Source of the DNA: Ceratodon purpureus | Lineage: Eukaryota; Streptophyta; Bryopsida; Pseudoditrichales; Ditrichaceae | DNA: 64,000 bases | Assembly: GCA_014871385.1 (NCBI GenBank) | Contig: CM026426.1 | Span: 80,023,566-80,087,565, forward strand | Direction: 5' to 3' | Shown: piece by piece, positions 1 to 64,000 of the stretch | Layout: every line of letters starts with the position of its first letter | Numbering within the stretch: the stretch's first letter is position 1 | The notes under the pieces: generated by a model | What the model was told of the DNA's origin: nothing | The model's database searches: none | The model's input: only the letters and a program-made list of their open reading frames with translations | Made by a program: the position numbers and the translations under genes

Positions 1-2839
1 GCGTGAAGTCTCATGCATAGACTAATGCAAAGCGTGTTTCTTATCAAAGCCCATCTTTGTTGTAGTCCATCTAGCCTTGTCATGACCAAACGCTTCCAAA
101 AAGGTTTCAAGTAGTTAAAATTTGACAATCTCTTTACATACTAAGGAGCAAACCTTGATAGAAATTGTCTCATAAGAAAGGATCCAACGAGTTCAACACA
201 TGATTCTTCCCTCAAGTAGTATCAAAGTTGCAATTTTTATATCAACTTGATTTGATTGACAATTTTTCAAAACCACAAATGCATAACCATCAAATTTGTT
301 TGGAAGACCAATTTGAAACTCTTTTGTTTCAAAACCAATCGTTCTTGTCAAAATAGAGGCAAAGTTGCTTCTATTAGTGATGAAACTTGAAGCTTGGGAA
401 TTGCAAATTGTATTGTTTTAGATGCTCCATCATTATGGAGTCTTGCTATGATCCCTACAATCTTTGCAATTCTTTGTAATTAAGTAGTTGTTAAAGTCGT
501 ACTTCAAATGCTCAACTATACTAATATCTTGACCTTTGATCAATCAAAAAGAAGAAAGATTTTTTCACACAAGAGGATGATGTTGGTTTAAAATGTTTTC
601 TTCAACCTCTAAAATGCCTTCAAACCTTCAAGAAAAAGGACAATCGACTATCTTCAAGAAGAATAAGACTTCAATATTGTGGTAGAAGAAATATCAATTT
701 GGATGAGGGTAATCAACAAACCCTAAAATGATAGCATAGCTTCCAAAAGAGGGATAATCTACACTTTAACACAAAGAGACTAGCTTGGATATTTAAAATG
801 AGTTCAATCTTGATAAATTGTCATGAATGCGGAAATACAAGAAGAATGGTTTGTAGCTAAAAGAAATGGTGAAGAGAAAAATCAATAGGAAGAATACACA
901 AACAACACCAAGAAAGGTGAGCTAGAGCTCCAAGAAATGTTTTGCAAAGATTGTAGAATTCTTCAGCCTTGACTCCCATATTTATTGTAGAATAGTATGC
1001 TTCTAGAGAGACTTCCATCAACTTCTTATAAGATTTTTCAAAGGTTTTAAAGGCTAAGTCCCTAATTGTATGTGAAAAGGATCTTCAAGTTTGTATTGCT
1101 GAATGAAACCATGGAAGGAACAAATTGTTGTATCATCTTGTCTACAATGAGTTTATCAATTTTCAATACAAAGTATTCATTTGGACATAGATCATTTTTG
1201 ATGGCACAAAGACAATATGGTGTCAAAAACAAGCAACAACAAAACTGGAAGCTCAAGTGAACTCCTTGCCATTGCTTCCAAGGCAGTGAAAATGAAGACA
1301 ACTTCCTTTTCCACCCATCTAAAACAATACCTCACTATTACAAATCCTTGAAATGAAGAAAATTTATGACAGCGTTATGAGCACAAACTGCACACTACCC
1401 ACTTTTATATAATTTCTATGATAGATTTAGGTTCTTACTACTGGACATGGTTGTTTGTTATTTTTCTTGCCGCATCTACAACTACCTCATTTGAGTCTTT
1501 CAATATGTCCTTTTTGCCATTTAATTTTAAATCTACGGGGTGTTATTTGCATCCAAATGCCTTCAGCAAGCAATATGTTTCTATTATTGATTTAGCCGCA
1601 GTTTTTTTTTTTTTGAACCTTAGCGTCTCATTTGGATTTTGTTTCTGGGCGTCCTAGCGTCTCATGGATTCTGTTTCCGGAGTCAAAAGAAGTTGACTAT
1701 TCCCCTGATTTGCAGAGAACTTTGAGAGAGGTGGAGCGCCAAGTGCCCACTTTGAAACATAGAGATATTTATTTTATAACTACAATTCCGGCTACTTCAT
1801 TCATTTGTGCTCAATGACTGCTAGTTTTCATTTTTATTTTTTATTCATAGGGTCTCATTTAAATTGGAATGCCAAAGAAGAAACGTCCAATGGAGAATGA
1901 AGATGAGCCAGAGAGGAATACCATCTCTAAGCAATCTTGTAATTCACTGTACACTATCTACATTCAAAGTTTTAAACACTTCTAAACTCTTCCTTACAAC
2001 CATTTCTAAATTCTTTACTTGATAAATGGTGCATAGAAGTGCTAAAGTATTCTACGTTGAAGAACAATGGAAGCACTTCCTCATGCCATCTTAGTTAGAC
2101 TAGAATTCTTATTGTATGATGTATCCCACCTACTTTTTAATCATTCTGAGATTCTTACAAAATCATTTGTAGATGCTCCATCACTAGATTTTTCTCCGCA
2201 AAGATGTAGTACTTACAGCGATGGAGAGAAGTACATGTGAATTTCTACAGAAGTTCGTGGCATGGTGTTGTCCACCAACATTGACTACTGGCAAGGGTGG
2301 ATTGGAGCTTTTAATGATGATGAAATGTCACTAAAATCATCAAAGAATTTCTCAAACACATGTTTGTATTTCCTTTTACTTAATAATTTAATTTATTTTA
2401 TGTATATTTAGAATGTATGAATGTATGGTGTGTATAGCTGGTGACTACCATGTTGTGAACAATATAGCCACTAAACGTGAGTGAATTTGTGAAGAATATG
2501 TAGATTTGTTACAGCACTCAAGCCATAGCAGATTTCTTTCAATTTGCTTGCATTCAACAAAGTGTCCATTCATTCACAACATAGAAGTTTGGGTTAGTAA
2601 TTCTGACTCAAGATCCTTAAATAGCTTCATATATGTGAAGTACTAAATTTCCTATACAAGGATAGGGTGTTATTTTATTTTAATGATATTCTTTCACAAA
2701 ATCTGAAATTTAGTCCCGATATATTCCAAAGTCATAGTACCTACTTCCTGCAATTTATTGAATTTTTTTTCAATAAGTGTTGCAATTTTTTTCTTGTCGC
2801 TCATAAGATAGCATTCTTGGCCTAATATCTATGCTTTAT
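1..2839. other. AT-rich region without recognisable gene
   Basis: This stretch is AT-rich with only short ORFs (60-80 codons) on both strands that overlap each other and show no domain, no splice-site logic and no codon periodicity I can recognise. Around 1621-1680 a short phrase (TAGCGTCTCAT followed by a GGATT.TGTTTC.GG motif) occurs twice within 45 bp. I see no RNA gene. Confidence 0.5.
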
Positions 2840-3617
2840 GCCACTTAAAATATGACATGTAGCCAAAGATGGTTATTCAGAACAAAATTTACCATTTAGT
2901 ACAATTTGGTTCTATCCTCATTCACTTTGAGAGAACAAATTTAGAATAGGGCAAGACAATGATTTTATGTAGTTGATGGCCATGGTCAATGACATTCACG
3001 TTATAGAGCAGAGGAGGGGGAAGAAACTAGTCAGATTTAAAATATGACATGTAACCAAAGATGGTTATTCAGAACAAAATTTACCATTTAGTACAATTTG
3101 GTTCTATCCTCATTCACTTTGAGAGAACAAATTTAGAATAGGGCAAGACAATGATTTTATGTAGTAGATGGCCATGGTCAATGACATTCACGTTATAGAG
3201 CAGAGGAGGGGGAAGAAACTAGTCAGATTTGAAGATCTCATTTGACACGCTTAGTATTTGTTCATAGCTCTTATACACCAAATATAGTGAGACCACCAAG
3301 TTCTTCCATGCCTTCCAATTATTTGCCACTTAAAATATGACATGTAGCCAAAGATGGTTATTCAGAACAAAATTTACCATTTAGTACAATTTGGTTCTAT
3401 CCTCATTCACTTTGAGAGAACAAATTTAGAATAGGGCAAGACAATGATTTTATGTAGTCGATGGCCATGGTCAATGACATTCACGTTATAGAGCAGAGGA
3501 GGGGGAAGAAACTAGTCAGATTTGAAGATCTCATTTGACACGCTTAGTATTTGTTCATAGCTCTTACACACCAAATATAGTGAGACCACCAAGTTCTTCC
3601 ATGCCTTCCAACTATTT
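2840..3617. repeat. Tandem repeat, 2.7 copies of a ~293-bp unit
   Basis: Three near-identical copies start at about 2840 (phase marker TTAAAATATGACATG at 2845), 3037 and 3330. Copies two and three are about 293 and 288 bp; the first lacks roughly the last 100 bp of the unit, so its period is only 192 bp. The copies differ at a handful of positions (for example the base before GATGGCCATGG is T, A and C in turn), which suggests recent duplication. No ORF spans the unit. Confidence 0.92.
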
Positions 3618-6600
3618 GGTGTAAAAACAAATAATACAATAAAACAAAACTAATGGTATGTAAGTAAAAAATTGGATGCTTTTACAGATAATTCTATTCA
3701 CTAATATATATTATCCTTGCATAATACAATTTCGCTTTGTTCAAACCATGTTACTGCATAGACTACACCTTGTAATCCATAATGGTATAGTTACAATGAT
3801 ATATGTTCAAAATTTTACATTATGAAAATACAAGAAGTTACCATCTTTTTATCTAGCTCTATAAAGGAAAGCAATTAAAAATGATAAATGTCCTTTATAT
3901 AATAATTGATAATCCAATAAATATAACATGTTGAAAATGTAATATATAAAATAATAAGCATGAAACAAGAATAAGGTGTCCTTACTATGCAATAAATTAT
4001 CGAAGATTGTAAGGATAATACCTATTGCGTACGTCACTTAAAACTTGTCAAGTTACATAATTGAAATATTTATGTACAATTTCAATTTAAGGAGATGATT
4101 GTGCATATGACTTTCTTTCTCTACTTCAACAATTTTAAAGTAGAATGTCTTTAAATGTTTATACCATTATCGCAAAAAAATCAAAAAACTTACAAAGATT
4201 GTAATCAATTTTTGTTTGAAACTTTATACTTATACAATGCTCAACATGCATATTTAAGCATGTATGAACTATGTTGCATAATGTACATGCCTTTTAATTT
4301 ATTAAAAGACATGCGTCTTTTTCAAATGTGTTGTCAGTTCAATGAATACTTTTTTTTTTTAATATTTATACACTTTTTACTCATACAACTCAAAAGAACA
4401 ATGTGTACAATACACTTTGAAAAAATATTAATTTTTTCTTCAAAAAAATGATATTTGAAAAAATATACTCTATAAATTAGTTACACCTAAATCTTTTTTG
4501 ATAGTAAATTCTACATTTCAACTTCACATAAACAATAAATGTTAAGACTTCAATTGATTTAGAATAAATTTAAAATACGTTTCTAAATAAAACTAATATT
4601 GTCCAATCAATTGTGCCCTACATTACACTAGTGTTTTGCAAAGAAAAGGTTTTTTATTATTTATTTTTCAAAAATATCACACCATAAGTCATTTACTGAA
4701 AATTTGTTTTAAAATGTATCAAAAAATGGATTTTAGATCTATACTTCAAATTATAAAAACAAAAGTCACGGTTTTCTTACAGATACATTAGAATTTTGAA
4801 CACCTTACTAAACTTTGTTAAACAACATTCTTCAAAGATTAACACATATAATTTTATAATATTTCCTGATGTCTTTTTGGTAAACATTTGACATACGTAT
4901 AAAATGAGACATTTAATTGCAATATTATTTTAAGTAATATCTGCTGCTTAGATGTTTTGGTAATTTGAGTATAATTGGAAAGCTCTTGATTAAGAATAGA
5001 TGTTCATTGGTAATTTCATAAGTTTTAAAATTATAAATTAGTAAAAATCATCGTAATTGGTAAGTAGTAATTAGTTCAGAGTATCCAGTTGTTAAAAAAC
5101 TGATATCATATGGCTTCATACACGAGTAGTTGTAATGATTCAAGAACAGCAATTAATTCCAATAAAATGGCATTTTGTATCAAAATTCTAAAATTTAAGT
5201 CTATTAAAGCATTTACAAAACTATACACAACAAAATAGATTGATTATACAAGCTCCACTTTATATGAAATTAAATCCAACGATTTTCATTCAAATCGTAT
5301 AGAAAATGAAGGAGATTTGAGTCTTCAATATTTCAAAAATCTACATTTACAAAAATTCCAAATATCTAATGATTCGAAATTTGTAGAACCATACTATAAG
5401 GAAATAATTTAGGAGAGTATAACTAGAAAGTTTGGCTATGTGGATATATCAATATGTGGATATATCAACATATTTAAAAATTAAGTGTCTATTAGACAAT
5501 AATTGGATGCTATACATCGTGGTTTAAGATCATTTAATGTACTTCAATTTGCGTTTATATTGAATTTTAAAAAAAGACTAATTGTCATAGATGCACTACA
5601 ATTATACACATTTAATCATATGGTGTATCTACATTTAAGAAGTCCAATAGATACTTTAAAGTAATAATATTTGCATAGATACATAACATGCAATCAAATT
5701 ATGATTATCCATAATAAATTATCACTCTTTCGATATTTTTCTTATTCAGTGTCAAAAATAATAGTTGTGTGTGTTTATTGATATTTCCAACACATTTATA
5801 AAAATACACATGTAATCCATAAAAATATACATTTTACAAGTTAAATATATTAATTAAAAAAAATACCAATTTAATCAGACTTGAATATATTGCAAAATTT
5901 ATCATTTATTTAAGATTTAAATAAGCACATATATATAAATGTACTATATCATGCAAGTGTCAATCCAACACTTCAAATCATTGGCGCATCCGATACAAAT
6001 GCCAATATGATTATATAAGCCATCACAAAATTATACAACATATAAAACTTATAAATTTTTGCTATAGAGCTTCTTACCATCTTCTAATAAATGCTTGTTA
6101 CCATCTTGTCTTGAAAACATTCGAAATTTACTATTGTGAATCAAATCTTGACAACTGCAATCAATTTAGGGATTTAAAGTATTAAGGATTTAAATTTTTT
6201 AGATGGATTACGTGAAAAAAAATTGTCAATATATCGTTGATATCAATTAAAATTAGAACATAAGTAAATAAAAATGAAACCTAAAAACAAAACTGAACAT
6301 ACTCTAAATGATGACTTTTGTAAAATTGCTTCTAAAAGTACTTCCCATAGTAATATCCTACAGTCAAAGTTATAGGCATCTACAGATGGTAAGAATTTTG
6401 ATCCAAATTTAATTTCTGTTGTGTCTTGAAATCTTTCAAGTTTTTCTTCACAAATTGTTTCTTACTTTAATTATTCATTGAATGTTTTCCAGATGTGAGA
6501 TATTCTTGAGTTATATTTAGAATAATATAAAAAGCCTCACAAGTTACAAAGAAATTTACATTGGTGTGTTGTTATAAAAAAATTGATATTCAACTAAGGA

Positions 6601-9600
6601 CTTATTAAATTCTAGTGTCCTAGTCATAAAGTAACATGAAACATAAAATGTCAGAAGAAGTGAAAACTATTGCAATGCATTACAGCCAATACTGGACACA
6701 ATAATATAGGTTGTAATAGTCTAAAGTTAAAGGGAACTTAATACTTTTTGTTGATTTTGTGTGTGTCTAAACCCTAAAGCATGTAACCATTTCCACCATA
6801 AATTGTCTTAAGAGTATATTAAATCTTTACTATATAGTTTTTAAATTTACAAAAAATTAAAAATTGAATTTTATTTTATTTTATTTCACATATAATTTGT
6901 CTTTTATAAATAATTATGAATATTTGGAAATGATTAGATCATTTTTAATTATGTTTATGCCAATTCATTCTACAAAATTGAATTGCTTTGGAAAAACGAG
7001 AGATCATTACATAGAAATGGATGGGCATGTAAAAACGTTGGTTCAATTCAATCTTTGAAGATACTAAAATAAAAGTCTATAAAATTAAGGACAAAATAAT
7101 AGTAGACGATCTTACTTACTTATTTTGTGAAAGACCATTATAACTCTATCCATGCATACAAGATTACACTACCATATTTCCTAGATTTTTATTGTCAAAT
7201 CTATACCAAAATTTTGATATGGTCTTCATAATATCAAGAAAAAGAACCTTTCTTTGTATGACTAGGTGTATTAACCACCTTAGATCCTTTGCACCTATGA
7301 TGCCATTTCAAAATCGTTTCAATAAGCCACACTCATTTTATCAAATGAAAAATTAATTACCTTTAAACCTCTTAAGGAATTTTTGTTTACTCAAAGTTGT
7401 TATAGTTTTCAAATATCTATCATTATGATGGAATTATATAATTTTTAATCATTGAAGAAAAAATATATTTAAAAATTAGAATAGAATATGTATGCAAGTT
7501 AAGATGTAGATCTCGTGAGATTATACACATGATTCCTTATTTAGATTATGCATTGGCTTATTATGCATTGTTGATTTTAGAAACAATTTTAACTCTACAT
7601 GATGAAAATATTTGTTCATCCACTTCATGAAAGTATTCTTGTATCAACAATGGTTATAGCTTTTAAATAATTTTTTGTATAACATAATTATTGTAGCATC
7701 AAAGTAAAATAAAATAAATTATAAGGGAATGAAGTCTATTTATGTATTTTTGCATTGACAAAGTTGTATGTGTATGTTAAAATGTACATTTTGTAAAATT
7801 GTACACAAAAATAAATATAAATTTCATGACGTGACAATATCTTATATTGTGAGAAGACTTATAAAATTAAAATGTTCATATAAAGTATTTTTTTCTTTGG
7901 CTGTTCAAGTTCTAGTTTCAAAGAAAGAAAATAAAAACACTAGATTATAAGATGGCTTGTTGGCCACCCCATGTTATTAGCGCCTTTTGACGCCATCATA
8001 TAAACACATTATAAATAATTAAAAATATATATGATCAAAAAGTAAAAAAATCATACATCACTCACACAAGGTTTTTTTGCAAATACATGATGATTTTCAT
8101 AAATGATAAATAATTTATATAGTAAAAAGTTTAATCCATTCATTTACTTTGCCAAGGCATTTTTGCAACAACAAAGTACTAATAGCTTCAAAGCATTTCA
8201 CGTTATGATAGCATAATTTTGATTTGAAGTTATGATTCCTTTTACTTGAAAATATTCTATAATTAAATTAAAATATGAACACACATTAAAACATACACAA
8301 AGATATATCAAATATTGTCATGATGGGCCATATTTATTTAGCATTGACTAGACTAGTTTTGTATTAAAATTACATTTAATGAATTATTTAAATTTAAAGA
8401 AGTATTATTTTTTTTGAAAAAAATTATATCTGAAACATAAACATGAATATATACAAGATTGTAAGTAATGTTGATTTTGTTAATATTTTTTAAAAATTGT
8501 TGAAGAATTTTTAAAAACATATAAAGGAACCTTGAAAGTAGGAAGTAAGGTTGATATTTTTAAAAAGACACTTAAATTAGGTCTCCTGTCAGAATTCATT
8601 ACAAATCTTCTTTATTAGATTTTGGGAAAACAAATTTTCAAAATTAGAATTTCTTTAAAATAACATATGTTTAGTTTATAACATATGTTTAGTTTATAAC
8701 ATATGTTAAAAGAAACTTGAATACCATATATCTTTAATGATTTTTTTATTATACTTTCTTCATATGTAGAAGTGATAACATGAAGCATTGCATCTATGTG
8801 ATGCATCATGTCCATTTCTTGTTAAAATAAAATAAAACAATACTGCAAACTTTTGTCATATAAAACTCAGTATTTATATTAAGCATACCACTCCAAATTG
8901 TGAAGCCCAATGTCATTCCATTCAATTTTAGAATGAAAGGAAACAATCAAGATTAAATTTAATCTCATACTAATGTGCCCTTCAACACCTTAACTAAAAT
9001 TATTACTTAATATTTATATTTTAATTGCATATTCAACAAGTTTTTTTGGGAAAACCAAAATGTTAAAGGATACTAGTTTTAAGATTCAAGCATCTTCCTT
9101 TGTCCTAAAAACAAATTTTGGGGTCAGTCTTTGAGGAATCTACTGAAAAGAATGCCTATGAAAAACCTTCATGGTATCATTTGTTACAAATTTGTAGCTC
9201 CATTCTTTTGAAATTAAAATATATTTAATTCTAATTAAAGTGCATATTGGAACTTCATAGAAGCACTTAATGCTTGTAGAAAATTCCTTATACAACTAAT
9301 TTTTTAAAACTACAATCTCTGGCATGTTGAATTTGTTGAGTTTTAAACTTTGATATTACTCCGTGTCACGACACAATTCTCATACATCGTTGCATGCTCC
9401 ATAATTATAAATATTAGTGTGGTTTTTATTGCAATATAAATTAGATATTATATCAAGATAAATGGCAATTAGAACAATGGTTGTTTCAATTGCTGTGTTT
9501 CTAAATATGCTAAAACATTATGCCTCTAAGGATACAGTAAAGGGATTGTAATTGAACAATGAATAAAAAAAATTTGCTTGTTTGATTTTATGATCTTAGA

Positions 9601-12600
9601 ATTTTACATGTATAAAAAGAATTTATTTCAAGAACCATTTCAATGGTCAATTTTAATAAAAAATTTAGCGACAGTTTTAGTACAAATTATCATACCTGTA
9701 GGGCTGAAAACCATGACATGAAATTTTCGAAACCACATCTATAGCTGTATTTTGGACTTGATTTGCATCCCAACCAACTTTTGACATTGGCCTCACAATT
9801 TCCTACAAAGCAATATAAAATCTATTCATCACATGGAAATGCATCCTTCCTCATCATTCTTAGAGTTAATCTTCACCATGTTGTAAGACTCCCCCTATTT
9901 AACAGCACTCCCGACAACACCAACAGACGTCATATTGGCCAAGGTTATTTATCTACATAGATAATTGAAGTGTTTCCAGTTGTGTGGGCTTCAAATGACT
10001 CAAAGATTTTATTGCAAATAGTTAGGCAAATGGGAATGTGGAGACAATATGATTTCACCAACTTGATTTATACCATGTGAACCTTTTCTGAGGAAGTCAT
10101 TCAATTCTAAATTGTTTTGTCACCAAGTATAACTTAAATATAAAAATAATAGAAAAAATAGATAGCCAATTCAAAAGAAGAAAGATAGAGAGTAGCATCC
10201 TAAAATTCTCTATTCACTTTTATCGACTAATTATTTTTTCCAAAATAAAAAATATACTCTTCGATCAGCGAAATTGAGAATAACTAGAGTACCATATTAA
10301 CCCCCAAATGCCTGAGCCTATGACCACGGAAATAGACTTTGACTTTGGATAGTTTATTTTGCTACTATAATTAATGTAAAATATGAATTTTAAACTTTTA
10401 TTAGCTAGATACACATGTTATCTACAAGAAATAATTTTATCAAAATTAAATGTTTCAAAATGTAATTAATATAAAATTTCAAATCAAAACAAACAAAGAA
10501 AATTCATATCAAATATAGGTTATACTAAAAAATTATGAAATATTTACCATAGATGAATATGACAACCAAAAACCTTATATTAGTTACCGTGCTCAAAAAT
10601 TATGTTTTAATTCAAAAATATGATGAAAGAACCTAAAACCGTGGAAAATCAAGAAGTAGCCACGGTTATACCCCTTCATCTTATACTAGCTATAAATCAC
10701 TCCATTTTAGGTATTCTTCAAAATTTTAAATTGGACTGGAAAATAGATTTGCCAAACTACATTTCATTAGTTTATCTCAACTGCAAAAAAGATCATCCCG
10801 ATAGTCAAAATTGTGTTTCATCTGTCTGTATCAAGGAATTTTTGAATACATACACGGTATTGATCTTTTTGACTTTAAGGAGGCACCAAAATTCATGAAA
10901 TTATTATTTTGAGAATTTTTTAGTGAGGTTAGATAGATCTCTCTCAAATTTAACACGTGAAAAAAAATGGATGAAAAATTGTCATTTGGATGACAGTTAT
11001 GGAACTTGGAAAAATGAAAACGACCAGTTTTTGGTCGTTTAGGCGTTTAGGGGTTAAGAAAAGTAGCCACTATTAAGATTTCTTTATTTTAAACCTTAGC
11101 CACTAATACTCTACTGATATCAATATGAAGTTGATAACACAATAACAACCTAAGGGCATCTGTAGTGGGTCAGTTTTACAGTGAATAGGTTTTAGTTTGA
11201 AGTGAGCTTTACAGTGACGCACTAGAGATGCTCAAAGAGCATCCACACCGCAATCCCTCCAAACAGCCCCTTAATTTATGGAGGTGAGGGGTTGGATGGA
11301 AGTTGAGTGCCCCACCCCAAACACTCTAAAATTCAAGTCTATTCCCAAGTCTCCAAGTTTATTGCACACTCTCCAAGTCTATCCCTTTAGTACAAATCAT
11401 AGGGCATTAATTGAACTTGAACTGTTCTTCTAGTTTTCTTCCGGAGTAACCTTTGGTTAAATTTATTAGCTTAACTCAATTTTCAAGGATACACCTTTGT
11501 AGGACCATGATGCTTCAAACTTCATTAGTATATTTGGAACAACTATATAACAATCTAAATATAGATGTATTTTTATTATCCTCCTATTTTATTTTAGAAC
11601 TTTCATAGTATATTCTTAAAATTTACAGTACAATATAAATGAATGAATACTTTTATGTTTTTGTTTAAATGGAAAAAAATTTAATAGTGTATTTTTAAAA
11701 AGGTAAACTATAGTCTGATTTTGAAATATTTAAAAAAAAAGAAGAAGATATTTAATAGTTTATCAAATAAACCATAGGACAATCTTAACTTATAAAATAC
11801 GAATGTATAACTATCTTTAATTCATCAGCAAGTTGAAATTTGAGTTTAATAGGTAGTTTGTCATTCTGCATCTTCTGCCAAATGGAAGGCATCTTTAGAT
11901 ATTTTGCATCGTGTATACCACCTAGGAAACACACGCATACATCCAGAAACTGTCATTGATGATCACAAATTTTTTACAGAAGCACAAAGCGGAAATGATG
12001 TTGATTATAGTAATCATCGGGAACCTGTTCAAGTGGTTGTTTTTTGGTCAATTAAATATGTGAACTTTCGATTGTCCCCCACATATATGGTATTTTTGTC
12101 ATTTCTTCAAAGCCTTCCATGATTGTTTGTAATTTGTGTCCTTTGGCAATTTTGATATATTAATCATAAAAATTATCCACTTATACTTTACAAATCAAAT
12201 GGGTGTACTTAGAAGAAACAAACACCAATTCCAAAGAAAGACCGTGCTCTTCAGACAACTCCATCATGTGCTTTTGCTGTTGGAATTGCACCTCTTTAAT
12301 GTTTATCACTATTTTGTATAAAAGAGTTCAACATTTCCAATAGCTGCATAAATTGCAAGTATGACAAGTTAACTTACCTCCTATAATTTTTTTGCAAGAG
12401 TTCAGGTTGGTTAGTTAGATACCGACCATGATAGACTTCATTCCATTGTATTTGTGATCAATACTTCATCCACATAATTTGATTTGGGGTCCAATGTTGT
12501 GGAGGTGTTCAATAAGTTTTACAAAATTAATATCAAAAGATTTCTGCACGCTAATGAATTTCTAGATTTCTTTACCATGATTACTATCTATCAAAAATAA

Positions 12601-13384
12601 TAAATTCCAAATAATACATTTAAATTCAAACAAATAGTAAAAATATTTTAAAATAATCAAGACTAATGACTCTATAAATCAACATTGACACTATTAATTT
12701 CCAAGCAATTTTACATTAAAAACCATTCTGCATTACAGTTTAATTTAAGAATTAAAGAAAACTAAACTATGAGCACCAAAATATATCACATGATGTAAAA
12801 GTTGAATTTGAAATCTATTTGACTTTGTCCTTGAATTTTATATACAAAATTAATCAATTTTTATACTAAACCATACTTTATTTTATAAAACAAGTTTTAC
12901 TTTGTAAAACTATTCATGAAATAAAGAATCGAGTTCAATTTAATTTTTGATAAGCATCTATTATTTCCAAAAATAAAAGGCTACTCTATATATAAATTTA
13001 TGTGAACATGTTTTTTCATATATTTTTCTTGTTGTATTATATCTCTTTTCATTTGTTTTGTAGCGATACAATAATTTATTTTATTATTTGTTGAGTGGGG
13101 TTTAAGTAATTTTTAGAATATGGGATAAGAGAATGTGCAGAATGATGGGATGAAAACCTGTAGTAAAGTCAAGAAGATTGAAGTGCGAACTACAAGTTGG
13201 TCACTGAAAGGTAGTTCAAGGAATAATACGTTGGAAAATAATACTGAAAAAACTACATCTCCTAGAGAGATGTAGACTAAAGGGGAAGTTAAAGCATTTT
13301 TAACGCATATAACTTTGGTTGCTCCCATTGTGGAAACAAAAGAGAAGGAGAAGAAACCAGAAGAAGAATATAGTAGTGGAAGTG
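3618..13384. other. Long AT-rich gene-free region
   Basis: Nearly 10 kb of very AT-rich DNA. ORFs are at most about 100 codons and rich in Ile, Lys, Asn and Phe, as expected by chance at this composition. I looked for transposase, reverse-transcriptase, kinase and tRNA-like motifs on both strands and saw none. Small local repeats include a TGGATATATCAA doublet near 5440-5470 and an 18-bp array at about 8645-8705. Near 10640-10665 the phrase ACCGTGG is followed 20 bp later by its inverse CCACGGT, resembling the inner part of the 43.9-62.2 kb element's ends; this may be coincidence. Confidence 0.45.
8644..8706. repeat. Short 18-bp tandem array
   Basis: The 18-bp phrase AACATATGTTTAGTTTAT is repeated twice in full and then begins a third time. 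It contains the palindrome ACATATGT. It lies in AT-rich noncoding DNA and has no evident function. Confidence 0.85.
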
Positions 13385-13920
13385 CGAACCAAGGCTTAAG
13401 ATGAATCTGATGCAATATGGTGGATACAAAAATATTTATTGCGATATGGGCATAAAGATGAATTGAAGCAACCAAGTGCATTGTTGAAAGATAAACATAT
13501 ATATATGCGGCCATGGTTATTTTGTGGAACTCCAAATTGAGGCACAATAAATTTCAGCATGGGATTTATTTTATTGAGCAGAATAAAAGTATCACACTTC
13601 CATATTTACAGCAATTATATGTGAAAGAGAATCATTGGGCTCTTGCTTATATAAAGCCTGACATACAATTTTTTATGTTATATGATTCAGCAAGGCGCCT
13701 CTCATTTTATGAAACTGAAGAGCATGAAGCGCTATTGCAAAGGGCTATTAATGTAGCAGCCACTCGCATGAAATGAACTGATGTTTAACAACAATCAGAT
13801 AGTTCATTTTATGGTCTATATGTTATTGCGTATGCTCTTGATATTGCTAATGATATAAACCCTACAAGAATTAATTACATTAAACAAAAAATGAGGAGAC
13901 TTTTTTATTTTGTTTGAATA
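13385..13920 (+). pseudogene. Ulp1/C48-like cysteine protease fragment, degraded
   Basis: Three pieces in changing frames read like the C-terminal half of an Ulp1-type (peptidase C48) domain. The central ORF (13513-13776) has a His box, NHWALAYI, and an Asp about 16 residues later (MLYDSARR). Just past its stop, another stretch reads QQSDSS-FYG-LYVIAYALDIAND, corresponding to the usual Q...DCG...AIAYA block; the catalytic Cys position reads Tyr, so it would be inactive. An upstream piece (13391-13540) ends in a stop at CGTPN. Such domains occur in de-SUMOylating enzymes and inside several plant DNA-transposon families; the family here cannot be told. It is broken by at least two frame changes. 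Confidence 0.55.
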
Positions 13921-15560
13921 AGGCATGTTAAAACCCTTTCCAAGACATATTAGAATTAATATTTGAGTATGAATGGAGGTTATCTTTATCTATATATGAA
14001 TACTAAAATTTTTCCTTTTACTTAGTATTATATGTCTAACTTTGACTTGGTAGCAAATAATTTCTAGTGTTTTTTTTTTTTTTTTTTTTTTTCCCCTTTA
14101 ATTTTGAATTGAAAATAAATATCAAATAAAAACATGTTGATTTCGATCGTAAAAATTACTATATTGGTGGAATAAAAATAATTGAATAGGATTATCATGT
14201 ACTTTCAAGTTCTAACCACACTCCAAGTTTTAGCCACATTTCAAATCTAAGCCACACTATTGTCACTACGCAATGTATGATGAATGAGAACTCTTCGAAT
14301 TTACAACAAAAGTAAATCAAAAAATTACAAAAGAGGCTTTTACCTCTCTGCTGGCAGAATGTGGGAAGTGAATCCACAGCCTGCCGGAGGCAGGCGCAAG
14401 GTGCCTGCTCCTACCAGCAGGATGTGTGAACTAGCCAACAATACACCATTGCCAATCTATTGCCCGACCTGTAGATTCCCTCAGAGATACTTAGGGCTAC
14501 TTGGCTAGGCAGCGAATGACGTTTAATTGTAAACAACAAGGTGTTGTGTAATATTGTTTATCTATTGATTGTTAGAATAGCTTGTATGGATGATAAAATA
14601 TCAAAAGTTGAGATCAAGTTAATGTCACCTGTTTGTGGAAGCAACTACTTAAGGGATCTACAACATTCAAATTTACAATTTTTTTTTCGAATTAAGGCTT
14701 TGTGTTGAGTTTGTAGCATGACTGTTACTAGCCCAGCCATGGTAATCAAGGAAACCCAGAGCGGTGGAAGAACTCGTAGTTAGAACAGAAACTGAGAGTA
14801 GGCAAAGAAGGACAGTGTTAGTTGTAGCAAGGAAGTAGGACAGCAGAGACAGTATAAACATGGGAACCGAGATGAACTTACACTCCTCATTTTTGGCCTT
14901 CGAGTCGAGTCTTAGTCTAGATGTCACCGTTTTGTAACTCCCTTGGTGCGCTTGGCCGCCAAGGTTACCTTTTATTATACGTCATCCAACTATAGAATTG
15001 CTCCAAAATTATTAGTAAACAAAATAGTCAAGTTATGATTTATTAACTAATAAACAATTCTAATCAATGGAGTCATTTTAAAAGTGGGATAAAGACAACA
15101 TAAGTTTCAAAAATTTTATATAGTTACAATTAACTAAAATATCCTCAACTTAGCATTGGTTATTCTAAATGTAGTCTAATAAAAAAAAATTCAAAACCTA
15201 CGTATTTCCATCCAAGCTACTTTTTCACTTGTAACGATAGATAAGATTAATTTGAATTTTAATTGAAAGACCACCAAAGTCTTCCACATCTATACGTCAA
15301 TTACATAATAGATGACAACATTAAGTATTTATAGAAAAATTCTCATTTGTCAGAAATATATTTAGCATGGCTGTTCAAACAGCCCGCAAAGCACCAAATT
15401 TCAATCTGGGTACCATAACTATTTTTTTTGAAATGTCTTACTAGGAACCAAATCTGATTCCCTCAAGGTCCTTGCTACGGCAGTCATTTATAAAAAAAAT
15501 TACAAATTACCTTCGCTCAAAGGATCTTCATAATATACAAAAGTTCTCATAAACTTCTTG
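13921..15560. other. Intergenic, no supported gene
   Basis: AT-rich sequence with a run of about 24 T at 14069-14092. At 14380-14430 there is a small GC-rich hairpin (CCTGCC GGA GGCAGG) followed by related CCTGCTCC...CAGCAGG sequence. ORFs of 60-84 codons at 14195-14927 overlap on opposite strands and carry nothing recognisable. Confidence 0.4.
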
Positions 15561-15579
15561 GTCTAGGATTGCCTACACT

Positions 15580-15840
15580 CTATACATCAAAATCCGGATG
15601 TGCCTCTAGAATGCGGGCATGGAGGTCAGCCCATCTGACCGTGAGTTTCCCGAATTTATCTTGGCATCTACGCAAATCACCTCGGACCTCATTTTTCGGC
15701 TTCTCATGAAGTCCTTTCAATCGTACAGCGGTGTCTCTTTCTTGACGGAGAGCTGCGGATGTCCTCTCCTCCTCCTGGAGGCTTCTTTCAAGAATCTGTA
15801 TGCGCTCTTCCAAGCCTCCTTTACTGCGTTGTCAAGGTGA
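15580..15840 (-). pseudogene. Coiled-coil exon remnant
   Basis: A minus-strand reading of about 77 residues is strongly helical and charged (LEERIQILERSLQEEERTS, then RQERDTAVRLKGLHEKPKNE) and ends HARILEAHPDFDV-stop. The reading starts at TTG, not ATG, so it is an internal or 3' exon and not a full gene. Its style resembles the coiled-coil C-terminus at 18.8-19.3 kb. I do not recognise the family. No partner exons are obvious nearby. Confidence 0.35.
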
Positions 15841-16780
15841 CAAAAACATAGAGATCTGCTTCATTTTCTACCTTTCTTCGAACTGCTTCCCGACATCTCC
15901 AATGTAGTGACAACGACTGGCGTGAGTTATAATGAGGGCACAAGGCACTCGTTAAATGGCAGAAGACACCAAAAATTGAGTTGTCTTTGTGCACGCTTTT
16001 AGGAGGGGTCTATGTACATAAGTAGGTGTTTAGCGATACAGAACTCTGTAAATTCATAACTTATTCATATAGAATGAGAAAAATATAATTTCACTTCCAT
16101 TCTCATATCTTAATATTTGCTAATATGTGGAAAAAAAACGATTTTCTCTTAAGTGTTCAAAAATAGGTGGTTGTACCTTGGATTCCACCTTCGATGCTTT
16201 CATTCATTTTTCCAGAGTAACAAATACATTCTGCCATTCCCATATGGTAGTTCAAGTAATCAAATAATTAAAGTATTGGTGTTAAAAAATTCGGAAGTTC
16301 ATGCCTTGCTTGATCAGAACATCCAGCTGCATAAGTTTGCTGAATCTTCCCTATGCAATACCAAGTAATACAATGCATTGTCAGCTTTCTTTAATGGCAT
16401 CTACTTCGTGCACCTTTTTTATTTTCTATCTAAAATGCAAGGGTCGCACCGTCACACCTTTTTATTTCATCTTTTTCAAGTGAATTAATGAAATTCATTG
16501 GAAGGGAAAGTTACACGCCCTCGTAAGAAGGTCGCACCTTCTTCATGCAACCCTTCATTGCCACCTTTTAAAATCAATCCGTCGTAAATATGGCATAATA
16601 GAAAATAAACCTTAAACAATGACAATTTTACAATGCTAGAAGGACAGAATCGTTTTTTTATATTCTCGATCATTGCATTGGGTGACTCCTCTGACAGGAG
16701 ACCCGACCGGGTACCACAATTACGGCGACTAGTGACTGGAAGTCCATTACTCTTGTGGAACGTGGATAATTGCATCCGTC
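15841..16780. other. Intergenic, no supported gene
   Basis: Mixed composition with several overlapping 60-96 codon ORFs on both strands, none with a motif. Nothing here can be supported as a gene. Confidence 0.4.
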
Positions 16781-16839
16781 ATCCCATCCAAAAAGCGGTT
16801 GCCTGCCACATGTCACGTCTTGAGACGCGCTAGTGGTGG

Positions 16840-17183
16840 GCCGTCTCAGCACTCGTTTCCTCTTCTTCCCCATTCCCTCCCCCCCCTCAACTCCGCATTC
16901 GACTCTTGGCGTGCCTCTCGTCAGTTCTCTTTGGAGCTTGCCGTGAGTTCTTCATCTGCTCTCCTTCTCTTGTCTACGTGCATGCTCTGTCATTTGTTTC
17001 CCTATATCTTCCACTCCCTTCCTTCCCCTCTTCTTCTCTTCTGTTTTGCGTAGCTTTTCTCCTTCCAATTCCCCTTTTCGTGGCATTATCGCTCTTGCTT
17101 ACTCCTCGCCCCACTCTCCTCGAACCCCTCTAGTTCTCCTTTCTCTCATTCTCGTTTCATGATCGCGGACACCACTTCTCGCC
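16840..17183 (+). promoter_or_regulatory. Pyrimidine-rich leader upstream of the 17.2-kb gene remnant
   Basis: About 300 bp of C/T-rich sequence (clusters of TCTTCTTCCCC, CCCTCCCCCCCCTC, TCTCCTTCTCTT) lead directly into the ATG at 17184. Long CT-rich leaders are common in plant promoters and 5' UTRs. Overlapping ORFs here (Ser/Leu/Phe-rich) are explained by the pyrimidine bias and are not called as genes. Confidence 0.35.
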
Positions 17184-18500
17184 ATGGCTGGCTCTCACGT
17201 AGCGGCCCAGGTCGCTACTCATGCAACCATCAAGTCGAGCTCGATTCATTGGACGAAGTTGGAGCAAGAGTGCAAGACGTGGGGGACACGGCCAGGCAAA
17301 GGTGAGTGGGCATCGACTGCTGGTCTCGCTGTTGTTTGGGCGGATGCTCCCCTCGACGTGTTGTCGAACAACGTGTTGCTCTAGCTCTCTTCCGCCCACA
17401 TTAACGACAGCGGCGATCGGAAGATCTTCAGTGGACTCGTGAACGGGATCCACTGTGACTTGGAGATGGAGGAGTACCTCCGAACTTGCTTCGCGTTCAA
17501 TTTCAAGGGCACCGTCAGCCACTTCCAACTGCGAGGCTTCACACCGGCCCCCGCCAGCAAGTTCCTTGCGACGCACCTCGCTGCGAAACCGTGGCCGTGG
17601 AACGTCAGTACTCAAAACCACTGTTCGTTGTTTGTAAATAGGTGTTTCCTTCTCTTAGAAAAGCCAGCGACAAATTTAGGGTTTCAGAGTTTAGTGATTG
17701 CATTGCAGGGTTTACGATTTAGAAGTGATTCGATCCTCTTTTGAATTCCTTTATTTTAACCACGCGGTCAGGTCGTACTTTTTGCAATTCGCAGTGGACG
17801 TGCTCTACAGCCTGAAGGTCGCTAAGTGATTGCAGTGCATTTTGTGGACCGTATTTGCACGCAAAGACATCGGAAGGGGCGAAAGCCGGTGCTTCATGCT
17901 CGTACTCGAGGCCGAGGGCGGTCTGAAGGTGAACTTAGGGGAGATCATGCGGCAGCACGTGACGTAGGAGTTGGAGTATTTGCTGATCCGGATCCGCCAT
18001 GAAGAGCATTGCATGACGCCCCTCTTTGGATTCCTCAGCGCCTTCATTCGCCAGGCGAGGGAATATAAGAGCACAAGGGCATGGCCGGTGCCCACCATTG
18101 CCGGTGCAACGCTGTGAACAAGACTTGGCGAGTGTCCCTCGAGCGGGCCAAGTCCCTTAGTCCCCACAATCGCCAACGCCACCCCAACAAGCCTCCCGAA
18201 GACCATCCTAAAGACTATTCGTGCAATCCCGGCCTTGTCCTCTCTTGCAAGTTGCTCTAGAACACGACGACACGAAGCGGGAACAACCGCCGCCGCCGAA
18301 AAGCCGGTCGTCCCTGCTGGAGCTTCGGCAGTCGTCTAGAAGCTGCCCGTTGATGCTGGAGCTTTTGCAGTCGCCTAGAGGCCGCCCGTCCCCGTTGGAG
18401 CTTTGGCAGTGCTAGTTTGAGCCCTACCTAAAGCAGATCCACTACCTCCGTATACGCCCGCAAAACGAGGAGGTCCTGTTGCGTGTGATACTGCCTCTCT
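17184..18500 (+). pseudogene. Multi-exon gene remnant of unknown family with several in-frame stops
   Basis: From an ATG at 17184 one frame runs through about 140 residues to 17603, with one in-frame TAG at 17382, ending near KFLATHLAAKPWPWN. After a likely intron, coding-like sequence resumes near 17790 (VDVLYSLKVAK) and continues through FGFLSAFIRQAREYKS to about 18070, with stops at the positions following KVAK and RQHVT. A further piece at 18285-18470 is a short tandem repeat at protein level (GASAVV, GAFAVA, GALAVL units, about 51 bp each), with a TAG inside the repeats. Most of these stops are one C-to-T change from CAG or CGA. I do not recognise the protein. GC content is well above the flanking DNA. 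Confidence 0.4.
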
Positions 18501-18839
18501 TGTGGACACCCCCCCCCCCCGGCCCACAGTAATAAAGTAAAGGTGAGGTTTCAGTCTTTCACATTTCCTTTGAAATTAATGCCATTCCCATCGTGAATTG
18601 GAATTTAGGCTACTCGTTCAAAACCGTGCTTGTTCTTGACATTTTTGTCCAGGTTGTTGCTCTGGGAGCAATCGTAGCAGAGGTCAAAGTACTTCAACCC
18701 GCGAGCACCACGATGGCACAAGGCATCCGCTCAGGCACTGAGTTTTCCGACCCCCCACATTTATGGACCAATAGTTGTGGTGTTGCACCTGCCGCCATTG
18801 CCCCTCTCGTCCATTTGGCGCAAGCTCCCGTTTAATCTA

Positions 18840-19266
18840 AGCGTTGTCACAAACGTGTGGACTAGGTGGAGGAGCGCGAGCGTGCACAAGAAGACGACAA
18901 GGTGGTCGCGCAAATCCTCCTGTGTATCACCAACTTTTTGGTGCAGGGCTTTGACGACCTGCGCGAGCGTGAAAAAGAACATGAAGACAACAAGTCAACC
19001 TCGCAAATTCTCCAGTATATCACTGACTATGTGGTGCAAAGCTTCGATGACCTGGACTGGTTACAACGCAAAAACCTGGGCAGACGCTTGCGGCTTGTGG
19101 AAGAGCGGGAAGAGGCTGAGTATCAATGGAAATACCACGAGCACAACCATTCCAATGCGCTCAAAGCTAAGTTGGAGACCTGCCGGAAGGAGTTGGCGGA
19201 TGCGCAGGATGTTCGCACCCAACTCGAGAACAAATTGGCAAAACTAGAAGACGAGGCAAAGACCTA
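18840..19266 (+). pseudogene. Coiled-coil C-terminal exon with an internal ~31-residue duplication
   Basis: An open frame with no ATG at its head encodes about 133 residues. The first half holds two copies of QIL..IT..(L/V)VQ(G/S)FDDL about 30 residues apart; the second half is a charged heptad-like helix (LETCRKELADAQDVRTQLEN) ending KLEDEAKT-stop. It likely belongs to the same remnant as 17.2-18.5 kb. The +1 frame also stays open but is the less helical shadow. Function unknown; a structural or transposon-accessory protein is possible. Confidence 0.4.
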
Positions 19267-19269
19267 GTT

Positions 19270-20165
19270 ACAAGGAAGATTTGAAGCTGAGATGGGAAAC
19301 TTCCAAACAAACCTAGACCTCTTGGTTTCTGAACCAAGCGGCGTAGGTCAAGACGTGGCGGTAACCCTGAACCATCAATCCCTCGTCTTTTGTTTCATGT
19401 TTCTGCCCTTGCTATTGTTTGCCGAGTTATAGATTTCCTATTTTAGTGACAAAAGCTACATTTGAACAGGCAAGTGCCTGCGGTCGGAGCCTGGATCCAG
19501 AGTCTACGAACCCTGAAGCATGAGCCCGTTAAAGTTCGGGAAGTTGTGCCGGGGGCCACAGTAGAGGACGCATTGGTGATGGACTCAGACTAGGACTACA
19601 AGGCGCCATTCCCCCAACTGCATGCCGCTGTTTTTCTTACTGCGTAATTCTCCCTAATTTTCACTGCATGTCCCTACCTAGAGAACTGTCTCAATCTCTA
19701 TTTTGCGTCGGCCGGGTTTTTGTTAGATACGATTGCGTCTGCATAAGACACTGTGCTTGGTGCCCTCGCAAAATGACTCATATCGTTGTATAAACCTAGC
19801 AAACTAAATGTGTCGTACAATGCAAAGTGAATCCGGAAGCAAATATGTAATACTTGCCATGTATGTTTAGTACTAATTTCCCGATTTTTGCTGACCCCTT
19901 GCCCTCGACATTCTTTTGTACTGACCGTTTCGTTGTTTGCTTGCCTGCTGCCGAAGCACATTGATATGTGCTGTAGGCTGCAGAATTGCATCAATATGTG
20001 CTTGAAGGCACGTTCTGGACAATCCAGAAATTGTAGTAACGGCTCATAGTGATGGACATACGAACATACAAATATGATCATCTGTTTCTGAAGCACACAA
20101 ACATGGTTTATGCCGTAACGTTGTGAATACCAGTAGTTCTCTTTCTAACTAGCATTTTAAAACTT
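19270..20165. other. Intergenic or intronic, no supported gene
   Basis: Unique-looking DNA of moderate GC. A short plus-strand stretch at 19465-19600 (QVPAVGAWIQSLRTLKHE, then stops) could continue the preceding remnant after an intron ending ACAG near 19471. The 132-codon minus ORF at 19698-20096 has no recognisable motif. Confidence 0.3.
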
Positions 20166-20169
20166 TTGT

Positions 20170-22107
20170 AGGGAGGAAGGATTGAGTGCCTCAATTGCAG
20201 GTGATGATCTTCAGTCTGCAGAAGGAGATGGACGTGATGCAAACATGACTAAGGAAGTTATGGAAGCGACTTCTGAAGTTAATTCACTTCAAAATGAGAT
20301 CCACTCCCTGGCTAGTTACCTTGAAAGAAAGGTATGGAAGTATATGCAACATTTGTGTGCGTGACAGTAGAAACCTGTAGCGTGATGTTTAATCTGCTTA
20401 TTACCTCTACATTCTACGGTTCTGAAATTCGATGTTGGATGGAGGCCATTCGATGTGAGACTGGAAAACCCTCACGTCATTCATTCAAGTCAAGTGTGGG
20501 TGGGAGTTGTTTCTAGTGGTCCCTCTGGACGACCTCTTAATTCTTCTTATCGAACTCCTGACTCCATTGAGTATAAGCTCAAGCTGGGAAACACAATCGG
20601 TATGGCTTGTTCGTGCAAAGCGAATATAATTGTCTCATTCTTCAGGATTTTAGAGAGGTAGAAGTGTTTATACGTTAGTTATTATTGTTGTTTTTTCACA
20701 TCTTTTATGGACCTTTAATTGCGCAGTAAGGAGCAGAATCCGGGACACTGTTATAACATACCTATGCCTGTTGTTTTGCAGTAAATTTTGCGCGCATTGT
20801 ACCTAACGGTCTCCTTGTCTTTTTTCCATCCTGTTATCTCCTCAATTCTTGCATTGAAGTTTTGCAGACGCTGGTGAGTAATTTGTTTAGTCTGCATTTT
20901 ACGCTTATTAGCTTGTGAGTAAGTTGCATTGTTTTCCTTTTCTTTTATTAGATTTTGGCTTTGTTTATAATCGTCTGGTAGAACAAAGGTTGATTTTGGA
21001 GAACTTTCTACGCAGACTTCTGGGCCAGCAGCCACAACAACTATGGTCTGGGAACGTATTTGTAGAAACAAGCAGCCTGTTGTTGAACCTAAAGAATCCG
21101 CTCTTTTCAACCAAGCTAATGAGGTCAGTATCGTCAATTTTTTAGATTGATGGAACTTTTTTTGCTTGGAATATCATGCCATGTACTATTGCTGCAATCT
21201 ACTGCTTGCTTGTGATGCTGTCAGCCTAGCTAAAGCAACAGGGCCTTCAATTTCTATTTGCGTCTGCCGTGATGTAGTAAATCAGCATGTACTCAGCAAG
21301 GGCTTTATTCATGTTCATTACATAATTCATTGCAGGATTTTGTTGCCAAAATCAACGACACCACCTCTGTAGGGGATTTTTTCTTTGCTCTTTGTCGAGG
21401 CAAGGTACTACCTTCCTTCATCGCTGTTCTTTTAATATCAATTGGACAATATATTGTGCTAGGCTTTAGTATATCTTTGCTCTTTGTCATTGATGTGGGT
21501 AGTTATCGACTTGATAAGCTTTTCACTTTTTCTTTCTTGATTTACCTGCTTCGCAGAGTTCTCTTGTATGCTATTACATAATATGTAAGCTCAGTGATGA
21601 TAACTAAATTGTTTGCTCGTGTAGGCCAGCGTTTTGTTGAGCTATGATGTTTGAGGGAGCGAATGAGCAGAAATACCAGCTACCAAAATCCGTTGCTATA
21701 GCCCGAGCTAAAGACAAACATCGTCCTGCCTTCAACTCTCAGTCATACCCACGTTAAATGAAAGAGTGAGTATTACTAACTCCATTGTCAATTATAGGAC
21801 TTCTTCAGTTTTTCTGCCGTGCAAAAAGTATTTCTCTAAATTGGCTATTTCCATTCAGGTGGAAAGTTTGCGACAGAGTGATCAAGAGTTGCAGCTTATA
21901 CTAGAAATGTACAAGAGACAGTCAACGGATCCAAGGTGTGTTAGAAGACCTTCGTACCATGGTGAAACTACGTGCATGGTTGATATCATCACATTTTCTT
22001 TGGCTTCATCTTTGTTTTCCACATCTTGTTGCAATTATGTTTTTAGATATCTGCTAGAGGAATACGTCCTATGTCTAATGTGTATGAAAGAATCTGAATG
22101 TAATTAG
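20170..22107 (+). pseudogene. Exon series of a coiled-coil protein, possibly HUB/BRE1-like, fragmentary
   Basis: Several short plus-strand blocks have consensus splice borders. One at about 20171-20331 begins after TTTGTAG, reads SASIAGDDLQSAEGDGRDAN then NSLQNEIHSLASYLERK, and ends at a GTATGG donor. One at about 21010-21123 ends ESALFNQANE at GTCAGT. One at 21336-21404 reads DFVAKINDTTSVGDFFFALCRGK. One at 21859-21936 reads VESLRQSDQELQLILEMYKR and ends at GTGTG. The ELQLILxMYKR phrase recalls plant HUB (BRE1-type H2B ubiquitin ligase) coiled coils, but this rests on memory of one motif. No RING finger is visible in the window. The 21.6-21.75 kb block has stops, so the gene is probably decayed. 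Confidence 0.3.
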
Positions 22108-22109
22108 TG

Positions 22110-22950
22110 TTGGCTGTACAGGTTGAGAAGGTGGCTTCCGTCGTTGTGAATGGCCACGAAAGTGATTAAATCAGTCACACGTATCTGGATTCTTTATTTG
22201 TAGAGAATAATTTTCGTTTCTTCATTACTCATAATTCAGTCATTGAAGTAGCTATTTGCCTCTAGGCGTGACACAATTGTTCTAGAGCATTGTTTAGGAA
22301 TTGTACCACTTTATATCAATATGTTGCAACCAAACAGGCTTCATATATGGGTTCCCGATATTGTTCGTAGTATGTCTTAGTTGTACATGAATTAAATCAC
22401 AAGAGTCTTGGAACATGAATTCATGCAGAAACAGTCTTCTAGATTATGACCTGGTCCTCAGATCTATGTCTAAGTCCGTTTACATCAAAAAAGTAGTACA
22501 ATCCCTCCTTCAAAAGTGATTGTGTGCCTTCTTATGACCTTCGGCTCTAATAACCCATCTTATGTAAAGTAAATTCAATCGGGAACACGAACTACATGTA
22601 AAACAATGTTTCGGTACACGTAAAAATCCTGTCCAAGCGAGCACTTCCTATCAAAGAAAACTCATTGTCCTGGGCATATGATTATCACCAACATTCGTTT
22701 GTTTGTTTGTTCGTCTCGCCCGTCCGTCCGTAACTGTCCGTCCATCGCCCCTAAACCAACAAACCCGACCCCGATGAAGCACCCGTCCTCGGGATTTGTT
22801 GCCCAAAATTAGTTTGGGCTCGAAACAGCTGCCCGAAACGGACGTGCAAATGGGCCAAGGGGTTTGGGCCACGGAAAACAGTGGTCCTCGATTTCGAACC
22901 CTAAACTAGGGAAACCCAAATCCACGATCCTCGAATTGTATTTTCGATCC
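22110..22950. other. Intergenic, no supported gene
   Basis: No coding signal. A GTTTGTTTGTTTGTTCG run with adjacent CCGTCCGTCCG lies at about 22695-22745; CCGTCCGT also occurs in the ends of the 45.0-48.2 kb element, but no inverted partner is seen here. Confidence 0.35.
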
Positions 22951-22951
22951 C

Positions 22952-23883
22952 TTAAGTCGCATACGGCCAAACATGCAAAAAGTATTCCATAAGGAGATAA
23001 GGTGGAAATCCCTCATCCGAAATTAGAAGACCTTCGAATAGATTGCCGTTCGTGGCTCTTCTATTATACAAACTAGACCTTCTTAGCACCCTCACGTTGT
23101 TCAAGTTTCCAGGCAATCTTACCAAAACATCATAGACTTGTTTTCTCTTGTTCACAATTGCTTGACAAGCAAGATTGTATCCATTAGTCTTGAAGTAGTA
23201 AAAGTCCTCTACAAAGTGTGCTAGTTTTGCAATGCTAAAATGCGTCCCATCAATGGCTCCAATCACTCCCGGTAAGTCACAGTATTGATTAAACTCTTCT
23301 ATGTTTATGAATGCGTGCTCACGATTTGGTCAGTGAATCTTGTTTTTGAAAGCCCCATTGATTGCATTGACAACTTTTCGCAACATCGTTGAAACTATAG
23401 ACTCACAATTCGCAAAAAAACTCCGAAACCACCAAAAATGACACACCTTGTACAAGCTTGTAGATTGCTGATGCTATAGGAACCCTAACAGGAATGGCCT
23501 TCCAGAATTTTGTATCTTGCTTATAAATTTATGGTTCTACTAATCGGAACAGGGACTCCTTTGTCAATCTAAGATTTGCAATTCACCCCAAGTCATCGTC
23601 CTCGGTGCATAGAAAGATAGAGAACCACGCCGTAGACCTTGGTTTAATCCGGAATCCCAATTCCTCATCCAATAGTGTGTCTACATTGCTCATGCAAAAG
23701 TCACGGAGAATAGAGGATACAATATGATCCATCTCCTAGACTGCATTGTGAACTTAGTGGAAAGGTGTAATCTCCATCAAATCTTCTCTTCTCTCTTGCT
23801 TTGGCAATTCCATGGTAAGGAGAATGTTTTGCAATAGCAAAATCAACGAAGGAGCCCACAACGTCCTCCAGATCTGTGATCAT
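22952..23883 (-). pseudogene. PIF/Harbinger transposase remnant (DDE_Tnp_4 type)
   Basis: The minus-strand ORF at 22952-23266 matches the nuclease core of HARBI1-like transposases: IGAIDGTHFSI (first Asp), then YYFKTNGYNLACQAIVNKR, then VRLPGNLNNVRVLRRSSLY, then ISDEGFPPYLLM. In active members the third block normally reads PGS.HD.RVLR; the Asp position here is Asn, so a catalytic residue appears lost. Upstream minus-strand sequence to 23883 includes weaker pieces (DLEDVVGSFVDFAIAKH). Plain DNA transposon, broken in several frames; terminal repeats were not found. Confidence 0.75.
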
Positions 23884-23889
23884 TGTGAG

Positions 23890-25100
23890 AATTCACATTG
23901 AGATCCAAGTTTGTGAGTGTCGCAACTTCCACGCCAAAGGGTAACAAAGCAATTGAAAAGTAGATCCATCACAACAGTCAAATTCTCACTTAAATTTCAT
24001 GGTCAGAGCGATTGTGTGTCGGTTGGTCCTCCTGTGGAAAATTGTGTATGAGCAAACAAGAACAAAATAAAACCCTAATTCTCATTCCAATGCACTTCCT
24101 TTCCAAACTACTTGAGATGACTCTTGGAATAACACTATGACATTGTGAAAACAAAGAGGATTGGTGTAGCACCTCATCACCTCCAAATTGTATGTGCTCT
24201 TGCAAATTCGAGAAAACAAAGCTCCACAACACCACTTAAAAGTACTCCCTTTTGTCTCTACAAGTTAGGAAAGGAATTTGATCATGTTGAATCTTAAAAT
24301 GGAAGTTTTAATGAAGCATTGAAGCTAACATAATTATTAAGGTGTAGAGATTCCTCGCCCAGCCCGTCAGCTTTCACGCTAATGCAACACTAGTAGTAGA
24401 AACTAGGTTTTCTTTAGAATAGAATATAGGTTTTCAAGATTGAATTTGCCAATTTTGATGTCCCAACGTTGATGGAAATACTGGTTTAATTGTTGGATGC
24501 AAATGCAATTTGATTCTCCGTGGTGACACAAAATGCTGTTCAGCGTTTTTTTTGCTTCATAAGGGAGGGTGAGCGAAAGGCACTTCCGGTTTCGCATTGA
24601 TTGCCAGAGTGTTGAGTTCTACTGTACTCTAAGGGTGATAATTGGCTCCAAAGAGAATATTACATGTGGGGTGGTGTCCACAGTGGAATTTAGGGGGGGG
24701 GGGAGGGTTTAGAATGGCGATTGTAACGTTTTCCTACAAGCTAAGTACTTGCGACAAACAACCTTCTAAGTGAGAAGATTTGACTCCATTGGTTTAAATA
24801 AGAGTGAAGATTTGGCTGCCTCGTTTTAATGAATCCTACAGATTTGGCTAACACACCACATGAAAAAAAGTATTGTTATACAACACAATACAAGTGAAAA
24901 GTTCAAACAATCAGACACCGGAGTTGAACCCCGCTTCGAAGAGTCTGCCCAACGCAGTGTTTGATCGCACCCACCCACACCAAGTTAGTAAAAATTATGG
25001 TAAAAATTTGCAATACTTCAGCACAGCAAGCTTGCAAAGTTTATGGAGACAAAAGAGCTCAATAAGCTCACAAGGCCGTTTCATGTCTCTCCCTCGCTTC
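23890..25100. other. Intergenic, repeat-flanking DNA
   Basis: Short ORFs only. A run of ten G interrupts the sequence near 24694-24703. The minus strand of 24905-24935 holds a GGGGTTCAACTCC phrase resembling a tRNA B-box but without a foldable tRNA around it. Confidence 0.35.
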
Positions 25101-25103
25101 TCT

Positions 25104-27310
25104 CTAGTGGTCGAAAGCAACTGCATAGAGGAATGACTCCAAGTCATACCAGGTCTGAGAGAACAAACGGATGACAGCGTCAAGGTTCCCTCCAAGCCAA
25201 TTCCGCACCTTGCTTTTTACAAAGTTTAATGTCAAAAAAGTTTGCTCATCTTCGCATGAACCCAAAACTGCCGTCACAGCGATGTTAGCCTGCTTCATGT
25301 ACTCAGACAACTTGTTTATAAGCAAGGCGTTACAGCTCAAACGTTGCCACAGTCTCTTAACAGGGTTAACACCGTTGGGGGGCTCCATGGATTTTTTAGC
25401 GTTCCCCTTCATGGTCAGCTTGAATAAGCACTTCTGCATCAACAGGAGGTGCCAGTCCAAAGGAGGGATGACTTGCTTGAAATTCTCATTAGCAAGATTG
25501 TCCATAGAGCGCATGGTGCAGAACCACGTTTTAATCACCTCTAAATGACGAGGAAAGAGGTCGCCACATTTGTATTGTAACGAGTACTGGGGAAAATTAT
25601 CCCTGAAGCCTCCATTACCTCAAAATTAGGAAACCTTTTCTCCAACTGCTGAATCAGCATTTCTGCTCCGGCAATGCACTGGCCCTTCACCGAGCTCAGT
25701 ATTGCATCAAAGTCACTCCGAGATACAAGTTGAGAACGACCTCAAACAGGGTTCACAAAATGTGCCGCATGTGTATGGTCATTGACACGAAAGGCCAGTG
25801 TTTTGGCACCATCATTTATATCAGTCACCCATTCCATCCGAAACAACATCATGAAAGAGCTCAAAATGAGCCACCGCAAATGAAGTTTGATTATTGACAT
25901 ACATTTGATAGATCTCTTGTTGGCAGATTTTGACAGCGGCAATAAAATCGGAGACAAACACGTGACGAGACTGAGCGAATTTGATCAACGATTGTACAGA
26001 CTCGAGCAAGGAGAGGATAGAGGGCAGGGCAAACAATGTGGTCACGTCAAGGAGACGTTGCAAATTTGCCTTTGCAGCATGTTCCTTAGGGGCGTCCTCA
26101 GCGAATTTGGCTATAAGAGCCTCGTACTCGCCTTGAATTCGTTGAAGGGGCTCAAGAAGTGAGATCCAACGGGTTTGCCCTTGCTTCAAAATATTGAGCC
26201 CCTTTGTCTCCACAATCTCTGCAAGTTTAAGCAACGCCAAATGAAGCTTGGGGGATCTTGCAAAGTAGAGGTGCAAGTTTTTGCACAACCTCTCAAGCTT
26301 CTGAACAAAGGGTAATCTTGAGAGAGCCTCCACAGCAAGATTAGTTCTGTGAGCAAAATCATGAACACCGATGACATAAGGAGAGTAGGTAGATTGTAAT
26401 CTCAAAATCACACCACTGCAACTGCCTTGGAATACAATGGCACCATCTGCCCCTCAGCAGATCAGCTTCTGTGCCAATTCAATCCCCAAAATCCCCCCAT
26501 GCCACTGGAGTTGATCAAGAATCATCTTTGTGAGATTGTCTGCATTAGCATCACAGTCAACCCTGCGAATGCAGATTAAGTTAGACTCACGGGAGTAATT
26601 GAGACTGTAATACACGTGAACCGAGAGCTACTGCTGGTTGTCAACAGACGTGACCTTATCCGTCGGAGCAGAAATATATAGAGCCTCGGAAACTCTTCTC
26701 CTCAACATATTGGAACATACCTGAGCCATTGCGATTGCAAAGTCCCACCTTGCTCCTGACTCCAGTGCTTACGCGGTATCTCTGGTACACTCAAGAAAGC
26801 AAACATATGTTGCATGGCAGAATATTCGCCTATTGGCCTCCCATGCATCAAGACATGCAAACACCATTTCATCTGAACACCCTTGCGACGTCTTTCTTTT
26901 GTCACTCCAACGAGGACCTTAGTAATCACTGTCTGCCCTCTTTTAGCGAACCAGACCCTTTCATTTTTTATGTGTTGATTCTGACCCATATAATAATACT
27001 CACCTCGCTTGACTATACCCATGTCGACCATCGCACGTCTGCGACCCGCATGCTTGAAGAGCCCATCAATCTTGGGCACCAAGAGCTTCTCCCGGCCCTC
27101 TATGTCGCTGCAGATCTTACAGCGGACTTTCGTAATTGTCCCACCCACGCCCACGACACTGTCCGCCCAAGGGAGTTTCGCGGCCCAGGAGTCCCGAAAA
27201 GTGCCTTGCTGCATCGTAATTCTTCCGCCTCTTTCTCCTCGCCTCACCCTTCACCAAAGTCAATTCGCCCACCACTACACAATCTGGCGCTGCTCGTTTC
27301 CTCGGAGTAG
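25104..27310 (-). pseudogene. hAT-family transposase with BED-like zinc finger, broken
   Basis: Read 3' to 5' on the plus strand, pieces of one hAT protein appear in order. At 27247-26702 is a BED-like finger (VRCKICSDIEGREK, then LFKHAGRR). At 26411-25821 is the transposase middle with GVHDFAHRTNLAVEAL and GQTRWISLLEPLQRIQ, typical of the hAT/DUF4371-type core. At 25957-25104 is the C-terminal dimerisation region, including YSLQYKCGDLFPRH and SCEDEQTFLTLNFVKSKVRN. The pieces lie in different frames with stops between them, so the copy is inactive. Other ORFs over 26.7-27.7 kb are shadows. I could not fix terminal repeats or an 8-bp target duplication by eye. Confidence 0.75.
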
Positions 27311-27319
27311 ATCGGTCCT

Positions 27320-29080
27320 CCTCAACATGGCATTCGGAGTCCACCTGCGGCTCTGCAAAACCGAGCTCCTCCTTGACATGCAAAAAATTGAACGGTGCAT
27401 CAGCCGCTGCAGCTTCAGGTGGGGCGCGACCTCCGTAAAGAAATATACGGAGGGGAGCCTATATTGTGTGAACCTTCGGCGCCATGATAAACCAACAAGA
27501 ACTCGCATAAACCAACAAGCAAACAACTCAAAACGATCCCCTTCGCCAAGTCCCAGCCCGCACAACACAAAGAAGACACCGCATGAAAAACTCAAGTACA
27601 AATCACCGCAAAACCCAGAACCCTATAAGGAAGGTGAGAAACTCCCTCTATGCTGCGCGCTTATATACTCCATGAGCAATTGCTAAATCGCTTCTCCCGC
27701 TCCCAATTCAGCACACACATCCTACAAAAGGTTGCGCAAACTATAACAATCCAGGCTAACATGCAGGTGGCCCCAACCGGGAGAGCCCAACACAGAGATG
27801 GCGAAGCTAAACAAGGAGAGGCGTACAAAATGCTGGCAACAAGATCCGAGAATTCTGGAGACAAATTGGCTTTATGTGAATATATTTGGGGAAATGAGGC
27901 AATAGGGGGAGTGGGGGAGAGCAGAATCCGGCGCAACGTGACCCAGCGGGACCGCCAAGGCGGCCCACGACCCAGACTGTCTGGGCACTTAAGTATCGAT
28001 GGTTGTCAAATCGGACGTTACGTTATGGCCCCCAGGTGCAGATACCTTGGATTATCTCCGCCAAGGTATACGCCTGCATCTGAGAGTGGTCGAGTAATGG
28101 CGAAAATTAGCCAGTAAAAAAAATGCTGATGCTTTTTGATAAATTTAGCCATGATGCAAAGAGAGCGTTTGCTAACTAGAAGAGAGCGTTTGCTAACTAG
28201 AAGATAGCAAATCCTCGCAAAGGGTCTTTGAGTTTAGAACCTCAAAATACCTACGTTCAGATTGCTAAATGTGAATAGGAGAGAGAGAGAAACTTGGCTT
28301 GAAGGCCCACATGAATTAAGTGTCTGTTGGAGATAGTGATACTAAATATGCCACCAGGACCTACAGAGTGCATGCTAACCTTGATGCCTTCTTTCGAAGG
28401 TGAACACTATAACTACCTAGCCTAGAGCTAAGTACCATTAGGAAGAATTGACATGTTCTCCACCCCTAGGACATTTAAAGGGTACCGATACAACAAGGTT
28501 AAGAGACCCTCCACCAAGATTGGGTGGATCAATGGTGGTAGAGCCACAAGCGACATAGAAATTGAACCCTGGTCATCCCGGAGGAATGCCAAGAGCCTAC
28601 CCAACCACTGCCCGAAGGCCTTCTGGTAGTTTAAAGTCATTCAGAACTTTACTATGGAGAAAAATTTAGTGCCTCACGGAGAAGCATGCCTCACGAGCTT
28701 GGAACAATATGGATTTTGGTCTTTGAGGACCACCTAGTGTGTGTGCGCGCGCTCAATTTCAATTGGATGTTTCATAATAGGATTTATGAAATAGTTATTC
28801 AATTCTTTAGAATAACCCAATTTATAATAAAATAGGCTAAATTGTATATGAATTTTATAATTTTTTGAAAATAAATTTGATTTGTTTTTAAACATATCAT
28901 TATTTCCAAACAAGTGTATTACATGCCAAATTATAACAATGAAATCTTATTATTTGAATATGGCTTTTGAATAATTTATTCAATCAAGTAAAAATTCAAA
29001 AGTGAGGTGGCATAGGTTAATAAACTAACTAGTAATCGCAATTAAATATTATTTGTGAATAAAAGATTTGAATGTGCATT
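27320..29080. other. Repeat-derived intergenic DNA
   Basis: Overlapping ORFs at 27.3-28.1 kb on both strands lack motifs. A perfect 21-bp direct duplication (GAGAGCGTTTGCTAACTAGAA) lies at 28159-28201. A 70-codon minus ORF at 28428-28640 has no recognisable domain. Confidence 0.4.
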
Positions 29081-29084
29081 GATG

Positions 29085-29400
29085 GAAGGCACTACGGCCT
29101 TGGTGTAGTGGTTTGAGTCGTGGCACCTTAGTGAGGTGGTTGTAAGTTCGAATCGAAGGGGGGCGCTCTCACTCTCGCAAGGAGGGCGCTCTCTCTCGCA
29201 GTAGAGGGGGATGGTTTTGCTCCCAACCCAAGTTTTGAGCTAGGGTTTCTTGGCGGCGCCTCCAACTCCACCATGCGGAAGCTTGCATCACCATAAATGT
29301 TATGGGCTTCTTCTCCTTTCACTGTTATTAGCAGTTGAACCTTTCTTCTAGTCAGTGGCTTCTCATGTATCACTCTTATCTGTAACAGGAGCTTTCTAAT
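29085..29400 (+). mobile_element. tRNA-derived SINE-like head
   Basis: Sequence at about 29093-29150 has RNA polymerase III promoter boxes with normal spacing: GGTGTAGTGGTTTGAGTC (A-box-like) and GTAAGTTCGAATC (B-box). No cloverleaf acceptor stem closes around it, so it is better read as the tRNA-related head of a SINE than as a tRNA gene. The body to about 29400 includes a repeated AGTGGCTTCTCATGTA phrase. A second B-box-like phrase, GTAAGTTCAAATCC, occurs at about 30285. Confidence 0.5.
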
Positions 29401-30880
29401 TAGTGGCTTCTCATGTAGTGAATAACTCTGTTGCTTCTTTCTGTTGTTGTTGCTTTGCCTTCATTTTGTAGAGGGTATGTCAAGGATCTGTTTGAATCCT
29501 CTAGATAGAAGTAATGCATCTGCAGCTAGTTATGTACGTAGTCTGCTTAGCAGCTCTGGCAAGTCTGAACGAACACTACAAAGGACAGATCTTTGCCCTT
29601 ACGACGAAGGTAGGGACATGGATCACTCTGGCCGAGGCAATTACGAACTTGCATCATACTTTTGATTTCATTTCAGGAGCTCTGATTTCATTCAGGCACG
29701 GGAGCAAGGCGTTTCTCCTTCCGAATGGTTGCTAGCTGCATAGCCAAATGGCGGATGCACTCCCTTCTACTTGTTTCTTCAATTGACTCTGCTCAGGGCT
29801 TCAAGGATGGTGATTACTCAAGAATTTGGAGGCTTCTGCGCTCTCCTACGACAACCAGATGGTAAAGGCGGTTGCTCATCGTTACTCATTGGAGGTTGCG
29901 CGGCTGTTTGCACTGCGCCCTATTCATTTTACATTAATTCTAGTGTGGTTAGGTAGGCAACTCTTTGGGGTGTAGTGGGTTTGCTCCTGTATAGGTTACC
30001 TTGCTTTCTACTTAGCTTGGTTGGATGCCTTGTTTTGCTATGGAAGCAGCTAGATTTCACGGTCACATTCTGTGATGTTGATCCTTCCCTAGGCCTTTGG
30101 GCTCTGGCACTTAGTGCATGGGCTATGCCTGCGAGTGGTAGGTGTTAGTTGCTATTTTTTCGGATATGGGCTCCCTTGCATGGCCTTTGTGCCACAGGGC
30201 TCATAACCTCCCTCCGCGCTTTGGCGCTCTCTGTTTTGAGCTTTTGCCCTTTTGTGTTCTTGAACCTAGTGGGTACTTTTGGTTGTAAGTTCAAATCCTC
30301 ATGCCGACGTGGTGCTTATTACCATAATTCATCCAACTATGGTGGAGGGTCTTGCAACCTCGTTGTATGGGTACGAGGGAGAGCACAATAAAGTGGACCA
30401 CAAAGTGCAATATGTGATCACTAAGAAGTGAATATGAAGTGTGCTGTTTTTTAAAGCTCAAAGCTGATTTTGAGCATTTTGGTGTAATTGTTGAGCATTT
30501 TAGTCACTTTCTAGGGTGTCATAAAGTATCTTGCACGCATCTTCACAAAAGAACGTCTTCAATTGAAACTTAATTTGACCTCTAGTTCTAAATCATGAAA
30601 ATTAACTTTTTCGAAGTCTTAATTTCTTCATTTGGTGCCCTCTATTATCTTTAGAGGATGTTTTTAGACGTGTCACTACTTTCCGTGATTTTGATTTAAA
30701 CTTTGTTTTTTTAATTAAGAGCAAGGAAAACGATAGAAGTTATAGGTTAGTTGGAAATCATCTTAGGTTAAGTTAGAAATAGCTTAGAATGTTAGGTTAG
30801 AATGTTAGACATTAGGTTAGTATGTTAGAAATAGAAATAGAGGAAAAATAAAAAGTGTTAAATTAGTTAAAACACTTGAT
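29400..30880. other. Repeat-derived DNA, no supported gene
   Basis: ORFs of 60-81 codons show no conserved motif. The segment at 30740-30850 contains a degenerate series of TTAGGTTAG and GTTAGAAATAG phrases. Confidence 0.35.
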
Positions 30881-33010
30881 TAGTATTATGGTAGAACTCT
30901 CCTCCAAGGTGGAAACCTTAAGGCAGAAGTGGCAGAAACTGGGAGACTAGGCCGCGGCAAGGAGTGGAGGAGTTTTTCCATGGCGGAGCACAATCAACGA
31001 GGAAAGTGGAGAGGTTGATAATAGGACCAGGCAGGGTCCAAATCTCTCCTTTCCCGGGTTTCAACTCGGGTATTGGAAAGGCGGCTAGGGTTTAAGGGCC
31101 GAGCCCTCCATCAACCTTCCAGGTTGTTTCCCGGATACCGCCGCCACCTTTTCTAGAAAGTGGACCGGTGGAACTGCCACGTGTCCCGCTGAAGCCGGAA
31201 GGCAGTCAGTTGACCGCCACCACCTTCTTTGGATGGTGGGCCATGTGGACTCGCACGTGCCCCACTTGTTGCGGACTTTTTGCAGGACAGCCAGTTGACC
31301 ACTCCGTTGCGACGGAGAATGTGGAGGTTGTGGGTCGAACTGGAGACGAATCTGGGACACGTGTCAAGACCGGGCCAGTGGCAACTCCACTTGCTCCACC
31401 GGCGGCGTCGGGCCGAAGTGAGAAGCAGAAGTTGAAGAAGAAGGAGGCCAAAGAGCGAAAGAAGAGGGGCAATGGGTAGATTTTAGGAGATTCGGTTTGG
31501 AGTTCCTTTTGGTAGGAAGCTTTGGATGCAAGTTGTTGTGGTAGGTAGTTAAAAGTAGTTAGACTTTGCATTCTTGTCTTTTTGTTAGTTTCGGGCCTTG
31601 GCTCTTCGGGTAGCGGAGAGTCAGTCTGCTGCCACATGGCCCGTGATTTTGACCACGCGGTTCGTGGCTCAGTAGTTTGAAAGGGAGAATTCTTGGGGTT
31701 TTCTTTCACCATTTTGGGATGTTTGTATTCTTTAGTTCAATTCAGGCTTTATGTTTTACTCCACATTTGTCTTGAGTTTATTCTTGATTGCATGAGCAAA
31801 GTGAGTGGTTCCTCCTTCCGATTCTTGGTGTTTCCGAGTTTCCACTTGGTCCTATCACTGTGTAGGTTAGCTAGGTTAGTATTCCGTGTTAGGTCAGTTT
31901 GGGCTGGAGCCTCTAGTAAGCAAGGTTTAAACATCCCTAATTTAAGCCATTGCTCTCATACAAGTGGGTACTTGGTGAGGTAGTAGCTGCCCCTGTTTAG
32001 GATTGGTATACTTGTTTAATCGGTTCGGTATCACCCCCTGTGCGGAAGGTGCTAGACGGAGGAACACTAAGGGCAGAAAGGAGGAGAGGGCGGAAAGTGG
32101 AATTGAAAGATACCGACTTGGGGTGCGGAGGGGGTACTCTAGCACAAAGATACTTGGCGATTCGGAGGGGGTACTTCAGTACAAGGATTGGAGCTATCAC
32201 CATTTCCACATTCCAGCCCATCATCTTGAAAACGTGGAAACGTGGCTCTACTCTGTGTGACCTGTAGAACACAAAATTGTACCCATTGTGAAGGTAATGG
32301 CCCATTTACGCATTTCCACCCCTTATGGGGGAGCGGTATGTGACTTGAATGGGACGGTTTTCCCCGAGAAGACTGCTCCCGTCGAAACACCAGGCGAAAG
32401 GAGTATTAGTGTAGGAAGACGTGAAGTAGGGAGAAAACCCTAACAAATCAGTGGGCAAAATCCCCAAAAATAACTATAAAGCCTCTTTGAGCATTCTAGT
32501 TTAAATCGCTAGAATTATTATCTTGGTTACGGAAATTTGTTGGTGACGAAAAGGTGGAGCAGCAGTGAAGATTCCACTAGTGATCTTGGACATGCTGTCA
32601 TAGAGTAGCTAACTACAATGGGTTTTCTGGGATGTATTTGTACATAGTTGTGGGCTATAGAAACGGGATTCTAGACCTGTAGTTTGTGTTAGGACAGAAT
32701 GTGTTCCTCGTAGTTCTTCGGGGATAGATAGTGTACCACTTTTCACCTTCAGATAGTGGGATTTCCGTGATTGGAAGTATCCGGGATTTCTCAAATCCCT
32801 TAGATTTTGTAGCCTTGGGTGTTTTCTTAGGTTTGTGTTTGAGATTTTTATGTCTTTTCTTTAGATTATCTCTTCTCTCAGTTGTGTTTACTACCGCGGG
32901 TTCCTTGTGGGAACGAACTTGACGCAGTTTTTACGTCTTACGTGTTATTTAGGTTATTTAGCTGAATATGTTACCGTTGTGCTACGACATTTTTGTCAAA
33001 TTAAAAAACA
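30880..33010. mobile_element. Possible LTR-retrotransposon fossil (terminal-repeat-like sequence)
   Basis: The end of this block (about 32890-32970: GGTTCCTTGTGGGAACGAAC, then a TTGACGCAG and TTTACGTCTTACGTG stretch) resembles the 3' part of plant LTRs. A tandem-like duplication of about 75-85 bp lies at 31150-31300 (each ending CAGTTGACC). No reverse transcriptase, integrase or gag domain is readable in the window, so the assignment is tentative and the element would be a broken, partial fossil of undetermined age. Confidence 0.25.
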
Positions 33011-34599
33011 ATATCCGGTGAAAAAAAAAACCCCAAAAAGTTTTGAGGAAAATGGGGTCCCAAGAAAGTCCTTGCGGTACCTCTAGTCCGCCCAAACTCT
33101 CATTTGCAGTGGTCATTGTCATTTCTACAACCGCAATTCGCAAACGGAGGGCACCATAGAATCAAAAGTGGTTTCCGACACCATTTGACAGATGTTCTTA
33201 TCACTTTTTGAAATGACTGCATTCACTTTGTAGGACTTTTAAATTCTCGTACGGCATTGTAGAAGACGCGAATTCGTACCATATTCTTCCACACTTTAGA
33301 TAATCAAGTCTATTTTCTGTACCCAAACTTCTTCCCATTTTACCAAAAACCGAGATGCCACTTTTTTAAGTCTTTGCGAGACGGGCTGAAATTGGCAATG
33401 AGCTAAGTGGTACACTTTATTGTGCTTCCCTTTGTACCTAAAAAGACCTTTGGGAAAGATGACATCTTGGTTGTTTTGAAGGCATTTAGTGTAGAAAAGT
33501 GTTTACCTTTGAAAAGGGGGAGTAACTCTAGATTCATTACTCTTTGTCTAATGGCCATCAGATTAGTGAATAAAATGAACAAAGACTATATTCATGTCGA
33601 TCCCTTTGGGGCTAGATCTCTTTTGCGTTGATGGATCACAAATTCTCATCCATCTTTGAAGTTTCAATCGGTTCTCTTGTGCGGCCTATATTTGGAATCT
33701 TTTTAAACTCTATTTGAAAATTTTTAATTGAATAAAGTAAATTGAAGTGCCTGTGTAGCTTACTATTCAATTGAAAACCTTCAACTACGAGTTAATCGAC
33801 TGAACTGGCCAAGTTCAATTCAATTGATTTAAGCTCCATGTGCGCCTCCGTCTTTCTTCCAAAGCTTACCCTGTAACTTTTCACCACAAATATATAGTAT
33901 GTCGCTCGTAAAGCGCTCAAATTTCAGATCTGCATGCCCGGTGGGAAGTTTTTTAGGGAATCAATTTTTGGAAAATGAGCAAAGTATTTATAAATTTAGA
34001 CCAATTGGAATGCTAATTTTGGATTAATATTGATTTAATTGGGAATTTTAGAAGGGAAACTTGAAGGTGGCTTAAAGATCTTTGAGCATAAAAAGTAACC
34101 ATGTTTACATGTACATCATGAAATTTGAATTTGGAAGCTATAATGTATATATGGATAGGTGTAGATGTGTTGCGTGGATTTTGAACCACTTACTATAAAT
34201 ATGCAAGATTATAGAAAAATTTGCTACATTACAGTGAGTTGTAATCTCCACTCAAATGCCTCCTTCGCACCAGTCGGTACGAAATTGGTACCCTTGTAGG
34301 TAGTTCGGTGGTCTGTACACCAGGCAAGATAGACAATTACCGAATCTAGTCAGCTTCTTAGGTGGCACCAAAATTAAGACAATTTGTCGAAGGTTGTTGA
34401 AGGATGGAAAGATGGTGGCGGGAAATTATTATGGGACAACTGCACAATTTTAAAAATAATATAAAAAGGGTGTTTCATGTAGTGGTATGGGAAGGCAAAG
34501 GAAGACAACTATTAAAATCACTGTTAAGTTGCCCGTGTCCATATCAGTCTGAAAGCTCATATCCATGTCTCCACTGCTTGGTTAAATTGAGAGTGCAAA
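33010..34599. other. Intergenic, no supported gene
   Basis: No domain-bearing ORF. The 74-codon ORF at 33407-33631 has no recognisable family. Nothing else stands out. Confidence 0.35.
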
Positions 34600-34764
34600 T
34601 ATATAGCGGGGAGACACTCTCCACCAATTGGAACCCTAATCCTGTGACGTCTCTCCAGCTCTCTCGGAGCTCACTACGAATCACAGTAGTTGTTAGGTTC
34701 TTTTTTACTTCAAATTTGGAAACACAGAGGTAACCTCGAGATTGAGCGGGGACTACTTGTTTAA
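34600..34764 (+). promoter_or_regulatory. TATA-box and first-exon module, plus-strand copy
   Basis: Begins with TATATAG, followed by an ACTCTCCACCAATTGGAACC phrase, a telo-box-like AACCCTAATCC, then CTCTCCAGCTCTCTCGGAGC, and finally a possible 5' splice site, GAGGTAACCTCGAGATTG. The same order and spacing occur inverted at 34887-35052, so the two copies face each other. The order suggests a core promoter plus 5' leader and donor site. No downstream coding exon is seen. Confidence 0.5.
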
Positions 34765-34886
34765 TGTCCATTCCTGAATAACTCGTTCATGAAATTTCTA
34801 GTGTGAACAATAATAGGTTTTTTTGAAGTGCATAGTGTTAACGTGCATTTCCACTGAGTTACCGACCTCCCGGTGCGAAAGGGGGC

Positions 34887-35052
34887 TTAAACCGGTAGTC
34901 CCCTTGCAGTCCCGAGGTTACCTCCCTCTTTCTAACTTCAGCGTCGAAATATCTTGAACTACTGTCCTAATTTGTTGAGAGCTCCGAGAGAGGTGGAGAG
35001 GCCTCACAGAAGTAGGGTTCAAATGGTGAAGAGCCCGTCCCTGCTTTATATA
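34887..35052 (-). promoter_or_regulatory. TATA-box and first-exon module, inverted copy
   Basis: Read on the minus strand: TATATAAAGCAGGGA, then TTTGAACCCTACTTCTGTGA, then CTCTCCACCTCTCTCGGAGC, and a GAGGTAACCTCGGGACTGC donor-like end. It is about 165 bp, like its plus-strand partner at 34600-34764, with clear similarity throughout. The pair forms a long imperfect inverted repeat with a spacer of roughly 120 bp. Confidence 0.5.
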
Positions 35053-35828
35053 CCTGGAAACCCGGTTTAACACCTGTAGTACTACGCCATCCGTAGTCCT
35101 CGATTACTGCGTAGACGATAAGCAGCCAGTGCTGCACTGCCACGCACAGACCAACTCCGTGCAAGTTCCACCCGTGACCAATCTGCATAGCTCGCCACGC
35201 GCCACAACCCATAAATCCAAACCTGTCTCCGAGCCGAACTGGAGCTAGCACCGAACCAATCCTCGAAGGCAAAATCAGCGACCACCGCCAGAAGACCCCC
35301 ACGCGTACGCCTACGCTGGAGCAGACCCGTTAGTCACTCCAAAAAGAATTGCAGCAACACCCCAAGGGAACCACGGTCGTCCTTAAGGGATCCTAAAGCT
35401 GCATCAAATCCCGCCGTGACAAGTGGCTTTCACAGTGACCCCATTGCCGCATGCAAGGAGGTCAAGTAAGGAAAGCTCGTCCGCACCTCACAGCCTATAG
35501 GCCCCCGCCTGCCCGCCGTCAATCGCATCCGGCGAGATCGCCAGTGGCATCGCCATCTTCATCGCCATCGTCTCCATCATCACCATCATCATCCTCACCG
35601 CACTGAGTCCCCTGCTTGTGGAGTTATGATTGCAGCTGTTGTGCCGGGTCATAGATCGCTGGGCTTTGCTTTCGTCTCTTCGTAGCGTCCTCTGTGGAGC
35701 TGTCTGAGTTTTGAGCCCGCCTACGCAGCTGGTGGAGGCGTGTCTGTGCTCACTTGTCTGTCGGTTGAGGGTTGGAGTTTGACAGCTTGGAGTTCGAGGG
35801 TGGAAGGAGGGTTTGTTGGTTCGACGCG
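35053..35828 (+). promoter_or_regulatory. SnRK2 upstream region and 5' leader
   Basis: GC-richer DNA preceding the kinase start codon. It holds a CATCG/CATCATCACC microsatellite-like stretch at 35555-35600. The kinase frame stays open upstream of the chosen start (to 35772), but the added residues have no similarity to SnRK2 proteins. ORFs on the minus strand here are shadows. Confidence 0.4.
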
Positions 35829-38111
35829 ATGGACCATCTGGACATTCCCGGAATGCATGACCACGACCGGTACGAGCTCGTCAAGGACATTGGCTCGGGC
35901 AATTTCGGGGTCGCTAGGCTGATGCGCGACAAGATGACCCGGGAGTGTGTGGCCGTGAAGTATATCGAGCGTGGGGAGAAGGTGTGTGGGTTTGGGTGTA
36001 AGCGGGGTTGTATTTACGGGGTTTTGATGGCGGTGTTGGGATAGGTGGGTCGGGGGAGCGGAGAGGCGGTGAGATCTTATCGTCGGATGTGACGAGGAGT
36101 ATTTTGAATGAGGGTTGGGGGGTGATGTGGAATGGCGTGAACATGCGCAGATTGACGAAAATGTGCAGCGGGAGATCATCAATCACCGGTCGTTGCGTCA
36201 CCCCAACATCGTGCGTTTCAAGGAGGTGAGTTTTTGGAAGTTTACGTGAATTTATGGTTTTGCTGGATGGCAAGGAGACTTCAAGTACTACAGGTGATTG
36301 TGCGGTGATGGCAGGTGATGCTGACTCCGACGCATTTGGCGATTGTGATGGAATATGCTGCGGGCGGGGAGCTATTTGAGCGCATTTGCAACGCTGGAAG
36401 GTTCAGTGAGGATGAGGTGTGTTCATTCGTTCTAATTTATACGAATCTGATACTTGTTTTTCTTTTTCCATGGTTTCGAGTTGTATTGTGATCAATATAT
36501 ACCGATGGGTTGTGCTGGTTAGCAGGCTAGGTTTTTCTTCCAGCAGCTGATTTCGGGAGTAAGCTACTGCCACTCAATGGTACTTATGTTAACTCTTTCC
36601 ATTTCTTGAATTTGATGTATAGTTTTTGCACCATTATTGAAACATCTACCATGAATCTTGGATTTAGATCCCATACTTTTTTTAATGCCTAACTAACATT
36701 CTTATGGATTGAGTTATTGTCCATGCAGCAAATTTGTCATCGGGATTTGAAGCTGGAGAACACCTTGTTGGATGGAAGTCCTGCACCTAGGCTAAAGATT
36801 TGTGACTTTGGCTACTCAAAGGTTAGTTGGATGGTTATACAATTATCATCTGAGTGTGAAGTGATTCAACAGCATGATGGATCAGGATACAGGCAAGTCC
36901 ACCATGCTGCATGGGTTACGAACTGCTTTTGCACCGTGTGCTGATACGCTTTATTGTGTGTCTGCGATTGCAGTCCTCTCTCTTGCACTCCCAACCCAAG
37001 TCTACAGTGGGCACACCAGCATACATTGCTCCTGAGGTGCTGTCGAAGAAAGAATACGACGGCAAGGTGAGCTGCTGGCACACAAGCTGATTCACGGTGG
37101 ATGAGTAGACGTTATTTTAGTGCAGTTTGTTGTCTCAGTTGAGGGAGCTGTTTGAAGCGATTATGGTATCCTGAGCAACAACAGGGAAGAGGGGGTATAA
37201 ACTGTTGTGGGATGCAGATTGCAGATGTCTGGTCGTGTGGTGTAACGCTTTACGTGATGCTGGTGGGAGCTTATCCCTTCGAGGATCCCGAGGACCCAAG
37301 GAATTTTAGGAAGACTATTGGGGTAAGTGGACGTTGGGCCATGGTCGTGGAGTGTGCCGTGGCGGTATTTTATGGGTGGAGTGATGCTGACGGTTGATAG
37401 AAATGAATACTGATATAGCTTGGGTGGTGTGGGTTACAGCGTATCTTAAGCGTGCAGTACTCCATCCCCGATTATGTGCACATCTCTGTGGAGTGTAGGC
37501 ACCTGCTGTCTCGGATTTTCGTGGCCAATCCCGCCAAGGTACTGCCATCCGTTCTTTCAGTCGAGCATGTATGCAACTTGGTACTTCTATTTAAACCTAA
37601 AGTTCGGGGTCTTGTGGCCGACGATAGAGGGTTACTCCATGCAGTAGTGGTTGAAAATGGTTTGACTCGCATGTGATACGAGAGAGAAAGGTGGAGAGCA
37701 ACCACAGAATTAAGGTTTTAAATGAGAAGAAGGTTATCTCCGTTTTACATACCTCGAAACCCGCGCCTCAAGGGCGGTCGTCGGTTTTGTTGGGAGGATG
37801 AGATTGGCTAACGTATTGTTTGCGTCTATGTGCAGAGAATCAACATCCAAGAAATCAAGAACCACGAGTGGTTTCTGAAGAACTTACCAGCCGATCTGGT
37901 GGATCTGGCCGACAGGAGTTACGACTTCGAAGATCCGAATCATCCACCCCAGAGCATTGAGGAGATCATGAGGATTATTAGCGAAGCTAAGGTTACAGGG
38001 GCGGGGTCAGGTAACTACTTCGGTGATCCGATAGACGACATGGACATGAACGAAGACGTGGATGTGGACCCGGATGTGGACAGCAGCGGGGAGTTTGTGT
38101 GCGCAATGTAG
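35829..38111 (+). CDS. Group III SnRK2 protein kinase (OST1/SnRK2.6-like), nine exons
   Basis: SnRK2 kinases act in abscisic-acid and osmotic-stress signalling: PP2C phosphatases hold them off, and when released they phosphorylate ABF/AREB factors and ion channels. Exons read 35829-35981, 36151-36225, 36315-36416, 36526-36579, 36729-36821, 36974-37066, 37218-37322, 37440-37538 and 37836-38111, all with GT-AG borders, giving 349 residues, the usual family length. Visible motifs are [19 protein letters not shown] (P-loop), VAVKYIERG (catalytic Lys), [16 protein letters not shown], the activation loop [20 protein letters not shown] with the Ser corresponding to OST1 Ser175, and an acidic tail [16 protein letters not shown]. 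That tail is the group III ABA box that contacts PP2C. The start [16 protein letters not shown] was chosen because alignable sequence begins there. The gene looks intact. Intron 8 carries a repeat fragment. Confidence 0.95.
37679..37770 (-). repeat. Third, diverged copy of the promoter/first-exon module inside SnRK2 intron 8
   Basis: Plus-strand order GAGAGAAAGGTGGAGAG, CACAGAATTAAGGTTTTAAA, GAAGAAGG, TTTTACATACCTCGAAACCC parallels 34985-35062 (GAGAGAGGTGGAGAGGCCTC, CACAGAAGTAGGGTTCAAAT, TTTATATACCTGGAAACCC). The TATA box has decayed to GTAAAA. It lies wholly within the intron 37539-37835 and is antisense to the kinase. Confidence 0.5.
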
Positions 38112-39578
38112 ATGGTACGACGATGGGGAGGGAGCAGCTTCTCATCCGAAATTGGATATGATATATTAGGTGTGATGATGGAGTAAGTAGATTGAACAGT
38201 GTAGTTGAGTGGGTGGAAGTCGCAACATGCGCGTTCGACGGCGTCACCAGGCCTTGAATAGTTCTAGGAAAGTTGGAGTTGGAGGACTAATGATGCACTA
38301 CACGCCGGTCGGGTGGAGTTGGAGGAGGATGTGGAGGTGGCAGTGTTTAGTGTTGATTTAGCAAGGAAAGGGTTAATGCAGCTGGTCGATCGAGGTGATG
38401 CGACGTAGGGAGGCGGTGGGATTTATGGATCTGGAATAGGCCGTTGCCGCAGTGTCTTGATGGAGGAGCAAGTATGGTGGCGAAAAAAGGACGACTGTGG
38501 CAGATATGGGTGACAGCGTCTATAATAGAAATATTGGGGCGACAGTTATCTCCTGTAGCCTCTATTGACTCTTGAATGATTTGAGATAGTGGTTAAGGTA
38601 CGAGTAGGTGTCTTTTTAGTTAGCGCCATATAGTATAAATTATTGTTTCAGGGCGACCGAGCTATAACTAAGATGAGAATTAATGTTTGTTTGATCTTGT
38701 ACACGATGTCTGTATGTTGGTTTGTTTAATTAAGTTTTGTGTATGGAATGAGCTAAGGTCTAGCGTTTCTGCAAGTGTGGTTATTGGAACAACAGTTGAA
38801 TTTCAGTTGAACTCATCCTCTGGTTCGAATCAATTAGATTGTTCTTGATGCTATGGTTGAGACACCTGAAACGGACCAGTGAAGACAGATTCCCCACTGA
38901 TATTGGAGGTGTATAATTTGAGGGAAATCTGAATAATCCGAATGGCAGGAACATGCTCTACTGCCTTATCTATATATAGAAATTTTTATTTTTGAAAGTT
39001 ATCAAAATCTCAATTATTGGTGGAATTTCAAAGTTTCGTCTTTGGGCAAATTTTGGCAGATTTTGGCAATTTTGGGCTGTTTTGGGCAGTCATTAGAAAC
39101 AAATTCGGCTCATGGGAGGGCCCTATAAGGCGGGTCCGGACAGCACATATTAGTTCACTTTCAGTGGTGGGCAGTGTGCTTTGAGGGACTCGGGAGTGTA
39201 GGCAGCTCCCAATGTGTCAGCATCTGCATGCTCTGAAACAAATGATGGATGGGTTAGTTTTGGGCCGTGGGCTTAGGTGGAGTCACCCGTGGCCAATGCT
39301 GTGAGGAGCCAGGGTGATGGGTCATGATTGAGTTGGAAATAAAGAAATGTGTAAACAAAGAATATAGTGTGCGGAGCTTTAGGGACAGACTGGCGGCATG
39401 TCCAGGTGTATGAGCCACCTCGAAGCGATTTTGGCGGGAGAGCGTGTGGAGGGGCTCTTTGTGTAGTAGCTCGCATGAACTAGTTCAGACCGTTGTGAAC
39501 GTCATTCAGCAAGAGGCGCCAGTTTGCTACATGAATTGTGAAGCGAGGTTGTGTGTGAGTAGTAGTTGATGTAGTAGG
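38112..39578. other. SnRK2 3' region and intergenic DNA
   Basis: Presumed SnRK2 3' UTR followed by unique DNA. At 39043-39085 a TTTTGGCA / TTTTGGGC phrase repeats five times. No ORF with a recognisable motif. Confidence 0.4.
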
Positions 39579-42500
39579 ATGGCTTTGAGAGTTGTGACGA
39601 ATATAGTGCCTGGTACTTATGCAGTGCAAATTTCGATGGACAAGAAATATGCTCTGGCCATTCGGAAGGGAAGGATTATTGAAGAGCAAGTGAATCGTTC
39701 TAGTTTCCCTACACGGAGAGCAGCAGGCAAAATACATATTGATCTGTGGGTTGATGGGAGCTTGTACCCGCTAGATCCTGCGACCAATTCTCCGCCGGAA
39801 TTCAAGACTACCAAACAATATTTACAGTTCCAGTGCCACGGTGAGAGTGGGATGTTGAGTTATACAAAGCGCCTGAAGATTGCTGGTTCGAACAGTGATC
39901 GAAGCACGCGGTGGAGGCCAATGGTTGAATCATTGCAGAGTATCGTCACGTCGTTAGAAGAAAGAGTGAGTGGCTACAAGAATGAGATACAGCAGCTGCG
40001 AAGTCAATGTAATCAACTCCACGTAGAAGTGAGGACCATGTCCACTGCTGAAGCATGTCACATAGAGGAACATCAGCAGCTAGAAAGTGATGCGAAAACA
40101 CTGGAGTCCGCATGATTAGAGTTAAAGGTGTTGCTAACTCAAGCAGAAAGTACTGTGGAGGCAGAGGGCTTACGATGCCAGGTGGAGGTGCGGGTGCTCG
40201 AAGAGAAACTTAAAAAGTGCCAAGCTGATTATGATAGGGTCGAAAAAAAATGTAGGCCGATGGTGAAGACTCCTCTTGTTTATCGCGAACGAAAACGGAA
40301 GAGAATGCAGAGTCTACACGAGCTTGCGAGTGGGTCAGGACATGCTAAGCGTTGCAGGACCATGGTAAGAGCACAATTACAACCATCTATCGTTGAGAGC
40401 GTGCAAACGAGTGATAGACTTGGCGGGTCCAAGAAACGTCTGATAGGAGATTCATGTGCTCAAGGTGTAACTGCTGTAGCAGTTGCCAGCATGCTATCTC
40501 AAGGTGAAGCAAATGGGCTTATTGACCAACCCAGAATGAACCAAGCAAGCACTGGTGTAGCGAAGAAGGTTCTTCAGAAGATTGGCGGCATTGTGGGGCC
40601 TGATGCAATGCTGGACGCATGTAATGGAGCAGGGGTGAGTCATCGAGGATACAAGGCGATCTATCGAACACTGAAGAACCGGATTGGGTTGATTGGTCCT
40701 GCTATGACCTCGAGTATTTTGCCTGCTCCACATCGACTAGCTAGTTTGCGACAAGATATGAATGCTAAGTTGCCTCAATTCATCGGCGAGTACTACAGTA
40801 TTGAGGGTAGAGGTGTGATTCCAGCAGTTCGTCAAGGGAAGAAGGAGATAATGCCAGCAAAGGAGGTTATCCTTCATAGCAAGAATAATTTGTTTGTGGA
40901 CCTCGAAGTTGTTCAACGATCTATGGTTCTATTTTACAACATCACTGTTGAAGGTACTTTGCTGCGTCAACTCGACTTAGCTGTTCATTCATTTCAACGT
41001 ATAGATTCTGCCATTTCCATATTTGCAGTGCTGCTCAGTCGTGGATAAGTAGAAGTTGACTTACCAACAGTAGAGAGGGTCTTGTTGTTCTAATTTTATG
41101 ATTTATAAGATTTGTGATTATGAAATGCATGAGTCAATGTGTGTAAAGGAATATAAAGCAACATTTAAAATTTAAATATCAGATTATTCAATTACTTTGT
41201 AGTCATGCTTTTGCATTACTGTTGAAAAAGTGAAATGAAAAAAATTGTAATGTAAACTTCTGACAGTGCTTCAGACTGTTGCAGAGTGCAATAGTGGACC
41301 GCTTATCTTTGTGTTGAAGCTAGACGAAGCGGAAGTACAAAAGGACAAGAAATATGAGTGTGTCAGCTTAACGTTGACGAACCGGGCACTCGATCCAACA
41401 ATCCATAAGAATGATGACAGATATTTCTCAGTGCAGTCATAACAGAAGATATGGCCAATTGCATGCTTCCAAGTCGGTAAGGAGTCATTTGATGTGTTTG
41501 ACTAGGTTTTTAAAAAAACCAAGTTCCCAAAGGAAATAGAAGCACAGAGCAATGGTCAAGAGTTGTGCATGGATGGTGTTGGATCTTTCACCATGGAATG
41601 GCACATGAGTGCAGACATGAAAACTATCAAGTGCATGCACGGGCTTCAGCATAGCCCTTCCAGCAAGATGAACTGCATTTATTGTGAACAAGTTAGAGAG
41701 CAACCGAAGAACTGTGCCAATGCTTCAGTGGCACATCGTGAGCACGCAAGTTGAGAGAAAGGTAAGTGGCAAGGTAGACTTTTTGCAAGCGGAATCCAAG
41801 GAGAACCATGTCATGCCGCTACTCATCCTCGGTGGAAAATGGTGCTGCCAATTCCTCTATCAAGAACACACATGTGTACCCTGCATGCGCAGGTTTGCAT
41901 GGAAGAGAAATTGCTTCATCTCCATTTCATTTTTGTATGGAACATGCAAAACGAAGAAAGGAGGGCCGAGGCGATTGAGTCTATCGAGAAGTCTTTGTCT
42001 GCTATTGGAGTGGAGGGAGGGAATTGCCAACTGAAGAAGGATGAAAAACTGTCTGGTAAAGCAGGTAACATCGTGATGAAGCCGAGCTTGAGCAGAGTAG
42101 TAGCAAGCAGGCTTTTTCTGCCTAGCTCTTGGTCAAATCATGATAGGGCATGGAAAGATGTGGTCATGTCCGAGAATAACCACCTGGAGAATGGTCAAGC
42201 ACGAAGGAACTGTTTTCAGGTGTGGAAAGCCTTGGAAGAACTACAACCATACCTCACTGGGCTTGTGCTGACAGCGGAGCAACGAGGAGCTTGCAAGGCG
42301 AAGCTGGATCAATTTGGAAAGGCTTTCTTAAAAGCATTTGGAGAAAACCATGTTACACACTACATGGTGAGTTGGAGCTTGATGTGAATGTTGTGATTTC
42401 TTTCTACTATGGACATGTGGAGCGAAGGATCCCAATCAAGTTTTGCTTGAAGCAAGGCTATGGTTAAACGTATGATGGCGTTACTTGCTATGTTGATTGG

Positions 42501-43039
42501 TTTTGCAGCACGTAATTGTGCAGCATGGAGTATGGTTTGTGGAGAAATATGGATCCTTGTCGGTCTGGAGCTGCCAAGGGATGGAGAAGTCGCTTCATGC
42601 TGCAAAGGCGGCTAGTCAAGCACATACGCAGCATGGAGGTACGAAGGATCGAACAAGTATCATAGTGCAACAATATCAACATTGGTATACGAATATTCAG
42701 CACAGATATGCTAGGACGATGGCGCAGCAGTCAACGGCAAGTGCATGTTCTGCTACAGAAGCCAGCCACGTTGGGGAGGAAGCTCAACGTTGACGTAGGG
42801 CGTGGACCAGTTCTGGAGCTGCAACAAGGCTCAGTGAGTGGCGCGAAGGACGTGTGCGGCAAGGACGGAGGTGGGTGCCAATTGCTGAAACACATATCCG
42901 GCAAGAGGGCCTAGCCATAGGTGACACTATTGATACAACACCTGCGGCTTCGACGAAAAATCATATTGCATCACAATGGGAGGATGAAGATGGTCCAAGT
43001 AGGACAATTGAGTATGCGGGGAGTACAGAAGAGCGTTAA
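39579..43039 (+). pseudogene. Multi-exon orphan transposon-like gene with coiled coil and zinc-binding HxSxDxK...CxxC module
   Basis: One frame runs from an ATG at 39579 to 41048, broken once by a TGA at 40113-40115 (SA-stop-LELK, one change from CGA). It encodes an N-terminal domain, a long coiled coil (residues about 120-225) and a basic middle. After an intron, coding resumes near 41284 (ECNSGPLIFVLKLDEAEVQK) and continues to HMSADMKTIKCMHGL and SKMNCIYCEQV, with stops at 41440 and 41503. Then come a block at 41839-42366 (RTHMCTLHAQV, GKAGNIVMKPSL, WKALEELQPYLTGL), a GTGAGT...TTTGCAG intron at 42367-42509, HVIVQHGVWFVEKYGSLSVW with CQGMEKSLHAAK, and VRQGRRWVPI near 42860. Similar (H/Y)xSxDxK...CxxC proteins occur as large repeated families in algae and early plants; their function is unsettled and a transposase is suspected. 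This copy is broken. Confidence 0.5.
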
Positions 43040-43380
43040 GAAACAGAGTACGGTGAAGACCATGTTACGAATATTAATTAGCTGGTCTATATTTCCAATG
43101 TGCACATAATTTTCCTTTACTTTAACGTGCATGGTATAAAAATTCAGAAATAGTGGGAATTATAAAAAACAAGGTGTACTTTGCTCGTCCTCCTAGATCC
43201 TGGAAGTCACATGTGACAATTTAAGCATCAGATCAAGCTTATAATTTGCAGCACATTGTAGCTTTGTTGTTTGTTCCCAAAGAACACATATATACCGTAT
43301 TAGCTTTGGCAAATTGTGAACAGACATTAGTTTGCATGGGCGTCGCCGTTGTCCTCATTTCTGCAATAACATGTACATAG
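43040..43380. other. Short intergenic stretch between convergent genes
   Basis: AT-rich 3' flanks of the plus-strand gene to the left and the minus-strand coiled-coil gene to the right. Nothing else seen. Confidence 0.4.
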
Positions 43381-43381
43381 G

Positions 43382-43900
43382 TCAAGTCTGCGTCTCTGCA
43401 TCAAGCATTGTAGCATTCCGAATTGGGCTCGGTTTAGAAAGTCTGAGTGATTGCTGGCGTGCTTGTGCAACCATCGCTTGAGCACGAGTCAACGCTTCAA
43501 CCGTCGCGTGGTGTGCTGCACCCTGCGTTGCCCAAGTGGACTCGAGCTTCAGCACCTCCTCCCGAAAAGTGGCGGCTGCTGCTCGCCACGAATCAAGGTC
43601 AGTGGCCAACAACTTCACCTCTCCAGCCTTCTTTGCGTAGACGGTAGGTGGAGCGCCCTCGCGTAGAAGTTGATTTGCCTCCTTCGATGCTGCAAAATAA
43701 GCTGCATGAAGCGCAACTGAGGCCTTGTCGTCTTCCTCACGCAATTTCTCCAAAGCAGCATGGTGCTTTATCCGCGTCTCCTTCAAAGGCGCTTCTGTCT
43801 TAGCAACCTCCTTTGTTGCCGCTGACTCCTCCTCCTGTGCGTGAGCAAGTGCGTCTGGAGTTTGAGTCCATTTGTTGCAGGTAACTACTGTTTTGCAAAC
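43382..43900 (-). CDS. C-terminal exon of a coiled-coil protein gene split by the 18-kb element
   Basis: A minus-strand open frame from about 43895 to the stop at 43382 reads NVCKTVVTCNKWTQTPDALA, then a long charged helix (HAALEKLREEDDKAS, LLATDLDSWRAAAATFREEV, VEALTRAQAMVAQARQQ) ending MLDAETQT-stop. There is no ATG at its head, and a CAAACTCCAG acceptor precedes DALAHAQ at about 43855, so this is an internal/3' exon. On the same strand, beyond the right end of the 18-kb element, lies an N-terminal exon (62690-62973). I infer that both belong to one gene with the element in its intron. Function unknown; alpha-helical throughout. Confidence 0.5.
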   Translation of the reverse strand, partial: VCKTVVTCNKWTQTPDALAHAQEEESAATKEVAKTEAPLKETRIKHHAALEKLREEDDKASVALHAAYFAASKEANQLLREGAPPTVYAKKAGEVKLLATDLDSWRAAAATFREEVLKLESTWATQGAAHHATVEALTRAQAMVAQARQQSLRLSKPSPIRNATMLDAETQT

Positions 43901-43976
43901 ATTGATGTCAATAGGTCTTGATGAATTGATTGTGCGTGGTCAATACGTAGATTCTCCAGAGAAGAAAACTCCCCAT

Positions 43977-43986
43977 AAACTAGAGG
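43977..43986. repeat. Left target-site duplication of the 18-kb element (AAACTAGAGG)
   Basis: The 10-bp sequence AAACTAGAGG occurs here and again at 62154-62163, directly outside the inverted ends of the element. Ten bases is within the 8-11 bp typical of Mutator-like elements. Confidence 0.85.
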
Positions 43987-44100
43987 GGGGAAAGTTCGTA
44001 TGTGAGCAGAGAGCGGAGAGCACAGAATGGAGAGCACAGAAATGACAAGTAGCCAAATTTTCAAAAGCAAAGTAGACCCTATAACCGTGGGAAATTACTA
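43987..44100 (+). repeat. Left terminal inverted repeat of the 18-kb MULE
   Basis: Starts GGGGAAAGTTCGTATGTGAG, passes through an AGAGAGCGGAGAGCACAGAA stretch and ends near CCTATAACCGTGGGAAATTA. It pairs with the right arm at 61936-62153, which is longer because a GAGCGCAGAGCGGTGAGCGG-type segment is expanded there. Confidence 0.75.
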
Positions 44101-44216
44101 AATTAAGGCTTGATTTTGACACTTTTATTAGGAAAAGAGTATATTACCGTGGAAATCAAAGTTATCTCTCGTAAGAATTTATTACGTTTGTTCTCTAAGA
44201 TACAAATTAGGGCTGA

Positions 44217-44237
44217 TGTCATGATGACGTCATGCAT
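44217..44237. promoter_or_regulatory. Palindromic ACGT-core (bZIP-type) site
   Basis: ATGATGACGTCATGCAT contains the perfect palindrome ATGACGTCAT, the classic TGACGTCA bZIP site. It lies about 520 bp upstream of the first cargo gene's ATG, at the start of the upstream segment that is duplicated before the second cargo gene. Binding is inferred from sequence only. Confidence 0.35.
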
Positions 44238-44525
44238 ACATTCCTTTAGATTTGTCATGGGTTTAGGCAAGATACAATGATCAGGCGTTGAGTTTTAGAT
44301 CAAATAAATAATTCTTTCATAGGATTATGTAAATGCACAAGGAAAAAAACAAATTTCACAGATCATAAAGGAGGCAAGGTTTGAAAACTTCCTGGAATAT
44401 TTCAAAAATTGTGTATAGTATCTTAACTGCTGAAACCAAGATATACCTTGTTGGAGTCCTTGTCTTCATCGAAGATTACTCTCTCTTCCTAGGCAACGAA
44501 GCTTCTTCATTTGAGTGATACAAGT
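44220..44525 (+). repeat. Upstream segment shared by the two cargo genes, copy 1
   Basis: Shares with 48300-48600 the ordered phrases ATACATTCCTTTAGATTTG, AAAACTTC.TGGAATATTTCA, TGAAACCAAGAT.TA, GA.T.CTTGTCTT..TCGAAG, and a closing run with CCTAG near the gene start. Spacing is largely kept, so the two cargo genes look like products of one tandem duplication including the promoter. Confidence 0.6.
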
Positions 44526-45139
44526 AAGAGATTCTCATCATGAAACAGCACTTGGTAAGTTGGGTTCCACAGAAGGAGGTCACTCTTGCTTTCTTGAGCT
44601 TGTTTCTAGGTGGCGTATTTGGATAGTGACACAGTCCTTAGCATTCCTCTCTATATGCGAAGGTAGCGTACGAGTCCGGGAGGGTCAATCTGCAAGCTTG
44701 CGTGGAACGTTTTAAGACTACAACAATTTACTGTGTTGCGCGATGCCGAAGGTGTGTAATGCGAGATCGAGGAGGACGAGAGCGGCTGTAGGTTTGGCCC
44801 GAAAGGCACCGGCGAGTTATCAGGAGCTGCGGCCCTGGCTGCTGGAGGTGGAGCGCGCCAGGGAACGAGGCATGGACCTGCCACCGTTTAGGCACATCGG
44901 AAGGCTCCATGTTGGTGAAGGTGAATGGCGTTGGACAGTGCTTTGTACCAATGAGCTTCTCCTTATTATGGAGTTGTCCCTAATCCTGTATCCCTTGCCA
45001 TCCACCATGGTTGTCATAATAGACCGACCGTCCGTTAGTCCGTTAGTCCGTCATGTGACAAGACACACCCCCGTGTCTGTCACATAAGGGAATTGACCGG
45101 TTGACTCACGGTAAGGGTAAAACGAATTTACCTAGCGCT

Positions 45140-45202
45140 GACTTTTGCGCGCGCTCGCGCTCGCGCGCGTCCATTCGGGCGTGAGCATACAGGCAGCTGC
45201 GG

Positions 45203-45233
<31 letters not shown>

Positions 45234-45626
45234 TTTTTTTCGCACTCGCCCATATGTTCGCGCCCATCCGCACTCGCGCGCGCGCGCAAACGGGCGCGAG
45301 CGTGTCAGGAAACGCGCACACAAAAACCAGCTACAATTCTTAAGAAAAATAAAAAATAATTTTTTTTTTTTTTTTTTTTTTCGCACTCGCCCGTATGTTC
45401 GCGCCCGTCCGCACTCGCGCGCGCACGCAGACGGGCGCGAGCGTATCAGCGAACACGCACACAGAAACCAGCCAAAATTTTATTTTTTTTTAAAATTTTT
45501 TTTTATTTTTATTTTTATTTTTTGCACTCGCCCGTATGCTCGCGCCCGTCCGCACTCGGGCGCGCGCAGACGGGCGCGAGCGTATCAGAAAACGCGCACA
45601 GAGAAACGAGCGAAAGTCTTGAAAAG

Positions 45627-45659
<33 letters not shown>

Positions 45660-45750
45660 ACTCGCCTGTATGTTCGCGCCCGTCCGCACTCGGGCGCGCG
45701 CTGACGGGCGCGAGTGTATCAGGAAACGCGCACAGAGAAACCAGCTACAA

Positions 45751-45788
<38 letters not shown>

Positions 45789-45960
45789 TAAAAAAAAAAA
45801 AAAAAAATTCCCACTCGCCTGTATGCTCGCGCCCGTCCGCACTCGCCCGATGGCGTGCGCCGGACTTCGACCAAGTTCTTGATCATTTCATTTTGGTGCT
45901 ACTTCCTCCTTTGCACTCGCCGGTATGCTCGCGCCCGTGTGCACTCGCCTAATAGCTTGC
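45140..45960. repeat. Array of GC-palindrome and homopolymer units
   Basis: Five to six units of about 130-150 bp alternate a GC-rich block (CACTCGCCCGTATGTTCGCG, then CCGTCCGCACTCG, then a GCGCGC core and CGGGCGCGAGCGTATCAG, then AAACGCGCACA) with long A or T runs of up to about 30 bases. The GC block is partly self-complementary (GCGCCCGTCCGC against GACGGGCGCGAG) and could form hairpins. A related partial block lies at 47810-48010. Long ORFs across this region (Phe/Lys runs) are artefacts of the homopolymers. Confidence 0.85.
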
Positions 45961-46289
45961 ACCGGACTTCCATCAAGAAGCTGTTCATTGCAATTTTATG
46001 CACAAATAATTGTTGCCAGACCAGGGAGCTCAATTGCTCAGTACGCGATGTGATGGAGATCGATGAGTGATGAGAACATTTTTGTAATATGATATTAGAA
46101 TTAAAATAGTAGCAAAAGGCATAGATAATTAGATTAGTAGAAGATTTTGGAGTTAATCTAATTATTTTTAAACTATAACATTTTGTGTACATTTCCACTA
46201 TCTTCGCGTTGATTAAATCATAATCTATTGAAACGTCAATTCATTGTTGACTATGTCGTTCATCACACTTGATGGCTTTTTATCCATGA

Positions 46290-47425
46290 CTTTTTTTTAT
46301 ATTTCTCCCATTCTATCCCTTTATTTGTTGATTTTTCTATTCTTCTTCCATTCTATCTTCTCGTTTTCCTTTTCTTCTACATCCAGTGGATGATGTATTT
46401 ATTTATTTTATTAGCCTTCCATTGGTCTCACATTCTATTTTTTATTTTTATATATTAAAATTTCCAATTGTCTTCCATTCTATCAGCTCATCCCTTTAAC
46501 TTCATTATAATTCCATTCTATCTTTTTCCTTTCCTTTTCTTCCATTCTTAGCCTATCATGTATTTATTTATCTATTTATTCTTCCATTGGTTTCACATTC
46601 TATCTTTTATTTTTATGTATTAAAATTTCCAATTGTCTTCCATTCTATCATCTCCTCCCTTTTAACTTCATTATAATTCCATTCTCTCTTCTTGTTTTCC
46701 TTTTCTTCCATTTCTAGTGGATGATGTATTTATTTATTTATTTATTCTTCGATTAGTCGCCCATGTCATCTTTTACTTTTATTTATTTTTCCAATTGTCT
46801 TCTATTCTATCATCTTGTTTTTTTTTAAGTTCATTATTATTCCGTTCTATCTTCTTATTTTCTTTTTCTTCCATTTCTAGTGGATAATGTATTTATTTAT
46901 TTATTTATTTATTCTTCGATTAATTGCCCATTCCATCTTTTATTTTTATATATTTTTTTCATTGTCTTCTATTCTATCATCTTGTTATTTTTAACTTCAT
47001 TATAATTCCATTCTATCTTCTTGTTTTCCTTTTCTTCCATTCTTAGTTTATCATGTATTTTTTAATTTTTTAATTTTTTTATTCTTCCATTAGTCACCCA
47101 TTCCATCTTTTTTTTATTTTATTTTTCCGATTGTCCTCCGTTCTATCATCTAGTCCTTTTTAAGTTCATTATTATTCCATTCTATCTTCTTGTTTTCTTT
47201 TTCTTCCATTCTTAGTCTATCATGTATTTATTTATTTGTTTATTCTTCCATTAGTCACCCATTCCATCTTTTATTTTTATTTATTTTTCTAATTGTCTTG
47301 TATTCTATCATCTTGTTATTTTTAAGTTCATTACTATTCCATCCTATCTTCTTGTTTTCTTTTTCTTCCATTCTTAGTCTATCATGTATTTATTTTATCA
47401 TTCCAAGTCTATGATGTATTTTTTT
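46290..47425. repeat. ~165-bp AT/pyrimidine-rich tandem array, about 7 copies
   Basis: The phrase TTCCATTCTATCTTCTTGTT recurs near 46345, 46511, 46679, 46840, 47005, 47175 and 47337, giving spacings of about 161-170 bp. Each unit also contains a CTATCAT(C)T(TG)GT and a (TTTA)n run. Copies are diverged, so the array is moderately old or evolving quickly. Confidence 0.85.
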
Positions 47426-48299
47426 TCCTGTATTTGTTATGTAAACTTATTATATGTGCCAATTGAATGAAACATGGTAAACAAATTCAAGAATAACATG
47501 AAATATAAGTTATTTACATATTTAATTAATGAATGCAATCATGAACAAAATATAAAACTATACTTAACAAGAATAACTTTAATAGTACGAAAATCAGGAT
47601 TCAAATCATACAAGAACATATCTACATGAGTTTTGGGAGTTCGGTTTCATTTCATTTTTGTGCTAGTTTTTTCTACGCACACCGATACGCACGCACCCAA
47701 CCTCCACCAAGAAGTTGTTCATTTCACTTTGGTGCTTTATTTGTTCATGCACATGCCCAAAGGATGAACTATCACCAAAATGAAATGAACAATTTCTTTG
47801 TGAAAGTCTCGCGCAAGCTCTCTGGCGCGTGCAAACGGGCGCGAGCACTCTGGCGCGTGCAAACGGGCGCGAGCACTCTGGCGCGCGCACCGAGAAAAAA
47901 TAAAAATAAAAAATAAAAAATAAAAAATAAAAAAAATATATATTTTTTTTGCGCGCGCGCCCGAGTGCTCGCGCGTGTGCCTACGGGCGCGTGCAGACGC
48001 GACGACGGGCGCCACCCATGGTAAACAGTAATAAACTGTGAGGACAGTAATTTTGCTCGCGCGGGGGAGCCCGTCCGATAAGCGTCCGTCCGATAACCGT
48101 CCGTCACATCCGTCACGTGACTACACGATAAATTTATGGCCCGTCCGTCTATTATGACAACCCTGCCATCCACCGTTGATGAGAATCCAGTTGTTCAGCT
48201 GCCCGAAGTGATCATATCGGATGGCAAAACCTGCTGGTTTGATATCGACAAGAGTTGGACTGTATATCCCCCGAAGGATTATTACTGTGAAGACTAGTG

Positions 48300-48600
48300 G
48301 GGTGTTCGAATACATTCCTTTAGATTTGGTCCCTTATTAGATCTAGATACGAGTATTCCAGCATGATGTTTTTAGATAATATAGATAATTCTAGGAATAA
48401 GAGAACTTGAAACCACCAAAAAGAAATGGTCTTAAAACTTCGTGGAATATTTCAGAGTTCGTGTACAATAATGGAGTACCTGAAACCAAGATGTATACCA
48501 AGTCAGAGTACTTGTCTTGGTCGAAGAATTCTTCGTCTTTAGATAAGACCATTCCTAGCTTAAGTGTGAAGCAACGATCTATATAAACCTTAGCAGACGA
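48300..48600 (+). repeat. Upstream segment shared by the two cargo genes, copy 2
   Basis: The partner of 44220-44525, lying directly before the second cargo gene. It begins with ATACATTCCTTTAGATTTGG and contains CGTGGAATATTTCAGAGTTC, CTGAAACCAAGATGTATACC and CTTGTCTTGGTCGAAGAATT, each matched in the first copy with a few differences. It lacks the bZIP palindrome. Confidence 0.6.
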
Positions 48601-48621
48601 CCTTGAAGTTGTATTAGCTCA

Positions 48622-49185
48622 ATGAATTCTGTAGAATTTAAGCGTGTACTTGCTAGGGATTTGTTTGAAGGTATGGGCGATTCATTTGAGGTCGTTGCCT
48701 GTGAAACGGTTTTACAGGATTTGCTTAAGCGGATGGCCAATGGGCCTAACCCCTGGGATCATATAGGTAGGAGTGCAACGCAGGGTTGGACTCCTATGAC
48801 TGTTATCACGTTTGAAGATGTGGAGAACGCTCGTGCTGTGTCGAAGAGTTGGAAGCGTGAGATTGACAACAGTCCTGAATACGCATGCCTTTGGCTAGCG
48901 AGGTGGGATTACTTTTCGTACGAGGGTCGCCATTGGAGTCCAAAAGACGAATATGAAGTTAATCGGTTTAACATCAACTGGAGTGTATTTAGGAGTTCTT
49001 AGAAACTTGCAAATCCAATTTACAACGAGAGGTTAGAGACAGCATCCCTTGGAGAACTTAGTTGCGTTGAGTTAGATCAGTTGACGTCATTGCTATCTGC
49101 CAATGGGAATGAGGTCTTGGATGTGCCGGAAGGAGAGAAAATTTCTCCAAGAGATGGTATCTGGATCTCTCTTAAGAATAGGTAA
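48622..49185 (+). pseudogene. Cargo gene 2 of the MULE, F-box-like, one premature stop
   Basis: From ATG 48622 the frame encodes MNSVEFKRVLARDLFEGMGD and then an F-box-like helix pattern: ACETVLQDLLKRMANGPNPW, ENARAVSKSWKREIDNSPEY, ACLWLARWDYFSYEGRHWSP. F-box domains recruit SCF ubiquitin ligases through SKP1; the VSKSWKR...ACLW spacing matches the C-terminal F-box helices, but the N-terminal part is weak, so this is a family-level guess. A TAG at 49000-49002 interrupts the frame; it continues in phase (KLANPIYNERLETASLGELS, then LTSLLSANGNEVLD) to a stop at 49185. Total length would be about 187 codons. It is transcribed toward the convergent minus-strand methyltransferase gene. Confidence 0.45.
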
Positions 49186-49189
49186 CATG

Positions 49190-49459
49190 GCTACGGTTTA
49201 GGGTGAGAGTTTGAATGATTAAGAAAGTAATTACAGCAATAAATATATTTTCGAGCATTTCAGTTTTAACATTTCATTGTTCCTGGTACATGTTGACCAT
49301 TACAAATGTGACATTTCATTCTTTACATACACAGATACGAACAGGAAATGAGAATCATAACAAGTTTAGGTTGTTTGCAGTAGAGAAGACGAAGTAATAT
49401 GCAATAAAACTCCAATTAAATCAAATTAAAACAACAATAGACCGAAGCCTCCTTCAAAC
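49190..49459. other. Convergent 3' flank
   Basis: AT-rich DNA between cargo gene 2 (plus) and the end of the ParB/methyltransferase gene (minus). Probable shared 3' UTR and polyadenylation region (AATAAA at 49402). Confidence 0.4.
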
Positions 49460-52400
49460 TCACAACATGCTACAGTCGCTACTTTCACTCTCAGAACCCG
49501 ATGACTCCGAATCTCCTTCTACAGCCTCGTCATCGACGAATATAAGGGCCCTGAGATCAAAAGTAGTTGGCCAACTAGGAACATATGTAAGGGCTCCAAA
49601 TTGAAACGCCTGTGCTAAGCCCTCTGCGTAGTCCGGAAGTATGAAAGGCTGAATCGGGCTGGAATGAAGACACCACGATGGAGTGGACACTGCTCTTGGC
49701 CCACGTGGAGGTGTTGCTGAAACTACTCTACAATAGAGAACCGATTGTGGTTAGATCAAGTATGTAGAGCTGCAAAGAGAAGAAATGCTTGGATATTTGA
49801 TTGTAGAATAGAAGACTTACACCACTTAACAGGTCTTGCTCTCTTTGGAGGGGCTTCGTCTGCTGCTGCCGGCCTAGGATGTTTAGGAGGGCCCATGGCG
49901 GATGGTCTAGCCATGTACGGTTTGAGAAGGGCGTTGAATATGGCTTCGTCCTCCTCAAAAGCTAGAATGTGACGACCAATAGCCTGGGAAGCCTTGATGG
50001 AGGCCCCTGAAACTTGGAGAGAAACAAAGAAATGAGAAACTGTGGAAAAATTGAGAGGAATAATTAAGCAGAGATATGTATGAATAGTTACCTGTCCCAG
50101 CATTCCAATCGAGGACTTTGTCGCCGGGCTTCGACAGCTCCTCAATTATGCCTTGCATCATCTCAGGGGCTTTCTCCCGTGGGCCTCTCCACGGCACCTC
50201 CCCATTCATGAGCTGCGATTCCACATCGGTGAAGTTGAAAATGGCATCACTCTCGGTAATGTTGAGGACCCCATGTATCAACTGGGATTTCTTTGTCTGG
50301 AAGGAGAAAGTACTGCCACTACGAATGTAGACGCGAATCCAGAACCGCATAGTCTGCAGTCAAGCAAAACAAGTGAGTAAAATTAAGCGGAAGGGTTATC
50401 AGTAAGTAAAGAGAAGGGTATGTTTAGGGAAATTACCAAGTTCTCGGGGTTCGTAGGAGAAGTCAGGCCGAGTACATTGACACCCCACCAGTCCTTGAAA
50501 ATCACGAAGTCACCACCCTCAGCTTCTTCCTCGATATCCTTAGCCAGGTTCTGATCAATGTTGTAGATGAGGAAGAGGGCACTATCTTTCTGCAGATATG
50601 AATCTGCAAAACGGAAGATGTCGTACACATAATCCTCGGGGCGAGAGTTCCAAGGCGGAATACTCGTGGGGGGAACGGAAACGGAAGGGACGGGAAGATT
50701 CTCAGGGATGTCGGCAATGATCAAGTCGATTCCCAGGTGGTCCTCTTGTTTGCACCGGTCCCCAACTCTGTTTTCGCGGCCTGCTCCAAACTTGAAGAAA
50801 CAAGAAAGCAGAGTTAGAAACTACAAAGCGAGTAGAGGTGGCTGAATCCAGAAAATGTCTGAATATCGGAACATACCTTGCGAATGAAGTCTTGAGTCTT
50901 CATCCAATCCGGGTCGCCGCCACCTTTTCTCTCCTATCTCTTATTTCGCCGCAACATGGAATCCACAGATGAGTTGAAGACGGAAACATGTGTGGAAATC
51001 GAAGCTCCAGCGGAAGAAGTTGTTTGAGGATATAGTTTGGACTTCGTGTGATCGCAGAAGCACCAATGGATGAAGGCGCATTCGCTGTGGTCAACGTTGG
51101 CATTGGGACGTCTATAGCTGGAGAAGCGTTGGGTGTCTCCTTCCCTGGTGAGGAAGACTCAGCTCCAGTCTCTTGTGAGGTCTGAGACTTCGAACCCAGA
51201 GTTCGCAGTCGCCGACCTCTCCCTCTCTTCGGTCGAGGTGCAGATGATTGACTCTGATGTGCTTCGTCGTCTTCAGAGCCGTCGTTGGAGTCTTCGACCA
51301 CCGGCGCACGGATATCAAGTAATGACTTCACATCGGTCTCAAAAATAAATTGTTAAACCACGGAGGCAATCCAGATACCAACATCCTGCTTCCAAGTAGG
51401 GGGCTTTGTACCTCTTCAACTGCTGAGGAGAGTACATACACTGGTCCGAGCCTGTATCGACCCATGAAGTAAAGTACTTCGGGAGTTGTTGGACAGTGAT
51501 GGCGCCTTTTAGAAGAAGCTCCCTCTTGAAGTACCTGGTAAGAGCCAATTTTGAAAGACTTAGTATGTGGCAGAGTGGAACAACACGATTCGAAATGCAC
51601 ATATGTTTGAGTAAAGAGTCATACCGGTAGGTGACTCGCTTGACAACATCGGCCGTTCCAGGGAATTTTGTGAAAATCGTCTTCTTGTCAAAAGTCTTCT
51701 TAGCCTTGGATCCAAGGAATGCCGGGAATGCTCTGTCCGAAAGGAGAATACGCCAACTCTTAACGTAATCGCCTGGTCGCTGAACATTAGGGGATGCATT
51801 CCAATCGATGTCCAGCTCCTCAGCCTTACAGATTCCTTCGAAGTCTTGGATGACCGCTTCTTCCAACTACAGAAGACAGTCAACTGTATTAGACAAAGAT
51901 AATAAAAGTGGTAAGAAGACAACATGAATTAGTAATTTGGAATATGGATAGCATACCCCAGCCCAGAATGAAGCCTTGTTTAGCCAGCGGTCGAGGTCGG
52001 CTTCCTTGAACTCTGGTGGTGGGAATCTATAAGACTGCCTTGAAGTTGGAGAGGAGTTCCACCACCTCAACCAACGAGCTTTGTACTTGGGTTCCACTGC
52101 CGCCGGCACAATCTTCTGCAGCTTGTCCAATGTCATCTCAGGTTTGTTGACATCGCTGAAGTGGCGGTTAATCTGCAATAAAAACTATACGGTTAGAATT
52201 TGAAAAAAGGGAAAGAATGAAATGAGATCTAAGTATAAGTGCTGAAGGTCGTACCTCAGCAAGGAAGTCATCACCATTTTTGGGATTCGCAATAGCCAAG
52301 TATTTGGTGAAGTCCTTTTTTTTTACAACGTTGACGAAGTTGTTGGCTGCAGTTGTCATCGCATCCCAAACTCTAGATCCAGATTGATCCTCTATTGGCG

Positions 52401-53422
52401 TGTTCTCCTTGTAGGCTCTTGCGGCCTGATCCAAGGCGACTGCAATCTCCCTCTGTACATGGAAACATAATGTACTAAAATCAGTGTATCATAATCTTGG
52501 AATGTACTAGATAGAGAAAGGAAAATGACGAATATACTTGGGGCTTCATTGAAGAAATTCTTACACGGTATAGAAAAGCAATAAAAACCTTGGTTGTCAA
52601 GGTAAACCAGCGGTCCTTTGCGCGATTATTCTGCATACAAGTCTCAAACTCTTCCTGACTAAGAAGATCTTTGAACTCTTCTAACTTCATCACACCAAAA
52701 GAGCGGATGCGGAATAACTTGGCTGGAAGATTACTCTTCACATGGTCGTTCTCAGTTGACCTGCGAGCACAAATTACATTTCAGAAAACACATGATAAAA
52801 GAGGAGTGCTTGAAAGCAAAATTCTAGACAGAGGAGTATAATGATTCTGACCAGTTGATATCGTGCATGGCGTGGAGAAGATTGCCCACTTGGCCGCGTG
52901 GGTCCAATATGATGCAATGCACCGAGATGTGCCATGCGGGGTCGTCGGCATAATGCTTGTTGATGTGTTGTAACCAAGCTGAAAGGCGATGATTACCTTC
53001 CCATACAAAAAACATTTTGCCACTGAATTGATTGAGGTCATCGTCTCCTTGGAGGTCGGCTTCGAAGGCTTCGTTAGCCTTGCGCCAGCATGGGCTCCAC
53101 TATACCTTCACTTTCTCCGTGACATCCATTGACATCTCTTCAGTGTTGAACATGGAAATATACATCACGCGGTCCCCATCTCTGTAACCCTTCACGAACT
53201 CCCTCTCCAAATGTTGCACGCCCATTTCACCAACCGGTCTCACTTTTGCCATTGCTATCATTCTGCACAATGGGACAAGCAAGCAAGACTTCCTCAAGGG
53301 CTGAATACGAACGACATTGATGACGTTGATCGAGTCAACTTTATGCTGTGTTCGATGAAGCAATTCCCCTTGAACTGCGTCTTTCAAGTCCAGAGGCTTT
53401 GATGATGATGGCAACACGTCCT
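49460..53422 (-). CDS. ParB-like domain fused to a beta-class DNA amino-methyltransferase (cargo gene core, ~11 exons)
   Basis: Exons with GT-AG borders: 53422-52852, 52760-52589, 52452-52255, 52172-51957, 51866-51625, about 51534-51345, about 51344-50890, 50790-50437, 50353-50092, 50006-49821 and 49716-49460. The first has a ParB-like fold signature: KVRPVGEMGVQHLEREFVKG, later FFVWEGNHRLSAW (GNHR box, about 52986-52997), then LLHAMHDINWSTENDHVK across the splice. A helical middle follows, then a basic/acidic linker. The methyltransferase part has DLIIADIPEN (motif IV position, 50701-50712), FRFADSYLQKDSALFLIYN, VPWRGPREKAPEMM (motif X), GDKVLDWNAGTG (motif I) and GRHILAFEEDEAIFNALLKP (motif II), the beta-group order. 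Such enzymes methylate adenine-N6 or cytosine-N4. Motif IV reads DIPE in place of DPPY-like. One in-frame TAG lies at 53102-53100, and the frame changes near 50945. Confidence 0.7.
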
Positions 53423-53584
53423 CTGTTTGAGTAAATTGAGATCCCCGCCATAAGCCATAGAAATGAATTCAAACTTTACAGTGCAGATTCCAAAAAATAG
53501 AATTTACCAGTCACTTAGAGATTTTCTCATAAATGAAAGGGTAAAACAACAAGACAACTGGAATTTAATCCAAGACACTAAGCA

Positions 53585-56173
53585 TCAAGGCTGTGTCACT
53601 CTACGAGGATCCCTTCCATAGTAATGTCTAGCCTCTCTACTATTCCAATGATGGCGCCTCCTCCAAAATCGCCTGGTCTGACGGCAAGCGCTGGGCAGTA
53701 TTGCAGGAAGGGCAAACACTACATGGGCTGGCCTCCTCAACACCAAAGGTGAAGCTGGGGGATTTGGCGAAGACGGCGGTGTACCAAGACGTGGCGAGGT
53801 GGGCATGTACACTAGAGAGGTGGGCATGTACACAAGAGAGGTGGGCTCATAACAGGCGACGTAGACATGTACTGGGATGACTGGACCTCGAAAGGTCCAG
53901 TATCTACACCTAGAGGAATGGCTAAATCACAGGTACAAAGACGCTCATCCTCTAGGTCTGACAGGTCAGAAAGGTTGATCACAGAGATTGGAGAATTGAC
54001 AGACATGTCCGGAGCATCAGAGCCTACCTGGAAGTAGAAGCCATATAAGTAAGTTAGAATTTTCAAATCATTTAAAAAAAATTTCTAGGGCTTAGCTAAT
54101 ATTATTCAGAATAATATGTAAATGTGGACCAAAAAGGGAATCATATTAAAAAATATACCTCAGTTTCCTCAGGCCCCTTGCTTTCACTCTCAGTTTCCAT
54201 TATTTGCTGAGGAGTATCCTGAAATTGAAAGAAAAGAAGTGGGCAATTAATTAGATCAAATATAGGTCCTTTATAATTTATGATACCATTCTCTTAGTAA
54301 AGAAAAGTTCATACATAAAGAGAATACATTCGAAGAAGGGGAAGTATAGACAGAAAGTAACCAAAAAAATAAAATAAAATGAGACGCTGAAGAAAACAAA
54401 TACAAGTGCCTCCTTGGCTGGGCTTGTGAGCTTGCGCTTGATGCTGTCTGCTCCGAAAGCAGACAGCGAGCCCATTAAGCTCAACGATCAACCAAAATTA
54501 AAAAAATAAAAACTTTCCTCATTGGAGGCATTAGGCCTCCTCGGCTGGGCTTGTGAGCTCGGGCTTGATGCTGTCTGCTCTGAAAGCAGACAACGAGCCC
54601 ATTAAGCTCAAGGTCCAAACAACAAATTAAAAAAAAAAAAGCCTTGCCTCATTGGAGGCATTAAGCCTCCTCGGCTGGGCTTGTGAGCTCGGGCTTGATG
54701 TTGTCTCCTCCGAAAGCAGACAGCGAGCCCATTAAGCTCAAGGTCCAAACAAAAAAAATAGAAAAAACCTTAACGCTCATTCAGGCTCGAAGCACTAAGG
54801 GTGGTCGCATTGAGCCTGGCCGCATTGAGCCTGGCCCTGCCTTAGAGGAGGCTAGAGCTCTTCAGGTCATGCTGTCAATGCCTCCCATTTCGCGACCCAA
54901 TACAAACTGTTGAGATTTCCCGACCACCCACAGATCCCCAGTACCCACAACCCAAATTCCAAAATGTACACAAAGGATTCTCAATACACATAAGCCGAAT
55001 CCACCCACAACTTTATCTAACTAAACCCAATAACATTAACTATCGAATTCAAGTACATTGTACGGAGTCGTAACCCCCATCACTGTCATGCCACATGATT
55101 GCGCTAATCATTTCCGTACGTAGGTTTCAGCACTAGAATCAGAAAACCCAGCAACATATCATTCCGACACGGATCTAGCAGGAGGTGTACCTGCTCTTCC
55201 TCCTCGTCTTCGGGGACGGGGTCCTCCTCGTCTTCGTCCTCCTCGTCTTCGTCCTCCTCTTCTCCGCTTTCCTCGCTCCCGGCTTCAGCTCCGAGCCCGA
55301 GCTCAGGTTGGGGCTGGGGTTGGAGAAGCTCCACCTCCTCTTCTCCCAGCACAGGCTCCGCACCTTTCACAGCCTTCTCCTCGCCTCGGCCTCCCTCGCC
55401 TCCCATCCGCGCCGCCATCGCCACCCCACCTTCACCACTCTTGAGGATCTCCTCTCTCGCTCTTCTCGCAACTCCTCTCAAACGCTCGCTTTTGCTACCC
55501 TCTCCAACTAGTGAGAATGGAGTCGAAACTCCCACCTCCCTTATCCAGTTGTTACTCTTTGTAAAATTAAAAAAGAATAAGAATTATTAGTTGGTGACGT
55601 TCCACAGTTTTAAAGTTTCTCCTTGAGTAAATCACACCGTAGTTTTGCATCATATAATTGTAATTTAAATTCAAATCGAATATGAACATAAGAAATTCAT
55701 ACTAAACTTTGTCTGAGTATACTTACTTCAATGGAATTAAAATCATACTCAGATTGAGAATCTGGGCCCCTTTGCAAAGAGTCATTGAATATGATAGTTG
55801 GCTGTGGTGACTCTACTCTTTGACTACAATTAAAAACTAACTCTTCCGTCATGGCCTCACGTCCAACTCCACTTAAGAGTATCTCCTGTTTGTGCTCTTG
55901 ATTCTCGATGACCGTTTTCTCTAAAAACTCTTCCTTCTCCTCTACTATAGAGTCCAGTATGAGTTTACGAATGCTAGAAAACTTGAAAGCTACAGGCACA
56001 CCTCCTCCTCTCCTTTTCACGGGTGCACTCAAATGGTCACCTTTAAAAACTACCTTCTTACGTGATGCTCTCCTCTTTCTAGCTCTCCTATCCGTAAAAT
56101 CTGTACTACCTGGTTTTCTTCTAGGTTTAGGAGTGACATAAGTGGAGGAAGACGGCCCTCCACCCTACTTCAT
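53585..56173 (-). CDS. N-terminal exons of the ParB/methyltransferase cargo gene (basic NLS, acidic tracts)
   Basis: Minus-strand exons precede the ParB-like block with the same polarity. The first (56173-55737) starts at an ATG 60-70 bp below a TATTTAA box and encodes PKPRRKPGSTDFTDRRARKR, a nuclear-localisation-like basic region, then VEEKEEFLEKTVIENQEHKQ, ending DFNSIE at GTAAGT. Its third codon is TAG. The second (about 55559-55191) begins SNNWIREVGVSTPFSLVGEG and ends in a Glu/Asp tract at GAGCAG|GTACAC. Then come three duplicated cassettes (54.4-54.75 kb), a short exon 54218-54157 (DTPQQIMETESESKGPEETE) and one from 54028 (DMSVNSPISVINLSDLSDLE). The last, Pro/Ser-rich part to 53585 changes frame. 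Whether this is one gene with 49460-53422 or a separate upstream gene is uncertain; orientation and the lack of a promoter between them favour one gene. Confidence 0.45.
54408..54752 (-). repeat. Triplicated ~110-130 bp exon-like cassette
   Basis: Copies at about 54408-54484, 54517-54624 and 54647-54752. On the minus strand each has a T-rich tract, then TTGAGCTTAATGGGCTCG, a GTCTGCTTTCGGAGCAGAC hairpin, and CAAGC(T/C)CACAAGCCCAGCC. One frame reads LSLMGSLSAFGADSIKRKLT. Each copy looks like an acceptor plus short exon, so this is probably a tandem exon duplication. Confidence 0.8.
55185..55300. repeat. CTCCTCGTCTTC-type low-complexity tract
   Basis: A 9-12 bp repeat on the plus strand (TCCTCGTCTTCG iterated) encodes the poly-acidic EEDEDEEDEDEED stretch of the minus-strand gene. 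The open plus-strand frame over it (55185-55511) is a shadow. Confidence 0.8.
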
Positions 56174-56800
56174 GTGTCTAACCACAGGAAGAACTCTATC
56201 ACGAAAAGACTCTGTGCAGAACTTCCTCCCAGCTTAAATACCTATAACGTACAACTATTTTGATAAACCCTAAGTTATTATATATTTTAAATTGCTTAAA
56301 CTTTCACTTTCTTCTTTATGTCAAGAGTACCAATAACAATTCTATAATTAAAGTAATGTTTAAAATATCAACCTTTAATTATAAAGAAAAATCTAAGCAT
56401 ACTAAAAATTAAAAGATCTGAATCAAGCACTTCAATGAATGCTCCTTTTTTATTCATTGTTATAAATATACAATACAAATGACGGCTCATTGTAATCTTA
56501 TAATACATAATAACAAATAGGATATGGTCCATGATTCAAATTATTGCTATAGAGTTATATTAATCTTAACTGATATACTTCGACCTGCAAAAAGTTGCAT
56601 TCTAATTAGTTAGCGCAGTCTCTCTTAAATCATACATTCATTGCGTAACAGAATGAATCATTACCTAGTCCTCCACATGGACATTCAATCTTGAATAAAA
56701 TGATCAACAGCTATACATCATTCCTCTCACTTTGCTCTCGCAATACTGCTGCGCTACTATACTCACTCTTCTCCACTTCTCGATTGAGTTGCCTGCGAAC
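56174..56800. promoter_or_regulatory. Shared divergent intergenic region between methyltransferase gene and transposase
   Basis: About 630 bp of AT-rich DNA separates the minus-strand ATG (56173) from the first in-frame plus-strand ATG (56801). A TATTTAA box on the minus strand at 56240-56234 suits the methyltransferase gene. A plus-strand TATA candidate is less clear (ATATACAATACAAA at about 56464 is far from the start). Head-to-head arrangement suggests co-expression. Confidence 0.5.
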
Positions 56801-59800
56801 ATGGGGATGGTCTGTCTGTACGCCCAAGGCATGGGCATCCCTCTTAGGTTTCGCGTAGATGACGATGGTCTAGTTACAGTTTCCTCTCTTCCCCTGAGTC
56901 TCAGAATTCATTTCCGTGAGGATTCCATCAGTATAGAGGAGGAAATCTTTGATGACGTTACTGCCGAGGTTACCCACACCCTCGGGCAACCTTCACTAGG
57001 AGATGAGAATAACATGTTGCAGTGGAGACTTCTCCCTGGATCCTATAGAGTCTATGGTCTTACTGATTCTCTGATGGCTGCATCCACTGAGATCCTCACC
57101 CCCCGTCGCTCTTCTACAGCACAATTCAGACTCCCTTACCTCGTGATGTCAAGGTCAAAGTCAAGCTTGGTACTGAAACTTCAGACGTAGAGAAACCTCC
57201 TCCCACGACAGTCATTTCTCTCTCCTCTGATGACGAAGTCAGTCCCGTCAAGTTGGTGCCTAAGGTCCACGCAGATGCTCCTCCTTCCAGTGTCTCTCCT
57301 CCATTGTCCCAAGTCACAGTTAGCATTGTTCCTCTCCTTCAACAGCTTGCAAAGGCGCGTGGGTCAAAAAACATTCTAAAGAAGATAGACTATTCCACTA
57401 TTAGACACGAGAGAGTAGAGTACTTGCCTGCGAAGTTTGATGGTCCGGTTCTTTTTGACTTGCCCCCAGCTGCTGCGGGTTCCTCTAAGCTCGCCGCCAA
57501 GTCAATGCAGGGAATGGAAAAACGATACGACGGACAGTTGTGGACCAAGACCATCACAACAAACATCAAGAACGACTTCGGACTATCTTTTTGAAGTTCC
57601 ACCTGCGTCGGATGGCTGCCCTGCACCAACGAGGAGTGTGACTTCCTGAAGCATGTCCCCAAGATCTTCGAGGTTAACGAGACTGAGTTCGAAGGGTGTA
57701 CTCTTCAAGCGTTTCTCATGGATCAGCTTCCTCCATCTGACTCCACGCTAGTGTGCAAGGTATGTAAAGAACCTCCATCATGTGTAGCTACATGCGAGGC
57801 TAAGATTTATTACGTAGTGGGCAAAGCGAATCAGACTAGAGCTTGTATTCACATAGGAACACATGATCATCCAGTGAAAGTTGAAGACTACAGAGACTCT
57901 AAAGCAGAGATTAGTAGCTTAATAGAAGAGCAGGTAGAGATGAACAAGAAAGCAACAAAGAGCGCCGTCCTCTTGGAGGCGAGCAAACTTGTCATCGGGA
58001 GCTACCTGCTACAGCCCGAGGATGCACCACCGAGGAAGCTGACAATAGAGGAGCTAGTTCCTGTTCTGGATCGATGCAAAGACATGGCGTCACCAAACAT
58101 CCGCAACAAAGTCGCAACCTTCAAAAAAAACAGAAGGTACGGAATCATGGACGGTATCACCAAGCTCCAGGGTAACAGTCTCTGGGCGTATGTCCAGGAG
58201 AATAGGTTTCCTGGTCAGGGAGCTATGCGTGACAAAGTCTTTGTCTTCAAGATGTCGGAGGTCGGGCCGGGAAGTGGTGTCGACTTGGTCAGCCGAATGC
58301 AAGCTGGCCGAGACTTGGAGAACGCATGGATCATGTTCGACCATGTCAAACGCGTCAAAGATTGGTCGACGATGGCGTGCCATGTGTACGATGCCACCTA
58401 CTGCCGCGTGATGACAATCGCCACTTGCGACATGCAGTTTGAGGACACGGAGGCCCAGCTCGTCTTCTGGAAAAACCTGAACCTGGTCATGGAGATCAAT
58501 GGCGTTGCAGCGCCAAACTTCAAGGGGTTCATGGCGGATAACGCACAGGCGAATTGGAATGCAGTGCGAATCCTTTACGGCAATGGCAACAAAGAAAACT
58601 CAATGGAGGACCAGGAGAGGTTGTGCTTGTTCCACTGGACACAGAACATGGTCTCGTATACGCAGAAGCACTTCCCCGAAGAACTCTGGGAACAGCACAA
58701 GAAGATGTGCACTCAGTACAAGAATGCGACCAGCATGGCAGAGGCGGAAACTCTGTACCACGCGTTGCAAGCCTGGTGGGCATCCACCGGGGTCGTTGGC
58801 GAAAGCGGACTCATCAAACTCGATCAGTGGCTGTCATTCTGGCACCACCGCTTCCGGTAGTGGGGGGGATTCATGACGGAGGTATGATGTCTGCACTCTG
58901 TTTTGATGTTTTTCATACTAATTTCCTAGCCCTAACCTACAAAACTCTACTCAGTGAATCTAACGGCACCTACTGTCAAAATTGCAGAAATTCACGAAAG
59001 AAGAACTCACAGAGATGCCGACCTGTAACCTCGCCGAAACCGTTCACAACAAGTGGCTTCAAGCTTCAGGAAACAACGGGAACGACCTCTACGTTGCTAC
59101 AGTGGACGATTTCGTTTGGGCTTTTCTACAGGTTGTTAACTACTACCAGTTCCTCAAAGGTGACGTTGGCCGAACAGGACCGTCCAAGATGGAACTCAGG
59201 CTCCAGATGGTGGAACGCAACATGAAGAAATGGGGAAATCCTACACTGCTCGAAAACCTTATGCTCGATATGCCAGGCGCGGATGAGTTCTGCACCCGTC
59301 AGCCTATCATGCCTGGAGCGGAAGTGTTCGGTTCACGGAAGCGAAAAGCCGGCGTCCTTATTGGAGCTGACGAGGAGTCTCATCGCCCGGACAAGACAAT
59401 CTTCTCACGCCCAAGAGGCCCAAGACGTGCCATCAAGGCTCGCCCTATGCAGATGCCCGTCATTGTGGAAGACGACTCTGAACACGACACCCAGGTGAAA
59501 GGTACCCAATCTCCTGCCCAGCAAGTTGATTCCCCTTTACCTTCACCTGTGAACAAGGGCGGCATTCGCCATGTCAACGCGGTTGAAGAAACGAAGGTCG
59601 ACGTGAAGGAGTGGCACATTTCGAGACTTCACAAACTTTCTGCAAAGTGCTGCTGGGCCCAAAGAGTTGAAACGAAGAAGAAGTGCACTGAGAGAATCGT
59701 CAGGGGGCCCCATTGCACAGCTGCACCGACCTACACTGGGCTTTGGACTAACTATCGGAGGAACATAGTTGAGAAGACAGAGTTCTTCTTCTGCTCCGAC

Positions 59801-60481
59801 GATATTGAGCGCTGCGTGAAAGGCTCTAAGCGCAAATGGGTAGCACACTACTTGAAGGACGAGGAATTGCCCCCCATTCCAGAGGTCTGGCCAGTGAAAC
59901 TAGGTACTAACCTAAAGCTCACCGAGATTCTTGCCCTCGAAGCTGCAGGGTTTCAACTTCCGCCGAAGAAACCGGTCTCCCCAAGACGCCTCTTCTCCTC
60001 TGCCCTGCCCCCTGCAAATCTCAGCTCGGTGCCAGTCCCTGCAGACGCTGACCGCTACCCAGGCAAGAGAGACGGCAAGATGGTGAAGCGCACTGCCACT
60101 CGTCCCAATCCGGCGCAGCGACTCTCCATGGGCTCCTCCGAGTCACTCAAAGAGCGCCTCCGTTGCGTCACCATGATACATGAGCCGGGCCACGGTTGCA
60201 TCGTTGGGCTGGACTCCGGCGTCGCTCCACACATCACACGGTACCAGATTACCATCAGTTCTTACCCTGGTTGCACTTGTCCTGCATTCCAGAAGACTAT
60301 GACTACGTTCCGAGGCAGGACTCAGTTCACGTATTGTAAGCACCTTTACTACATACTCTTGAAGGTCTGCAACCGTGATCCCGAAGCCGAGCTTTTCATC
60401 CATGCGCCTACCTTCAGCTTTAACAAGGTCAAGCTACTCCTAGAGAGTGGAATCTTGCGTCACCCCTTGGCGAAGAAGTAG
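56801..60481 (+). pseudogene. MULE transposase with SWIM zinc finger, three disabling changes
   Basis: Domains in order: an N-terminal region (56801-57120, MGIPLRFRVDDDGLVTVSSL); a Cys-containing DNA-binding-like region (CVGWLPCTNEECDFLKHVPK, later CKVCKEPPSCVATCEAKIYY and ACIHIGTHDHP); the DDE core with AWIMFDHVKRVKDWS (first Asp), NFKGFMADNAQANWNAVRIL (second Asp), CLFHWTQNM (C2H-type insertion) and AEAETLYHALQAWW (candidate Glu); an intron at about 58892-58985; NLAETVHNKWLQASG; and a C-terminal SWIM finger, YPGCTCPAF...YCKHLYYIL (CxC...CxH) near 60265-60350, ending at 60481. A frame change occurs at about 57090-57120 near a C6 run, a TGA at 57592 (SF-stop-SST, from CGA) and a TAG at 58858 (FR-stop-WGG, from CAG). 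Otherwise the copy is complete, so it is recently inactive. The first ATG in frame is 56801. Confidence 0.85.
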
Positions 60482-60731
60482 GTAGCACTCCTTCTTTAGA
60501 ACTGCCATTTCCACATTGGCCATTGGTCATGTAGTGAATTATTTTAGTAATATCCCATGTACTAAGTCAGCAATACAGAAGCTGTATTGACTTTTTCATT
60601 ATAAAGGCTTTGTCGTTCATATTGATTGCATTCTATTTCAAAACATTCTATCTTGAACAAGTGCACTATATAACTCGTATCCCCTGACATGTACCCTTTA
60701 TTACAGCAAACATATACTTGTTATTAGATTG
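60482..60731. other. Convergent 3' flank of transposase
   Basis: AT-rich sequence between the transposase stop and the stop of the convergent small gene. Nothing else seen. Confidence 0.4.
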
Positions 60732-61190
60732 TCCTAATCTTCGAACCTAACACGTTTAGGGTTGCCCACTACATTATCAGCAGGACTGCCAGCCTCTGAC
60801 TGTACTGCTGACTGTACAAACTACATTTGCGTTCACCTTCATTCCCACACTTGGCAAGTGTCCTTGGTATGAACGTTTTAGCAATGGCCCATGTCCCCGC
60901 CTCCGATTCACTGATTCCCTGGAATAGGTTCCCCTTGGGATCTTTCCAACCTTGGAGTATGCATGAGGTTGCAAAGGCACATCTGCGTCCTCCTCCACCA
61001 CTCTGATATCATCCGAATTTTTTGAACGTGGACGGTCAGCTCTTACATCCGGTTGCACGTCAACATCCGTTGTCAAAGGACGCCTTTGGCTGTTGGCCAT
61101 CACCTCTTCTTCGTCCTCCACCTCAACATATGGTTGAAATGGGCAAACATCGTCAGCAAGTGATACAACAATATCTTTGACGTCTTCCAT
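60732..61190 (-). CDS. Small acidic protein with C-terminal RVRF motif (MULE accessory gene, unknown function)
   Basis: From ATG 61190 the frame reads MEDVKDIVVSLADDVCPFQP, YVEVEDEEEVMANSQRRPLT and RVVEEDADVPLQPHAYSKVG, and stays open to a stop at 60777. In the +1 frame the end reads SEAGSPADNVVGNPKRVRFE-D-stop at about 60735, so either a short intron or a frame change links the two. RVRF fits the RVxF docking motif for protein phosphatase 1, but a four-residue match is weak evidence. The gene is convergent with the transposase and inside the element. I recognise no family; MULE accessory genes such as mudrB-like proteins are a loose functional analogy only. Confidence 0.4.
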
Positions 61191-61430
61191 AACTGCTGTC
61201 TTGCACTACGGAAAAGAGCTTCAGAAAACACCAAGAGAAAAGAGGAAGAGACATTCCATAACCCTATCTTAAATATCGTTGAAGAAGATGCTTGGCGCCC
61301 TTGAAAATTGGCTTTTCATTCATTTGAAAGTTGTCATCGTCCTAAACTGAATGGAAAAGGATGAGGATTGAGCAGAAGTCATTTAGCATTAAAAATTTAA
61401 AAAAAAAAAAAAAAAAAATGAAATTGTAAA

Positions 61431-61472
<42 letters not shown>

Positions 61473-61935
61473 ATTTATAAAAAATGAAATTAATAAATTA
61501 AAAGTAAATAAAATCAAAAATAAATATGAAGGTTGAAAATAATATGAAGACGACTGAGAAAATGAAAGAGAAAATAAAATGAAAGAGAATTAAGGGAAAG
61601 GACTCTTTTGACCCCTTTAACAAGATAGATTGAATAATGGAAGTTAATATTAAAAAAAAGAAAAATTAAAAAAAAAAGTTGAAAGGCATGTAGACTATGG
61701 AGGATGAATTATAGCAATGTTAAGAAAATGTTACAAAGTTAAATGTTACTTGATCCCTCTTAAGAGGTTCAATACCAATACATTTTAAGCAGTAATTTGC
61801 ATATAAATGTGAGGAGGTAAGGGGAATTATTGTATGCCTGAACTAGTTAGAAGGAGCTGGAGCATAGTAACTGGTGCACGTTAAAAATTTAATCACCAAG
61901 AAAAGAGAAAATGAACTACAAATTCAATGAAAATA
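61191..61935. other. AT-rich subterminal region of the MULE
   Basis: Contains two long A-tracts (61399-61418 and 61434-61470) and low-complexity A-rich sequence. Probably the subterminal region and the upstream region of the small acidic gene. No gene visible. Confidence 0.5.
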
Positions 61936-62153
61936 CTGTAATTCGTCCACGGTTATAGGATCAATTAAATTACTAAAATAAGATTATTTCTAAAAATATA
62001 CTGAGAATATTCGAATCTTATAATTTTATAATTTATTTTTAGTAAAAAAAGTGCTATTTTTAGGTTCTGTCTCCCATTCTGTGCTCTCCGCTCTCCAAAT
62101 CTCCGCTCACCGCTCTGCGCTCTGCGCTCTCCGCTCACATACAAGCTACGTCC
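61936..62153 (-). repeat. Right terminal inverted repeat of the 18-kb MULE
   Basis: Read inward on the minus strand: GGACGTAGCTTGTATGTGAG, several GCGGAGAGCGCAGAGC-type units, TTGGAGAGCGGAGAGCACAG, AATGGGAGAC and, after an AT-rich spacer, CCTATAACCGTGGACGAATT. The outer 21 bp align without gaps to the left end (15 of 21 identical), and the inner landmarks match in order. Confidence 0.75.
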
Positions 62154-62163
62154 AAACTAGAGG
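62154..62163. repeat. Right target-site duplication of the 18-kb element (AAACTAGAGG)
   Basis: Perfect match to 43977-43986, immediately outside the right inverted repeat. Confidence 0.85.
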
Positions 62164-62689
62164 CAGAGTTTTAGATTTGAGCTCGTGATATTCCACCCTC
62201 ATTTTTAGCAAATTGCAAAGTTGTTAAATATCAAAAACAAAGAAACACTCTTTTGAGGTAATACGGAGGCACAAGCCAGAAATGATTAAGCAAACGCCGA
62301 CATCTATCTTTCTTTTTTTTACTAAAAACATTGCAAAGTTGGGTTGAGTATCATTCAATAGAGGAACACTAAAGACTGTGGCTAAGGGACTCTGCATTTT
62401 TTAATTCTTTCCACAAATTGTCGACATTTCTAATGTGCTAAAAAATAGAACTTCTTTCCAATCTGCCAACACGAATGTCTCAACGCTATGTATTACTTTT
62501 GAGAAATTTCAAAATAAATTGCACTCCGTGTATCAGAGTGGTCTCACGGTTCATACAAGACACGCCTTGTATGAATCAACAAAAAAATTTGCAAATAATA
62601 GTGGTTAGGAATCGAACAGACTCCATAGGAATTGCAAACTACTACTAAGAGTTACCAGATGGTGACTCTGAGGATGATCAATTTAGACC

Positions 62690-62973
62690 TACGACTCACT
62701 CCACTTGAACATACCAAGCATCATCACGCCCAAGCAGCATTGGTGTTGCAGCCACCACGAGCTGACGAAGTTCGGGGAGGATTCCAGACAAATCAAATAG
62801 TTCATCGAACTCCTCCATTGTCACTGCCCGCCCATTCGCTGGCTCGATGTCACTGCCGTCTGAAGAATAGTCATCGGAAGCATACTGCGATGAAGAACGA
62901 TGAGGAGTCGGGGGTGGGCTGCGGCTTGGATTCTGCTTGGCGCACTTCGCCATCTTCTTGGAACGCAACATCA
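62690..62973 (-). CDS. N-terminal exon of the gene split by the 18-kb element
   Basis: A minus-strand frame from ATG 62973 (a second ATG at 62953) encodes MMLRSKKMAKCAKQNPSRSP, a Ser/Pro-rich stretch, SQYASDDYSSDGSDIEPANG and TMEEFDELFDLSGILPELRQ, then LGRDDAWYVQVE, with GT donors at the end (GTATGTTC near 62709 or GTGAGT near 62693). The Ser/Asp-rich start followed by a helical segment looks like a real first exon. The next exon on this strand outside the element is the coiled-coil exon at 43.4-43.9 kb. Protein family not recognised. Confidence 0.5.
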
Positions 62974-64000
62974 TGGGAGCGAGAAGACGGAGAAAACCAT
63001 GGTAAGAGTGACCCAGTTCTCTGAGCTTAGGTAAATCTCTAACAACAAGCGGCAACATAAACAAAAAAATTCTAGGAGGATGTGAAGCAATCAAGCAAGA
63101 TCTAAAGAATGGATGCAAACTAGACCAGAGTAGACTTTGAGGCTGAAGCAAAACCTAGACACGGTGATTTAGCATAAAGGTGTTGTGGAGAGACGGACAT
63201 GGCCACCAATGTTCCAGCACTGCCAGTACCAAGTGTGAAGTTAGTGGGACTTGACGATTTGGTGTCATGGCAAATATTTACATGATCCCCATGGCTCTCA
63301 AGGGATTGCGTTCATTGCATGGGGAAGGGACGTTTGAGTCTACAGTGAGTCACAGTACTGTAGGAAAACAGTGAGTCACACTACTGTAGGAAAACAGTGA
63401 GTAGTATCATTACATGAGAAATAAAGTTAGTGACCACCGTAGGATGACGGTGCTTCAACAGAGATGTGGTCAATGGGCTCTAAAATTAATCGTAGGAAAA
63501 AGTTTAGGGTCCTAGGTGACAGGTGATAAAGGATACGAGACTGAATCAGTGAAGGTAGAGCTGGATGGATAGGTGGATAGCAGGAGGGAAATGGGTAGGC
63601 TCGGTAGATGGGATAAAGGATGGGGGGTGGACGCCAATTGCGACGTTGGAGCTTTCATTTAAGTCAATTGGTGATAAATAACGAAATATGAAAAAAACGG
63701 AAAGTAGCCATAAAATTTAAAACGAAAGGCATAAAAGAAAATGTTAAATGAAAGAACAAAAATTGAAGCCCGAAAAGGGTAAGAACATAATCCCAGATCA
63801 GAAAATGAAGAGATCATTACGGAAGAATTAGTTCTTATTCACTTTTCAATGAAACTTCATTTGTCATTCATCTATTTTACATCCACTTATAAAAGATAAG
63901 TCCACTTCAATGTTTCCTTCGATCTTCAATCATTATGAATATTGTTTTCAATTCTTGCCATGCTACACTACTTTAATTTTTAATATGGTTCTGACCGGGG
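62974..64000. other. Upstream of the split gene; intergenic DNA with a short tandem repeat
   Basis: Probable promoter side of the minus-strand gene. A 26-bp direct repeat (ACAGTGAGTCACA.TACTGTA followed by GGAAA) occurs twice plus a partial copy at 63342-63403. TGAGTCA is also a bZIP/GCN4-type core. No other gene seen to the window end. Confidence 0.45.

Follow-up and report, generated by a model that had tools for sequence, protein, structure and literature searches.

The closest described system to the locus analysed here is Sola1-1_Ec32, a 21.5 kb giant DNA transposon of the brown alga Ectocarpus. On the strand opposite its transposase it carries a gene for an accessory protein of 1104 amino acids with a ParB-like domain and a predicted N4C/N6A DNA methyltransferase, and its authors propose, in the accessible text, that this protein binds and modifies the sequence of its own element (PMC12477816). 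The same text mentions 'similar proteins' in green and red algal transposons, credited to Iyer 2011 and Petroll 2025, and it is through this description alone that those proteins can be likened to the one described here. A second precedent is VANC of the Arabidopsis VANDAL elements, a MULE accessory protein that, according to the available part of the source, acts by sequence-specific hypomethylation; arrays of its target motifs lie in the element's non-coding regions, introns included (PMC5735166). Methyltransferase-fold proteins can also act as partners: in the accessible portion of a third paper, AMT6/7 (MTA9), without activity, form a heterodimer with active AMT1 (MTA1), and METTL14 partners METTL3 (PMC12695648).

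In a window of 64,000 nucleotides of Ceratodon purpureus DNA, the minus strand carries a spliced gene (56173-49460) in which a ParB/sulfiredoxin-fold domain is followed downstream by a domain of the beta-class amino-methyltransferases (Table 1). The locus shares with Sola1-1_Ec32 both domains, residence in a giant DNA transposon and a gene opposite the transposase, the two halves here probably being joined across E11/E12. The two differ, as far as the published description allows them to be likened, in that the algal element is a Sola1 transposon and the one here is Mutator-like; that description mentions no altered active site, whereas a conserved DIPE motif belongs to the family here. VANC is likewise a MULE accessory protein with arrays in non-coding parts including introns (candidate arrays here), but the accessible text mentions no ParB or methyltransferase domain for it, and the protein here has both folds (PMC5735166). 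METTL14 and AMT6/7 have the methyltransferase fold in common with it; they are of the MT-A70 family, and the available text speaks of neither a ParB domain nor carriage by a transposon (PMC12695648).

The initial annotation had taken this to be an undescribed system, a view contradicted by the brown algal protein with the same two domains. That paper was the only one our literature search found on ParB-methyltransferase transposon proteins, and a search that added MuDR to these subjects gave this paper and no other; subscription journals were mostly outside its coverage, and an earlier land-plant or MULE mention may exist. The MULE setting, the variant but conserved motif IV and the candidate target arrays look new. 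With this locus, a class of recently described accessory proteins of transposons is extended to an element of the Mutator-like kind, and if Sola1, this MULE and the red and green algal elements share the two-domain gene, that gene would be a portable module whose job can be selected for.

Table 1. Features of the element and of the ParB-methyltransferase gene (positions in the window)
Feature	Position	Strand	Remarks
Left target-site duplication AAACTAGAGG	43977..43986		10 bp; identical 10-mer at 62154-62163
Whole DNA transposon, Mutator-like	43987..62153		18,167 bp; inverted ends, target duplication, internal transposase gene
Left terminal inverted repeat	43987..44041	+	contains GAGCR array
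Small gene of unknown function, first part	44743..45006	+	open frame by eye; split by nested element
Nested second transposon	45007..48163		about 3.2 kb; own inverted ends, 11-bp duplication TGCCATCCACC
Second small gene of unknown function	48622..49185	+	in-frame stop splits frames 48607-48999 and 49003-49182
Exon E16, C-terminus and stop	49460..49725	-
Exon E15, remainder of motif I and acidic beta-2 end (AFEED)	49821..50006	-
Exon E14, motif X and start of motif I (VLDWNAGTG)	50092..50353	-	PF01555, PHROG 6952, CcrM alignment
Exon E13, motif IV region, GIDLIIADIPENLPVP	50437..50790	-	relatives, model, fold search
Exons E11/E12, low-complexity linker	50877..51337	-	frame breaks; TAG 50934-50936
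Exons E7-E10, connecting region without known domain	51379..52452 (E7 52452-52255, E8 52172-51957, E9 51866-51625, E10 51534-51379)	-	GT-AG, in phase
Exon E6	52589..52760	-	in phase with E5; likewise after E5 in relatives P0012 and P0046
Exon E5, ParB/sulfiredoxin-like domain with GNHR box	52852..53422	-	45 relatives, AlphaFold model, PDB matches
Exon E4	53590..54027	-	prediction only; end uncertain; frame broken inside
Exon E3	54159..54218	-	GT-AG, phase 0; prediction only
130-bp repeat, 2.7 copies, predicted intron E2/E3	54408..54755		candidate cis target
Exon E2, acidic low-complexity	55191..55556	-	GT-AG, open frame; prediction only
Exon E1, basic NLS-like N-terminus	55727..56173	-	open frame, GT donor; prediction only
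Presumed shared divergent promoter region	56174..56800		inferred from gene orientation
MULE-like transposase	56801..60481	+	motifs by eye, weak profile matches; first part in different frame from rest
Right terminal inverted repeat	62083..62153	-	contains 7-bp-period array
Right target-site duplication AAACTAGAGG	62154..62163		10 bp

The element and its contents

Residence in a DNA transposon, as first annotated, is borne out by inverted ends, a 10-bp target-site duplication and a transposase gene inside. Target duplications of MULE clades are 8 to 11 bp long in the accessible text of PMC6446971, and the 10-bp duplication together with the inverted ends is of this MULE type. When position pairs were drawn at random 4000 times, 17 draws gave a common 10-mer within 60 bp, draws less than 500 bp apart being skipped and scored as no match. 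Both ends carry GTATGTGAGC, their outermost 21 bp are identical at 15 positions, and 44009-44030 and 62074-62095 form an exact inverted match of 22 bp. The GAGCR array of the left end (44004-44041) has a 14-bp period with a 7-bp sub-unit (2.7 copies, TRF), and the array of the right end (62083-62136) a 7-bp period (7.6 copies, TRF). A Sola-type 4-bp duplication was looked for by eye at the outer ends, and none was seen.

The transposase gene and the ParB-methyltransferase gene are divergently oriented. Its motifs, read by eye, are a zinc-cluster-like N-terminus, DATYC, MADNAQ, CLFH (CxxH), NLAETVHN and a C-terminal SWIM-like CTC..CKH. Profile matches were weak (NCBIfam IS256, E 0.1; SWIM, E 0.12) and no Pfam MULE domain was matched; of the DDE, CxxH and often SWIM signatures of MULE transposases, two D motifs, a CxxH, an E-like and a SWIM-like motif were recognised by eye. 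The nested transposon, flanked by copies of TGCCATCCACC at 44996-45006 and 48164-48174, contains satellite arrays and no gene recognised by eye; reading of the small gene that it splits resumes at about 48175-48300, again by eye. Neither the first part of this gene nor the second small gene matched Pfam.

Gene structure and decay

The initial annotation had proposed a spliced gene, and for E5-E10 and E13-E16 this is most strongly established. Six consecutive exons joined from 53468 to 51379 are in phase: their 533 codons hold one stop, against a mean of 28 and a minimum of 14 in 2000 single-base shuffles. Relatives found at exon level, 45 for the ParB part and 20 for the methyltransferase part, show that these are no chance ORFs, and in relative P0055 the sequence runs from E14 into E15. 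E1-E4 are predicted solely from splice signals and open frames, E1 lying outside the homology-search matches. The relatives were recovered with exon-sized queries; the full spliced query (1042 aa) gave none at E 0.001 among the 7994 best word-sharing candidates of the protein collection.

Both halves probably form one protein through a join across the damaged E11/E12. There may instead be two separate genes divided at this stretch, which is broken in the present copy; against this, phase is kept throughout E5-E10 and throughout E13-E16, all on one strand, and the algal precedent is a single protein. The sole sign of exon linkage in the relatives is that a ParB relative (P0005) and a methyltransferase relative (P0063) both lie on 5460-bp contigs. 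The other 16 of the 17 ParB relatives on contigs of at least 4.2 kb have none in common with the methyltransferase list, and 11 of these 16 are on contigs of at least 9.7 kb.

This copy of the element is broken. TAG codons interrupt the ParB-methyltransferase frame at 56165-56167 (E1), 53100-53102 (E5) and 50934-50936, the frame breaks around E4, E10/E11 and E11/E12, and the transposase has two stops (TGA, 57592-57594; TAG, 58858-58860). Recoding of TAG was considered and set aside, because the frame breaks and the transposase TGA indicate decay.

The ParB-like domain

VWEGNHRLSAW and KVRPVGEMGVQHLEREFVKG, the motifs that had suggested a ParB-like domain, lie as annotated in one minus-strand exon (about 53422-52852). 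A search with this exon gave 45 relatives among 62 candidates (E 6e-108 to 1.4e-6), and across 33 aligned sequences GNH is invariant and R nearly so. In the ParB/sulfiredoxin superfamily a G-x-[HR]-R box, which binds phosphate, follows a strand and opens a helix. In the AlphaFold model of the E5 domain (mean pLDDT 79.8) the GNHR box follows a strand (153-157) and lies at a helix (159-172), and the overall fold is likewise that of the superfamily. The model matches ParB and sulfiredoxin structures in PDB fold searches, with Z below 8 throughout and no Foldseek match at E 0.001 or better. Sequence profiles did not recognise the ParB part: Pfam (33 members included), NCBIfam and PHROGs listed none of the ParB families within the limits applied, and a PDB sequence-profile search gave two unrelated matches (E 0.12 and 0.29). 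The position of the catalytic cysteine of sulfiredoxin (GCHR) is N here. With the GNHR box kept, nucleotide binding by the domain is plausible.

The methyltransferase-like domain

VLDWNAGTG and the acidic AFEED at the end of beta-2 were also found as first annotated, in the minus-strand exons 50353-50092 and 50006-49821, and the search with methyltransferase exons gave 20 relatives among 101 candidates. The exons read in the beta-class motif order IV, X, I, II, and both profile and fold uphold a methyltransferase domain of this class: it matches PF01555 (28.4 bits against a gathering score of 26.7; E 2e-6) and PHROG 6952 (E 1.2e-9), and fold matches to its model include METTL3/METTL14 and MTA1 structures.

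The canonical catalytic motif IV of this class is [DNS]PP[YFW], and its aromatic residue normally stacks on the flipped base. Here motif IV reads DIPE, not DPPY, in all 17 relatives that have E13 (17 of the 20), the register with DPPY of CcrM and DpnA coming from HMMER pieces that score just -0.7 to -0.9 bits alone. Motif I varies among the relatives (AGTG, AGIG, ASTG, AATG or CGVG) but retains its last G, and motif IV retains its D and one P. Because DIPE is fixed in 17/17 relatives, the plain N4/N6 methylation that had been annotated is doubtful. Loss of the aromatic residue alone does not prove loss of activity; judged by its sequence, the domain would be described as a methyltransferase fold rather than classed as an active N6/N4 methylase. 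The fixed motif poses a sharp, testable question, whether such proteins methylate at all.

Candidate target repeats

The 130-bp repeats in the predicted E2/E3 intron and the heptamers at both ends of the element are candidate target arrays, each known from one element copy only. Every 130-bp unit holds a long, imperfect hairpin with CTGTCTGCT-ccgaa-AGCAGACAG at its centre, perfect solely in the first copy; the DNA folding z values of the three copies are -3.52, -2.90 and -0.97, the third folding hardly above shuffles.

Possible roles of the protein

Our preferred reading, held tentatively at a probability of about 0.45, is that of an accessory DNA-binding protein with which a giant Mutator-like transposon covers or marks its own copies, the methyltransferase domain being mainly non-methylating. 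The ParB/sulfiredoxin-fold domain would load the protein onto element DNA, and the protein would cover or mark copies of its own element by way of terminal or intronic repeats, countering host silencing or aiding transposition. The methyltransferase-fold domain, kept with a fixed non-canonical motif IV and a loosened motif I, may chiefly bind DNA or SAM, and possibly dimerise, instead of working as an ordinary methylase. It is DNA binding, self-targeting, anti-silencing and the loss of ordinary catalysis that we infer.

Next in standing, and rather unlikely, is the view of the initial annotation, an active self-modifying enzyme, in which the ParB domain guides an N4-cytosine or N6-adenine methyltransferase onto copies of the element. 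The fold, the motif order and the retained residues of motifs IV and I favour this, but in 17/17 relatives DIPE replaces the base-stacking aromatic residue and motif I is variable. Such an activity has already been proposed for the algal proteins in the accessible text of PMC12477816; if these proteins do not methylate, that 'self-modification' idea needs change, and an anti-silencing or clamp role would be next to test.

A bolder picture, in our judgement improbable, is that a ParB-methyltransferase of the phage or bacterial style has turned into a non-methylating clamp that loads at the intron palindromes and end heptamers, its DIPE domain reading or shielding DNA, and that the element would thus be its own anti-silencing centre. 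Searches for a phage, viral or prokaryotic origin gave no support, and this absence excludes nothing. Viral contigs scanned with the transposase, the ParB exon and alignments A1 and A4, and genome contigs scanned with A4, held no relative; phage tblastn gave one match at E 7. None of 114 matches in a viral structure library reached E 0.001, the 50 listed being mostly ParB-like or unnamed, with one annotated DNA methylase.

There is little to recommend a transposition or copy-maintenance factor, that is, a CTP-dependent ParB-like clamp that pairs the ends or helps the transposase, unrelated to silencing: the ParB fold with its phosphate-binding-type GNHR box and the heptamer arrays at both ends would suit it, but no ParA-like partner was noticed, PF01555 being the sole above-cut-off Pfam match among the tested element proteins. 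Just as hard to credit is a Pack-MULE-like passenger, a gene that was captured and does nothing for the element: although captured gene fragments are frequent in MULEs (accessible text of PMC13317346) and this copy is broken, exons and key residues are kept in many relatives, and an element of another superfamily has the same pair on the strand opposite its transposase (PMC12477816, as far as its text is available).

Surroundings of the element

Rfam gave no match at gathering thresholds across the window, and no host gene was recognisable in the scanned selection of longer ORFs. Two features are no more than hints of the host: a coiled-coil frame at 39570-40112 with a NET2A match below threshold, and a DDE_Tnp_4/Plant_tran-like fragment at 22955-23329.

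Gene structure and the proposed ParB-methyltransferase fusion

The ParB-methyltransferase gene was modelled by translating and splicing the minus strand of the window from 56173 to 49460, and both protein segments quoted in the initial annotation were found in this translation. From the ParB exon (E5) through E6-E10, the exons join in phase via GT-AG introns, and the 533 codons so joined contain a single stop. In single-base shuffles of the joined E5-E10 sequence, the number of stops averaged 28 and never fell below 14; the five remaining frames of that sequence hold 15 to 33 stops each. E13-E16, which carry the methyltransferase motifs, also join in phase and end at the final stop (356 codons, stop counted). 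E1-E4 are predicted exons, based on splice signals and open frames. Because the reading frame is damaged between E10 and E13, we infer the presence of both halves in one protein from their common strand, their spacing and a precedent published for an alga.

That precedent, the accessory protein of the Ectocarpus transposon Sola1-1_Ec32 (PMC12477816), makes ParB-methyltransferase transposon proteins a known class, contrary to the earlier view that this was not a described system. What the window adds is the MULE setting and a fixed DIPE motif. The word 'methyltransferase' is absent from the main text of a MULE survey, a table of which gives SET genes for one oomycete clade (PMC6446971).

Relatives were compared as predicted proteins only. 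Linkage of the ParB and methyltransferase exons is indicated by one pair, P0005 and P0063, whose contigs are both 5460 bp. The other 16 of the 17 listed ParB relatives on contigs of at least 4.2 kb share no contig size with the methyltransferase list; an exon may be lost, diverged or differently predicted there.

A fixed non-canonical motif IV

The aromatic residue of canonical motif IV normally stacks against the target base. The motif IV exon is present in 17 of 20 methyltransferase relatives, and all 17 read DIPE, including P0068 at 33-34% identity. The longer DIPENLPVP is found in 16 of them, the exception being P0066, with G for N. In the alignment of this exon, which takes in 14 of the 17, D36, I37, P38, E39, L41, P42, V43 and P44 are invariant. 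Motif I is variable (AGTG, AGIG, ASTG, AATG, CGVG). CcrM VDLIFADPPYNL aligned with window protein IDLIIADIPENL, the aligned piece alone scoring only -0.7 bits. A fixed glutamate thus takes the place of the base-stacking aromatic. That a non-canonical motif is so strongly conserved suggests that its function has changed and that it has not simply decayed. METTL14 is an inactive methyltransferase-fold partner; it and AMT6/7 show that such folds can survive in this role. For AMT6/7, PMC12695648 describes the fold as kept in an inactive partner.

Decay of the window copy

The transposon copy in the window is broken. Stops interrupt both the ParB-methyltransferase gene and the transposase (see table), and the frame of the former also breaks inside E4 and around E10/E11 and E11/E12. 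The position of the E5 stop is open in those relatives whose sequence covers it; because predicted proteins cannot contain a stop, this shows only that open copies of E5 exist.

Positions of features in the window
Feature	Position	Location
In-frame TAG	56165-56167	ParB-methyltransferase gene
In-frame TAG	53100-53102	ParB-methyltransferase gene (E5)
In-frame TAG	50934-50936	ParB-methyltransferase gene
Stop TGA	57592-57594	Transposase
Stop TAG	58858-58860	Transposase
Transposase	56801-60481	Transposon
Exact 22-bp inverted match	44009-44030, 62074-62095	Transposon ends
Identical 10-mer	43977-43986, 62154-62163	Directly outside both ends
7-bp-based arrays	44004-44041, 62083-62136	Transposon ends
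142-aa frame	60777-61205	Close to right end
Tandem 130-bp unit	54408-54755	Predicted ParB-gene intron
Nested element	45007-48163	Transposon
Direct repeat	44378-44475, 48428-48527	Upstream of small plus-strand genes
Plus-strand frames	39570-43100	
Minus-strand fragment	22955-23329	
Near-identical copies	2839-3618	AT-rich region

Transposon ends, transposase and candidate targets

Just outside the 22-bp match lie further inverted ends GTATGTGAGC, agreeing at 15 of the outermost 21 bp, and both ends are directly flanked by the 10-mer AAACTAGAGG. Of 4000 draws of random position pairs, those less than 500 bp apart being skipped, 17 had some 10-mer in common within 60 bp. The transposase runs divergently from the ParB-methyltransferase gene. 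Its motifs (DATYC, MADNAQ, CLFH, NLAETVHN, CTC..CKH) have what we take to be a Mutator-like look, but its profile matches are weak (IS256, E 0.1; SWIM, E 0.12). The minus-strand 142-aa frame had no match in Pfam.

The 130-bp unit (2.7 copies) contains a long imperfect hairpin in each copy, with folding z-scores of -3.52, -2.90 and -0.97; the array is predicted to lie within a ParB-gene intron, provided that E2/E3 are correct. VANC proteins of VANDAL MULEs bind to arrays of short motifs in non-coding DNA, introns included (PMC5735166), and this parallel for the hairpin array as a candidate target is suggestive only.

Nested and neighbouring sequences

A second element of about 3.2 kb, with inverted ends GTTGTCATAATAGAC and an 11-bp duplication, interrupts a small plus-strand gene. 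Inside it are satellite arrays, GC-rich and TTCC-rich, with periods of 141 and 166 bp, and inspection by eye recognised no gene in it. The direct repeat (74% similar) looks as if the promoter regions of two small plus-strand genes had been duplicated.

Elsewhere in the window, the plus-strand frames contain a coiled-coil stretch, which matches NET2A below threshold, and then a cysteine-rich segment (KCMHG...CIYC); they are perhaps a gene of another transposon. The minus-strand fragment matches DDE_Tnp_4 above the cut-off (E 1.7e-6) and Plant_tran below it (E 0.0013), and the AT-rich region holds repeated copies of about 200-290 bp that are 98-99% identical.
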